Positions 1 to 64,000 of a DNA stretch of 64,000 nt are shown here, piece by piece. This DNA is from Cafeteria roenbergensis. Taxonomy: Eukaryota > Sar > Bigyra > Bicosoecida > Cafeteriaceae. Within the stretch, counting starts at the first letter, position 1, and every line of letters begins with the position of its first letter. The notes below the pieces were generated by a model. That model was not told the DNA's origin and searched no databases. It was given only the letters and a program-made list of their open reading frames with translations. A program made the translations under genes and the position numbers. Location of the stretch: contig VLTN01000079.1 of the NCBI GenBank assembly GCA_008330645.1, forward strand, positions 1 to 64,000. The letters are read 5' to 3'.

Positions 1-816
1 CGCTGCGGCGCTCGAAGCAGCGGCTTCGAGGGAGTCGCTCAGCGTGAGCAGCGCCGAAAGAAGTTTCTCGGGCGCTGGCAAGCAGAGCCGCAGCCACGGA
101 GGCGGCCTCGTCGTCCGACGCTGCGCCCGCAATTGCGGCTGCAGCGGCCTCAGAGGCGGCTGCGGCACCAGCTGACTGGTCTGAAGAGGGCTCAGACGCG
201 GCTGGCTGCGTTGCACCTGCTGCAGCTGCCTGCGCTGCTGCGAGCCAGCGGTGCAGCGCAGTGAGAGGGGCAGAAGGGCCAGCCTCGCCCGCCGCGGCTC
301 CAGCGCCGATGAGAGCAGCCACGGCGCCCCATTGCGCCGGTGCCGCAACGGCAGCAGCGGCACTGAAGGTCGCAGCCCCAGACGGTGCCACTGTGGGGCT
401 GTGTGCGCCCTCAGCGGCCGCGTCGGCAACGCTGCTGCCGCAGTCAGCCTGCAGGGCGGCCGCAGCCTCGAAGGCTCCCAGTGCTGCGGCCCTGGCGGCA
501 GCTGCTGCGGCTGCTGCCCTGCCTCTCACTGGCCGCAAACCACCGAGCAGGTCCGCGGCATCTGTGTGGGCGTGCAGGGAAACAGTGTGCAGGGGCCTTC
601 CGAGCGCTGCGGCGGCCAGCTGAACCGCCGTGGTCTTGCCGGCGCCGGTTTCGCCCACCATAAGGCACGGCTCTGCCGCGGCGAGGCACCGGCAGAGGAG
701 ACGGATGATGCGACGCAGGCCCGACGTCCAGGTGACCCGCGGCAGATCGGCAGGAGGAGCCGTTGCAGCGGCTTCCGCCAGCTGGCCCGAACTTGCGGCG
801 GCTGCTTGAGCCGCTG

Positions 817-850
<34 letters not shown>

Positions 851-3800
851 AGCAGATGAGGACGAGGATGAGGACGAGGATGAGGATGAGGATGAGGACG
901 AGCTCGCTGGCTCCGAGGCGGTGCCTTGGGCCCCGGCGGCTGCGAGCTCCGAGATGCGTCTGGCGATGCGGGACGTGTCGTACAACGACGGGTCGTCAAC
1001 GGCGGCCCCGATAGAGGACGGGATGCGCGTCAGCGGTCCGTCACAGCGTCGCTCATTGCAGCGGCCAGCAGCATGCGCGAACGCCATTGCGGTAGCGGCG
1101 TCCGAGTCCAGACGAGAGCACTGCCTCTGCAGCGGTTTCGGGAAGCAACGCCGTCGTACAGACTGGCGTCGCTATCATCGCTCGGCCCTGCATCACGAAG
1201 ACCGTTCCTCCCGCAAATGGCCGCAGCAGCTGCCGTTGGCAGAGCCGCGAAGTCAGCTGCGCCAGCCCAGCAGCCTTGCGGCCTTGGCCAGCAGCATCCG
1301 CCGCAGCCCGGGCGGCTGATGCAGCAGAGCCTGTGAAGTGGTCCCAGCTGCGCCGTGCTTCGTCGGAACGCGTCCGACAGCAGCAGCAGCGCCGTCAGCT
1401 GCGGTGACGTGCAAGCGACACGCCTCGGACAGCGCGTCTCTCCACAGCAGCCTTTTCCGCCGGATCGGAGCCGCTCCCCCAGCAGAAAGTATCCCTCTCG
1501 CGAAACCACCGGAGCAGGTCTCTGGTTGTGACAAAGGCCTCCCCCCCCTGCAAAGACGTCGCTCTGCTGGCGGCGCAGCCGGAGGCGCTCAGCCACGTCC
1601 ACCATGGGCCTGGCAAAGGGCGGAGCAACTCCGGCTCGCTCCACAGAATGGTGACCACCTCGGCGGGAGGGGCACCCCCACCCTGACGGTGAAGAAGCGA
1701 GAGCGGAAGGCGCGTGAGAGACGCTGCCTGCCTCCGTAGCCGGCTCCCGCTGGGTTCTGGGTGGCGAACACGCGGAAGAGCGGGTGGGGCCGGACCACCT
1801 CGCCGGTCTCAGGGACCCGGATGGCGCGGTTGTCGTCCAGGAGGCGGTTGAGCGACTCGAGCACCTCCGAGGGCGCGAGGTTGAGCTCGTCAAGGATGAG
1901 CCAGTCGCCGCGGCGCGCCGCCGTGACGAGGAGGCCCTCCCGGAAGACGAGCCCCGCGCCGTCGGCCGCGGGGGCGAAGCCGCCAGTGTACTCGGCGGCC
2001 TCGGTGTTGGCGTGGTTGTTGATGCGAACGCAGTTGTGGCCGGCAGCGGCGGCGAGGTATGACACGATGGTGGTCTTGCCTGCCGATGTCGGACCCTCCA
2101 GCAGCAAGGGGGCGTCGCTCACTGCGATGGGCACGCGCCACGCGAGAAACGTGGTCGCTCACCGCAGGCGTCAGTACGAACCGCGGCCTGCGGCGGCGGG
2201 CGGCCACGGCGGCGGCGGCGGCGGCAGACGCGGCAGCAGCGGCTGCGGCCTTGGCGCCCTTGCTTCCCGCCGCGCAGTGGCCGTGGCGTCAGTCACAGCG
2301 GCGGCTGCAGATGCAGAGGATGCTTGCGCCTGGTCCAATGCGGCGTCCATGTCCGAGTGCTGGGTCCAGTCGTCCAGGTCGAGCGGGCCCCTCGGCAGCC
2401 ACGCCGATCCTGCCAGAACGACCTCGTCAGCAGACAAGGACTTGGGTCTGCGCGGCGCCTTTGCCAGGGTAGCGGCCCGAATTTTGGATCCGATGTGCTT
2501 GTGCAGGCACGCGGTGATGACGGCGGAACGTTCGTCCGACACCTGGCCGACGTAAGCCGCGGATGCCGCCTCGAGCACGGACCGCCAGGGCTTGAAGCCC
2601 AACGCCGAGAGGCGCGCGGTCGCCCGCAAGCAGCGGGCGAGCGCTCTGAGACCGAAAACGGGTCGCTCGCCGGTCGAAGAGACCAGCTGCTCTGCCGACA
2701 GAGCCGATGCTTCACGGTGGAAGGCCACCATCGCAGCACCAATGGGACCCGGCAGCGACGTCAGAGGCCACTCTGGGCCCGTCAGCTCCAGCCACGGGTC
2801 GCTTGAGGCCGCGAGCGACGACGCATCCCCCGGCCGTCGTGGCCGCTGCCTCCTCCGCCGCCTCAGCACCGGCCAGCGCCGTCACTGCCACGGCGGACAG
2901 GTCGGCCACGGAAGTGGGCTCGTCCACCCACACCTCGTGAAACCGCTGGCGGACCCCCTGCGGCAGGGGGCGCTTGCCAACGTCAGTGGCGGGGTTCATG
3001 GCTGCAAAGAGGCGGAACGCCGGATGCCTCGGCAGAGCCGTTGAGTCGCCTCGCTCCACCAGGGTAAGCGACGAATCACGTCCCTCCAGAAGAGGCAGGA
3101 TTCGGTTGAGGACGTCGGCGGGCGCGAGGTTTGCCTCGTCGAGGAGGATCCAGCCACCGTCACGCAGGGCCGTGACCAGAGGCCCCTCCTCGAACCGGAA
3201 CGCCAGTGACCCGCCGCCAGTGCCGCCGGCCGGGTCGCTGGGCGAGGCGCTGGCGCCAGTGCCGGCGCGGGCGGGGTCGGCGGCGGAGCGGGCGCCTTGC
3301 CCGCGAGACCGCTTCGCAGCGGGGACTTGCGAGGCGGTGGATGTGTCCGCGCTCTTGGCCTCCGCAGACGGGGTGGGGGCTGCCGGCCCCTCGGCAGCAG
3401 CCGAGGCCTCTGGCGCCGTCGCGATGCGCGGGCGCTTGCGAGTGACTCCCCCCGCAGCGTACTTTGCCAGCGCTGCCGCGTCGCTCTCCAGCGACTCCCA
3501 CGCGGCAACTTCCGCGGCCGCTTCCGCAGCCGTCATGCCCTCTAGGACGGAGTCTGCCCCGGCGGAGCCAGCAGACCCTGCGGCAGCGGCGGCTGGCGCA
3601 GTCTGACCCGCCCGTGCTCCGCCCCTGCCGGCAGAGCCCACGGACGACGCAGAGCCGGTCGTCCCCCCAGTCCGCCTGCGGGCGCTGAGAGCGGTGGCGG
3701 CTGCCTCGGCCTCTGCCATTACCTTGCGAAGCTTGGCGAGCGACTTCTTGCACGCCTGAGCAACTCCACGCGAGAGTCGCAGCCAGTTGCTGTCGTCAGC

Positions 3801-4798
3801 TGCACGCTTGAGCGACGCCAAGAACGGTGCGTTTCGCGTGGCATCAAAGGCTCTGCTGAACAGAGCGGCGCAGCGTCTCTCAACCGGCCTGCCAAGAGCA
3901 GCGAGAGACACCGGCTTGAACCCGCCGATGAGCTCAGCCACGTCGCTCTGCGCTCCGAGGTTTACGACAGTGAGGGAGACGCCTGCAGCGTGAGCGACTG
4001 CCTGGAGAGTGGTGGTCTTGCCAGTTCCAGTCTCTCCCACGAGCAGGCACGGGTCCCCGCACTGAGCCGCCCGAGCCACGGACTCGGCGGTTCGGAGAGT
4101 AGGCCCGGCGGGGGCCAGCCCCGGGGGCAGCGGAGACGAGCCGACGCTGCTGCCTGCGGCCCCCTGAGCAGCCGCGGCGACCGCCCTGGCGCCATCCCTT
4201 GAGCCTGCTGACGTGGAAGCGGCCGACGCCGCTGCTGCTGCTGCAGCAAGGGTCGCGCCGCCGCGCGGGGGCTCGACCACGGCTCTGCCGAAGCGAGCGG
4301 CAGGCCGTACCGATGACGTCCAAAGCGAAGCCTCAGACGGGGCTCTGCCAGCAGAGCTGGTGTCGGCAGCACTCCGTTCCCAGCGAGCGACGGGGCGCCT
4401 GCGAAGGGCCCAGCGAGAAACGACGGGGGCGTCCAGGCCGAGCGACGCGGCGAGGATGCGACAGGACGCGCGCCTCTCAGCCCTGGTCGAGCAGTGAGCG
4501 ACAAGGACGTCGACGCCTTCCAGGAGCATCGCTCGGCGCACAGCCTCCGGCACGTAGCCCGAAGACGATCCGTCCGAATCCTTCCTGCTACTGGCGTTGA
4601 GCGCTGCGGCGCGCAGCGCGCCAGCCGCTGCAGGCAGAGCCATGATGCGCGTGCAGCGCTCGGCCCAGCGCAGCAAATCTCTCGGCGACAGCGGGCGGGG
4701 CGGGGCGCGCGCGGCCACTGGGAGCGTGCTTGATCCCCCCTGTGCGGCAGCGCGAGACGAGGCCCTGCGGCCGCCGCCTCGGACCAGCCCATTGGTGA

Positions 4799-4836
<38 letters not shown>

Positions 4837-7800
4837 TCGTTGTTGGCGGCAGCGTTGGCGCCGACGCTGCCGCCAGCGATGCCGCTTGCGGCTGCGGCTG
4901 CAGCGATGCCACGCTTGTGCTTCGTCGCAGTCACAAGCGCGTCAAACGCCCGGAGGATCATTTCCCCGATAACCTCTGGCAGCGGCTGCGCGACACTGGC
5001 CACCTCGGCGGCAGCGGCAGCGGCAGCGGCAGTGGCAGCAGCCGAGGCGGCTGAGGAGGAGGCCGGTGCAGACGCGGCTCTGCCAGCAGCAGCCGCTGCC
5101 GCGGCGGTTGCAATGGCAGCGGCTGTGGCCTCTGCAGCCGCCGACGCAGACCGCGCAGTGAGCGCTGCTGCTAGGGCGGCGGGGGAGGGCGGCGGGACGA
5201 CCACCTGCGGCAGACAGTGAGCGACGCTCCTGAGCGATGCCGGCAGGGTGACGGGGTCGCTCAGAGTCATGGATGACGCTGGGAAGAGGCTGGCTGCGGC
5301 GATGCGGCGGAGCGACGCGGCGTCACTCGCCGTGGGGGACAGAGAGTGGCGGCGGATTCCCGCGACGCCACCTCCGCTGCCAGCAACGCCAGCCCAGACC
5401 CGCGGACAACCACCACACCGGAGCCACTGAGCGACGCGCTGCAAGTGAGAGACGCAGACGCTTCGTCCGCGGCAGTGCCTGCGGGCAGCCACACTGCCAC
5501 CACAGCACCGTCGTCCTCAGCGGCTCGGCCACTCGCCAGGCCTGCACCGGCACCAGCGCCGGCGCTAGCATCTGCGCCAGCGACGGCAGAGGCGGCGCGC
5601 TCCGCAACTGCGCCTGTGGTCACGGAGAGTACAAGCCTGAACGCTGGGTGCGGCTTCATGGGAGCTCTGCCCGGAAGCGGGAGGAGGGCGTCTTCGCACG
5701 AGGGCCCCGCCTCAAGAAGCGGCGCCAGCGACGCCACTGCGTCGGCAGAAAGATTCTCCGCCCCCTCAACGACCACCACCCTGCCTTCCGCCGCAGCCGC
5801 TGCGAGCGGTCCAAGCTTCCAGCGGAAGGTTCCGGGGTCTGTGCCTGCTGTGACCCCGCCCAGCAAGTCTCTCGCATCCGCCCCGGGGTCTGGGTGCAGC
5901 CACAGCGGCGGCCAGGCGGGTGCAGCCCTGCCTGCCCTGGGGTCGCTCTCTCCCAGTGACGCAAGCGACGCGGCCATCGCTCCAATGAGAGACGTCTTGC
6001 CCGACCCGCTCTGCCCGGCAAGCACAACGGCTCGCGACGCCTCGAGCGACGCGATGAGAGACGCGGCGGCACGTGCGAGGCGCGGGGTGATCACCAGAGG
6101 TGGCAAGCCCGCTCCGCTGGCCGACGGTGTCGACGTCGCCGGCACGCTGCCAGAGGGGCTGCTGCCGCCAGCGGCGGCGGCGGAGCTGGTGGCTGCAGGC
6201 GCGGAAGCAGCAGCAGCTGCAGGAGCAGCAGCTGCAGGAGCAGCAGGAGCACCTGCTTGTCCTCCTGCAGCTCCTGCTCCTGCTGCTGCTCCTGCTGCTG
6301 CTCCTGCTGCTGCTCCTGCTGCTGGGTGCGGGGCGAGCGCGGGGGCGGGGGCACGAAGCTCTGCCGCGGCAAGGGCGATGCGAGTTGGCCTGGGGAGGGA
6401 CAGCTCAGCGCTCGCTACTGCGTCTGCCGAGTCGCTGCTCTGCGCACCGTCCAGACCCGGCCCTGCTACAAGCGGCGAGACGCGATGCGACGCGGATGAC
6501 GTCAGCATTGCGGCTGAAATTTTTGCCGAAAGAGTCGCCTCGTGGTGCAGGAGCCAGGCGAGGACAGCCTCCGACCCAGCAGCCACACCGGCAAGGTCAC
6601 TGTCGCCCGCTGTGGGCGCTGGAGTGCCGCCCGACGACGCCTTGCGCGTGCGCCTGCAGGCAATGGCGCGCGACGCCGCGGCAATCAGCGACGCGGCAGA
6701 GCTGGCCGCAGAGCTCGAATCTGACGACAGGGCACGCTCGGCTGCAGAGCGGAGCGACACCGTGACGATCGGTGGGAAGGAGCCGGCAGGGCCTCCGCTG
6801 AGCGGCTCGTCGGGCTGGCGAGGGCGCTTGCGAGACGGCTTGCGCCCTGCCTTGGCCGACGTCGTCGCAGATGCGGGGCGAGCTGAGCTACCCTGCAGAG
6901 CCACGATCGCATCGCTCGACGGCGCTGGCAGAGCCGTCAAGGCCGCCAGCGCGGGGCGAGCGAGCGCAGCAGTGGCGGGGTCAGCCCCCGATGCGCCCCC
7001 GACTGCCAGCAGGCTGTCGCGCCACTGGCGGGACCGAGCAGCGCTCAGCGCGGATGCGGCTCTGCTGGCAGAGCCGGTATGGTTGGAGAAGAGGATGGAT
7101 GCGGCCGCGGCAAAGCGCCGGCAGGCCGTCACCGCATCAGCACCGTCGGCAGAGCAGCAGTGAACCCGAGCGATGACGAGGAGGGGTGCGGTGGCTCCTG
7201 CCGCGCAGCCCTCTGGTGTCGGCCAGCGGGTGGCCAGCGCGTTCACGGCGGCCACTCCGGCAGAGGGCGCCACGGCCACCTGCGCCGCCATGGCTGCGAC
7301 GACAGCGGCGGGATCAGCAAGCCACGCCGTCGGGCCAGTCGCGGCCGGCTTGGACCCTGGCGTTCCGTCAGCCGTGCGAGTTGATGTGCACGTGATGGCG
7401 GCACGCCGGGCGAGGTGCGTCACAGCCACACCGGCGACGGGGCGAAGCACCATTGAGAGCCGGTGCGTGAGGCTGCGACGGCCGGAGCGGCGCGTGGACG
7501 AGGAACAAGGGGTGGAGGGCGGGGAGCGGACCGGGGAGTGGGGTGGCGGCGCGGTGTGGCGCGGCGGCAGGGGAACGAGGCTGCGGCAGCGGTCCGGCCG
7601 CAACGGCGAAGCAGACCGCCGGGGAGGCGGGCCACAGCGCGACAGTGCACGCGGCACATGGTGCAAGCGAAGAACGGGGCGGTCAGGTGCAGGAGGGCGG
7701 ATGCTGCGGGCTCACGCTGGGTCGGCGAGGCAGCAGGCAAGGGCTTCGACGGCGGCAGACACAGCATCTGTCCACCAGTGCAGGTCGTCACGGAGGTCGC

Positions 7801-8166
7801 GCCGGCCAGCCATAGCCTGCAATAAGTGGCACCGTGTGGGGGGGAGAAAGCGGGGCGTGATACGGTGGCGCCAGTGCCACCCGGGGGCAAGCAGTCCGCA
7901 GACGACACGAGCAAACCGAAGGCTGCGAGCGGCGTCGCCATGTGCCTCGTGTGGGCCCAGCCTTCGAGCTCCCCAGCACGCGCAGCATGCCCACAAACGC
8001 GCGGCAAGCCTGGCCTGGACCCCGGGGGGGCGCTGTTGCGGCCAAAGCGGCGCGCCGCAAGCGCGGTCCTCACACTGCAGAGCCGCGCGACCTCGGGAAG
8101 CCTCGCGAGCTCGGGCACAGCTGCGGGCACAGAGAGGATGGCATCGAGACCAGCCAGAACGGACAT
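1..8166 (-). CDS. MDN1: Midasin (REA1/MDN1), ribosome-assembly AAA ATPase, 3' end outside window
   Basis: Dynein-like AAA ATPase that strips assembly factors from pre-60S ribosomes in nucleolus and nucleoplasm. Four AAA modules are visible in order: AAA1 Walker A GQSGSGKT near 6.0 kb; AAA2 Walker A GETGTGKT near 4.03 kb and Walker B WILLDEANLAP near 3.13 kb; AAA3 GPTSAGKT near 2.09 kb and WLILDELNLAP near 1.89 kb; AAA4 GETGAGKT near 0.64 kb. The spacing and the linker motif RDLLRWF after AAA3 follow the family. Proposed 5' exons are 8074-8166, 7716-7816 and 7471 downward, with GTGAGG/GTGAGC donors. Poly-Asp (near 4.82 kb), poly-Ser (near 0.88 kb) and Ala-Gly tracts sit in linkers. The frame changes once at a C run near 5.33 kb and at least seven times between about 1.0 and 2.9 kb, while 1-1040 is open again. 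AAA5, AAA6 and the MIDAS tail must lie to the left. Family is certain; start and integrity are not. Confidence 0.93.
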
Positions 8167-9232
8167 TGGGACCCGGCGCAGCCCAGGGCAGCCGTCGCCA
8201 GGAGCGCCTCGTCCGCGCCAAAAGTGCTGCAGAGCCGGTTGCCGCGGGTGCAGAGCCGACCACGGCCTCAGCGGGACGCCACTCGGCTGCTGCGCTGCCG
8301 CCGCTTTGACCGTTCCTGGCTCGCGCGGGTGCTCCCGCCCTGCCTGTCACTCCGGGCCTGGCGCGTTGCACTGCCGAGGCACGCGGTGGTGCGTGGCCTT
8401 GTGCTGGGCGAACACCTAGGGGGGGCGGGGGAGGCCTCGCAGCTCGCAGCCCGCGCAGCCAAGATTGCAACCGGAGTCTCCCTCCGCCAGCCGGCCAAGC
8501 CAACGAGCTCGTGCGCGCGGGCAGTGACGACATGGGTACGGATGACTAGCGTGTCTGCCTGCCTGCGCTGGAAACCGTCGAAGCGCTGGGCCGCAGCGCG
8601 TGGCGAAGATGGTACGTCGTGCGCGAGTCAGGCAAATGCGACCAAAACGTCATGACGCCCAGACAAGACGAACCAAAAAACGCCGGCAACGCGGCTGGAT
8701 CGCTTGACCACTGATTCCGCGGCGGCCTCGGCATCCTTGCACGGTGCGCCAATCGGTGGCGCCTTCACGCACGGAGCACCCCCAGCTTTCTGGGCGGCGC
8801 CCATTGCAGCAGCGCGGCGTGGAGCGGCTCCAGAAGCCGCTCGGCCAACTCCGCAAGCCCTCCCCAGCCGCATCGCTGGCAGCCGTCCGTAGCCGCGAGC
8901 CCGGTGCTTCCCGGGTGCCCTGGCCTTGCGTGTGGTACGCAACCAATCACACACTGGCGTCTTGTGCGCGCCCAGCCGTCCGGCGTCCGCGCTCGCGAGC
9001 GACAGGACCGCCTGGGCCAGCGCCGCTCGGCGGGTGGGGCCCGCTAGTTCGGGGCCACGAGCAAGTCGATGACGATGGCATGCCGCATCGGCCCGTATCC
9101 GTGCCCAAGCCGTTGGGATGCTGCGCGAGCCTCGAGGCCAGCGCTTCAGTTCCCAGCCAAAGTGTTCGCGGCTGGCCCAATATTGCTGCAGCACACGACG
9201 CTCGCGTCGGCAGACTGCACGTCCTGCCGGCC
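8167..9232. other. Divergent intergenic region, midasin / carnitine acyltransferase
   Basis: About 1.07 kb lies between the proposed starts of two divergent genes. Long open frames exist on both strands here, but none carries a recognisable motif, and such frames are expected by chance at this G+C content. It probably holds both promoters and 5' leaders. An extra upstream midasin exon cannot be excluded. Confidence 0.4.
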
Positions 9233-12200
9233 ATGGCATCATCCAAGAGCCCCTTCGATGCGGCTGTTTGCGATGTCCTGCACAGACTGCCGCGGTGAGG
9301 CTGCTTGTGCCGCCGTGCATCGCTGCCAGCTTGCGCTGGGGGAGCGCAAGCCGAAGCGCGCGTGGCTCCCTAGATGCCCCCCCCTCCCCGCCCACGGCCC
9401 CCTATGTCCGCCCCCCACGAGGATGCTTCAAAGGCCAAACTCGACCTTTCGCGAGGGGGGAAGCAGACTCCGCCGCAGCTGGCCTCGCGCGCTTCCTGGC
9501 GACGATTTCGGACACGCGGGCCATTGTCCCCCATCCCCCAGTCCACACCGCTCGCTCGCACGCTGCGGCCCTCCGGCTGGGCAGCGCCGACCCCGCGTTC
9601 CATGTGTGTGTGTGTGTAAAGGCGCCCGGATCTGTGCCGCAGGCTGCCGGTGCCCCCGCTGGCGCAGACCCTCGCGGCGCTCCGCGAATCCGCCTCCGCC
9701 GCCGCCCACACTGACGCCGAGCGCTCCGCCGCCCTGCTGGCGATCGACCAGTGGGCCGGCGTGTGTGCTGCGTGTCAAGGGTCCTCCGACCGCTCCTGCC
9801 AGGACTGCGCTCTGGCGGTTGCGCAGCCACTCTCCAAGGCGGCCGGGGGCGCTCCCGTCAAGCTGCTGCCGAGCGACGCTGCGTCGCTGCTTCACGAGTC
9901 GCTGAGAGCCCATGCGGACGCCGTCTGCCCCTCAGAGGCTGACCCTCGGGCCAAAGGCCGGGCCGACCAACACTCGTGGCTGCGCCAATGGTGGTCCACC
10001 GACGCGTATCTGTCCTTCAGGGCCCCTCTGCCCCTGAACGTGAGCTACTGGTTTCTCTTCACGGGTCCGCGCGTTCCGTCGGCTGCCCCCACTGCCGCCG
10101 GCAAGCGTGGCGCCGACGCGGCCCTGCCGGTGACGTGGTCGGGCGTGCCGGCCTCTGGCCCGCGCCCCGGAACTGCCGACTCGAGCCAGACGCCGGCGCC
10201 GGCAGCCATCGTCGGCGTCTGGCAAGCGTCGTCGCCGCGACGCAGACAGTGCCTCCGGTCGGCCGCTGCGGTCTGCGCCTGGCTCGAGCAGCGCGACAGC
10301 CTCAGAGCCGGCAGGTTTCCAGTCGAGGTCAAGCCCCGGGCCCGGCCGAACAAAACCCCGAACAATCAAGACGGGACGCGGGGCAAGGCCGCGCCCTCGC
10401 CGCCGGGCCCCCACGGCACCCCGGCAGAGCTGACCGAGGGAAGGCTCTGCCCGCTTGGGTGGGAGTCGCTGTTCCACGCGTGCCGCCGCCCCGCCCTGGA
10501 CTGCGACGTCGTCGATCGACGATGGGCAGAGCTCGTCCGGAGCCCAGCACGCAGCCCGGATTCCGACGGCACGCCCCACGCAGACGCGCTGACTGACCCC
10601 CGATGGGTAAACGACGTCGTGGTGATGCGGCGCGGAACCGTCTGGACCGTCACGGTGCCTCTTCGCTGCAACAGCTCTGCCGGTGTGTCAATGGAAGGAC
10701 CCGCTTGCCAGACCCAGCGCTCCAGGTACGACGTCGGCGCGCTCGCCCGGGAGCTCGAGTCCGTCATGCTCGCCGCGGACGCCATCGCTGGCTGCACGAG
10801 CGCTGAGGATGGCGCCGCCAGCGGGGCGGGCACCGGGGCCGGGGCCGGCGCAGGCGGACCAACGGCGCCCCCACCGGCGGCAGGGGATGTGACGAGTGAC
10901 GCTGGGGCCCTGGCCGCCCACCGGGCGGAGCTGCTGCGTCGCGGGTGGGGGCTGGGCGCAGCCACCGGGCAGCCGAGGGGGCGGTGGGCGGCCCAGGCGG
11001 GCGTCTTCGCGCTGCCTGGCGGCGAAGGTGTTGCCGACGTGCTGGACGCCGTCACGACGGCGGCGCTGGCGCTGTGCCTGGACCCCAGGGACCCGTCCGG
11101 GCGCGCAGGGGCGGACGCGTGCCAGCCCTCGCCGGCGAGTGCGGCCCACTCCGAAGAGCAGCCGCGGCGCGAGGCTGGGTCGCCATTGAGCGCCGGCATC
11201 GACGGCGACCGCGCAAGCCGTCGCCGGGACGCTGCTTCGGCGCTGCTGCTGCACTCGGACGTGCCCGCCGGCGCTGCGAGCGACGTTTCGTCGCTCACTG
11301 CGTCCGTGGCCAGCGGAGCGGCCGATCGGTGGTTCGACAAGCCCATCCAGCTGGTCGCGATGGCGGGGCCCGACGCCCCGTTGGGGCTCGTGGCAGAGCA
11401 CTCGGACGTCGACGGCATGCCGGTCGCGGCCCTGTCGGAGGGAGCCTGCGCGCGCGAGGGCGCGCTGCTTGCCGAGGCGCTGGCCGGCCAGTTGCCGCCA
11501 GGCACCGAGTGCGGCGGCGGTGGCGGCGGCGCTGCTGCGGGCGTTGCTGCCGCTGCAACAAAGAAGGGCGAGCCTCTCCCAGCAGCCCATCCTTCCGGCG
11601 CCGCAGCGACCTCGGCGGACAGGGCCCCGTGCGCGGATGGCCCTGCGACGCGAGCGGGAGCCGCAGGCGCGGCCAGCGCTGGCGTGAGCTCGCGTCGGCG
11701 CTTGCTGCTCCCGCTGGTTCACAAACAGCTCCCGGGGCCAGGGCGGACGTCGGCGAGAGAAGCTGCCTTGCGCCACGGCGGCTCTCCGGAGCCGGGTCGC
11801 GGCGCCGGAATCGGTGTCTCAATGCTCAGCGACACCCTGGGCGCAGCGACCCTGGGGGGCGTGGCGTCGCTGGCTTCGCTGGGAGCGAGGCACGCGTGCT
11901 CGTCCGTGGTGGTGTCCGACTTTGGGGCAGACGCTGTGAAGAAGCGTTGCCGTGTGGCCCCAGACGCCTTTGCGCAGTGCGTGTTCCAGCTCGCATGGGC
12001 AATCGCTCATCTAGCTGCCGGGACCCCGAACGGGTGTGGCGCGGCGGACTCTGGCGGGGCTACCGAGGATGGGAACCGCGAGCATCATTCAGAAACGGCT
12101 GCTGCGACTTCGCCGCCAGACGACGAGGACGACTCCGAGGGCGCAGCTGCGCTCGCGGCCTCGCTCGCGCGATTCCGGGACCTCGCTTCTCGCGCCTGGC

Positions 12201-13432
12201 GCCCACATGGACTGCATCCAGCGTCCGTGGCGACTGCCGCCTCAGGCGTTACACAAACCGGCGGAAAAGAAAGAGACAGCTCCAACACGCGCGCAGGGGC
12301 CAGCAGATGCAGGGGCTGGGCTGAATCGGCTCCATGCCATCCACGATGCTGGGCGATTCCTTCCCGCGACCCTGACGAGCCGCTTACCAGCATGGAGCGC
12401 TTGGGAGCCGGAGGTTCTGGCGGCGAACAGCCTGTGCCTGTACCCTTTCCCCTTGCGGGCCAGTACGAGCCTGCCCACACCCGCTCTTTCCGCGGGGGGC
12501 GAACTGCTTGCATTCGGGGCCTGTCTGGCCAGACGAGGAGGTGGGTTGCCGCTGCGCTGGCCGCTGTGGCCGATGAAGGCGACGCGTTGGATTGGGCAGG
12601 CTGGATCGTCCACGGCCAGCAGTCGCTTGGAGCGTCTCCCCGCCCCGCAGCAGGCGGCTCGCGGACCGCGGCTGCAATTGAAGCCCTCCGGGAAGCTGCA
12701 GCTGCTCACAGAGCCCGCACTCTGGCGGCCATGCGCGGCCAGGACGCCGACCGACACGTGTTTGGCATGCGCCGGCTGCTTGGGCAGGCCCTGTCCAGCC
12801 CGCGGGCTTCGGGCCTTGCTTGGCCGCGCGACCGCACGGTTCGCACAGCGCCGGGCATGCCGTGTCCAGCTGAGCCAGCAGGCATGCCGTGGCCGGTGCC
12901 GCCAGGGGACGCCAAGGCGTTGCTGACAAACTCGGAATCTCGCGCAGCACGGGACAGCTTGCATCCTGCACCCGCGCAGCTTCTCGATGCCGCTCAAGGG
13001 ACTGTAGCTGTCCCTCGGGCTGCAGCACTAACGCGTGCGGCGCTTGGGAAGCCTGCCGTTGAGCGGTCTGGCCGCTGGCGAATCTCAACCTCCAATCTGG
13101 GATCTCGCTTCATGGAAAACTGGGGCTGGGGTCAAGTCGTGCCCGACGGCGTCGGCGTTGCCTACTCGCTCCACGCGGGCCGCATCCAGCTCAGCGTTGT
13201 GGGTCGCTCGGCATCACCCCTGCTGCTGGACGGCGCCGGCGGCGGCGGCTCGCACGCGCAGTGGACCAAAGCCATGCGAACCCTTCGGCAAGCGTTCGAG
13301 GCGCAATGCGAAGCCGACCCCCCCTCGCTGGCCCAGGCGTTCGCTTTTGCCGTCCCCATCGCAGCCCGCCTCGCGGTGCGCCTGGCTGACGCAGCACCGA
13401 AAGCTTCGGCCCCCCGCGAGTCGAAGCTTTGA
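9233..13432 (+). CDS. Carnitine O-acyltransferase, peroxisomal (C-terminal SKL)
   Basis: Transfers acyl groups between CoA and carnitine. Family marks in order are the N-terminal LPRLPVPPLAQTL, the WLRQWW..AYLSFR block, the catalytic histidine in AEHSDVDG (codon 11399-11401, residue about 607), the TRSFRGGRT block near 12.48 kb, STSNL, and VVPDGVGVAY near 13.14 kb. Two exons are proposed, 9233-9294 and 9643-13432. Joining them rebuilds the conserved LPRLPVPP across the splice (donor GTGAGG, acceptor CCGCAG; 348-bp intron with a GT repeat). The protein ends in Ser-Lys-Leu, a type 1 peroxisomal targeting signal, and no mitochondrial presequence is evident. At about 1,283 residues it is roughly twice the usual 600-770. 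The extra length is Ala/Gly/Ser-rich insertions, for example around 10.8-11.8 kb. Acyl-chain preference cannot be told; the acetyl, octanoyl and palmitoyl subfamilies are all possible. Confidence 0.9.
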
Positions 13433-14488
13433 ACGAGGACGTTCAGTGCGGCCTTGCGGCGCCTCAACGTTTGCCGTGGAGCGCAACCCCTTTCGCGCCG
13501 CCCCCCCTTCCCCCACCCCCCCTGGGCTCGGCAAGGGCCTCGCCTCGCACCCGGCACGACGCAACTTGGCACCACGTGGCATCCGCACCAGTGGCTGCTC
13601 GGCGCGGCGGGATCACAGGCGCGCAATCGGGCCAAAAAAGGCGCGGTTTTCGTGCGGCAGTTGTCACCACCGACACCAGACCGGCTGAGCGACCACGCGA
13701 CTTGAGGCTCGCGCCGGGTGCGCGCCAAGCACGCGCCAGAGGCAAGCGAGGCACGAAACTTCCCGCTGCTGGCCGACTGGTGGCGCGGCAATTGCCCCCG
13801 CCGTCGCAGGGGCGCCGTGGGACGCGCGGCCCGCGATCGCGTGTCGGCGCTGCGAGAAGCTGCAGCAAAGTTGGGCGGACCGTATGCCGAGGGAGCGACC
13901 CTCCTGCCGCGCGCCTCCGGCACGCCCGTCGCAAAATGCCTCGCTTGTGGGCAGGGCCAAGGCAGCCCCCGCTCTCCAGGGCCGGGGCTGCCTTGGCCCC
14001 TAGCCAAGCATGCGAGCTAGGGTCCGAGATGCGCCGCGCGCGGGCGCTTGTCGCGACTGTCGCCAGGTCGACGTTGATTTGCCCTGCAGACAAAGCGGAC
14101 GGCAAGCGTGCCCACTCTCTCCCACGCGCCGGCGCCTCCGCCCGGGGCCAGAGCGTGAGCGCCGGTGGCTGCTCGACTTGCTGTCCTCCGTGCCACGGGG
14201 GCGGGCGCCGTTGCGTTGGCTGGCTCGCTGGCTGGCTGGCCGGGATCGAACCGTCCCGCTCAGCCTCAGCAACACCGAGTGCCCCTGCCAAAAACGCTGC
14301 TCTCTTGCTCGCGCTCGGCGAACTCCACCGGCCCGCCCCCCGCAGCTGCGACCAACTGGGCCAGGCCCTCTCTCTCGCTCTCGCTCTTGCTCGCGCGCTC
14401 TCTCTCTGTCTTGAGGGAGGCGGCCTCTCCCCCTTCCCCGCCGCTGTGGACTGCCGGGAGCGCTGCTGGTCCGCTGAAGCGGGCAACA
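13433..14488. other. Intergenic region with CT-rich tract
   Basis: About 1.06 kb between the acyltransferase stop and the zinc-finger start, with no supported gene. It contains CTGG repeats near 14217-14240 and a CT-rich microsatellite at about 14366-14415, some 75-120 bp upstream of the next start codon, where a pyrimidine-rich leader or promoter is plausible. Confidence 0.4.
14366..14415 (+). repeat. CT-rich microsatellite upstream of zinc-finger gene
   Basis: Imperfect run of CTCTCT and CTCG units, about 50 bp, ending some 75 bp before the ATG at 14489. Simple-sequence tract, possibly in the 5' leader. Confidence 0.7.
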
Positions 14489-17400
14489 ATGGCGGCTCCT
14501 GCTTCCCGCCTCTCGACGCGGACTGTCTCGCGTTCTGATCGGCGCAGCGACCACTCGCCAGCCCCTGGCCCCGGGGACGACCCGGCGTCCACGTTTGCAG
14601 CGCCTCGCAAGACTGAGGACGGGGCCGCGGACCGCGCGGGCGCCCGGGGCACCGGAGGTGCAGGGATGCGGCTCGTGCGCGGCGGCACCCTGAGCGCAAG
14701 CTCGCCCACGTCACCTGCCAGTTCGGGCATGCGCGCAAGGGCCTGTGCGCCCGCGCCCGCGCCTGCGGTCCCGCACGCGGAGCGCTTCCTGGCTCGCGCC
14801 ACCAAGGGCAGCATGTCGCCAGCGAAGGGACCGCCTGGCGACGAGCCGGCGCCGGGAAGCGCCCACCGGGGACAAGCCGCGCCGGTCGCGTCGGGCCATT
14901 CCCGGAGAACCGCTGCAGATGCCCCCGCGACGCCGGGGCTCGCGCTCGCCGGCGCTGGCAACCACAGCGATCGGCAGCCAGAGGACGCGCGAGCCTCGGC
15001 GCGGGCGGGCAGCGCTGGAGGCGGCACGCAAGCCGGGGCGCTGGCGCCCGGCGGCAAGGAACCTTGGCAGTGCGGCCATTCTGCCAAGCCGCCCACCCCG
15101 CTGCCTCCGACCACGAAGCCGCAACGGCACCCACGCCAGCCGCCGGGCCATACCGGGCCGCCAACCTGGGGCGGGGAGCGGCCGGTGTCGCACGGGGGGC
15201 TGCAGCTCGCAGCTCCCCTCCCCTCTCGCTCAGACACGCGCGAGACCGGCTTGCCGGCGACAAGCGTCGGACTCCATCACCAGGCGCCGTTCCCGTTGCC
15301 TGTTCCAGAGCCTCTTGCCGAAGGCATCGACCACGAGCGCGAAGCAACAGCTTTGCGGCACCCGTTGGACCGCCAGGCGGGCCGTGCCCAAGCACCTGGG
15401 GAGGTGCAAGGGATGCCGACGACGCTGGCGGCGCCGCCGCGCGGTGGGGCGCAGTCGGTCGGAAAGCGCACCGCAGGCGAGCCCAGCTGCTCCACCAGTC
15501 TGGCTCCTCCGGGGACGCTGCCTCGCTGGTCTGTCACACCTGCCGCGTCGTCCGGCCGCAGTGCGACCCTTGACGCTCGCCGCTCGGTCCCGGCACATCC
15601 CGAGGCCATGTCCCGTCCAGGCGTGGCCATCCGTATTCCGCAAGCTCTCGAGGCGGGAGCTGACATGCGGTCCGTTGCCTCGGGCACGCACCGCCCCGGC
15701 CACACGCGCTTCGGCAGCGCCCAGGGTCCGGGCGGCAATGGCCAGAGCTCCAGCGCGACCGACGCGAGCGGCCACGCGCTGTCCCCGCCCGCGCGTGCAT
15801 GCCTGCCGACGCCAGCGCTGCGAGACGGCGCCAGGCATCAAGCGGCTTTCACTGCCTCAGACGAGCGCGTGCCGTCGGCTTCGATTCTCAGCCGCCCGTG
15901 CCCCGAGAGCGGGAGCGTGCTGGACTTGGATTCGGCTGGCCCGTTTCGCTGCGGATGGTCTGCTTCCGCCAACTTGGCAAACCCGGGCTCGCTTGAGACG
16001 CCGTTCGGCCAAGCGGCCTGCGAGCTTGCGGCTCGCGATGCTGACGTCGGTGATCAGGCGCCGCACAAAGGCAAGCCGCAGTTCCCTCCCCTTGGGCCAG
16101 GAAGCGAGGGCAAGTTTTGCGGGTTCGTGGCACGCACTTTCGCCGAGCTTGAGCAGCACCGGCTTGAGGCCCATGGTTTCCCGGGCGCTTCGGGACCAAC
16201 ATGTCCGGTGTGCCTTCGGAGAACGGGCTCGGCCTCGCAGCTGCTCAGGCATGCTCGTGCCTGCCACATGCTGCAGCGCAGGTGGGCGTGCAGCGAATGC
16301 GGGCGGGCGTTTGCCACGGCATCGAACCGCAACGCGCACGTTCGCACGGTGCACAAGCGGGCGCGGCCTTTCTCTTGCCCCGTCTGCAACAAGGCGCTCA
16401 GCCGGCGCACCCACCTCCGGGTGCATTGCAAGAAGCTTCACATGCTAGACATCGACGACGCAGGGAGCATGCGGCCCATCCTGGCGCGGGCAAGGCGAGC
16501 CGAAACCTCAGGCAGTTCTCCATGGCTGGGCGACGAGGTTGAGAGCGGATGGCCGCCTGAGCACACGCATCAAGACGCCTCGCCGCGAAGACGAGACGGG
16601 GCACCGAATGCTATGGCCGGAGCGCAAGGTCCTGCCTCGGGGCCTGGCATGCTGCAGGCGCTTAGCGAGGCAACAGCGCGGCACTTGCTCCCCTCTGTGG
16701 TCCAAGCAGCGCCGCGCGGCGCGGCCCGTCTGGATCCGAGCCATGCAACGGGTCAAGCCCATCCTGCGACTCGCACAGCTGCCCCTGTGGACTCCAGTTC
16801 CGCCGAGGGCTGGATGGCGGCCGAGGCGCAGAGCAGCTGGCCTGCCTCGGGGGGCGCGATGAGTGCTCCTGCTGGTCGGCCGTTGGAGGCGCGCGCCGCC
16901 GCCGGGTCCGCAACCTCGACGCTCCCAGAGCACCCTAGCGGCAGCACGCCTCGTGCCGAGCACGGCAGCGCAGGCAACCTTGCGTCGAGGTGGCCGGGGG
17001 CGTCAGCCTCCCTTGATCTTGGCCATCCCGGCACTGCGGCTTCCGGCCTGCAGCCGGACGATGCCCTCCACGGCATGCCAGGATCTGCGGTGCCAACACC
17101 AGGCGTGTCACCAGTCGGGCACAGCCCGTCGCCTCAGGACTCCTTCTCTGGCCAACAACAACAACAACAACAACAACCCGACACGCAACGCGGTGAAGCA
17201 GCCGACACCCGCGCGGACCTGTCGACGGCGGCACCGCCGAACGACTGGGCTCGGTACCCGCGCTGTCAGCAACCGCCCCAGCAAGAGCGGCCGCGCCAGG
17301 AGCTGGCACAGGACTGCCGATCGTCATCCGAGTCCCCGAGCGCTGCCCGGGCTGCGCAGGAAGCCGCCACACAGGCCGCAATCCGCGCTGCTCAGGCCAT

Positions 17401-18502
17401 GCGCGCTTCCCGCGGCATGGCCGAAGCTGAGCGCGCGGCTCACGTGTTCGTCCGGCCACACCACCCCTCGCCGCAGCCGGCACTGCCGGCATGGATGCCG
17501 CCACAGTGGGCCACGGAGGCGCCCCGGGACGTGGCTCTCATGCTCGCCGGCCAGCCACCGGTTGCGGGCACCATGGCTCCGCCGCCTGGGTTCGGCGGCG
17601 TGCCCCTGCAGCACACTCAAGGGCACGGCGCAAACCTGTTCACGACGGCTCACGGCCCGCACTGGGGTTGGCCCCCCCGGCCGGGGGGGTCCGGAGCAAG
17701 CGTGACTGGCACTGCAGGCTCCGCTGGACCGAGCTGTGTCGACCACGGAGCCGCCTCCGCAGGCCCCCCTCGGGGCATCGGCGATACCGCCAGCTGCAGC
17801 AGTGGCTCCGCGGTCCCTTCCTCCAGCGCGGCCGGCTGGTCGCCGAGCTCGTCGGCTGCCACAGCAAGCCAATTCGTGTCCGCCTCCGTGGCAGCAGTTT
17901 CGGGAGTGTCAATGCCAAGCCCGTCGCCGCCGCCGCCCTGCTCGGGCGCGTGGTCACAGGGCGAGCCCACCCCCGGTGGCTCCGAGAGCTACGCTTCCTT
18001 GGAGCGCGCGTGCACCTGGCAATACAACGCAATGGCGGCAGCAGCAGCAGCAGCAGCTGGCCAACGACACGCTGCCTCTGCGGCAAGCAGCATGGCAATG
18101 CTCAGGCTCATGGGTTGCGCGGCAGCATACCCCGGGCCGATGCCATACGCGAGCAAGCAGGCAGGCCCAGTCGGAATGTGGGACCCGACCTACAGACGCG
18201 AACCAGGGCCATGGAGCCCGCAGGCGCCGGCTCCGTCGCTTGTCTGGCCCGGCTCTGCGATGTATGTGCCCAACAGCTGGCACTGGCAGGCCGCCAGATC
18301 CGCTTCCCAACCGCACGGCTGGCAGCAACAGTCGCAAGTGCGTCTCCGCGTGGCGGGCGACTCGGGAACTTTCCCCGGCCCCAGTCCTTGCGGGGCGCAC
18401 AGCGTCAGGCCTCCCAGCCTTGGCGTGTACGACGCCGCTGCACCAGCGGCTGCAAGCGGTGGGCAAGCCCCGGTGCCGGGGGAGTCCAACTGCGAGGCGT
18501 GA
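14489..18502 (+). CDS. C2H2 zinc-finger protein, paralogue 1
   Basis: Probable nuclear DNA-binding regulator of 1,337 residues. Three C2H2 fingers lie at about residues 572-652 (16202-16443): CPVC...H...H, CSEC...NRNAHV..VH, then CPVC...HLR.H...H. The second and third are joined by a KRARPF linker. A fourth finger-like segment just upstream (FCGFVARTF...HRLEAH) keeps only one of its two cysteines. The rest is low-complexity Ala/Pro/Ser/Gly sequence with a poly-Gln run near 17155. The first in-frame ATG in good context (AACAATGGCG) is 14489; the open frame extends 324 bp upstream without an ATG. The finger block closely matches that of the gene ending at 23772, so the two are paralogues. Target genes are unknown. 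Confidence 0.85.
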   Translation: MAAPASRLSTRTVSRSDRRSDHSPAPGPGDDPASTFAAPRKTEDGAADRAGARGTGGAGMRLVRGGTLSASSPTSPASSGMRARACAPAPAPAVPHAERFLARATKGSMSPAKGPPGDEPAPGSAHRGQAAPVASGHSRRTAADAPATPGLALAGAGNHSDRQPEDARASARAGSAGGGTQAGALAPGGKEPWQCGHSAKPPTPLPPTTKPQRHPRQPPGHTGPPTWGGERPVSHGGLQLAAPLPSRSDTRETGLPATSVGLHHQAPFPLPVPEPLAEGIDHEREATALRHPLDRQAGRAQAPGEVQGMPTTLAAPPRGGAQSVGKRTAGEPSCSTSLAPPGTLPRWSVTPAASSGRSATLDARRSVPAHPEAMSRPGVAIRIPQALEAGADMRSVASGTHRPGHTRFGSAQGPGGNGQSSSATDASGHALSPPARACLPTPALRDGARHQAAFTASDERVPSASILSRPCPESGSVLDLDSAGPFRCGWSASANLANPGSLETPFGQAACELAARDADVGDQAPHKGKPQFPPLGPGSEGKFCGFVARTFAELEQHRLEAHGFPGASGPTCPVCLRRTGSASQLLRHARACHMLQRRWACSECGRAFATASNRNAHVRTVHKRARPFSCPVCNKALSRRTHLRVHCKKLHMLDIDDAGSMRPILARARRAETSGSSPWLGDEVESGWPPEHTHQDASPRRRDGAPNAMAGAQGPASGPGMLQALSEATARHLLPSVVQAAPRGAARLDPSHATGQAHPATRTAAPVDSSSAEGWMAAEAQSSWPASGGAMSAPAGRPLEARAAAGSATSTLPEHPSGSTPRAEHGSAGNLASRWPGASASLDLGHPGTAASGLQPDDALHGMPGSAVPTPGVSPVGHSPSPQDSFSGQQQQQQQQPDTQRGEAADTRADLSTAAPPNDWARYPRCQQPPQQERPRQELAQDCRSSSESPSAARAAQEAATQAAIRAAQAMRASRGMAEAERAAHVFVRPHHPSPQPALPAWMPPQWATEAPRDVALMLAGQPPVAGTMAPPPGFGGVPLQHTQGHGANLFTTAHGPHWGWPPRPGGSGASVTGTAGSAGPSCVDHGAASAGPPRGIGDTASCSSGSAVPSSSAAGWSPSSSAATASQFVSASVAAVSGVSMPSPSPPPPCSGAWSQGEPTPGGSESYASLERACTWQYNAMAAAAAAAAGQRHAASAASSMAMLRLMGCAAAYPGPMPYASKQAGPVGMWDPTYRREPGPWSPQAPAPSLVWPGSAMYVPNSWHWQAARSASQPHGWQQQSQVRLRVAGDSGTFPGPSPCGAHSVRPPSLGVYDAAAPAAASGGQAPVPGESNCEA

Positions 18503-19106
18503 ATCGCTGACCGGGTCTTCGAGTGCGTTCCCGCTTCGTTCCCTTTGCTGCCCTGCTCATTTGGTGGTTAACCGTCGTCGGCTCACGCCCCTGCTTATCC
18601 GGGTTGCGGCCGCCGTCGACGAGGAGAAAGTCTTGTTTCATGCCTGGAATTGCTCGTGCCACCGCTTTGCGGCTCTCGCTCTCCGACCACCATCACTGCG
18701 TCACCGCGTTTGATATGCCTGCCTGGTGCAGACTGTGCGCTTGCGCGTGCCCTCAGCCAAGGTTGTCTGTGCCAAGAACCGGCTTTCAACATGCCTTGCC
18801 GCGGAGTCATTTGCACACGCGGGTGGGCCTCATTCGGGGGAGGCGCGAACGCGGGGCAGCATACCGGCTTCGGGCAGATGCTTGGCAGCAGCATGCGCGC
18901 GTGCAGGCCATTCACACGCAAAGCGCACGATCTCGGCACGCTCGAGCTGAACTCGCAGCGTCTGCTCGAGGTGCGCGTTCTGCGTCGACAAAAAATGAGG
19001 GACTGCCCCCTGCCTTCTACTCGACCTGCACGCCGCCGTCACCCACAGGTCGAGGGCAGAAGCCCGCGCAATGTCAGTAGGCAATTCTTCCACCACCTCA
19101 GCGGCT
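18503..19106. other. Convergent intergenic region
   Basis: About 0.6 kb between the 3' ends of zinc-finger gene 1 (+) and the DUF1475 gene (-). No coding signal or repeat was recognised; it presumably holds both 3' untranslated regions. Confidence 0.4.
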
Positions 19107-19532
19107 CTAGTCGGAAAATGCGCCGCGAGGTGGCTCCGAGTCGCTGCCAGATCTGGCGGCCCCTGCGAGCGGGGCTGGCGCGTGCGCGGACGGAGTGATC
19201 CAGGCCCACTGGAAATTCCCCGCACCCCTGGATATCAGCTGCTTGAGCGCCCACGCCCACGCCGCAGGGGAGCCGAGCAAACACACTGCCACCACCCAGC
19301 CCGCGCCGGCCGCAGCGTGCTCCTCGACGGCGATGATGACCACCGCAAGCAAGGCAACAATGCCGTAAAAGTCCACCAGTGTGGCGACCATCCAGGGCGT
19401 GAGCAGCTCGGCGCGAAAGGGCGAGCCGTCTGTGGCGCAGGTGTACACGATGACTGCCCCCGTTGCGACGAGCATGGCGAGCGCCGCGAGGCGCCACGCC
19501 AGCGCGCAAGCCGCAGAGAGTCGAGGGGACAT
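19107..19532 (-). CDS. DUF1475-family small membrane protein
   Basis: Protein of 141 residues with three hydrophobic segments: about residues 11-33, 42-68 and 72-95. Between the first two is the block TDGSPFRAELLTPWMVATL followed by VDFY, which I recognise as the signature of DUF1475, found in plants and some bacteria and of unknown function. It probably sits in an internal or plasma membrane. The start at 19532 (MSPRLS) places the first membrane span near the N terminus. The frame stays open far upstream, but that extension looks like leader rather than protein. A CRE palindrome lies 69-76 bp upstream of the start. The family call rests on recognition of the motif, not on an alignment. Confidence 0.75.
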   Translation of the reverse strand: MSPRLSAACALAWRLAALAMLVATGAVIVYTCATDGSPFRAELLTPWMVATLVDFYGIVALLAVVIIAVEEHAAAGAGWVVAVCLLGSPAAWAWALKQLISRGAGNFQWAWITPSAHAPAPLAGAARSGSDSEPPRGAFSD

Positions 19533-21833
19533 TGCCCTGGCGCCCTTGCTTCGCGCCGGAGGTGCTCCGCGGGGGGCCGCGCAGGGCGGGCGGTCGGCAG
19601 TGACGTCACGCGATGCGCTGCCGGAGTTCGGCCGGACAGAGCCGCGCTCGCGACTCGGCAACAGCTCCGGCCGCGCGCGCCGCGGCCCGGGCCAGGACCC
19701 CGATGCCCCCCAGCCCGCGGTGTTTTTCCTTGCTGCGGGCGCTCGTGCGCCGCATCCCGGGTGCGAAGTGCTCTCGCTGGCGAGCGGCTCCCCATGGCCC
19801 GCGCAAACAAGCTCCCGATTGCAGGCGGCAGTAGAGGGAGCTGCTATCCACGCAACAGTGTCCGCTCCGGCTTGGGCCGCGAGATTCTGGACGCAGCTCA
19901 TGCAGCGGGAGGTGTGCCTGCGCGCACGGAGAGAGGGGCAGGGAGGGGAGCCCTTCGCTGCTGCAGGACGACAGGCGGCAAGCAGCTTGAGCAACTGATG
20001 GCGTGGCAGCGGGCAACGCGCACGGGTCAAGGACGGCGTGCAGCGCGGACGTGGCGCGGTTGTGATCGAGTCGGAGCACGGGGAGGCTCGTCGCATCCCC
20101 GGCAGCGCGGCGTCGGGCGCGTCCCTCGGTCAGCGCCGGGCGGGAGGCGGTCAAGGCTGGCGCAACCGCGGTTCCTTTGCCCGTGCTCTCCGCGATCCCT
20201 AGTGCCGCGTCTCACACGCTCGCAAATTGGCATGCCGGGTGTGTATGACTCCCCCGGGTCGGGGAGTCGGGAGGTCTGAAGCGGGGATGCAGAGAACGGG
20301 GGCTTGCCGGCTGCGGCCAGGCCAAGAGTCAGCTCGGGGCCGGCAAACCGGCCATTGGATACCGAGAGCCGCCCCCGCGGGTGGTCACGGCTCGGCAATC
20401 AAAGCTCCAGCGGCGGGCTTGTGGCGCTGTGCGAAGCCGCCCGGGCCCGCTGGCTAGAGTTTGGCGCGGGCGCAAATAACCGAATCGCCGCTGGAAGGCG
20501 GGAGTTGGTCGCCGAGCCTTGCAAGCGGTGCTGCTTCCGGGCAGCGTCCGCTCTGGCAGCTCCAGCCAAGGGCAGCGATGCTCCGCTTGCGACGCCGCCA
20601 GGCTCGCGGTCGGCCAAGTTGGGCAGGGGCTGCCGCGCTCATTGCTTCCGATGGGCAGGGCGCGCGAAAGAGCTGGTGAAGGCGCCCGCATCGCGGCAGC
20701 ATCGCGAGTTGCCTTGCGTTGTGGTGGCCCCTCCAGCCGGCCCTCGCCATCTCGGGACCGCGGCATGGCCGCACGCCTCGGCGCGGTACATGCAACATGC
20801 AGCCCGTTGGCTGGGGGAGTCGGCTGCCGCCCGCGCCGAGCCCGCGGCGGGCGGAGGGAACCGCTGGCCAGCGGCGCAGCGAGAAAGTCTGTTAGATCAC
20901 GAGCCGCGGCCGAGTCTCGCGGGCGGCGCGCGGCCCGGGCTCGACCCCCGCGGAGGGTGGCCCCGCGTGCGGCTTCCTGGCCCCTGGTTGGCTCGGGGAG
21001 CGCACTGGGAGTCGGCAGGCCACGGCCGTCCGCTTCGACGCGTCGCCAACACATCCGTGGGCCTTGGTTCCGCGGAATTCGCCCGCAACGCCGAACAGGG
21101 TGCGAGCGGTGAGAGAGCTCGCCGTCGCCCCTCGGCTCGCGGCAGTCCGAAAGCTCGGCCACCAGGCTGCTTGGGCGCGCGAGCTGGGGCGCTGAAGCTT
21201 CGGACGGGGCTTGGCGGGGGGGCCTCTGGGCTCAGCTGGGGGCGAGAACACGCTGCCGTGTCGCCGGCGCAACAGAAGCGACACTCGGCGCAGTCGCTCT
21301 CCGGGCTGGGCGGGCCCGCGAAGCGGCTCGGGCTGCGAGGCTCGGCCTTCTGGAGGCGCGCGCGCACTCACGATGGGCGGAGCGGGGGTGCGCAGCCGGT
21401 TCTGCGAGGCGCGGGGCAGGCGGCAGCCTGGGCCCGCTTTTCCAGGGCTGCTGGTGGACTCAAGCCGAGTGCGCGGTCCCCGGCCGTTTCCCCGCGCGAC
21501 GTACCGCTGCGAGCACGCGCCGCGACTGCCCGGCCGCGCCCCCCGAGAGCCACGGAATGGGCCCCGTATGCGCGCATGGCCGAGGACGGCCGGGGGCCTC
21601 GCGCGCGGCCGGCGGGCCGGGCCCGCGGCGCGCTGCCGCAGATCTGGATTGGGGTTGCTCGTCCGGCTTTGCCCTGGCACGGTGGACGATCTGGCCTGGC
21701 GAAGCCGCGCCCATCGCCTCGGCGGCACTCCGCCGCAGCGAACCTGGAGGCCCGTCCCTCCGCCCCGGCCTCGTCCGAGCACTGCAACGAGCTGCGGGAT
21801 CCCCCGCGGCGCGGCCCTCCCTTCGCGCTTCCC
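19533..21833. other. Long upstream region between DUF1475 gene and zinc-finger gene 2
   Basis: About 2.3 kb between divergent genes. A plus-strand frame is open across almost all of 20304-21833, in frame with zinc-finger gene 2, but it has few methionines, no recognisable motif and Arg-rich composition like chance frames here. In-frame ATGs at about 20790, 21576 and 21834 are possible starts. The proximal left part probably holds the DUF1475 promoter. Confidence 0.35.
19601..19608. promoter_or_regulatory. CRE palindrome upstream of DUF1475 gene
   Basis: Perfect TGACGTCA, the binding site of CREB/ATF-type bZIP factors, 69-76 bp upstream of the start codon at 19532 on the minus strand. The position fits a proximal promoter element. 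Function is inferred from the motif only. Confidence 0.45.
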
Positions 21834-23772
21834 ATGCAACGCGGAAGCGGCGACCCCCCGCTTCTGGACTCGGCGGGCGGTCCCAACCCCGGCCGAACTG
21901 AGCAAGCAGGCGGCCCTCGTCGGCCCCCTGGCCCCTTCCCCGCCATGCCGTGGCCCGGGGCCCCGCCCCAGCCCATGGTCCCGACTGGCTACTTCGGACA
22001 GGGGGCGGCCCCAGCGGCGGCACCGCCGCGGCCGCCGGCGCCATTCGCGCATGGCTCCGACCCGGGGCTTCGACAGATGCAGGCCGGGGCCGCCGCAGGC
22101 GGACACCCCTACCAATACGCATGGCACCCCCACCCCGGCTGGCCCTACATGTCTCACCCCGTGGTGTACGGTGTGGGCGCCCTCCAACCTGGCCTCGCGG
22201 CCCAGGCCACGCCGTTCGGCACGGGCCCCTACGCGCCCCAAGTCGCCACTGCGCGCCGGGTCCAGCCGCACAGCCAGTGGCCCACGCGCTACGGCCAGGG
22301 CATAGGCGAGTACGCGGAGGGCGCGGGGCGGGGCGCGGGCCCCGGGCTCCCCGGCCGCGCATTTGATTCCCCCGGAGTGGCACAAGGCTCGGCGACACTC
22401 GGAGCGGCGCCGCACGTTTCCACGGGCATGCCGCCCCCCGCCACTGGCGAGTGCCGTTCCCTGCCCGTCTGGCATCGCCCGGCGGCGCCAGGCTCGCTGC
22501 GAGCGCCCGGGGACGCGTGGGCCAGCCTTTCCGACCGGCCCCCGGTTTCCGCTCCCATTGGCTTCCACTGGTCAACGTCCGGTGGCCCTGCGGCCGCTCT
22601 CAGCGGTGGCCCGCCGACCCCCCAGGCCCGCGCGGGGCGCGTCCCTGGCCCTCCCCCTCAGCAACTGGCCTCGCAAGCGCTTGGTTCGTGGTCGCCCGCC
22701 GGTGCGAGCCGAGCTCGTGCCGCAAGCGCAGTCCCTGAGATCCCCGCCGCCGAGGGCACGGAGGGCGCCGGCCTCGCCCGGCCGACCACCTCGCCGGCCT
22801 CGCTCGCGGCCACGCCGCCCGCGGACGTCGCAGCTGACTCAGGCGACTCTCAGGCGCCTCAGCGGCGGCCCAGCCAAGGCGAAGAGAGCCCCTCGCCGGC
22901 CACACCGCCCACGTGCGAGCAGTGCGGCCGCACGTTCTCTCGCCCCGCGCATCTCAGACGGTGAGCCACATTGCCCATGGCTCCACGCCGCGCCAGCAGT
23001 GCAGGCCTTGCACGGCCGCGCGAGTCGCGGTGTCTCAGCCGCGCGCGATGCGGAAAGCGCCCGCGTCGCAGCCCGCACGGGGCGCGGGGCGCGGGGGCCC
23101 GGCAGGCGCTCCGGCCGCCGCGATGCAGTGCCGTTTCGTCCACCGCGCCAGCGAGCACGCAGCGACGGCGCTCGCGCTCGCCAACCTCGCGAGCGTTGCG
23201 CATCCCACGCGCGGCCGTGGTGGGGCCGACTCGCGCACGCAAGGCGCGTGGCGCGCCTGCTGTGCGGGCAGGCTGGATCGGGGTGGCGCCGCTGGGGGGG
23301 AGGCGCGCGCGGCTGAGGGGCCCGAGACCGACGCCGGAAAAGAAACGACTTGTCGCAGTCCAGCCCGCGGGGGCCACGGCCGGCGTCGCACCATGGCATG
23401 GCCCCTCGAGTCGACGCCCAGCCCGCCCTCCCCGACCTCGACCCGTTGCGCCCGCGTCGTGAACCGATTCCCCGCAGACACGTCATGGCCGTTCACGAAC
23501 GCCGCCGGCCCTACCAGTGCGACCAGTGCGGCGCAAGCTTCGCGGCCTCATCTGACAGGAACGCCCACGTATCGCAGGTGCACCAGCGCGTGAGGCCCTT
23601 CGTGTGCCCGCAATGCGACACAGACTTCGCGAGGCGCTCGCACCTGCGAAGCCACCTGGCAAAGGTGCACGGCGAGGCGCTCTCGCCGCTGGGATCCAGA
23701 AAGCACGGCTGCCGGCCGCCGGGCGGCCAAGACCCCGCGCCCGACGACGATGGCGCGTCCTCGTCGGGGTAG
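21834..23772 (+). CDS. C2H2 zinc-finger protein, paralogue 2 (one intron)
   Basis: Probable nuclear DNA-binding regulator. Exon 1 runs to 22960 and exon 2 is 23478-23772. The 517-bp intron (GTGAGC...CCCGCAG) interrupts the first finger between CEQCGRTFSRPAHLRR and HVMAVH; splicing gives an unbroken C2H2 finger, which strongly supports the junction. Two more fingers follow, CDQC...RNAHVSQVH and CPQC...HLRSHLAKVH, linked by QRVRPF. From the ATG at 21834 the product is 473 residues, with a Pro/Gly/Ala-rich N-terminal half and fingers near the C terminus. In-frame ATGs at 21576 and near 20790 are alternatives, so the N terminus is uncertain. It ends with TAG. Confidence 0.85.
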
Positions 23773-24906
23773 CCCGCGCGTCGGGACGCACTTTTGGGCC
23801 CGTTTTCGTGCCGCCAGCTAGAGTTTGGAGGCGTGGCCTCGAGACTTGCCGGACAACAACTGGACGTGTTGCGTGCGGATTGGCGCTAGATTGAGCCTGC
23901 GGATTTGAGTGACTTCGCGCGCGGTTTGGGGCTCCCAGGCTAGGTACAGCCTTGCTGGCCGGCAGAAATGGATGTTTGCACTGGCCAATGCACTGCCCCG
24001 AACGCCCCTGTGCCGCCACCACCTTGTAGGGTCCCCTTGCAGCCGGCCAGGGAGCTGCGGCATCGCGTCAACAAGCGTGGCCGCCGAACGCCGCGGATTT
24101 GCGCCTTCTACTTTCGCCTTTCTCCCTCTCGCGAGCGCCTCCGCAAAGACCGCGCAGGCGGCCGAAGTCGCACCGCTCGCTTCATTGCTCGCTCACCCGC
24201 GGGGGGTGCCGGAGGGAAAGGCTGCGAGGCCGAGCCCAGTCCGCCGCGGCCAGCTCCGTCGGATCGGCCGCAGGTCGGCAATCGCGGGCCCCGCCTGAGG
24301 AGGTTTGCCGCTTCGCAGGCGAGACGAGCGCAGACAGGAGGGCACAAACGGGCACTGCCACCGCCGTTGGGCCGGTGTGGGCGTGGCGGGGGCGCTGCGT
24401 GGAAAGGAACCGCCGATGGCAATCGCGGGGCTTTGGGACGTCCGTGCCGGCTCTTGCCAGCTGGCTGAGCGGCTTCTGGGCGACCCTTGATTCCGCAGGC
24501 CCCACCCCAACTCAGAGATCCTCGCGGCGCGGCCTTTTTCCGGCGCGTTGCGATGGCGTGCGCAACTGCTTCGTGTCATTTCGACCAACGGCGGCGTTCG
24601 GGCGTGGTCAGACGCCGGTTGCTTGCACTCGGAGCGAGCGGGCGCGGGCCACAATCGCTGGACGCCCCAGCGCCCTCGGCAAGCGAAACGAGGTGGGCCG
24701 CTTGCGGCCCCGAGCTTGCCCCGCCCGCTGCCCTTGAGCGGGCTCCGGCTCGTCCGCTCCGGCTGCAGCAAAATGCAGGCGAGGGCACCCGCTTGTGCGA
24801 CAGCTTCGTCGATCGCCCGGCAGCCGGGTCCGGCAGAGCCGCGCGGCCAGCGGAACCAACGGCTGCCAAGGGCGCCACCGCCCGAGGTTGGTTTGATCGG
24901 CAACCA
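23773..24906. other. Intergenic region before NUF2
   Basis: About 1.1 kb between zinc-finger gene 2 and NUF2, both on the plus strand. Nothing recognisable beyond chance open frames. The frame of NUF2 exon 1 stays open back to 24487 with an ATG at 24553, a less likely start. Confidence 0.4.
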
Positions 24907-27186
24907 ATGGCCCAAGCCTTCGAGCCCAGGCCGTCCCTGGGAGGGCGCTCCACCGTTTCTCACAGGCGCAAGGAGCACTTTTGCTTCCCCATCCTCAAGA
25001 ACAGCGAGATCGTCCAGTGCCTCAACGAGCTTGGCCTCGATGTGACGGAGGACACGCTCGCGCGTTGCCGCGCCGATTCCCTCCACGGCGTCTACGAGCA
25101 CCTCCTCATTGACTGCCTGGACGTGTCCAAGGAGGACCTTCACCAGCCCAAGTTCTACGGCCTGGATGCGCTCAAGCACGCCGAGCTCCACGAGGACAGC
25201 GTGCCGGCGATGCATTTCGTCCGCGCCATGTGAGCCGCCTTGCGCTCGGGCAGGACTGCTGCGAGACGGCGTGCCCCGCGAGAGCTCCAAGGCGATTGAA
25301 GGCCGCCCCTTTGCCGTGGCGCCGTGCCGCGCCACGCTGCACGGATGGGGCCCGGGGAGCGCTTGCAGACGGCCAGGGCTTGCAAGCGCCGCAAGTCGCC
25401 GTTGGTGCGCCGCTGCCGCGCGCTGTGCACCTTGTGGCCGCCATCGCGCCGTGACTGGCTATGTGGTTGGTGCTTGCATCGCAGGGACAAGCTGCTCGTG
25501 GCCGCTGGCGTCTCTGCGGGCTTCTGCGTGCGCGACCTCGTCAAGCCCGACGCTCGTCGCACCCGCCGCAACCTCAGCGCCATCATCAAGTGAGCTTCCG
25601 TCGCTGCAGCGCCCCGCTCGTGAACAGGCGCCCATGGCATGCGGCGGTCCTGGCCGCCGCTCATCCCATGCGCTGATGTCAGCTCGCCGGCAAAGTCACG
25701 GCTGGTGCTGGGCGTGCTGTTGCCTCGGCGCCGCCTTCGGCCTCGCGCCCCCAGGCCAGCCTGCCGCCCCCTGAGCACGCCGCGCTGCACTCGGGCGGCC
25801 CATTGCGTCCCCCCCCTCCCCCCCCCCACACACACACACGACGTGTCGCCTCTTGTGCTGGCGAGTTTGTGCCCGAGCTTTGTGACGAGTGTCGGCGTCG
25901 TTCTGCTTGCGTTCTTGTTTTTTTCTTGCCACAGCTTCCACAAGTTCCGTGACGAGCGGCTGGCGGTGTTCGAAAAGATGACTGTCGAGACCGAGCGCCT
26001 CATGGCAGCGCGAGACGAGGCCGCAGCGGAACGCGACGCCCTCGCGGCGGAGCTGGCGGCCGAGCGCGAGCGGCGCGCGGCAGAGCAGCCCGAGCTGGAA
26101 GCGCTGCGGTCGGAGTGCCTCGAGCTCGGCACGGAGATCGCATCGCTCAACCAGCAGCAAGCCCGCATGCGCCAGGCGGCGGCGGAGACCAAGGAGGCCA
26201 TTGCCGCTGCCAAGGCTCGCAGCGTGGCAGCCGTGGCCTCGAGAAAGGAGGCGGCAGCCGACACTGCGGCCGTGCGGGCGCGCGTCGTCGGCGACCCAGA
26301 CTCGGTCAAGGCGCGCTTGGCGGAGGCAGCAGCGGCGCTGGAGGACGAGAAGACTAGGCTGAGCGACACGGACAGGCGCCGTCGCGAAACTGCCGTCAAG
26401 ACGGACGTCGTGACGGCGGCCACGCGGGACGTTGAAAAGTGTGTGGCCACGATGGAGGAGGCATCCGAGGAGGCGGGCAGGCTTGGCAGAGCCGAGCAGG
26501 CGGTGCGGGCGCGCACGGCAGAGCTGGAGGCGGCGAAGCTGGCGCAGGACGACGCGGAGGCGGAGTTGCGCACGGCTATGCGCGAGGCAGAGCGGCTCGA
26601 AGGCAGGGTGAGAGACTTCCGTCCCTCCGGCGAGCGGAAGCGGGACGCTGCTCAGCGGGCCCTGCAGGGCGTGCAGGACGAGCTCGAGGCCGTCAGGGCA
26701 GAGCGCGACGCGGCGCTTGGCAGAGCCGCGGAGGCGAGGAAGCGGGCCGACGCCGACGCGGCCAGGGCCAAGGCAGCGGAGGCAGAGAGGGACGCAGCGG
26801 TTTCGCGCGTGGAGCGCGGCCGGACGGAGCTTGCGGCGGCGGCGCGCTCGCACCACTCTCGTGTGCTGAGGGACCTGTCGTCGCTCGCTGCGGGCGGAAA
26901 CGCCTCCGCTTCGTCGCTCGGCGAGAGCTCGCTCGGAAAGAGCCGCGTTGCATCATCATCATCCGGAACGAGCTCTGCCGCCGGCATCGCGACCTCGGCA
27001 GGCGCAGCCTCGGCTCGGGCCTCCCTCGCCGCGAGCCGCAGGGCGGCCACGACACCAGGCCGCCCGAGCGACGTCTGGGGAGGCGCCGATGCGGGAGCGC
27101 TCACGCCCGCGCGCCTCATGGCCGGCGCCCTCACGCCAGGGTCCGCTGCCGCAGCCGGCGTGCCCTTCGCCCACATGGACTCGTGA
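24907..27186 (+). CDS. NUF2: Kinetochore protein NUF2 (NDC80 complex)
   Basis: Subunit of the NDC80 complex that links kinetochores to spindle microtubules. Three exons: 24907-25229, 25485-25589 and 25935-27186 (559 residues). Introns are GTGAGC...CGCAG (255 bp) and GTGAGC...CCACAG (345 bp). Both junctions rebuild conserved sequence: HFVRAM-DKLLVAAGV and SAIIN-FHKFRDERL. Residues about 25-155 form the calponin-homology head (FPILKNSEIVQCLNELG, DLVKPD, RNLSAIIN). Residues about 155-470 are charged coiled coil, including VVGDPDSVK, which matches the IVDSP-type motif of the family. The Ser/Ala-rich tail is longer than in animal NUF2 (about 460 residues). Intron 2 holds a poly-C/CA tract. The start at 24907 gives a short leader before the head domain. 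Confidence 0.95.
25805..25840 (+). repeat. Poly-C and CA microsatellite in NUF2 intron 2
   Basis: C-rich run followed by (CA)n about 95-130 bp upstream of the acceptor at 25934. It may lengthen the pyrimidine tract, and it is a natural length-polymorphism candidate. Confidence 0.7.
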
Positions 27187-28468
27187 GGGCAGAGGCTGCA
27201 ACCGTGCTGCGGCGGACAAAACAGGTCGCTGAGAGGCGGCCGTGATTCGACATTTCGCTGGCCTGGCTCGCTGGCCACTTTCTGTTTTTGCGTGTTGCCT
27301 CGTGCGGTCGACGGTGCGTGTGGTTTCATCGTGCACACGCAAAATGCAACGGAAAGCCAGAATGGTAAAGCAGACAGTGCAACGCCGGAAGGCAGCGGGT
27401 TCACGCGCCAAGAGAAGAAGGGTCGCTGCAAGCAGCTCGGCTGATGGGTCGTGGTGCTCCTCAGAGGGCGGTGCTCGACCAGGCCGCGGGGTAAATTCTC
27501 CAGCGAGCGACTGGGCTGTTCGATCGGCGCGCTGGGGTGGTGGCCCTGTGGTCGCGGGAAGCCTGGCTCCGTCGCGCTGCCGCCCCTGCGCGCGCCACTC
27601 CGGGCTGGCCGGGCGCATTCCGCCAGAGAGCGGCGTCAAGGACGTGGCACCCTTCGTGGCTGCAACGGGCGCGCGACCATCGTTTGCGTGGAGGTCTGGC
27701 TGCTAGTCCATGCAAGTGGGGCTGCGCCCTTGAAAGGATACGGCTCACGCCCAAGTCTTTCCCCGAGGTCCACGAGCTACCGTCGCTTTGAGGAAAAATG
27801 CCTCCGGCTTCTGGGCCCGCAGAGCCGCGACTTCTACATTGGAGAGCGTTCCCCAGCCGAGCACACTTCCACTGGCCCCGCCGCAGCCATCGGAAGAATC
27901 ATCGAAAAGAGGAGGCACACTGCCCGTGCGGCAACCTGCGCATCGACGACGCGCGTGCCTCGTTTCTTCGCCGTGCACGCATTCTGTGTCGGGAAAGGGA
28001 GCCCTGCACGAATCAGTGCCGCCGTTTTGCCCTGTCGGTGGTCGCCTTGGCAATCAGGCAGCTCGCCGACGACATGTCCAACCCCTCGGTTCTGCAAACA
28101 CTGGGAAAAGCGGAGCCAACTCGCACCATTCATCAATCGCGCAAGTGTGAACTGGCGCCATGGAGACCTGCGGACCACTGGCGTCCGCGGCGATGCATCG
28201 CGCGGTGGTAGCCATTCGGGGCCCGGAGGGAGCAGCATAGCACCCACTCAGCAGGTGTTGGCGCCTGGCTCAGGCGCCATTTCGGGAACAGAGGCGGCCC
28301 TTGACAGCACGCACACAAGCAACATGCGGCGCTGGGTGCCTGAGTCAGGCGGACCGCGAACCCCATCGGTCCTGCGGATCTGCACCACCCGGCAGCCACG
28401 AACCCCCTTGTCCCCCCTCGCCCACCACGCAAGGTCCATGCCCCCCGTTCATCGGGGAATCCGCTTGG
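27187..28468. other. Convergent intergenic region
   Basis: About 1.3 kb between the 3' ends of NUF2 (+) and the unknown gene at 28469 (-). Open frames occur on both strands but none has composition or motifs like the neighbouring proteins. No repeat or RNA gene was recognised. Confidence 0.4.
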
Positions 28469-29584
28469 TCAGGGCGCTGGAATCACGCGACGCAGCAAAG
28501 CAGCGTCCCGTGGGGCGCAACCCGCCGCGGCTGCCGCGTCAGCAAGCGAAGAGAGCACGCAGTCCAAGCCTTTGGGCTCAGCCTTGCGGAGACACGCCTC
28601 AACGCTCGCTTCGTGGCCACCCGGCACGGTCACAAGCAGCACCCCCAAAGCCCTCGCTCGCCCGGCCTTTGCCTGCCCGCTCAGGTCCAGCGCAACAAAC
28701 CACCCTGCTGATGGCACGCTCGCAGGCGCGGCGAAGCGCCCTGTGTCGCCACCAATGTGCCACTCGGCCTTGCCTCCCGCCACGCCCATTGCGTCTAGAG
28801 CAGCATCAATGTCCGCGTCGGACATTCCGCTGTCCGCCATCGCAGCGCGGAGGCCCGCGGCCTCGCCGCCGCCATCCTCGGCGTCAGAGCCCCCCACTGT
28901 GTGGCAGTGCGTGTCGCATGGCTGCAGCCTGCACGGCGCGCCACCGGCAGCACCAGCCGTAGTCGCAGTCGCAGCACCCGGCGGCGGCACCATCCACGCC
29001 GGGTCGGCCGCCGCCTCGGCAGGCGCCCAGGCGCCCAGCGAGCCAGCAGCGGCCGCAGCAGACTCGCTACCAGCGGGCACGGCGGCGGGGCCAGCGAGGG
29101 GCCAGCTTCCCGCCCCGCGCTCAAAGCCTGCACCCCCAACGCGTCGTCCGGCCGCCGCTGAGAGAGCCCAGCCGTGCCAGAAAGCGTTGCACTGCACCCA
29201 TGCCCCCCCGCCGGGCATGGCGGGCGACCTAACCTCCTCGGCTCCGTATGGCAGCGACGACACAACGACGTGCCACTGCCAATCGACGGCAGGGGGGGCG
29301 GCGGAGAGGGCAGCGATGCTGGCCAGGTCGCCAGCCGGCACCACTCGAGCATCCTCCCCTGCAGCGGCCAGCGCACCCGCACACGCCGCGGCTTCGGCTT
29401 CCACGGCGGGGGCAAGGCCTCGCGGGGCGCGACGAGGAGGCAAGACTGCGTCGAACAGCAGCCTGCCGGTGCAAAGCGCCGCCCCGCCCCCGTACGCCGC
29501 TACCATCAGCGTGCCCGGCACCCCGAGCACATCCACAGGCTCGGTCCTGACAATCTCGGCGGCCCCGGCTAGGGCCGAAGCCAT
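28469..29584 (-). CDS. Unrecognised Ala/Gly-rich protein, 371 residues
   Basis: I do not recognise this protein. From the ATG at 29584 (context GGCTATGGCT) the product is 371 residues, rich in Ala and Gly, with no signal peptide, membrane span or coiled coil. Less biased islands suggest a folded domain: an N-terminal block around EPVDVLGVPGTLMVAAYGG, a central WQWHVVVSSLPYG, a Cys/His cluster CDTHCH near residue 240, and the C-terminal EWHIGGDTGRF and GVLLVTVPGG. Coding status is supported by the contrast of these islands with chance frames and by the divergent arrangement with the homeodomain gene (432 bp between starts). The frame is open further upstream, but the added sequence looks non-coding. 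Confidence 0.65.
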   Translation of the reverse strand: MASALAGAAEIVRTEPVDVLGVPGTLMVAAYGGGAALCTGRLLFDAVLPPRRAPRGLAPAVEAEAAACAGALAAAGEDARVVPAGDLASIAALSAAPPAVDWQWHVVVSSLPYGAEEVRSPAMPGGGAWVQCNAFWHGWALSAAAGRRVGGAGFERGAGSWPLAGPAAVPAGSESAAAAAGSLGAWAPAEAAADPAWMVPPPGAATATTAGAAGGAPCRLQPCDTHCHTVGGSDAEDGGGEAAGLRAAMADSGMSDADIDAALDAMGVAGGKAEWHIGGDTGRFAAPASVPSAGWFVALDLSGQAKAGRARALGVLLVTVPGGHEASVEACLRKAEPKGLDCVLSSLADAAAAAGCAPRDAALLRRVIPAP

Positions 29585-30016
29585 AGCCGCGGGCGGTGGG
29601 GCGCCTTGGGCCCGGGAGCGCGAGCGCCTCTCCGTGAGCGCCTGAGCACCGGCCAGCATCCGGCCATCGCCGCCGTTGCCAACGCTGCGCGAGCGCCGGC
29701 CGGGCCAGGTGGGCGTCGATCGCGCGAGGGGCACGGCCGCCCGCGCCAAACCAGGGGGACACCTCTCTCCCTCCCCCGAACCGTCGGGAGCCCGCCGGCG
29801 GCGGGGCTGGCTGCCGAACAACAGTTGCTCACCTCGTCGGCACGGCCTGCGCAAGCGCACAATCAAAACTCTGCAACACGCCGGAGCTCACTCCGGCGCC
29901 GAAGCCACTCCGCCCGGCCCTTCGCCGACGCGCTGCCGCTGGGCCTGCGGCCACGTTGCCAGCCCGCGCGCAGCCCCAGTGCTCGCCGCGCCGCGCGCCC
30001 CCCCCCCCGGGCCGCC
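29585..30016. other. Divergent promoter region
   Basis: 432 bp between the start codons of the unknown minus-strand gene and the homeodomain gene. A relatively A-rich patch lies near 29860-29880. No defined element was recognised, but shared regulation of the pair is plausible. Confidence 0.4.
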
Positions 30017-33000
30017 ATGGCGACTCCCGCCTTCCCGCTGGCACCAGCCACCTTCCCGTCCCTCGGCGGCGCCAATGCCGCCGGAAGCCTGCCCCCGGCC
30101 CACCCAGGCGCGGGGGACCAGCCCGCCGACCCGCCCCAGCCCCCTGTGCTGGCTGCGTGCGCGGGCGTGCACGGCTTTGCCGTCGCAACCGGGGCTAAGT
30201 GGGTGCCAGTTGTCGTTGCCGAGCCCAGGCGGTTCTTCCTCACCCCGCAAACGGACCGGGCCTCGGCCATGCGCGCTGCGTTTGCAGGGGCTTCCCTGGG
30301 CGCGGCCGTGTGCCTGGCGCGGCTCAGCGGAGCGGGGGCGGCATCGGAAAAGGGCTCGACCGCTGCAGCAACGACGGCCGCCTCGCGCCGCGCTCCAGCC
30401 GACCCCGCAGGCGATGCCGTGGTCTCCGCCGCAGAAGCAGCCGTGCACAGCTGCCTTGCGGCCTACGCGACGGTGTCTGGCGCCGGCGGTGGCGCGGCGG
30501 CGGCATCGGCAGCGGGCGGGGCGGCAAGCCAGGCCGCCGCACCGGCCGCCTCCGACCTCGACGCAGCTGCCGCCCCCAGCTCTGCCTCTGGTCCAGGGCC
30601 AGCGCCCGCCTCGTCCCCTGCCACCTCGCCCTCGTCCGCGGCGGGGCTCGCAGCGGCGGGGCAGTCCGTCATCTCGGACGTCGCTGCCGCCCCGTCCGAC
30701 GCTGCCGCCCTCTTGAAGCTCCTCGTCGCAGCGGGGAGCCCCCGACTCGCCGTTGCACTGGCGACGGACATGGCTGGCAGCGACGTGCCGGGAGAGCTGC
30801 GTTTCGCCGTCGCAGCCGCAGCCAAAGCGGCAGCAGCGGAATCTCCCGGCGCCGCTGGCGCCGCAGCAGCTGCGGAGAACCCAACGGAAGGATCGGGCAG
30901 GAAGCGCCACAGAGACGGCTCTGCAGTGTTCCATCAGCCCCGAGTCACCGCGGTTGATGCCGCCATTGTGGCACAGGCGGCAGAGCTGGCCGCTGTGCGA
31001 AGAGGCACCCGGCAGAGCCTCTCCGCACCGGTGTCCACCAACTCGCCGAACCGCAACCAGCTTGCTGCCTCGAGCGCGGCGGGAAGCGGCTCTGCCAGCG
31101 GCGTGGGCCAGTCGTCGTCGTCATCGTCGTCGCCGCCGCCGGCTGCAGCAGCAGCCGCTGATGCTTCTGCTGCCCCTGCGGTGGCGGTGACGTCATCTGC
31201 CACAGCAAGCCATCCGGCGCAACTCTCTGCCGTCTCTGCGTCGCTCTCAGCTCTGCCCGCGTCTCTCAGCGTTCCTGTCCCTGCAAGCGGCCCTGCCACT
31301 GGGGTGGGAGCGGCGTCGGCGTCAGTGGCAGGACCAGGCTCTGCCACAAGCTCCGTGAGTGGCTCTGCCGTGATCTACCAGGCCAACCTCGGCGACGCTC
31401 TGCTGGCCTTCGCGGCGAGCGACCCGGAGTCACTGGGGGCGTCGGCGGAAGGTTTGGCCGTTGACCCCGGCCTGCTAGGCTCCATCGCCGCACGCCTCAC
31501 GGCCCCTGACGGCAGGAAGGAAGCCGTTCTCCGCAAATCGGCGCAACGTTTGGCCGTGCTTGCTGGCTCCTCTGTGATCACCATCACTCCCAAACCAGCG
31601 GCCACGTTCGACGCAGGGGTGTCCAGCTCTGCTGATGGCTCTGCCGGAGCGATGGGTCTGGGTCTGGGCTCTGCCGGCTCTGCCATGCGCGGAGTATTGG
31701 GATCGGCGGGGGCAACCTCCGTTGCCTCTGTCGGCTCTGCCGCGCCGCAGAGCGGGTTGCCTCGTCCGCCCGGAACCGGGTCCACGCCGTTCCTCGTGCG
31801 TCTGACGGTGCCAGCTGCCTACGCCAGGCAGATTGCCGCCCCAGCGGCGGCCGTGGCGGCCGCAGTGGCGGCAGATGACCTGGCTTCGACGACTGACCAG
31901 CAGCTGCCGGGACACGGCCTTGGCTCTGCCACCGACGTCGGCGGGAGTGGAGCCGCACGTGGCGCGTCAGCGGGTTCCGCGGGAGGAGGCGCCGCCAACT
32001 CGGCTGGCGGCGGCGGTGCTGGCGGCGGTGCTGGCGGCGGCAGTGGCGCGCTGAGCGCTGTGGCAAGCCGTCGGCTGGCCCGCGATCACTCCTCCACCCT
32101 CCGGGCGTGGATGGCGCTGCACTGGGACCTGCCCTTCCCCGACACCGCCACGAAGAACGGCCTCTGCACACTCACCACCATGTCCCAGCGGCAGGTTGAG
32201 GACTTCTTCGCCCGGGAGCGGAAGCGCGTGTGGCGGCCCCTCCGCCGCCTCGCCTCTCACGCGGCAGCAGCGGCGCTCGCAGCCAGGGGTGCCGCGGGCG
32301 TGGCGCAAGCAGAGCTAGAGGTCGACGTTGTGGGGGTGGCGGCTTCAGCTGACAGCATCAGGACAGGCCAGGCGGGGCGGGTTAGCACCGGCAGCCCGCA
32401 CCAGCAGCAACACCAGCACCAGCAGCACCAGCACCAGCAGCAGCAGCAGCGCCAGCAGCAGCAGTTGCAGTTGCAGTTGCAGCAGGCAGGACAGAGCCAC
32501 GCTCACCAGCTGCAACTCCCTCAGAGCAGCGTCGGCGTTGCTGCCATCCAGCAGGCAGCATCGACCATGCCTGCCTGGCAGAGCCACCTCGCATCAGCCG
32601 GACATCGACCATCGCTCTCTAAAGTGCTGGAGCTGGGGGCTGGCCTCCAACAGGTCCCTGCGGCCGTGGCAGCGGCGGTTTCGGGCACTTCGGTTTCGTC
32701 GGCTCTGCCGAACGCGGGCTCTGCCAGTTTTTTGCTTCCGACTGCGCCAGCGACGACGGCGTCGGCGTCGGCCGGGCTGGCGCTCGGAAGGGCTGATCAC
32801 GGCTCTTCGGGCACCGGGGTCCTGGGGGCAGGGCCCTCCGCGGCGTCGACGGCAGCGGCAGCATCGCTCTCAGCAGGTTTGGCCACGCTCACTGGCTCTG
32901 CTGGTGCTGGTGCGATGCCGACGGGGTCGACGTCGGCGTCTGCGTCGCTGCCCCGCGCCCAGCACCCGGCGTTTACGTTCCCGCTGCAGTTGGCGGGCTT

Positions 33001-33919
33001 GGCTGGCCTTGGAGCGATGCCCGCGTCGCTCAGCGCCAGCGGCCTTGCCCAGAGTCTTCAGCTGGGCGGCGTAGGAGGGCAGTTCGCCAGTCTGACCGCG
33101 CCGTACGTCGTGCCAGCGACGACGTCGTCGGGCGGGGCGGCGGCCGGCCCGCACCTCCAGCAGCAGCTCGCCCAGCAGCAGCAGCTGCAGCAGCTGCAGC
33201 AGCAACTAGGCGGCTCGTCTTCGCACTTGGCGACTCTTGCCTCAAGCGGCAGCAGCAGCAGCAGCGGGAGCGGCAGCGGCAGTGGGAGCGGCGGCGGCGG
33301 CGGCAGCGGCGGCGTCATGTCGGCTGCATCTGCACCAGCAGCTGCAGCGGCGGCTGCTGCGTCGCTCCCAGGGTCGCTTGTCACAGGCGCATCAATCCCG
33401 CCGTCCGGGCTGGCTGCGTTGACGGGAACGCTGCCAGCCCCCGTGTCAACCTCGTCCTCGGCAGTGGCAGCCCATGCCCCGGCCACTTCCGCGGCCACTT
33501 CCACGGCGGTGACTGCAGGGCTGGCTGGTGGAGTGGCAGGAGCTGGCGCCGTTTCGAGCGACGTCGCTCCCTCGGGGGACGGTCCTCCGGCCAAGCGACC
33601 GGCTCTCGATCCTTCCGCTCAGGCAGAGCTCGGCGCTGTGACGGCGCCGAGCGACGCAGCGTCCGTGTCTGCAGCGCTTGCCGCGGTCACCTCGACGTCT
33701 CTCGCCAGGCTGATTGGGGACGGCTCTACCGAGGCGGCAGCTACCGGCGGCGGCTCCCAGCGCGCGTCTCTCAGCGGGGCATCGCTCGCACAGCAGCTGA
33801 GCGGCGCGGGGCTGCCCGGCAACGCCGCGTCGCTGCTGCTCCAGCCCGGCCTGCAGGCAGCAGCGTCGCTGCCGGGGGCGGAGCGGTTGCTCAACAGCCT
33901 GGCCCCGCGCTCCGAGTGA
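30017..33919 (+). CDS. TALE-like homeodomain protein with atypical recognition helix
   Basis: Probable nuclear protein of 1,300 residues starting at ATG 30017 (GCCGCCATGG, strong context). The only clear domain is a homeodomain at about residues 685-746 (32071-32255): STLRAWMALHWDLPFPD, then SQRQVEDFFARERKRVW. The P-F-P loop between helices 1 and 2 marks the TALE class. The usual helix-3 core WFxNxR reads FFARER, so Trp48 is Phe and the near-invariant Asn51 is Arg (codon 32213-32215), while Arg53 is kept. The rest is low complexity: Ala/Ser/Gly-rich, Gln/His repeats at 32398-32500, poly-Gly near 33295. DNA binding may therefore be altered or lost. Kinship to plant, animal and algal TALE factors is inferred from these motifs. 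Confidence 0.8.
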   Translation: MATPAFPLAPATFPSLGGANAAGSLPPAHPGAGDQPADPPQPPVLAACAGVHGFAVATGAKWVPVVVAEPRRFFLTPQTDRASAMRAAFAGASLGAAVCLARLSGAGAASEKGSTAAATTAASRRAPADPAGDAVVSAAEAAVHSCLAAYATVSGAGGGAAAASAAGGAASQAAAPAASDLDAAAAPSSASGPGPAPASSPATSPSSAAGLAAAGQSVISDVAAAPSDAAALLKLLVAAGSPRLAVALATDMAGSDVPGELRFAVAAAAKAAAAESPGAAGAAAAAENPTEGSGRKRHRDGSAVFHQPRVTAVDAAIVAQAAELAAVRRGTRQSLSAPVSTNSPNRNQLAASSAAGSGSASGVGQSSSSSSSPPPAAAAAADASAAPAVAVTSSATASHPAQLSAVSASLSALPASLSVPVPASGPATGVGAASASVAGPGSATSSVSGSAVIYQANLGDALLAFAASDPESLGASAEGLAVDPGLLGSIAARLTAPDGRKEAVLRKSAQRLAVLAGSSVITITPKPAATFDAGVSSSADGSAGAMGLGLGSAGSAMRGVLGSAGATSVASVGSAAPQSGLPRPPGTGSTPFLVRLTVPAAYARQIAAPAAAVAAAVAADDLASTTDQQLPGHGLGSATDVGGSGAARGASAGSAGGGAANSAGGGGAGGGAGGGSGALSAVASRRLARDHSSTLRAWMALHWDLPFPDTATKNGLCTLTTMSQRQVEDFFARERKRVWRPLRRLASHAAAAALAARGAAGVAQAELEVDVVGVAASADSIRTGQAGRVSTGSPHQQQHQHQQHQHQQQQQRQQQQLQLQLQQAGQSHAHQLQLPQSSVGVAAIQQAASTMPAWQSHLASAGHRPSLSKVLELGAGLQQVPAAVAAAVSGTSVSSALPNAGSASFLLPTAPATTASASAGLALGRADHGSSGTGVLGAGPSAASTAAAASLSAGLATLTGSAGAGAMPTGSTSASASLPRAQHPAFTFPLQLAGLAGLGAMPASLSASGLAQSLQLGGVGGQFASLTAPYVVPATTSSGGAAAGPHLQQQLAQQQQLQQLQQQLGGSSSHLATLASSGSSSSSGSGSGSGSGGGGGSGGVMSAASAPAAAAAAAASLPGSLVTGASIPPSGLAALTGTLPAPVSTSSSAVAAHAPATSAATSTAVTAGLAGGVAGAGAVSSDVAPSGDGPPAKRPALDPSAQAELGAVTAPSDAASVSAALAAVTSTSLARLIGDGSTEAAATGGGSQRASLSGASLAQQLSGAGLPGNAASLLLQPGLQAAASLPGAERLLNSLAPRSE
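32398..32490 (+). repeat. CAG/CAC repeat encoding Gln/His tract
   Basis: CAGCAC and CAGCAG units encode alternating Gln-His, then a pure Gln run and Gln-Leu pairs, just after the homeodomain. Such tracts are common in transcription factors and are prone to length change. Confidence 0.8.
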
Positions 33920-34618
33920 CCGCGGGGACTGGAATCAGGAAGGGTCGCAGCGCTGGCTCTGCCAGAGAGTCTCCCGGCTAGCACCGATGGTGGATGCGGT
34001 GTCCGACGCCGGCGCCGGCACAGGCGCGGCCGCCGGCCGCGGTGGCCGAGGCATCGGCTGCCCTGCAGAGCCGAGTGAGTCCCTTGCAATGGACCGGTTG
34101 GGCGTGTGTGTGTGTCTGGTTTTGCGTGGTTCCAACTGCAACGTGACCCGCGGCCCCGTCCAGCGGCTGTGTGCTCTGGGGATCCGAGCGGTGACACGTG
34201 CCTACAGCTCTGGACTCGGGCGAGGTTGGTTTGCGTGCTGGAGCGGAACTCCGGACCGGCCACATATGATCCCATAGTTACGAGGATGTGAGTACGACTA
34301 TGAACCACGAATTCATTCGACGCAAAAGCTGCTGCTGCTGCTGCCCAGCGCACGCATCACACAGCAGAGCCGCGCCGGAGCACTGCCAGCACCACGAGCA
34401 GCAGCCACCATCGCCGCGACACCACCAACACCACGAGCAACGCCAACGGCGGTCAGCGGCGGCGGCTGCAGCAGTTCCAGAAGCAGCGGCAGCGGCGGCG
34501 GCCGGCCGGCCGACCCACCGCAGCCATCCAACGCCGAACCGAGCCTCGATGACGTCATCCGCCGAACCGAGCCTCGATGACGTCATCCGCCGAGCCGAGC
34601 CTCGATGACGTCATGCGC
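33920..34618. other. Convergent 3' intergenic region
   Basis: About 0.7 kb between the stops of the homeodomain gene (+) and the secreted coiled-coil gene (-). CAC/AGC-rich imperfect repeats occupy about 34330-34500, followed by the three CRE-bearing 28-bp repeats. No gene was recognised. Confidence 0.45.
34532..34615. repeat. Three tandem 28-bp repeats, each with a CRE palindrome
   Basis: Copies at 34532-34559, 34560-34587 and 34588-34615. Copies 1 and 2 are identical; copy 3 differs at one internal base and at its last base. Each contains CCTCGATGACGTCAT, with the perfect CRE TGACGTCA at 34550-34557, 34578-34585 and 34606-34613. The array ends three bases from the stop codon of the minus-strand gene (34619-34621), so it lies in that gene's 3' untranslated region or the terminator zone of both convergent genes. 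Confidence 0.9.
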
Positions 34619-37576
34619 TCAGGCCGCCTCCGCCTTGGTCGCCTTGGCCGCGGCTGCCGCCCCCTCGGCCGCCTGCTGCGGCGTCTGGGCGGCGCCCTCC
34701 TGCTCGGACATGGCCTTGCCCACGATGGCCGCCCACTCGGGACGGCCGCGGAGATAGTCGAAGAGCGCCTCCTTCACGCGGGCCTCCTCCTTGGTCTGGG
34801 TGGCCGCGCGCGCGCTGGCGGCGTCGGAGGCGGCGTCCGCCTGCGCCGCGTCGGCGGCGTGTCGCGCTGCCGCGGCCTTGGCCGCCTCTGAGCGCGCTGC
34901 CACCAGGAGCTTGTGCGACGCCTGCGCGTCAGGGCACAGGCACCCCCCGATGACGTCAGCACCCTGGGCGCCGGCGAGGGGCTGCCTGCCCAGCGCAGCG
35001 CACACCTGAGTAAGGCGGCGAAGGCGGTCGCCCTCGCCCGTGCCGCTGAGACGCTGCGCCGATCCGCTGCCGGCCGCGCCGCCGTCGCTCTCCTTCCCGG
35101 CCGGCGGTTTCGCCAGCGACTCCGCAATGAGTTCCGTTAGAGAGAGGGACCTGTGCCTCCACAGGCACTGCAGCTCGGTGCGCTCAGCCCAGTCCTCCTC
35201 CACCTGGCGACGCGCCTCGAGGGCGGAGGACACTGCCTTGAGCTGCGCCGACACGCCCGCCTGCTCCACAGCCGCGCAGCCCTCGCCCTCGCCCTCGCCA
35301 TCTCCGTCGGCGTCGGCGTCGGTGGAGGACTTGGCTCGGCACTTTTGCAGGGCTGACGACAGCTCTGCCGCCAGGCGCTCGAGCACGGCCCGCTCCGCGG
35401 CGGCGGCTGCTCGACGCTTCGCCGCCTCCTCTCTGAGGCGTGAGGCTTCGAAGGCGAGGCGGGGCTCGCAACCCGGGCGGAACTGCGACGGCTCTGCCTT
35501 GCAGGCACGGAGCTCCTCGTCAACGCGGCGCGACTCCTGCTCCAGCTCTGCCGCCTGGTGCCAGAGCGTGCCGCCCCCGGCCGAGAGCAGTGACCTCAGC
35601 GCCCCCTCATCGGCAGCTGCTGCCGCTGCGGCTTCACTTCCGTCCGCCTCGAGCAACGCCCGCAGGACCGTCACGCTCACCGACGTCTCCAGGGACGAAA
35701 CCGCCGACCCACCGGCGCTCCCGCCAAAGTTGGCGCCTCCTGCCGCGCCACCCGCGCCGGGCGAAACCGCCGCCGGGTCCCGGGAGGCGCGTCGCTCGAG
35801 CTCCGCCTCGAGCACCCGGCGCCCCGCCGCGAGGCGGTCAGCCTGGGCGTTGAGACGGCCCACCTCCGCGGCAACTGCGCTGCCGTCCAGCCACCACGCC
35901 CGGGCAGAGCCGGCACCGTCGAGCACCGCCCCGAGCCGCTGCGCCCCCGCTTCCGCAAGAGCGGCGCGCAGCGCAGCCAGGAGCGACTCGATGCCGGAGT
36001 GGCCCAGCTGGCGGGTCAGACCCGCGGCAGAGCCCACGCCGGAACCGGGCCCGCCTGCCGCCGCCGCCGCGGCCAGGGCGGCCTCCAGGCCCTCTCGCGC
36101 GGCTGCAAGCCGGGATGCCATTGACTCCACGCGCGAAACCGCCGCTTCGAGCATGTTGAAGAGCGACGCTGCCTCCTCGTCGTGCGACGACACCGTGACA
36201 ATGTCGTCCGGCGAGCGGGCCACGCCCTCGTCGGTGGGCGACTCGATGCGGGGCGTCCTGACGCCCATGCCGTGGAGGACCCTCACCGCGCCGGCTGTGA
36301 GCTGGGGAGGGCGCGCGAGGGCGGAGGCGTTGAAGGGGCTCTGCTGAGCGCCGGGGGGCGCCCCGGGCGCGGCGGGGCTGGCTGCGAGGGCGACGATGGC
36401 GAACTGCTCTGCCTGCTGCTCGACGACGTCGCCTCCGGGCTCGGAGCCGTCGGCGGCGGCGGCCTTTGATGCGCGGATCGCCTCGCCTAAGGCCGGGTCC
36501 ACGTGGGCCGCCGCGACGGCGTCGCGACGGGCCTGCTTGGCCTCAGCCTGGAACAGGTCGACCAGGCGCGCGGCGGCGCCGGCCACGGAGTACACGCCCT
36601 TGAGGCTGGACCTGCTGCTGGACACTCCGTCCGCCGCGGCCTTGAGCCGGGCCAGGTGCGTCGCCACAGCGTTGAGAGCGCGCAGCTCGGCGTCGGCTCG
36701 CCAGGCCTCCGCCGCGCGCTGGGCGCCGGTGGCCTGGGAGAGGAACGAGGCCACCGCGTCGAGGCTCTGCGCTGCGGCGGCCATGTTGAACCCGAGGTAC
36801 GCACCGGCGGCGGTTTCGGCATCGCGACGGAGGGCGGTGCGCGTGGCGTCCTTGGCCGAGGCCCTGGCGGTGGCCCGTGTCGCCGAGGCGTTTGCCCGGG
36901 CCACCTCGGCGCTGAGCCCGCGCAGGTAGCGAAGCACGCCGTCCTGCTCGTGAAGGGCCTCGGTTTCGCGCCGGAGTGCGTTGACCGCGGCGGTGGCCCG
37001 GTTAGCCGCGTGCACGCCCGCGACCTTGTCCGTCTTGCGCAGCATGGCGTCCTCCTCCGCGGCCACCGCCTTGGCTTCGGCCACGGTGAGCGCGTCGAGG
37101 CTCTGCCGCTCGAGGCTTGCAAAGTCGCTGTTCATGGCGACGAGCTCGGCCCGGATGGCCGAGAAGTTGAGGAAGAGGGGGTTGGAGCGAGCGTGGCGCA
37201 GCGCCAGCGAGGCGTTGGCGGACAGCACGCTGCCGAACCCGGCGGGCCGGTGGGTGTGGTGGCCGTGCGGGTGGGGCTCGTCCCCGCCGCCATTCGCGGT
37301 CGGGGCGCCGTCGCCAGCGGCTCCACGGAACCGGGAGGCGCCTGCGAGGCTGCCCGGGGCAGACTTGCGAGCAAGCGAGGCGCGGCGCTGCGCGCGGCTG
37401 CCCCGCTGCAAGCCGGCGGCGGCGGCGCCGTCCGCGCCTGCATCGAGAACCGCGTCCGCCGAGGCCTGCAGGCGCTGCTGCGCCGCCGCGCCCTCGTGCA
37501 CTGCCGCGCAGGCCAGGGGCGCGGAAAGAGCGCAAAGTAGGGCCGCCAGCACGATGCCGGAGCGCCACGAGCGCAT
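34619..37576 (-). CDS. Secreted or lumenal alanine-rich coiled-coil protein
   Basis: Product of 985 residues from ATG 37576. Residues 1-25 are a classic signal peptide (MRSW.. then a Leu/Ala-rich core, cleavage near ACAA). The mature protein has no obvious membrane span, so it should enter the secretory pathway and be released or stay in the lumen. It contains several Asn-X-Ser sequons (for example NAS and NFS near residues 111 and 128). Long stretches of Ala-rich, charged heptad-like helix occupy about residues 130-340 and 500-980. Cys residues are few (ELQCLW, CLCPD). No known family was recognised. The open frame continues upstream of the ATG, but the signal peptide fixes the start. Confidence 0.75.
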   Translation of the reverse strand: MRSWRSGIVLAALLCALSAPLACAAVHEGAAAQQRLQASADAVLDAGADGAAAAGLQRGSRAQRRASLARKSAPGSLAGASRFRGAAGDGAPTANGGGDEPHPHGHHTHRPAGFGSVLSANASLALRHARSNPLFLNFSAIRAELVAMNSDFASLERQSLDALTVAEAKAVAAEEDAMLRKTDKVAGVHAANRATAAVNALRRETEALHEQDGVLRYLRGLSAEVARANASATRATARASAKDATRTALRRDAETAAGAYLGFNMAAAAQSLDAVASFLSQATGAQRAAEAWRADAELRALNAVATHLARLKAAADGVSSSRSSLKGVYSVAGAAARLVDLFQAEAKQARRDAVAAAHVDPALGEAIRASKAAAADGSEPGGDVVEQQAEQFAIVALAASPAAPGAPPGAQQSPFNASALARPPQLTAGAVRVLHGMGVRTPRIESPTDEGVARSPDDIVTVSSHDEEAASLFNMLEAAVSRVESMASRLAAAREGLEAALAAAAAAGGPGSGVGSAAGLTRQLGHSGIESLLAALRAALAEAGAQRLGAVLDGAGSARAWWLDGSAVAAEVGRLNAQADRLAAGRRVLEAELERRASRDPAAVSPGAGGAAGGANFGGSAGGSAVSSLETSVSVTVLRALLEADGSEAAAAAAADEGALRSLLSAGGGTLWHQAAELEQESRRVDEELRACKAEPSQFRPGCEPRLAFEASRLREEAAKRRAAAAAERAVLERLAAELSSALQKCRAKSSTDADADGDGEGEGEGCAAVEQAGVSAQLKAVSSALEARRQVEEDWAERTELQCLWRHRSLSLTELIAESLAKPPAGKESDGGAAGSGSAQRLSGTGEGDRLRRLTQVCAALGRQPLAGAQGADVIGGCLCPDAQASHKLLVAARSEAAKAAAARHAADAAQADAASDAASARAATQTKEEARVKEALFDYLRGRPEWAAIVGKAMSEQEGAAQTPQQAAEGAAAAAKATKAEAA

Positions 37577-38007
37577 CGCTACTGCCGCGGGGCCACGCGC
37601 TGGTCGAGCCAGCCGAAAAGCCGCGCGAGCAAACGGAGGCGGCCCGGCCGCCGGTGGGAGCGGCGCGCCTGTCGGGTGCCGCGAGCGGACGCGCCCTGCA
37701 GCTGCCGCGGCGCAGGCCCTCACGAGCGAGCGTTGGGTGCCTCTGCAGGCGGATGCCGGCGGGGCGCGGCACCTGTGGCTCGCGGCTGGCAGAGTCAACG
37801 TTGCTCCGTTTCCTCGGGCTCTGCCGGCCGGCGCTGAGCATCGATGGTGCAAGACACCGCCGGTGCCGGCCCTCACAGGCTCGCGCCCACGCGAGTCCGA
37901 GCCGCGCACGGGCCCGAGAGCGGGCTGCGCTGCGGCCTTGCCGACCTTGTAGCGTGCGAGGGCTCGCGTGCGGGCCAGCGCCCTCACGCTTTCGAGTTGG
38001 GGTGGCA
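37577..38007. other. Divergent promoter region
   Basis: 431 bp between the starts of the secreted coiled-coil gene (-) and the membrane-protein gene (+). No specific element was recognised. It presumably drives both genes. Confidence 0.4.
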
Positions 38008-39340
38008 ATGGCGTCGAGCTCCGGCACGCCTCCCAGCGCTCCAAGGGGGCACACATACACCAGCGTGGGCGCGGCGGGAGAAGACGAGCCGCTACTGACT
38101 CCTGCTGAGGCTGCAGAGGCGCGTGCCCGCGCGTCGCAGAGCTTGTCAAGCCGCGGCGGCGAGCCCGCTCAGAGGCCAGCTGGCTGGCTTGGCGCGGCCG
38201 CAGCCCCTGGCGTAGCGCTGAAGCGCGTGTTTTCGGGCTCGCTGCACGCTGAGGGCCGCGAGAGCCCCGATCAAGGCATTCCCGGGCAAGGCGCGGCCAG
38301 CGGCGGACAGACTGACGGAGGTGTTTCGTCTGCCAGCGCGCTCCAGCGCGGCAGCGGAGCCGCGGACAGCACCGGCACGGCGCACGGCGGGAGCGAGGCT
38401 CGCGTCCAACGCCAAATGGCGCCTGGCGGCGACGCTGCAATCACCGGCAGCGGCAGCGGCAGCGGCAGCGGCAGCGGCGGTTCTGGTGCTGTGGCCTCCT
38501 TCACGCAGTGGTTTCAGCGTCGCCAAGCGGTGTCTGCCGACACGCTCGCCACCGCCAGGCAGTGGCAGGAGCAGCGTGGGGGTCTCTCGCGGGAGGAATC
38601 GCTCGGAATCGCCCGACCAGGTCACGGGGTTGACGGCGGCCCGTCTGCCCGCGCCGCGACAGACGCCGACGAAGCCCTTCTCAGGCGCTTCGAGGCCGCT
38701 GGAAGGATCGCGCTGGCTCAGGCCGCAACGGCGGACGGAGCAGCACAGGCAGCGGCGCACCCCTCCGACGTCGACGCCGCGCTTGCCAGCGCCGACGTCG
38801 ACGCCGCCGCCATCAGCGCAGCCTACGGCCCAGACCCGGGATGCGCTCCGCCCCGCCACCACACCCTCGCGCATGGTCAGGACCCGGGCCAGGCTTCCCA
38901 GCTGCCTCAAGCAACACTGGCACCAGCCGCCACAACCACCGCCACCGCCAGCGCCACCGCCAGCGCAGGTGACACCGCCAGCGATGGGGTGGCCGCGGCC
39001 GCGGAGCTCTGGGCTTTCGAGATGCGCCCTGGCACGGCAGAGCCAGAGTCTGACCCCGGTGAAACCGCGATGCAACGGACGCCCGTGTCGCTCGCAGCAG
39101 CGATCGCCGACGCTGAGGCCAGACTGGATCTGATGCAGCGGGTGGACGCCATATCGCGAAGGCAGGCGCTTGGGATCGATGATGGTGAAGCCGATGCCGA
39201 CATGGAAGGCTCTGCCAGCCGCGAGGCCGGCTCCTGCGCTGCTGTCGCTTCCAGTCACGGAGAGTTGCCGGCAGCAGCAACGCCAGCAACAGCAAATGCA
39301 GCAGCAGCAGCAGCAGCAGAAACAGCAGAAACAGCAGCTC

Positions 39341-39371
<31 letters not shown>

Positions 39372-41004
39372 TGGTAGCAGAGCCAGTGCACCTCTGCCCG
39401 GCTCGGCGGCGGTTTCGCGTGCACTCCTGTCCGACCCCATGCCGACCATGGCACCGGCGTTCGCCGAGGAGTGGTGGTCAAGACTCTTCGCGGAACTTGC
39501 CAATGCCGCCGGCTCGTCGTCGCGGCCCGACGCTGCGCTTGCGGGGTCGCTGCCGGAGCACCGCGGGGTCGGACCCCGGGCGGGGGCAGGCATCCTGCTG
39601 TCGCTCGTGGCGACGCCGGCCGCCGCCTTCACGGCCTCCGCGCTGACGTCTCTCATTGCAGCCACATCAACCACTGCGGCGACGGCGGCTGCAGGTGCAA
39701 CCGCAACCGTGGCGTCAGTTGCTGCCCCCGCAGTGACCACGTGGGCGCTGCCGCTGGCCCCAGTGCTGGCCTCCTGGTTCGTGGCAGAGCTGGTTGCCAG
39801 GTACGCCGTTGACGTCGTCCGCGTCCGGCTGCTGGGCCAGGCCTGTGCCGACGTCGCCGTTCGAACGCACTTTGCTGCTGTGCGTACGGCTCGAATGAGT
39901 ACCCTCCTCGCCCGAGAGACGAGCGTCGCTCAGCAGCAGCAGCGGCAGCCCGCCCCGCCACGGCCAGGGGCGCCCACGCCGTCGAGCCCAGCGGCGGCGG
40001 ATGCCAGCGACCCGTCGCTGGAGGGCCAGTCATGGGCCAGTCGCCCGGCCATCAGGGCCGCGTCGATTCCCTCAGAGCTCCACGACCGCATGCAGCTGGC
40101 GTACGCATCCGGCGGTGACGTCATCCGGGCGTCCTTTGCAGAGGCCTACGCCTCTGCCGGCAGGTCTGTGCTGCTCTTAGGCCCCACAGGGGGGGAGGCG
40201 GGCGTTGGCGGGGCGGCCATGGGCCGGGAGGGTGTGCAGCGGCTGGGGAAGGGCCCCCCCGCGGAGGACCTGCCGCCCAGGCTCCAGGAGCAGCGGGTGT
40301 GGCCGTGCCGAGAGGCCGAGTCGTGGGTGGAGGCACAGGAGGCTGCCTACGCAGGGATGCCCGCGGGGGGCGGGCACCCGCCCTCGACCACCGCATCCCG
40401 GGCAGGCGCGGGGGGCCTGTTGGGGGCCCTGTTCGGCGTTGCGGTTGTGACGAGGGCGGGGGCAACGGCAGCGCGCGCCAACGCGGCCGCTGCAGCCAGG
40501 ACGGTGGCTTCTGCGGCAGCAGCAGCGGACCTTCGTGCTGTCGCGGCGAAGCGTGCTCAGGCCCTGCTGCAGCACAAGCCCGTGCCCCAGATCGCGGCGG
40601 GGAGCGCAGCACCGCCGGCGGGTGCGCCCGCGGGGTCGGCGGGCGGCGCCGTGGCCCTTCGTGGCGGCAGCGCCCTGGCGCCTGCAGGCGCGAACAGGAC
40701 CCGGCAGGCTGCGGCGCAGCGCGCCGTCAGGGCTGCTGCTTCTGCTGGCAGCGCAAGCTTCGGTGCCAGGGCGGGGGCGGTCATCGGCTGCGCCGCCGGC
40801 TTTGCGATGGTTGCGAGCGCGGTGCCGCCCTACGAGGCGCTGGCCAGATCGCTGCGACGGGCGCGCCAGGGCTCCGCGCGGGCAGGCGCGGCAGCAGGCT
40901 TCGCCGAGCGCGACGAAAAGGACTTTGCCGTGCTGGGGTCGGCGACCCCTGCTGTGATCCGTGCGCCGGTCCGGGAGGGCCGTCCCACGCCTCCAGCGCC
41001 GTAG
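38008..41004 (+). CDS. Unrecognised membrane protein with N-terminal dileucine motif
   Basis: Product of 998 residues from ATG 38008 (GCAATGGCG). The first ATG in frame is used; the extension upstream lacks coding character. Near residue 27 is EDEPLL, matching the acidic-dileucine signal used for adaptor-mediated sorting to endosomes or lysosome-like compartments. The N-terminal half is Ala/Gly/Ser-rich and probably disordered. Residues about 525-605 hold two or three hydrophobic segments (GILLSLVATPAAAFTASAL; WALPLAPVLASWFVAELVA). Further hydrophobic patches lie near residues 805 and 915 (GAVIGCAAGFAMVASAV). I recognise no family; the sorting role is inferred from one short motif. Confidence 0.65.
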
Positions 41005-41370
41005 GAACGAGCTGGTGGCTGTCGCTCAGGACAGTCGTGCCGAGCGACTGAAAGCCTCGTTTTTTTGCGCGAAGGCAGCTCACTGGCCAGTGCATGAGCG
41101 CGCGTGCGTGCTTCGGGGCCAGCGCGCGGCAACACGCAGCCAAAGCGAGCGCGGCGAGGGCCCGCCCTCCCGGCCGCGGCCGAGCGGCTGCCGGCTGGCA
41201 ATCGAGTTGTTCCGCTGTCCGACGCCGCCGTCCACGCACCAGCTCTGCTTCCTCTCCCGTGTGCAAACTCCGCTGGCGCCTGCATGTTTCTGGGCGAGCC
41301 GGTGGCCGGTGGGGCGCACAGGCGGTTCCCGTCGCAACCAGGCAACTCGCCTGGCCGCGTGGGGCGCCAA
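41005..41370. other. Intergenic region before giant surface-protein gene
   Basis: 366 bp between the membrane-protein stop and the proposed signal-peptide exon. Nothing specific seen; probable terminator and promoter. Confidence 0.4.
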
Positions 41371-44300
41371 ATGCGCGCCGCGCTCCTCCTCGCGGCGATG
41401 GTTGCCGTCGCCGGACAAGTGCCGGACCTGCGCCGAAGGCCTGCGGCCGGAGGTCGCGGGCAAGCCGGCAGCCTGCTCGCCGCTCCGCGTGACTCGCCCG
41501 CGGAAGGGCGCTTGCTCGTGAGCATTGCTCCGCCCCGCGGCCTCGCAGCGCGCTTCGGGGCGCGGCCCACCCGCGCAAGGGACTGCTGGTCACTGCCGGC
41601 TTCGGTCGCTTCCCCAAACGATGGCATTGAAGTTTCTGCGCGCGGCTCGCCCTCCCCGCCCCCGCAGGTCCTTGGCGCGTCCAAGCCCGCGATTCAGACC
41701 ACGGAGCTCCACGCTCTCAATCTCGTGGTGAGGCAGCCGCTCGCCGGCGGCCCGCCGCTGCAGCCCGGCGCGCCTGATGCTGGCGCCTGTTGCCTGCCGA
41801 CACATCTTCAGCGCCACGTGATTCATTCCTTTGCCCACCTAGCCGCAGGATCCGGACCCGGGCGCGCGCCCATGCGCGGAACGTGCCCTGCTGGCAATGG
41901 TGATGCGCCCGTCTGGGGCGTCGTTCGTCGAGGTCGCTCGCTCGCAGGTCTTGGCGGGGAGTTCGCCGGACACGCGTCGGCTTTCGGTGCGCGCGCCGCT
42001 CGAGCGGCGCATGCTGCTCCACCCCGGGGACGTGGTTGCCGTGTTCCTGGACCCCGGATCCTCCCGGCCCCTGGACTGCCAAGCACCTGCCGCGTGCTGC
42101 GCCGTTGGGCGCAGCCTGAGAGGCCACTTGCTGGCGGCCCCGCTGGCAGCTCATGGACTTCCCCCCGGCGCCCCCGCTGTGCTCGAGCTGCAAGCGAGGG
42201 AGGGTGTCATGCTGCGAACTGCGAACTCGGGCGCCGCGCGACTGGTGCCAGCCGCACCGACGCCATCCTCATGCCCGAGGAGTTGCTCGCGCGCGGCTGG
42301 TTCGGATGCGGCGGGCCGCGACGACGAGACTCGCACCGTTGTGCTGGACTCGACAGCGCCGGCCGCGCGTCGCGGCCTGAGCTCGGGCATGGCTCTTCCT
42401 CTGACAATCACGCGATCCGGCGCGGTGCTGGACACCGTCACCGGGCAGGACGTCGGATCCGGCTCGGGCGGACAGTTCGGCGGGATTGTGGTCCAGGTTG
42501 GACACTTGCTGTTCGTATCGTCGCTGCTGGGCTACCATGGGAACACGGGAGGCGCAGCGGTGTTCCGGATCGACCACCAGAACCCGGGGGACGTGCCGTC
42601 CTTTGCAAACAACTCGTCACCCATTGCGTGGCTCCCGCTCCAGGGCAACCCCGAGGGCATTCAGGCCGGGCCAAGGCTGTTAGGGGTGGCAATGCTTGTG
42701 GTGCGGCTCGCGGGAGATGCCCTGGACGACGATTACACGGGCTTGCCAATCGCTCCCGACGAGGAGTTCAGCCTGGCGTTGGGCGTGCCGGCCGGCCCCA
42801 CAAACGCGTTGAAAGACGGGGGCTTTGTCATGTACCGTGTGAATCGCCGCACGGCCGCCATTTCGCACCAGTACACGTGGTCGGCGAAGGACAAAGGCGT
42901 CGCCTGGGACACAGCTCCGAGGCTCGGCATCGTGATGTCAACGCTTCCGCGGACATGGCGAACTGGCCGCGGGCAGCGGGCTGCAGTCTCAGACATCCTC
43001 ATCGTGTCTTCGGACCTCGCGTCGGGAACGGTGGCCTCCGAAAAGACCATCACAAACCCCGGAGCCATGCTGCTGCTCAAGCTGGAAGACGACGGCACAG
43101 TTGGCAACGCGTCGACGTCTATGATCGTTTTGGGCGATGGGACTCCGGGGATGCCGCCCACTCTGGCAGACTGCGCTGCCGTCACGTGCCGCACCACGAA
43201 CGACCACCTCGGAAACGGCTTGATGGCTTTGCCTCCAGGCTTCGACCCAAGCTACCCGCAGCATCCAATCATCGTGGCAGGGGCCTGGCAGGACTCGCTC
43301 AAGGATAGCAACGCTGGCTGCATCTGGCTCTTCACCGTCAACGTCACGGACGCGCACTTTGCCGCTGGCCCGCTGGCGAACGTCATTCTGCGAGCGGCGC
43401 GACTGGACTTTACATCGGCTCCGCTGGCCGACCGCAACGCGATGTGGTTGCAGCGTCCTCACATCGGGGCTTACCTGCGGACGTACGGAGACATGGACGG
43501 CGACGGCTACGTGGACTTGTGGATGGGCGCGATTGGCGCTGGAACCAAATACACCCCGGCTCTACCCGACGCCGGCGCTTGCGTCATCTTTCACCTCGCA
43601 CCGAACGCTGTTGACGACAAAGTGGAGATCCGCGGGGTGTCAATCATCCACGCTGGATCTGGCGGGCAGCTGAGCGGCATCGTTTCAGCCGGGGACGGGG
43701 CAGGCGCCGACCGGTCGTTGCTCACCCTGCCGCAAGGGGCAAGCACCACGAGGTACCTGGCGCTGGGAGCGCGGATGGGCGCGGGGGGGGGCTACCTGAA
43801 GCTGATCCCACTCAGCGGGATCGCATCGCCAGCGCCGGCCGACGCAGCCCTTCCTATCCCTTCACCGACTCCCACGCCGTCGGTGACGCCATCCCAGACT
43901 CCGCCGCCGTCGATGACAGCTTCGTCGACGCCACCACCAACGGTGACGGCGTCGCCAACGGCTTCGACGACGGCTTCGCGGACACCGACACCGTCCGTCA
44001 CGGCCTCCCCAACAGCCTCCGTCACGGCTTCGCAGACGCCAACACCCTCCATCACGGCGTCCCCAACAGCCTCCGTCACGGCTTCGCAGACGCCAACGCC
44101 CTCCGTCACGGCCACCCCAACAGCCTCCGTCACGGCTTCGCAGACGCCAACACCCTCCATCACGGCCACCCCAACTGCCTCTGTCACGGCTTCGCAGACG
44201 CCAACACCCTCCATCACGGCCACCCCAACTGCCTCCGTCACGGCGACGCCAACACCCTCCATCACGGCCACCCCAACTGCCTCCGTCACGGCTTCGCAGA

Positions 44301-47300
44301 CGCCAACACCCTCCGTCACGGCCACCCCAACAGCCTCCGTCACGGCTTCGCAGACGCCAACACCCTCCATCACGGCCTCCCCAACAGCCACGGGCACAGC
44401 GTCCCAATCCCCCACCCCATCGGTGACGGCGTCGGCAACAGCATCGGCGACGGCTTCGCAGACGTCAACGCCATCCATCACGGCCTCCCCAACAGCCTCC
44501 GTCACGGCTTCGCAGACGCCAACACCCTCCGTCACGGCCTCCCCAACGGCCTCCGTCACGGCTTCGCAGACGCCAACACCCTCCATCACGGCCACCCCAA
44601 CAGCCTCCGTCACGGCTTCGCACACGCCAACACCCTCCGTCACGGCCACCCCAACGGCCTCCGTCACGGCTTCGCAGACGCCAACACCCTCCGTCACGGC
44701 CACCCCGACGGCCACGGGCACAGCGTCCCAATCCCCCACCCCATCGGTGACGGCGTCGGCAACAGCATCGGCGACGGCTTCGAACACTCCAACGCCGTCA
44801 GTCACGGCGTCCCCAACGGCCTCCGTCACGGCTTCGCAGACGCCGACGCCTTCCGTTACGGCATCGGCCACCCCCACTCCGGCGTCCAAATGCGTCCCGC
44901 TCCTGCCTTTGCTCGAGCGCGGCGTCAACTGCACCCGGCCAGCCACTGGGCAGTGGTCGGTGGGCACGGTGTGCTCACTGCTTTGCCCATCTGGCGCGCT
45001 GGGGCAGAGGGCTGTGCTGTCCCGGCTTGGAGCCGAGCCGCTAGCCGGCCTCGCCGCGGCCCGAGCGCACAGCATGCCGTGGGCTGATGCCAGCGCTCCT
45101 GGATCGCTGGGTCTGGCGGCCGCGCCGCGTGTGAGCGCCACCCTCAGGTGCGACCCGCAGACGCTGCGGTGGGCGACAGAGGGTAGCGTGTCGGAGAGCG
45201 GCGTGCTGACCGACGAGGAGGCATCCTCGGGAGTGCTGTCTTGCGGCGTGCTGCGAGCACAGCCGCCCATGCGGCCTTCAGCGCGGGCGTGCGGCCGCGT
45301 GACCAGCGTGGACGTGCTTCTTCCGCTGGGCGTGCGCGCCGAGCTGGAGGCCCGAAACGTGGCCGCTGGCGCGTGGGCGGCGGGCAATCAATCGTCAGCA
45401 GCGCAGTGCAACGCCTCCTCTGCCGTGTGGTGGGCGGGCGGCACCTCGCTGCTCCCCCGAACAGTGCAGGTGTTCGCAGCCACGGGGGAGGTCCTCCCCG
45501 GCCAGCTCCGGCAGGGCTTGCCGACTCCAGCGGAGAGCCCCGGCGCTGGGGCATGGGGCGAGGGGTCATGGCTGCTTGCCACGGTGCAGCTGGACGGGGC
45601 GGCGGGCAAGGTCGTGGACGTGGCCCCCTCGCCTTGGGGCGGTGGCGGCGCTGACCCGGGGGCGTCGCAGGACGGGGCGGCATCGCTCACGCTGGCCACG
45701 GTGTCGGAGGCCGACGATGCTGCTGCCCAGTACGACGCGGCCGAGGCCGGTAAGTGCGCGGGCCGGCCCGTCGCGCTGCTGGGGCAGCCGGCGCTGCAGC
45801 TCCGCGTGCGCCTGACGCTGGACGAGGCCCTGGCGGGACGGGCCTTGCGTTTCTTTGCAGCCGCTGGCAACGCTTCGGACGGCAGCGCAGGCGCCGCAGC
45901 GCCGGCTGCGGGAATGGCCGTGGGCCCCGTGTCCGCTGATGTGTTCATCAGCGAGGGCGCCTGCGCTCAGCTCCCCTTGCGTGTGACCGCGCCGACAGTG
46001 GGGCCCACAGGGGTGCAGGTGCAGGAGGTGGCGGGCATGGTCGCTCTCAGCCCGTCCTCGCCCTTCTCGTCGCTGCGGTTCGCACTCCCCACGCGGCCAG
46101 TGCAGGGCGAGACAGTGGTCGTGGGCTGCCTGCCCGACTCTGGCGACGTCGTGGCGGACCACTCGGCCTCTGTGATGGACGGGGCTGTGTGGTCCGCAGC
46201 TGCAGAGCTGCAGGTGCGCCTTCAGCTGCTGTCTGCGTCGCCGACAGACAGGTCCGTGGTCGTACACTGCGCTTTTGCGTCCACCGCCATGCCGGCGGCC
46301 GAGGCAGTGCGTTCGCTGTTGCGATCTCAGAAGGCCATGGAGGTCTCGAGCCAGTCACCCGCAGCAGCGGCTGCCAAGCGGCGCACACAGGCTGCGGCCG
46401 CGGCAGCAGCGGGCGTGGACGCTCTGTTTGCAGGTCTGTCTGCGCCGACCGAGGGGGCGCTGTACAGTGGGCTGGGAGGCGTGTCAGTGGAGGCGCGCGT
46501 GGTCGGCACCCGCGTCCCGCTGCTGGCGGAGGTGCTCGTGAAGCAGGCTGGCGCAAACGGCGGGTCAAACCAGTCGCGCTGGCAGGCTGCGTCGGGCAGC
46601 GGGGCGACTGTCTTGCTGCCCGACGCTTGGGAGGGGGCGTGCCCGAGCGCCTCGGAGTTGAGCCAGGCCGGAGCGGCGATTCCCGCGGCTGGCGGGTCGG
46701 AACTGCTGAGCGACCTGGTGGGCGGGCTGGGCGCGGAGGTGACATCCAGCGGATCGAGCGAGCTGCTGCTGGTGTGCGCGGGCGCGGTCGGCGCGTGCTT
46801 TGGGCCGTCGCCCCGCGTCCTTGTGGGATCCGCGGAGGCGCGAGTTGTGAGCGTGGCGGCCGACGGGACCAGCGCCCGGGTGATCCTTCCCGCCCAGTCT
46901 GACGCGTGTGCGTGGCAGCAGGACGCAGCAGCGACGTCGGGAGTCCTCGGGGCTTGGGCGGGCCTCCCGGCTGGCGACGCCGGGGAGTGCGGATGGCGAG
47001 GCGTCACCATCCTGCCGGAGGGCGCCGGGCTGGCAGCCGAGTGGCGCCCGAGACTGCCTGCCGAGGGGCGCGTGCTGCCGCTGTGCCCGGCCGCCGCGAA
47101 GCGGCTGGACCTCGTCCCGCTCGGCTCGCTGGCGTCCCTCTGCCTAGTGGGGACCGAGCGGGAGCGAGTGCTCAGCGGCGGGACTGCGGTGTCGCTGCTG
47201 GGGGCGACGCTGTCGGTGGAGCTCTCGTCCGCCGCACAGCTGGCCGGCTACTCCGTGAGCCAGAAGGACGCAGCCATCTCGCTCGTCACTGGTGCCCTTG

Positions 47301-50300
47301 CGTCGCAGGCCCTCGCCGTGTACTTCACCGAGCAGTGTGCGGGCTTCGCGGCACCTGGCCCCGCGTGCGCCGCCGGCACGAGTGACATCCCGTGCGCGCA
47401 CGGCTCGGGGGACGCGTGCCAGCCGTGCTGGTCGCTGTGCCCTGGAGGCGACGCCGCTGGCGGCGCGGTGGAGTGCGCGCGGTGTCCCGGGGGCAGCCGC
47501 GTGTGGCCTGGCCCGGGGTACTGGGTGTCGGACGAGAGCGCAGACTCGGTGGCGCGCTGCGACCCGCCGGCGACATCGCGGTGCCTCGGCTGGAACGCCA
47601 CCCTGGGCGCGTGCGAGTGCGGCGTCGGCTTCACGGGAGTTGCTTGCAGCGGCTGCGAGCAAGGGTACTACCCGCACTCGACGCGCGGGTGCGCGTCCTG
47701 CCCGGCTGGCACGCCGCTCCAGCTGCTGCTGATGCCCGTGGCGCTGTACGGCGGGCTCGCACTGAGTCTGGTGGCGGGCACCCTTGGCCTGTTCGGAATG
47801 CTGCAGTGCGCCGCGCCGGCGGTCGACCGACGCGAGGCGCTGCGGCGGTCCGCCATCGCGCAGGCGAAGGAAGGCGGTGCCACTGGCAAGGCGGCGCGGG
47901 CCGCCGCGGGGCCCATCGTCGAGGAGATGCTCGCCAAGAGCGGCGGGCGAGTGCCCATGTGCGCTTGCGACAGGGCTGCCGTCGCTCGCGCTGCTGGGCG
48001 GGCGGCGCAGCTGGGGCTGTGGTCGGTGCTGAGCATCCAGGCGCTCGTGCAGGTGTCGCGCACGCTGGAGCCCGGCGTGCCGGCGGTCGTGGCCCAGGCG
48101 TTTTCCATGCTCTCCGTGTTCGAGCTGTCGCCCTCGGTGGCGGTGCACCCGCAGTGTTTGACCGCCGCCCCGCTCACAGTCGAGACGGCAGTGATGATCG
48201 CAGTGCTGGCAGCTTCGGGCATGCTGGGGCTGGCGGCGACGGCTGTGTGCCTGATGCAGCGTCCCTCGCGCAGCCTGGAGCAGAAGGGGTGTTCGTCGTG
48301 GGCGTCCGGGCCCCTGCCCGGCTTGTTCTCGGTCGTGTCGCTCACCTACGTGTTGGGTACCAACACAGCCGTGGGAGTGCTCAACTGCGTGGATGCGGGG
48401 CTGGCAGGGGCTCCGGCGGGGGTGACCGGCCTCGTGATGGCGACCAACCCCTTCGTGCCCTGCGGCACTGGAGCGCACGTTCGGGCGAGGGTGTTTGCCA
48501 TCGCAGTGGTGTGCGTGGTGACGGCGGGCATGCCGCTGGCGTCGCTAGTGTTCCTCAGCCGCCGGGCGTCGGCGCTTGTGCGGGCAGTTGTCATGCAGCG
48601 GCTTGCGGAGGCGCGGCCGCTGACGGATGACGCCGGGCCTGACAAAGCGTCCGATGCGGTGATGACAGTGGCCGCGCTGCACGCCAAACCGGCTGGCAGG
48701 CACGCAGGCCGCGGACTGCTTGGCGCCACAGCAGGGGCGGGCAGGGGCCGATGGTCTGTCGAGTCCCCGCTTGGCGCACACGCTCGCGGGCGAGGCAGGT
48801 CGGCGGGACGAGGGCCCAGCAGGGCTGCAGGCCGCAGCGCGCTTGCGAGGCCCCCGTCCGCCGCAGCCACCAGCGCGCCGGCCAGCCCAGCCACAGCGGC
48901 GGCGGCCGTGCCTGTGGAGAATGCGGCTCTCATGCACGTGATTCGCCGCAGCTCCATTCTGTCGGAGGCACGAACGTCGCCTCTCTGGCAGAGCGGAGCT
49001 GCGGCCGGGCCGCTGCCTGACGGCGGAAGGGCCGCGTCTCGGCGCGGGTTCCGCCCGCTTTCGGCCAGCGGGCCCCGCACGGCGGGGCTCCAATCAGAGG
49101 CCGACCGAGACGCGAGGGCGGCAGCTACTGCTCGCGCGGCGGCGGATGCCGAGGCAGCGGCCTCACGGCCTGCCGGCGAAGCTCTCAAGGCGGTGCTGCG
49201 CCGCGGCTCCTTGCTGTCGAGAGCACGCGAGTCGCCGCTCTCCCTGCGGGCGCTGACCCCGCCGGCCGGTGCCACGGCGCCCGCCAACGCGTCGTCGCGC
49301 TCGCTGCGCGGTTCGGGCCTGCGGGCCCTTCCAAGCGGGCGGGCACTCTCGTCCGGCAGAGCCGGTGCAGCCACGGCGACCGCGGCTGCCAGCGACCGGG
49401 CGCCCGGTGCAGGGCCGGCGCCGGCCAAGTTCGCGCTCCCCAAGCCGGCAGCCGGCGCGACGGCGACTGCAGCGCTCGCAATCGCGAAGCGTCCGTCACC
49501 AGCAGCTCCGCCGCGGAAGCCGGCACGCGCCGCCTCAACGGCAGACGGTGACAAGGCCGCAGCCGACGAGGCGCCGCTGGTGCTGACTGACAACCCAATG
49601 CGGCGCGCAGCGCACGCAGCGGCGCGCCCAGCGGCCACGGGCGAGGGCGCTCCTGCCAAGCCTTCCGGCGGCAGCGCTGCGCTTCGGGACGAGCGCATTG
49701 GGAGCAGGGCGTGGTCTGTGAGCGAGGCGCGGGCCATCATTGACGGCGTCAACCGGCGCGTGGCGCGCACAGAGAGGGGCAGGGCGGCCCGTCGGGCCAG
49801 CCGAGCAGCGACGCACATGGCAGGCGCCGCAGTGCCGGCCAGCCCCTCGCGGGACCCGTCCCCGCGTTCGGCCTCCCCGCGCCGCGGCCCGCTGCGCGGG
49901 TGCTGTGGGCGTCAGAGGCGCAAGCGGGCTGCAGACGCGGCAGCGCCCGAGAGCGTGGCGGACCTGCTGGACATGAGCCGAACGGTGCGGGCGGACAGGG
50001 CGCTGCGGCCGTGCGTGGGGCGCGATTTCCGACCCTCTCGAGGCTGGCACGTGCCTGCGAGCCAGCTGTCGTTGGCCGTCATGGGCTGCGCTGGCGAGCT
50101 GCTGGTGGCGTCTCCGTCCCGCACGGGCGCGTCGGTGCTGGCAGGGTGCGGCATCGTGACGGCGGTGTGCGTGACGCTGGCCGCCTCTGTTCTGTGGGAC
50201 CAGCCGTACGCCAAGGGCCACCGCTGGAAGCGCTGGCTTCGCGCGCTCACGCTGTTGCTGGCGGCGCTGACGTCCTGGCTGAACCTGGCGCAGCTGGCCG

Positions 50301-50875
50301 CCACAGGCGAGCTCAGCACCGGGACCAACATGTCCTGGCTGACGTGGGACGGCTCGGCGGCCGGGGCCGCGGTGGCTCCACTGGCCTTTGGCGCCCTCGC
50401 GCTCAGCGCAGTGCTGCTGACCGCGCTTGTGGGCGTCATCGTCGCAGCGCTGGGAAAGGACACAGCGGTGGCTATTTGGTGCGGTCGGGGGTGCCTTGCA
50501 GGCGTGGCTGTCGTGCGCCCAGCGTGCATTCGGTGCACAGCGCCGTGCAGGCGCACTGCCAACCCGGAGGAGCGCGGCTTGGCACCGAAACCGGGCGGCG
50601 GCACGGCTGGTTTGGCCGCAGCCGGGCCCGTTTCGGAAATGCAGTCTCGGAGCGACGCCGACGGCGGGCTCCCGCCTGGCCTGGGGCTGCCTGGACAGCA
50701 AGGCGGGCTCCTGGGCATGGGTTCAGGACCCCTTTCATCGTCAGGGCCAGGCGGCCTGCTGTCACTCGGGCAGGGGACGTTTTCGCACTCAAACAGCCTG
50801 CTGGCGCGGGAGGTCGCGGCACCGCGCACCCGAGAGGCGACGGGATCGTCCCGGGTTCGCATGCCAGCGCAGTGA
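41371..50875 (+). CDS. Giant surface protein: FG-GAP-like head, Thr/Pro stalk, Cys-rich modules, multi-pass membrane end
   Basis: Model of three exons, 41371-41517, 41668-41727 and 41849-50875, giving 3,077 residues. Introns of 150 and 121 bp start GTGAGC/GTGAGG and end CCGCAG, and all junctions are phase 0. Exon 1 supplies a signal peptide ([16 protein letters not shown]). Residues about 150-735 resemble an integrin-type FG-GAP propeller, with a calcium loop [10 protein letters not shown] near 617. Residues about 741-1080 are an 18-residue Thr/Pro/Ser repeat, likely O-glycosylated. A sushi-like Cys module follows (about 1084-1184), then a long extracellular region with a GCC2/GCC3- or EGF-like Cys cluster (about 1897-2022). 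About eight hydrophobic spans start at 2026, interrupted by a large Ala/Ser/Arg-rich loop (about 48.6-50.0 kb). Probably a plasma-membrane adhesion or receptor protein. Single-frame support from 41849 on is strong; the first two exons are inferred. Confidence 0.8.
43861..44880 (+). repeat. 54-bp coding tandem repeat (18-residue Thr/Pro/Ser unit)
   Basis: The 54-bp unit encodes 18 residues of the type [18 protein letters not shown]. About 17-19 copies, some shortened, with SITAT/SVTAT variants and two interspersed [18 protein letters not shown] blocks that look like a higher-order duplication (near 44388 and 44712). It forms the stalk of the giant surface protein. Confidence 0.9.
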
Positions 50876-51871
50876 GGTTGGGAAGCTGCAATCCCCTCCA
50901 GGCCCGAAGGGGCGTATAGAACGCAGCCTGCGCTTCCAGCCCGCTGGCTTGCTTTGCCCTGCGATGGGCGGCCCATTGTGGGGGTGCAAGCGCAGCGGGG
51001 GCGGGACGCTTTGGAGTTGGCGCGTTTTCTTGTTGCATACACAACTGACCGATCGATGCACGTGACTGGACTGCTTCGCGCGCTGAAATGCAGCCGCGCA
51101 AGGATGCTCGCGGTGCTCAAGCTATGTTTGCGTGACATGCCTTCACTGAATGCAGCGACACTGCCGAGGTCTGCGTGCTCCGGCTGGCCCGCTCAGCGCC
51201 GGAAGTCCCAGGCGCGAGCGGCTCAACCGTCATACCTTGTTTCCGTTTGACGGAGCGAGAGTGCGGCTGCCTGGGTACTTGCGAACTTTGTGAAGCTTTC
51301 TCACAGCCGGGACTGGAGGGAGGGGTGGAGCTGCGCATGGGCAGTGCGGGTGCACTCACACACCGCACGGGGCGAGAGCGTGCCGCGGGTACGAGGCAAG
51401 GCCAGGGAGCCACACGTGGACTCGGGCACTGGGTGCGGTCCCGCAGTGGGGTCTGTGGCGGGGGCGGAGGGCTTTGCAAGGAGAGACTGACTGCAATGGC
51501 TCTGCGGCGAGGGGCGGAGCCGAATTCAGTTGAGCCACAGCGAGCGGCGTTGCGAAGCTACCCCAGCCGAACAGCATCACCAGATTTGAGCGACTTTGCC
51601 CTGTCCCACAGGAGGGGGTGGTCGCTTGGGCGTGCCACGCACACTTTCGACCTCGTGGCGATGCCTGCGCGCGCCGTGCCGGAAGGGTCGGCCTCCAAGC
51701 GGTGCAACAACCGAATGGGCGAGACTTCCAGCCGCAAGGGCTCGCTGGGAGCCTCAACTCAGGCTGGAAGTGGCGGCGTACGGGGAGGGGATGCGACCCA
51801 AGGAGGCCTGCCGGGAGCAAGCGAGCCCGACGAGCGGTGGCAGCACCAGCAAGGCAATCGTCGCCTCTCCG
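50876..51871. other. Convergent intergenic region
   Basis: About 1.0 kb between the stops of the giant surface gene (+) and the next minus-strand gene. Composition is less GC-extreme than the genes. No coding motif, repeat or RNA gene was recognised. Confidence 0.4.
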
Positions 51872-53611
51872 TCATTTTCTCCGACTGGAGGTGCGGAACG
51901 CTCTGAAACCGCACTGCGAGACCATTGAAGCCACCGTGGACTCCAAATCGGCAGCCCCGACGGTGGGCGGCAAGCGCCGACACAGCTCTGTGTTGATCTC
52001 CGGCCACCGCGACGAGAGGGAGGCCCAAGGTCCCTCGTCGAGCGGAAGGCCCAAGACTCGGGACCACTGAAACTTCGGAAGTCCCAGGACCGATCGCAGC
52101 GAGTTGGCCAGGTTCGCAGGCGTCACGCGAAAGTGCAAGCGGAAGCGGTCCGTGAGGGACGACGGTGTCGATCCGCCCGCCCTGGATGTTGTCGCCGCGT
52201 GACCCGAGGCTGTGGGCTCGGGCAAGCGGGGAAGCCGCGGAGCGAACATGGACTTAATGCAAGTAATAGTGGCCTTGTCGTACAGCGGGATCTGCTCCTG
52301 GATCACCCGGATTCGCTCGCGGCGGAGAAACTCGTCGACGGAGGGGTCTGAGGGAACTCCTGCTGCTGCCCCCAGGACAGCACAAACGGCAGCAACGAGC
52401 CCCGGCAGCAGAGGCCTTGAATACAACACGGCATGAAAGAACCACTTTGAACAATCCCACCCAGAACGCTCGAGCGCCTCGTACACCCACGAGACCTCCG
52501 CCCTGGCAAGGGCGCGCTCGACGCCCTCAGGCAGCGGCCTGCCGAGGCTCCGACCGAAGGGGTGCTGTGCCAGACAGCGCTGACGGAGCAAGAACGCCAG
52601 CACTTTTGTGAGGGTTTGGAGGGGATCAAAGGGAAGCGGGGCCGCGGTCTCCACAGTGGAGAGTGCCTCCGCAAACATGCAGAGGGCCGAAACAACGCTC
52701 AGGCCGTCGACGCCGACGATTGCGGAGTATTCACTTGCATCCTCCTTGGTCTCAAACGGGGTCAGGAGCCAGGTGGTAGCCTCGGGCATGCTGGCCGCAG
52801 GCGACATGCGAACGTCAGCAGGCGTGGGGGGCGCCATCTCTCCCGGCCCGATCGCGCAGCCAGCAAGGCGCTGGCACAGCAAGCGCATCGCCCGCGCTTT
52901 CGCGCCGACTATTTCTGTCAGAAACCTCCCATCCGAAATACGGAGCAACTCAATGGCCTGGAGCAAGGCTTCCGAAGCGAGCGGCTTGAGCTCATGATGC
53001 TCTGGCGCTTCGGCCGGGCTCTGGTCGGCTGGCGGCGCGGCGGACTTGACCGCGGATGACGCTTCAGCTGGAGAAGCCGCAGCGGCCGCTACAGCCGCAC
53101 CCTGAACTGGGGCAGGCGCACCGGAGGACGCGGCCGCCGCGGGGGTCGGAGACACGTCCTCGACAAGGTGCCACAGTAGATCAGTCAAGCGATGGCGAGG
53201 AACGGCTGTTGGGTGCGGGGAGTGGAGTTCGGCCTCGAGCAGCTCCAGCGCCCTCGAAACGTGCGGGCGCCGTTCCGGAGTACCCAGGGCTCGAGCGGCA
53301 GCGCGGATAAGTGGCTGGGTGAACGGACCGTCGTAGCTTTCGAAGGAGAACAAGGCGCAGATGAGCGAGGCGATTTGGCGGACCGCTGAAGCTGTGGCAT
53401 GACCAGCTGACAGCTTCTGTCTTGCCTCTTGCAAAGCGGACAGCACGAGGCCGTCGGGCCCAGCAAGCTCGTTGGCACAGAAGAACCAATCAGAAGGCTC
53501 CTCGCCGGCGACGAGGTCCGCCAGTCGCAAGTCCTGAGGCTCCACAACCGGGGGAAGAGCTGTCGCGGGCTCCGCAGCCAGAACTTCAGTCCGACGCGAG
53601 CCCGAGGCCAT
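51872..53611 (-). CDS. Unrecognised helical protein, 579 residues
   Basis: I do not recognise this family. From ATG 53611 (CGTCATGGCC) the product is 579 residues. Unlike most neighbours it has balanced composition and few low-complexity runs apart from an Ala/Pro-rich linker at about residues 160-215, so it is probably a folded, mostly helical protein. Notable blocks are SDWFFCANELAG near residue 50, LICALFSFESYDGPF near 100, a helical stretch with LLRQRC...WVYEALERSGWDCSKWFF near 365-400, and a C-terminal FRLHFRVTPANLANSL. The regular hydrophobic pattern suggests an alpha-helical-repeat scaffold, which is a guess. There is no signal peptide and no convincing membrane span. Confidence 0.7.
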   Translation of the reverse strand: MASGSRRTEVLAAEPATALPPVVEPQDLRLADLVAGEEPSDWFFCANELAGPDGLVLSALQEARQKLSAGHATASAVRQIASLICALFSFESYDGPFTQPLIRAAARALGTPERRPHVSRALELLEAELHSPHPTAVPRHRLTDLLWHLVEDVSPTPAAAASSGAPAPVQGAAVAAAAASPAEASSAVKSAAPPADQSPAEAPEHHELKPLASEALLQAIELLRISDGRFLTEIVGAKARAMRLLCQRLAGCAIGPGEMAPPTPADVRMSPAASMPEATTWLLTPFETKEDASEYSAIVGVDGLSVVSALCMFAEALSTVETAAPLPFDPLQTLTKVLAFLLRQRCLAQHPFGRSLGRPLPEGVERALARAEVSWVYEALERSGWDCSKWFFHAVLYSRPLLPGLVAAVCAVLGAAAGVPSDPSVDEFLRRERIRVIQEQIPLYDKATITCIKSMFAPRLPRLPEPTASGHAATTSRAGGSTPSSLTDRFRLHFRVTPANLANSLRSVLGLPKFQWSRVLGLPLDEGPWASLSSRWPEINTELCRRLPPTVGAADLESTVASMVSQCGFRAFRTSSRRK

Positions 53612-54150
53612 GACGCGCGAGGCCACACAGACGGCCTGACAGACGCACACCGCGGGGTGTGTGCGCAACCCGGTGCGACGGACGATCCGGGGGTGGAGGG
53701 CGGGCACGAGTGGTCGAGCTCCGGGTGCGCTCCTTCTGCGACGCAGCTGCGGGCGCTGGCATCTCGGACTCAAATCGGCCGTGCCACCGCGAGCGACAGA
53801 GCTCATTGCAGCCGTGTTGGCGATGAAAGCGGCGCTCCAAGGCCAGCCCCGCTGAGAAGCAGCGTCAGAGCGCAACCACTACTACACATTCGAGGCGCTG
53901 CGGGCGACTGTGGCGTGAGCGGCTGTGGTCCTTGACAACACCAAACCCCAGGCGCGTGGCTGCGCGGTCGCCAACACTCGCTGCAAGCCTGTGAAGCAGC
54001 CTTGCGCTCGACGCGCAAGAATAAACACACACACTCACAAACGGAGAGACCAAGCATCGGCGAGGCGCGGCCGGGCGTGGAAGCAAGGCGCTGTCAAGGC
54101 GCTCAGCGTGCCCCGAGCGTGCTGGCACCGCATCGATCAAAGCCGGTGCG
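53612..54150. other. Intergenic region
   Basis: 539 bp between two minus-strand genes: the 3' end of the 7-TM gene on the right and the start of the helical-protein gene on the left. A CA-rich patch (ACACACACTCACAAAC) lies near 54025. Nothing else was recognised. Confidence 0.4.
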
Positions 54151-54651
54151 TCACCCGCGCGCCCCGCGGCTGCCCCCGCGGTACTGCGCCTCGCCGCCGA
54201 ACTCGAACCCCACGTCGTCGGCCTCAACCTGCTGCGCGAGTGCGCGCCTCGCCGCGGCGGGCGAGCGGCGCCTGGCCGGGTCTGCGCCCCGCCCTGCCAG
54301 CTCTCGGCTGTCTGCGGCTGCGGCAGCGGCGCCCGCCGCGGCCGGTTGCGGGCCCATAGGGGGCGACCTGTGGGACGAAAACGCCGACCCCGAGCGCACC
54401 GATGTGCGCTCTGAGCCCATCGGGCCTGTGCCGCCGCGGCCGCTGGCGCTGGCACCGCCATGAACCCCTTCGGGCCATCCAGCATCGTTGCCTCTGCTCG
54501 GCGACCGCGAAACAAGCCGCCTTGACCTGCCCTCGCTGCCGGGCCTGGCGAACGTGTTGTCGCTCGCGTCGTCGCTGACGTCATCCAGGTCCACCTCCAC
54601 GTGCCCGCCGTGCCCGAAGCCATGCACGAAAAGCGAGCCGTGACCGGCTCT

Positions 54652-54683
<32 letters not shown>

Positions 54684-57600
54684 CCATGACATCGCTCACG
54701 CCAGACGCGAAGAGCGCGTAGGCTCCGCCCGAGACGTCGCCCTGGCTATCGGCGTCGGCGTCGCCGCCCGCGTCGCTCGCTTCCGCATCGGAGCCACGGG
54801 CGGCGGCCACGCCGCCGGCCTGGTCACGGCCCCTGCCAGGGCCCAGGCCATCGCCGCCGACGGCTCCGTCGCCGGCATGCTCCGTGCGCAGATCACGCAT
54901 GTGCTGGAACAGCGGGTGGGCCATGGCGACGTCGGCGTGCCCGCCGGCCTCTCCGGCGAAGCCACGCCCGGAGGGGCCCCACTGCCCGGAGGGGCCCCAC
55001 TGTCCGTGCCCCTGTGGCGCCGCCGAGGCGGCAGCCGCTTGAAGAAGGGCCGACGACTGCGGCTCGACCGACGGCACGATTCGTCCGTCGCGACGGCCCA
55101 CGCTGGTCACGCGCGCCTCGCGGCGGCGGGACGACGCCGCCCCCCGGCCAGACCCCTCCTCGGCCCCGGCAGAGCCGTGGGAGGCGCCGTCGCTGTCAGA
55201 GGTCCACCGGCTAGCGGGATCCGTGCCGCCGTCAGCGGGCGCGGCGGCAGACGCGCCGTCCGAGTGCCCAGCTGCGTGGTGCGCAGCCGCGCCGGCATGC
55301 GGTGAACGGGCCGCGAAACCGCTCTGGTTTCGCCCAGCGCGGCCCGGGTCGGCAAGGGCGTCGTCGGCCTCGCCGGCGGCTCGTGACTGTCTGAGCGTTC
55401 GGCCCCTGGATGACGTGTCCTTGCCGTGGGTGGCTCTGCCAGCGATGGTGCTGGAGTCGGTGTTGGTGGCCACCGCGCCGTTTCGCGAGGAGGGTCGGTG
55501 GTGTGACAGCACGGCCCACGGGAGGAGGAGCGCCGTCCCGATGGCGGCAGGAGCGACGTCGCTTGGCTGCGGCGACACGTCCCCGTCGACGCCCCCCGTG
55601 CCGTGACGCATCCCGGCGCCGCCGCCCGCGCCGCCGGCACCGACCCCGCCAGCGCCACCGCCAGCGCCGCCGCCAGCGCCGCCTCCACCGCCGCCGCCTC
55701 CACCGCCGCCCATGCCACCCAGCCCCCCGCCGAGGCCCCCCGTGGGCCCCCAGTGACCCCCCCTGCCGCACGCCCCGAAGCACCCCCCCCAAGAGCACAC
55801 CACACCGCAGCCACCGCCACAGCACGTCATCTCCCACCGCCGCCGCCGGCGCGCCCCGCACCCAGCACCGTGCTCCGACACAGCCCCGTCATCATGCCCC
55901 GGGTGGTGCGCGCCCGGCCCTCCGAGGCCCTGGTTCCCGCCGGAGTGCAACTGCAACTGCAACTGCAACTGCTCCTTGCGGAAGGAGTCTTGGTGGGCCG
56001 GTTGGTTGCCCAGATGCAACGAGTAGCTGCCCGCACCAGTTGGCCCGCCGAAGCTTTCGGCAGAGCCGGCGAATCCTGCCCGAGATGGCTCGACCAACCC
56101 ACCCGCCAGCGCACCAGCGCCGCCGCCCCAGCAGCAGCTGCAACAGCCGTCGGCGCGAGCCCCGGCGGCGCCACCGCCGCCGCCGCCCGCGCCAGCACCA
56201 CCAGCAACGCCGCCGGCGCCAGCGCCAGTGCTCCCGAGGGCTGCTGCCGGCAGCAGCCCTCCGCCGCTGGCCTCCCTTCCCCCGAGCGACGAAACCGCGA
56301 ACGAGAAGGAGTCGTTGTGACCGAACGTGGAGTCAATGCCACTCACCCCGCCATCACCGGTGCTTCGTCCGCCAATCAACGCTGGCCGCGAGAGGCCGTC
56401 GCTGCTGATTGCCCTGCCGGCTCTGCCAGGTCCTGCCATCGAAGTGGGACCCCCCCTTCCGCCATGCCCGAGCGACGCGCCCGCCGCATCTCCGCAGCAG
56501 CAGCCGCCGCCGCCGCCGCCGCAGCCGCAGCCGCGCGCGCAGCACCGGCACAATCCCGACACGCACCAGGACGACAGCTCAACCGCATCGATGGAGAGAC
56601 AGAGCAGCGAAACCGCCAGGCCTGGCAGAGCCATGATCCAGCAGGACCCGACGCGCTGGCTGCAGCAGTGCGCAGCGCACGGCAGAGCCGAAACCGGCTC
56701 CCAGTCCGAGCCGTCCGCGCAGCAGCAGCAGCAGAACTTGATGCAAAAGTGGCTGGCCCCAGACTGGGAAGTGACGGACGAGCGCCGGCCGAGGTGCCGG
56801 GGCCCGCTGCTGTTGATCGTGCCGACCGCCCGGTCCGACGACGCGCCGGCGCTCCCCGGAACCATGATGACTGACGACGCGCGGGCAAACTCGCCCAATC
56901 CGGCTCTGCCGGCAGAGCCGAACAGGAGCCCGTCGCCCGCCTGGGGCGTGCCTGCGTGCGTGTCGCCGGCGGAGACCACGCTGGCGTCGTCGTCGTCGAG
57001 CGCGTGGTGCCTTCCGCCAGCCCCGCCGCTCGCAGTGGCGGTGGCGGTGCCGGTGCCGGCGCCGGTGCCCGTACCGGTGGCAGTGCCAGCGGCTCCCGGG
57101 GCGCCCGTGCTGCGCGCCGCCGTGTGGCTGCGCCTGTTCCCGCCGAGAGGTCCGAACCCCGCCGCTGCGTCGGCGCCGCCTCCGCCGCCAATGCCGCCTC
57201 CGCCGCCACTGCTGCTGCTAGGCGAGGCCCCATCCCGCCCCGACGGGTCCTGCCACGCGCCGTCTCGGCCGTGTACGCTGGAGGAGGACGCCCCTGGCAG
57301 CAGCAGCAGCGTGGGGCCCGCCTGGTGAGACGGGAGTGCCAGCGCGGAGGCGGCTCTGCCGGCGTACACCCTTCGCGGCGGCGTCAGCTCCGCCCCAGAC
57401 TCCCCAGAGGCAAGCGCGGACTGGCCGGCGTCGAGCGGCGCCCTGGTCGCGGCGGAACGTTTCGCCGACGGCCGCGGGCAGTACACGCGCTGGCCGCAGC
57501 ACCGGCAGCCGTGCCTGCAGAGCCTGACGCTGGCCATGGGGATGCATGTGACCGCCAGCGCCAGCGCCAGCGGCAGCGCTTCGAAGGATACCATGAAGCC

Positions 57601-59195
57601 GGTGTGGGCGAGCGCGATGGGGGGGAAGGGTGGTAGCGCCCCCAGGCCCGCGGCAACGGACACGTTGTAGCCGACGCGACTCGCGAAAATGATGGTCAGG
57701 GTCAGACCCAGCAGAGCCAGCGTGCGGGGCGACCGGGGGAGGTGCGCCGCCAGCGACCCCCTCGCCGACTGGCAGAGCCGGAAGATGAGACGGGAAAGTG
57801 GCAGAGCCAGGGCGAGGTGGACCGCCCCGTTGAAGATGTGCTGGGCGACAGAGACTGCCTTTTCAAAGGACTTTGAGGCGACCTGTGCCTGCACCAGGGT
57901 CAGACCAATCTCGACGGCGTTGAAGAGCATCAGGATGATGGTCGACCAGGCGTAGACAAACTCCGCAGGGCGGAGGCGACGAACTCCGCACCCGCAGCAA
58001 AGGCACAGGCGAAACCGCTGGGCCCCACCGAGCGCCAAGCCGTCGTCGTCGTCGTCGTCGTCGTCGATGCTGCTGAGAGCGCTGCCGCCGTAGCCGTACC
58101 CCAGGCCGGCGTCGCCGAAGCTGCCGCCCCGCGACTGCGGCGACGTCGCTCGTCCCCCAGACACGCCCGCTCTGCCTGAGAGGAAGGGTGTCCCAAGCGC
58201 GGAGCCGCCAATCCCGCCCCCGCCCTGCTGTCTGGCAAGCGACGTCAGACCCTTCCTATTGAGCGGCGGGGAGCGGGGCCCGGACGCGATCCTGCCGGCG
58301 ATCCCGCCAATCACGCCCGTCGCTCTGACCGCGGTGACGTCGGCGAAGAAGAGGACCCACAGCGCGAAACCGCAGAACTGAATGGAGGTCGGCAGGAGCC
58401 ATATGATCTCCGGCCACGTGGACACGTCCTCCTGCGTAGCGAAGAATATGAACAGCCTCAGGGGCAGCCAGGCCGCCGTGATGGCGAGGAAGACGAAGTG
58501 GAAGGATTTGCGGCTGTTGCCCCGGGTGACGGAGACCAGCATCTGCGGGCAGCAGGGGCGTTGGGCGGCGGCAGCAGGGGCGTTGGGCGGCGGCGGCGGC
58601 GGCAGCAGGGGCGTTGGGCGGCGGCAGCAGGGGCGATTGGCGGCGACGGCGTTGGGGTCAGGCACGTCGGCGACACGTGCATGTGCGCGCGATTGCAGAG
58701 CGCATGGGCAGGACCGCACGGGACCGGAGGCGCAGGCCGTGGCGGAAGCGCAGGGAGCCAGCCAGGACCAGCCGCAGCGGCGGCGACTGAGCGCTGCATG
58801 CTGACGATGGACCAAGCAGAAGCGGCGCCGCAAGCGGCGCCCCCTCCCTCTCCCCTCCGCCTTGTGCTCGCCCCGCAGACTCCTCGGCGGAGGCGCGGAG
58901 CAAACAGGTTGAGCCGCTTTCGCCACGGCGGGTGCGGGGTCGGAAACCGCCCTGGCCAAGGGCCGGCAGCTGGAGGAACGAGCAGCGCGCGAATGCATGG
59001 CCAGTGCAACAAACACTCGAGACCGCCGCCGCGCGCACAATGGGCCGGGGCGCGCCCTCGGGCCATGTCTCGTGGCCACCTCACTTGTTGCACGGCCGCC
59101 AGCAGCAGGCCAGCGTAGATCACGGTGAGAATCCAGACGTTGTAGTTGTCCACGGCGGAGTACTCGTGCTCATCGCGGCCCAGCGCGGCGTCCAT
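54151..59195 (-). CDS. TOM1/TOM3- or GPR137-like 7-TM protein with very long tail
   Basis: Exon 1 is 59085-59195 (37 residues), exon 2 is 54151-58542, 1,500 residues in all. The 542-bp intron (GTGAGG...CCGCAG) falls inside the first loop; splicing joins ...LLLAAVQQ to MLVSVTRGN.... Seven hydrophobic spans occur in the first 450 residues: YNVWILTVIYAGLLLAAV, FHFVFLAITAAWLPLRLFIFF, IIWLLPTSIQFCGFALWVLFFA, then four more. The loop ending in FFADV after span 3 recalls the THH1/TOM1/TOM3 and GPR137 superfamily of endolysosomal membrane proteins. Loop 3 carries a Gly-rich stretch and poly-Asp. The tail is over 1,000 residues: Gly-rich runs, Cys clusters (FCIKFCCCCC), one further hydrophobic span, and acidic and Ser-rich parts. 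Topology is well supported, the family moderately. Confidence 0.72.
58545..58645. repeat. G-rich minisatellite in intron of 7-TM gene
   Basis: Four imperfect copies of GCAGCAGGGGCGTTGGGCGG (plus-strand sense) plus extra GGC triplets, directly next to the 3' splice site of the minus-strand gene. In the transcript it is a C-rich tract before the acceptor, and the plus strand has G-quadruplex-like runs. Confidence 0.75.
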
Positions 59196-59883
59196 GTCGC
59201 CGACCCCTGGAGCCGCACGCGCCCTTGGGCAGGCCCAGGGCAGCAGCGGGGAGCGACAGGGGAGGAGCAGGCCGCCTGTCGCGTGCTGCGAGAACGCAGC
59301 GCGCGAGCAGTCCTGCCGCCGGCGATGGGGAGCTTCCCTTGCGCAAAGGCTCTGCCGGCTCGTGCCCGTGGCAACTCGGCCTCGTCGCAACGTGACTTGC
59401 AACTGGTCGTGGCGCGCCCAGCGCAATTGCGCCCATCCTCAGGGCGCGGCGTGGCTGATCGCTTGCGGCTGTCGCCGACGCGGCCGCATCGCGGACCAAG
59501 CATCGACCAGGCTCGCCCGCGAGAGACACGGCTGGAGCGGTGTCGATCTTTGGGCTGTCACATTCCCCCGGCTGGGGGTTCACAGTGTCCGCCGCACGCA
59601 GCAAGCCCAGCAAACGCAGCGGCTGCGGCATTGCACTACGACGTGCGACCATCACACACGCAAACGAGCCGTCACCCCCCACACGCGGGACGCCGCTTCA
59701 CGGGCCAGTGTGGCGACAAACACGCGCAGACCAAGCCATGAACCCCAGCCGCCCCTGCTCAGACTTCTACCAGGCCCCTGGTCGCCGCGCTCCGTACCGC
59801 CAACGCGCTCGCGCGCGCGCGCACGGACACGGGTTTTGCTGACCGCCGCTCGCCCCCGGCCCTCCTCTTGGTCGATCGCACGG
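59196..59883. other. Intergenic region
   Basis: 688 bp between two minus-strand genes: promoter of the 7-TM gene and 3' end of the PH-domain gene. A short alternating CGCGCGCG patch lies near 59812. No gene was recognised. Confidence 0.4.
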
Positions 59884-62800
59884 CTACTCGAAGGACCTGG
59901 CAGCGTGCGCGGCGGCCCAGCAGTCGCGAATCCACCCCTCGGCCAGCGCCGCCGACGTCTGCTCCTCCTCCGCCGCAGCCGACGACGAGTCGCCGCCAGC
60001 CGCGCCTGCGGGAGGCGACGTCGACGCTCCGGAGGCGGAGGTCGCCTCGGCGCCGGTCCCGTCGGCTCTACCGGGCCTGCACCGGAGAGTGATGGTCTCC
60101 ACCGATGTGCCAAACAGCCCCGGCCGCCTCAGGCGCACCACCCAAGCGCCGTGGCCCTCAGCCCCGCTGCGGCCCGCGGCAACCTCCACCGTCTCGCCGC
60201 CCCGCCCGCTGGGGGCCTGCCGCTTCACCGCGCTCGCCGCAGCTGCCGCCATGTCGTCATCGCGCTCCGCGGCGGCAGAGCCGGGGGCGCACGTCACCAG
60301 GTCGATGCTTCGCCACGGCTCCACGAGGGGGAGAGAGCCGGTCACGAGCGACTCCAGTGACTCGTCCGTGATGTCGGCGAGACCCGAGAAGGACTTGCCT
60401 GCCGGGAACACGGCAGGAACACCCATCGCACTGGTCGGCCCGGAGGCGTCAGCGGTTTCGCCTCGAGACCCCGCGGCGTCGCCAGCAGCTGCCGAGGAGC
60501 CGGCGGCGGCGGACGCGGCGGCGGCGGCGGCGGTCCCTCCGCCCTGCGCCCACGCGGCCCGCCTCGGCTCTGCCGGCACGTGAGAGCCGTGCCGAGTGAC
60601 CTGCCTGGCGACGTCGTCACGGTTGCTCCCCAGCTCTGCCTCGCTGGCTCCCCCCGACCACAGGTGAAGCCACCCCATCGAAGTGACCACTGCGATTCCC
60701 GGTTGCCACTTCTTCATGAAACCGCTGGAACGAACCAGCACCGACCCCCACCGGACGACCTGCGGCGAATCGATTGGCCGAGGGACGTCGGCGGGCGCCA
60801 TGCTGACGAAGGACAGAGCCGACGGGCGGGCATGGTGTTCACCGGCAGAGCCACTTCCCGGCTCTGCCGGGGGTCCGGAGCGGGTCAGGTCTTCGTCCGC
60901 CCACAGGTCGGTGCCGTCGTCGCCGAAACCCAGCGCCGCTGGTCGGACGTCCGTCGACGCATGCACCGGGGGGGGGGAGACTTCGCTTCCGTCAGCGCCG
61001 CGGCCGCCGGCGTCTCCGGCCGATGCTGCCGAGGCTCCAGCTGCCCGCGCCTCTGCCCGCCGGCTCTGCCCTGCGGCGCTGAGCAGAGCCCCCAGCATGG
61101 GTCGCACGCGTCGCTCCAGCTTGGGACGAAGTGCGTCCGATCCGCGGCAGAGCCCTGACGCAGCGCTCTGCACGTTGAGGAGAGACCTGCTCTGCTTGCT
61201 GGCGGTCACGCTTGCCTTCCCGTCGGCGGTTTCGCCAGTGACCCCGCTTCCGCCAAGCACTGCCAGCGCCTCCGTCACGATCTCCGCGCCTGTTCCCAAG
61301 GCCTTGGCACGGCGTCGCTCGGCCATCACCGACTCGTCAAACAGGCGTCCGAGGCGGGTCAAGCAGGCCCGTCTTGCCGCCAGGGCTATCCGACAGGCGG
61401 CGGCGAAACGTGCCTCCGCCAGCCACGGGTCACAAACCCCGCTCGGCGAACCACTCTTACTGTCAGAAGCATGGCTGGGCAGAGCCGGACGACGAGCGAC
61501 CCCACCGCGACCATCACCAGCAGAGCCGCGCCCGACGGCAACCACCTTCTCAACCTCCACCCACGCGGCACCAACGGCCCGGTCCCCCTGCAGAGCCGCT
61601 TCCACAGCAGCACCGCCGCTAGCGTTGATTCGGGCAACGGCGTCGGAGTATCGTTTCGCCGCAGGGGCCAGCACTCCGTCAGCTGCCTCGGCGCGAAGAG
61701 CCGCGGCGATGCGGTTGAGAGACGCGATGGCGTCGTGATGGGCAGAGCACAGCGCTGCTCCGAGCCGGGCGGCAGGCGTGGCGCCCGGGCCCATCCCGCG
61801 GCCCACCCGCCGACGTCGGCGGCGATCCTGCCGACGGAGCCAGGCTGCGTCTGCAGCAGCCTCACTGGCAGAGCCGCCGGCAGAGCCGGGATTGCGGCCA
61901 GCGGCGCCGGGCCGTTCGCGCATCGCGGAACTCCGCCTCGCTCCGCCCCCGCTTGAAGTGGGCGGTTTCACGGCCTTGGTTGACGTCTTCTTTTCGCGAG
62001 CCGCGCGGGACGCCGAGCTCGTAGTGTCGCCGGCACCGGCACCAGCACCAGCACCCGCATCGGCACCGGCACCGGCTCCAGCACGAGTGCCGTCGTGCCC
62101 GCCGTCTGAATCCGTGTCGGGGTCTGCGCTTGACAAGTCCCCCCCGTCAGCGTCGCGGGCCCCTTCCCGGCCGCCCCACGCCCAGGCCGCCTCTGCCGCG
62201 GCCTCCGCCGCCTCCGCCATCGCCTCCACTGCGTCCGCTAGCGCCGCTGCGTGATCGGCCGCGTCGCTCAGGCCCTGGCTGGCGTCTCTCATGACGAGGC
62301 CCCAGTGCACCCAGTAGCCGCGGAGCACCTGCGTCCCCCAGCCGAAGTCTCGGGCGAAGAAGCGCGCCACTTCCGCCCACTGCGGCCGCAGGAGGGGTGT
62401 ACGGGGGTGTATGGGGGGGAAGGGGGGGGGGGGGGGGGGGGGGCGTTGGAGGGTGAGGGGGGGGCGGCGGCTCCGCCGGAACCGGTGCGGAGCATGGCTG
62501 GCTGCGCAGTGGATTGCCACGGCTAGGGCGCCATCCGCAATTACAACTTCGGTTTATAGTTGAAGCGACTCACCTTCGCGTGGCTAGCCTCCCAGCGAAG
62601 TCCGGGGTTGATTGCCTCCGGCGCTGCCCGGCGCGGCTTCATGGCTCGGTCGTAGGGAATACCGGTTGGACGAGGGGGATCCGGCGCAGCAGCATCGGCG
62701 CCAGCACCCTCGTCCGACCGCGAGGCACCAGCGGCGCCAGCGGCGGCGCCAGCAGCGGCACCAGCAGCGGCACCAGCGGCGGCGCCAGCGGAAGCAGCTC

Positions 62801-63197
62801 CAGAAGCAGGGTCCGCGTCGCCGTCGCCGTCTCCGGCTCCAGCAGCGGCTGCCCCATCACCACTTGGGCTAGGCCCATCGTCCTCGCCGTCGTGGTTCGG
62901 CGCTGCCGGCTCCGCATCATCCCCAGAAGGGCTTGCGGGCGGTTGTTCCGCGGCTTGAGGGCTTGATTCGCCGTCCCCCGCTGCGCCATCGGCACTGGCA
63001 TCGTCGACCGGCGCGTCGCCTACGCCGTCCTCGTCAGCTCCCGCGCCACCAGCCGCAGCCGGAGCGCCTGTGGCGCTGTCCCCGGGGTTTCCGGAAGCGT
63101 GCTCAGAGCCAGCTTGGTCGCTGTCGGCACTCGGAGCCGGCGCAGGCGCTGGGGCCGGATCCGACGCCACGGGGGCTGGGGAATCGGTGTCTGCCAT
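59884..63197 (-). CDS. Helical (BAR-like) protein with C-terminal PH-like domain
   Basis: Exon 1 is 62574-63197 (208 residues), exon 2 is 59884-62379, 1,039 residues in all. The 194-bp intron runs GTGAGT to CCGCAG, and the phase-0 junction gives ...EASHAK-WAEVARFF.... Residues 1-185 are acidic, Ala/Pro/Gly-rich and probably disordered. Residues about 200-590 are helical, starting WAEVARFFARDFGWGTQVL and including later long helices (LTRLGRLFDESVMAERRR); this could be a BAR or F-BAR-type membrane-bending fold, a weak inference. From about residue 775, VVRWGSVLVRSSGFMKKW followed by GWLHLWSG looks like strands 1-3 of a PH domain. GWIRDCWAAAH at the very end fits its last helix, with a long Ala/Gly insert between. 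It would act at phosphoinositide membranes or the cytoskeleton. Confidence 0.7.
62413..62444. repeat. Long homopolymer G run inside intron
   Basis: A run of about 22 consecutive Gs preceded by a shorter G run, in the 194-bp intron of the PH-domain gene. On the transcript it is a poly-C pyrimidine tract some 35-65 bases upstream of the acceptor. Confidence 0.85.
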
Positions 63198-63501
63198 GGG
63201 AAACCGGCGCGAGCAAGGACGGGAAAGCTTGGCGTGGACAGCGAGGTTGCTCTTGAGGCTGCAAGTGCAGCAGCCTCTGTTTGTCGGAGCTCAAATACTC
63301 GAGGCCACGACGCCAGCTCTGCCGGCCGGTCGCCGACCACACAAGCAAAGGGCGGCACGGACCGGCCCACTGTGTGGCTGGGCCTGCACTGCGCCGACAC
63401 CCCGCCAGTGTATGCGGGCAGCGCTGCTGTCCCATTCCGCCGCCGTTCTCGCCCGCCCCCTTGCCCACCCGGCGCCGGCAGTCGTCTGCGCGATTTCTCG
63501 A
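63198..63501. other. Divergent promoter region
   Basis: 304 bp between the starts of the PH-domain gene (-) and the partial gene at the right edge (+). No specific element was recognised. It is short enough that both genes probably share it. Confidence 0.4.
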
Positions 63502-64000
63502 ATGGCGTCCTCGTCCTCGCCGCCCAAGCCCGATGCCCTCATCGACCCGTCCACCGTCCCCGACCCGGCCACGTACGTCAAGCGCACTGCTGTGGTGTCA
63601 GTAACCGTGCCTGGCCGCTGCGTGGGCGGTCTGACCGCGGCGCTGGGCGACGCTCTGTACGGCCGCTCCGAGGCCTTCACCGTGCGCCACATCATCCCGA
63701 CGGCGCCCGCGGAGCAAGCGGAGTGGGAGGCGGCCGCCAACTTTGCGCCGCCCAAGTCTGCGCTGGCTGCGCAAGCCAAGGGCGCCAACACTGCAGGCGC
63801 AGGATCGGCACCCGCCGGAGCTGGGTCCGGCGCAGGTTCGGCCGCCAGCCGGCCCCGCCGAGGAGCGCCCGTGCTCCGCACTGTCATGCTAGCGCCCTCA
63901 TTCGCGCCTGCCCCGGCGTGGGCAGTGCCCCACGAGGCCACGGCTGACCAGCCCGTCGCTGCCGCTGACGCACACGGCAGCGCAGCTGCTGCCGCCCCCA
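63502..64000 (+). CDS. Unrecognised protein, 5' part only
   Basis: A frame open from ATG 63502 (TCGAATGGCG) to the right edge, 166 residues, with no stop. The start is Ser/Pro-rich (MASSSSPPKPDALID). It is followed by a region that looks folded (YVKRTAVVSVTVPG, then LGDALYGRSEAFTVRHIIP), then Ala/Gly-rich linker. No signal peptide or membrane span is visible. The divergent placement and the contrast between its ordered block and chance frames support coding. Function is unknown. Confidence 0.6.
   Translation, partial: MASSSSPPKPDALIDPSTVPDPATYVKRTAVVSVTVPGRCVGGLTAALGDALYGRSEAFTVRHIIPTAPAEQAEWEAAANFAPPKSALAAQAKGANTAGAGSAPAGAGSGAGSAASRPRRGAPVLRTVMLAPSFAPAPAWAVPHEATADQPVAAADAHGSAAAAAP

Follow-up and report, generated by a model that had tools for sequence, protein, structure and literature searches.

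A predicted giant surface protein of Cafeteria roenbergensis with a propeller-type head, a recurrent membrane module and a candidate NP[LM] docking motif

The window analysed here, a stretch of 64,000 nucleotides from Cafeteria roenbergensis, a marine flagellate that feeds on bacteria, contains a gene whose product we read as a giant modular receptor for adhesion or sensing at the cell surface, in which a head, a stalk, a membrane module and an NP[LM] motif docked by an adaptor would act together; we put the probability of this reading at about 0.5. It starts from computed features of the protein, namely a long reading frame, relatives in the same genome, a propeller-type model of moderate confidence, a repeat stalk, a membrane module related to others over its collar and first five helices, and enrichment of the motif.

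Gene model and layout of the protein

All comparisons within the genome refer to one assembly of 36,303,456 bases in 167 contigs, which are denoted by C and a number; the window (GC ~71%) lies on C79. An open reading frame of 2,992 codons runs from an ATG at 41897 to 50875, and upstream it stays open as far as an acceptor-like cag|GAT at 41849, directly past the last in-frame stop, which extends it to 3,008 codons. The first-pass annotation had proposed a single frame of about 3,077 residues starting at 41371. The long frame is real (3,008 codons, 41849-50872), but the ATG at 41371 and its hydrophobic leader sit in a different frame, and a short first intron is therefore likely to join the leader exon to the main exon, using either of two candidate donors. 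The N-terminal region aligns loosely with the relative on C77, and the exon boundary at 41849 is not confirmed by the relatives compared, because an AG is missing at the corresponding position in those on C77 and C44. We rejected a chance open frame, since relatives conserve the frame, and also discounted as a gene a 531-aa antisense ORF (43792-45387), which overlies the stalk repeat. Elsewhere in the window, Pfam identified a midasin-type AAA protein (2712-5489, minus strand) and, on the plus strand, a carnitine acyltransferase (9650-13429), a C2H2 zinc finger (14165-18499) and a KN homeobox (29606-33916). The features of the gene are as follows.

41371..41517, + strand: candidate first exon with ATG and hydrophobic leader (signal peptide), alternative end 41418; from sequence and frame, donor choice inferred
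41849..50872, + strand: main coding exon, 3,008 codons, its stop codon ending at 50875; from ORF and relatives
41849..42391, + strand: N-terminal region ahead of the propeller, residues 1-181, poorly modelled; from alignment and model
42392..43828, + strand: beta-propeller-type head, residues 182-660; from profile match, structure model and Foldseek
43490..43519, + strand: calcium-loop motif of 10 residues (548-557), the sole strict one in the head; from pattern and profile
43919..44862, + strand: Thr/Ser/Pro stalk, 54-bp unit in 17.6 copies; from repeat analysis
44888..47317, + strand: middle extracellular region of about 790 residues (residues 1014-1823), which is conserved among relatives and had no Pfam match
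47321..47710, + strand: Cys-rich collar preceding the membrane; from family alignment, Pfam and profile comparison
47714..48613, + strand: candidate membrane helices 1-5; from alignment, AlphaFold and profile comparison
48614..50056, + strand: large loop rich in Arg, Ser and Ala that links helices 5 and 6, presumably cytoplasmic; from alignment and AlphaFold
49592..49600, + strand: NPM motif in the loop, residues 2582-2584; from motif count, with NP[LM] present in all five other family loops examined
50057..50452, + strand: candidate membrane helices 6-9; from alignment and AlphaFold
50504..50872, + strand: C-terminal tail, presumed cytoplasmic, lacking NP[LM]; from motif count

Relatives and the shared membrane module

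Six relatives in the genome share this plan, wholly or in part. The head query found C77, C44, two copies on C17, and C6 at 32-42% identity; the middle region found C44, C6, C34, C17 and C77 at 34-45%; and the collar with the first helices found C44, C17 (twice), C6 and C34 at 50-65%, with C55, C51 and C32 as more distant matches. C34 gave no match to the window head, and the C77 copy reaches its contig end. The head on C44 switches frame in mid-propeller, which may reflect a pseudogene, an unseen intron or an assembly error, and it appears near-identical to that on C77, the two perhaps being alleles. The copies on C17 (87641-93274 and 98832-104462) are near-identical neighbours, the first in several frames and the second in one frame of 3,551 aa.

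The Thr/Pro stalk of the first-pass annotation was recovered as the 17.6-copy Thr/Ser/Pro repeat, whose units differ among the relatives on C34, C6, C77 and C17. In C6 the stalk consists of several hundred residues of almost pure Ser/Ala/Thr, and judging from this composition its length likely varies between strains. The sushi-like and GCC2/GCC3-like Cys modules previously proposed were not recovered: Pfam listed neither family for the whole window protein at E up to 5, and nothing in that protein scored above cut-off. The relative on C32 had a sub-threshold Sushi match (0.053). The closest likeness of the collar is to DUF7630 (PF24633), with weak matches in two of six family members (best 0.0046) and in nine of ten superfamily modules (best 3.7e-5), and to ELAPOR1-type Cys modules, also matched weakly, but the curated cut-off was never reached where scores were shown.

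In the family alignment the Cys collar and the hydrophobic segments behind it are conserved, the loop varies greatly, and conservation returns in a second block. AlphaFold placed nine long helix candidates here, five ahead of the loop and four behind it, at low confidence (pLDDT 42). Of the annotated eight or so spans divided by a large Arg/Ser/Ala-rich loop, the loop thus stands, but the span count becomes about nine candidates in a poor model. With the collar outside, five helices would place the loop inside the cell and four more would presumably bring the tail inside too. Foldseek with the membrane model gave no meaningful match, and profile searches of the PDB with two membrane-module queries returned one match at 0.23 and 13 matches (best 0.035), respectively. 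A holin match in the helices (PF23778, 0.0023) was below cut-off and was taken as chance.

Profile comparison tied the family module to an alignment of ten superfamily modules with 98.7% probability (hhalign, E 2.4e-16, 297 columns), over the collar and helices 1-5 and ending after helix 5. Querying the genome with the C32 module returned 47 places, grouped into 36 locations, the window among them (E 1.5e-4). The gene had been singled out at first as the best candidate in the window for an undescribed surface system; six relatives sharing its plan wholly or partly, and a membrane module at about 36 genome locations, speak against a singular system.

Other members of this superfamily carry other heads. 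The giant surface proteins on C32, C51 and C55 share the membrane module and have NP[LM] in their tails, but their ectodomains differ and the motif lies in the C-terminal tail rather than in the loop. The C55 protein has FG-GAP stretches within a frame of 4,927 aa, that on C32 has FG-GAP matches together with many cadherin-like and IPT-like repeats, and C51 has an IPT-like array, the cadherin-like and IPT-like assignments being made by eye and not Pfam calls. Beyond this assembly, a distant relative that shares 30% identity with the C32 module is encoded on CACGRA010000014.1 (1-7910, reversed), a marine contig filed as a Marinimicrobia single-cell genome. This giant membrane protein contains a Pro/Thr stretch and, by eye, IPT-like repeats, and the contig is probably protist DNA in the sorted well. 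Four scans of viral contigs found no encoded relative.

A structural coat or attachment protein, in which the module is an anchor and NP[LM] a trafficking or cytoskeleton tag free of any signalling role, would account for the mucin-like stalks with their differing repeat units and for the great size of the ectodomains, which by eye consist of adhesion-type repeats. It would also agree with a study of C. burkhardae in which the genes raised during stationary phase were enriched for cell-adhesion domains including IPT (PMC7852580). The collar and first helices, however, are better conserved than the head and the middle region, which seems beyond the needs of a mere anchor, and we regard this explanation as unlikely, if a serious one.

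Less probable still is that the protein is a TRP-like ion channel bearing a giant ectodomain, in which a pull on the head or a ligand would open a cation pore formed by the nine helices. Pfam TRP (PF06011), a label that we take to cover fungal TRP-like and flavin-carrier proteins, matched 24 places in the genome at E up to 0.1, 11 of them above cut-off. Seven of the matched ORFs were also found by the C32-module query, and the superfamily module on C9 matched at 5.8e-4, below cut-off; moreover, several membrane helices behind a Cys-rich part are common to both. Yet only one of these seven ORFs (C7) is above cut-off, the other six being weaker, and the other ten places above cut-off are not among the C32-module matches. 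The PF06011 matches lie mostly in the C-terminal part of the profile, whereas the window protein is linked to its superfamily through the collar and helices 1-5. The window protein itself had no direct match at E up to 5, nor was C79 hit in the genome search, and it differs further in its giant ectodomain and in the large loop between helices 5 and 6. Any link to TRP-like proteins would thus run through superfamily relatives and is tentative.

The propeller-type head and integrins

The predicted propeller was borne out by a structure model of beta-propeller type, of moderate confidence, and by the family head alignment, which matched the integrin-alpha calcium motif in profile comparison (E 6e-6). 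Comparison of the model with integrin alpha chains gave 12-18% identity across the whole propeller. FG-GAP (PF01839) matched four of six family heads (best 4e-4) and had no match in the window head at E up to 1; a whole-genome search listed 22 FG-GAP places, none of them in the window gene. The longest frame among these places (C2:1303076-1309147) is open over 10,496 aa. Foldseek with the head model returned weak matches (best 9.4e-4), with no integrin among the 50 listed, and a PDB sequence search with the head alone gave nothing useful.

According to one survey, integrin alpha carries calcium-binding DxDxDG motifs in blades 5-7, and none of 47 genomes from unicellular eukaryotes had a seven-repeat integrin-type propeller; the survey also discusses integrin-like sequences from the brown alga Ectocarpus (PMC3192720). 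The window head resembles the integrin alpha propeller in its fold type and in a calcium loop near the propeller end, but it has one strict loop rather than loops in blades 5-7, no FG-GAP match, and the Cage pattern at only three places and not in every blade, and it is followed by about nine candidate membrane helices instead of a single span. A KxGFFxR or GFFKR-like string is absent from the window protein. A search of the genome for integrin beta (PF00362) gave no match, and control searches were equally silent. Thus, despite the head fold, the identity across the whole propeller and the calcium motif, a true integrin alpha-like subunit pairing with a beta partner is very improbable, as the Cage motifs per blade, the calcium pattern and KxGFFxR all fail. 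The earlier notion of an adhesion-type head joined to a channel- or receptor-like end keeps the propeller-type model, the calcium match and the superfamily link, but the protein is integrin-like at most in fold.

The NP[LM] motif and a proposed role

NP[LM] first came to notice in family loops and in three tails, those of C51, C32 and C55 (the discovery tails). Among 18 further superfamily tails, fetched unseen, 16 contained it, including C37, whose first fetched stretch stops after NP and whose next 584 bases continue as NPLRR; C78 and C54, which lack it, carry NPA in its place. Together with the three discovery tails, and with C37 counted as a miss (15/18), the 21 tails held 20 motifs in 4,782 residues (18/21 tails), against a shuffled mean of 0.49 and a maximum of 4. 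None of 2,000 shuffles reached 20, and the reversed string occurred 0 times. These shuffles ignore kinship, and the 18 tails fall into five similarity groups, so that the counts are not independent; each group has the motif in some member. The tails of C50, C109 and C37 were trimmed after the last helix, and those of C1, C83, C2, C67 and C5 at a landmark. When tripeptides present in at least six tails were ranked, NPM and NPL came first and second.

The six family loops, two of them near-identical copies, contain seven motifs, at least one each, versus 0.18 expected, and the family's own six C-terminal tails contain none. In ten ectodomain stretches the motif is at chance level (3 in 19,400 residues vs 2.9 expected), and ten other long ORFs of the window, not all of them supported as genes, had one in 11,530 residues. 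Five further tails chosen through PF06011 (12 sought; shortened) had the motif in four (5 motifs vs 0.16 expected); the C32-module query did not return two of the five, C89 and C61. The CACGRA010000014.1 relative has FASNPLLNW in its tail and a second NPM in its ectodomain.

Thus one branch has the motif in its loop and the others have it in the tail, and the flanks show little similarity by eye. A docking motif therefore fits better than plain inheritance, and from its distribution NP[LM] looks like a docking site for an adaptor on the presumed cytoplasmic side. In animals adaptors read NPxY tails, and EH-domain proteins classically bind NPF; these proteins, encoded at three places in the genome, are one candidate reader.

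For the giant adhesion or sensing receptor that we favour, the mechanism that we infer covers surface location, topology, ligand binding, the adaptor and any channel or signalling activity. A signal peptide would direct the protein to the membrane, where the propeller head, which has one or more calcium sites, may bind a partner on a bacterial, substrate or same-species surface. The mucin-like stalk, distinct in each relative, would keep the head clear of the membrane, and the middle region and Cys collar would join head and stalk to the module of about nine helices, perhaps distant kin of PF06011. This module would transmit the event inward, and cytoplasmic NP[LM] motifs may dock a common adaptor, through which the receptor would be clustered, anchored or taken up into the cell. 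The stationary-phase rise of adhesion domains in C. burkhardae, a domain-level result that does not concern the window gene itself, fits sensing or attachment when food is short.

The gene belongs to a known kind, the large modular surface proteins of protists, whereas a new kind of feature, if there is one here, would be the motif; among the matches listed from open-access papers, no description of the architecture or of NP[LM] appeared. A stramenopile and perhaps wider system, in which dozens of giant proteins share one chassis and one NP[LM] code under swapped heads (propeller, cadherin-like, IPT-like), is conceivable at somewhat less than even odds; a single adaptor would then read many surface receptors, much as NPxY adaptors do in animals.

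To our knowledge, little is understood about the receptors through which free-living protists recognise prey, surfaces and one another. If one chassis and a short motif serve dozens of receptors, the reader of NP[LM] could open a whole pathway and, if true, the protein would offer a concrete case for the history of integrin-type heads outside animals.
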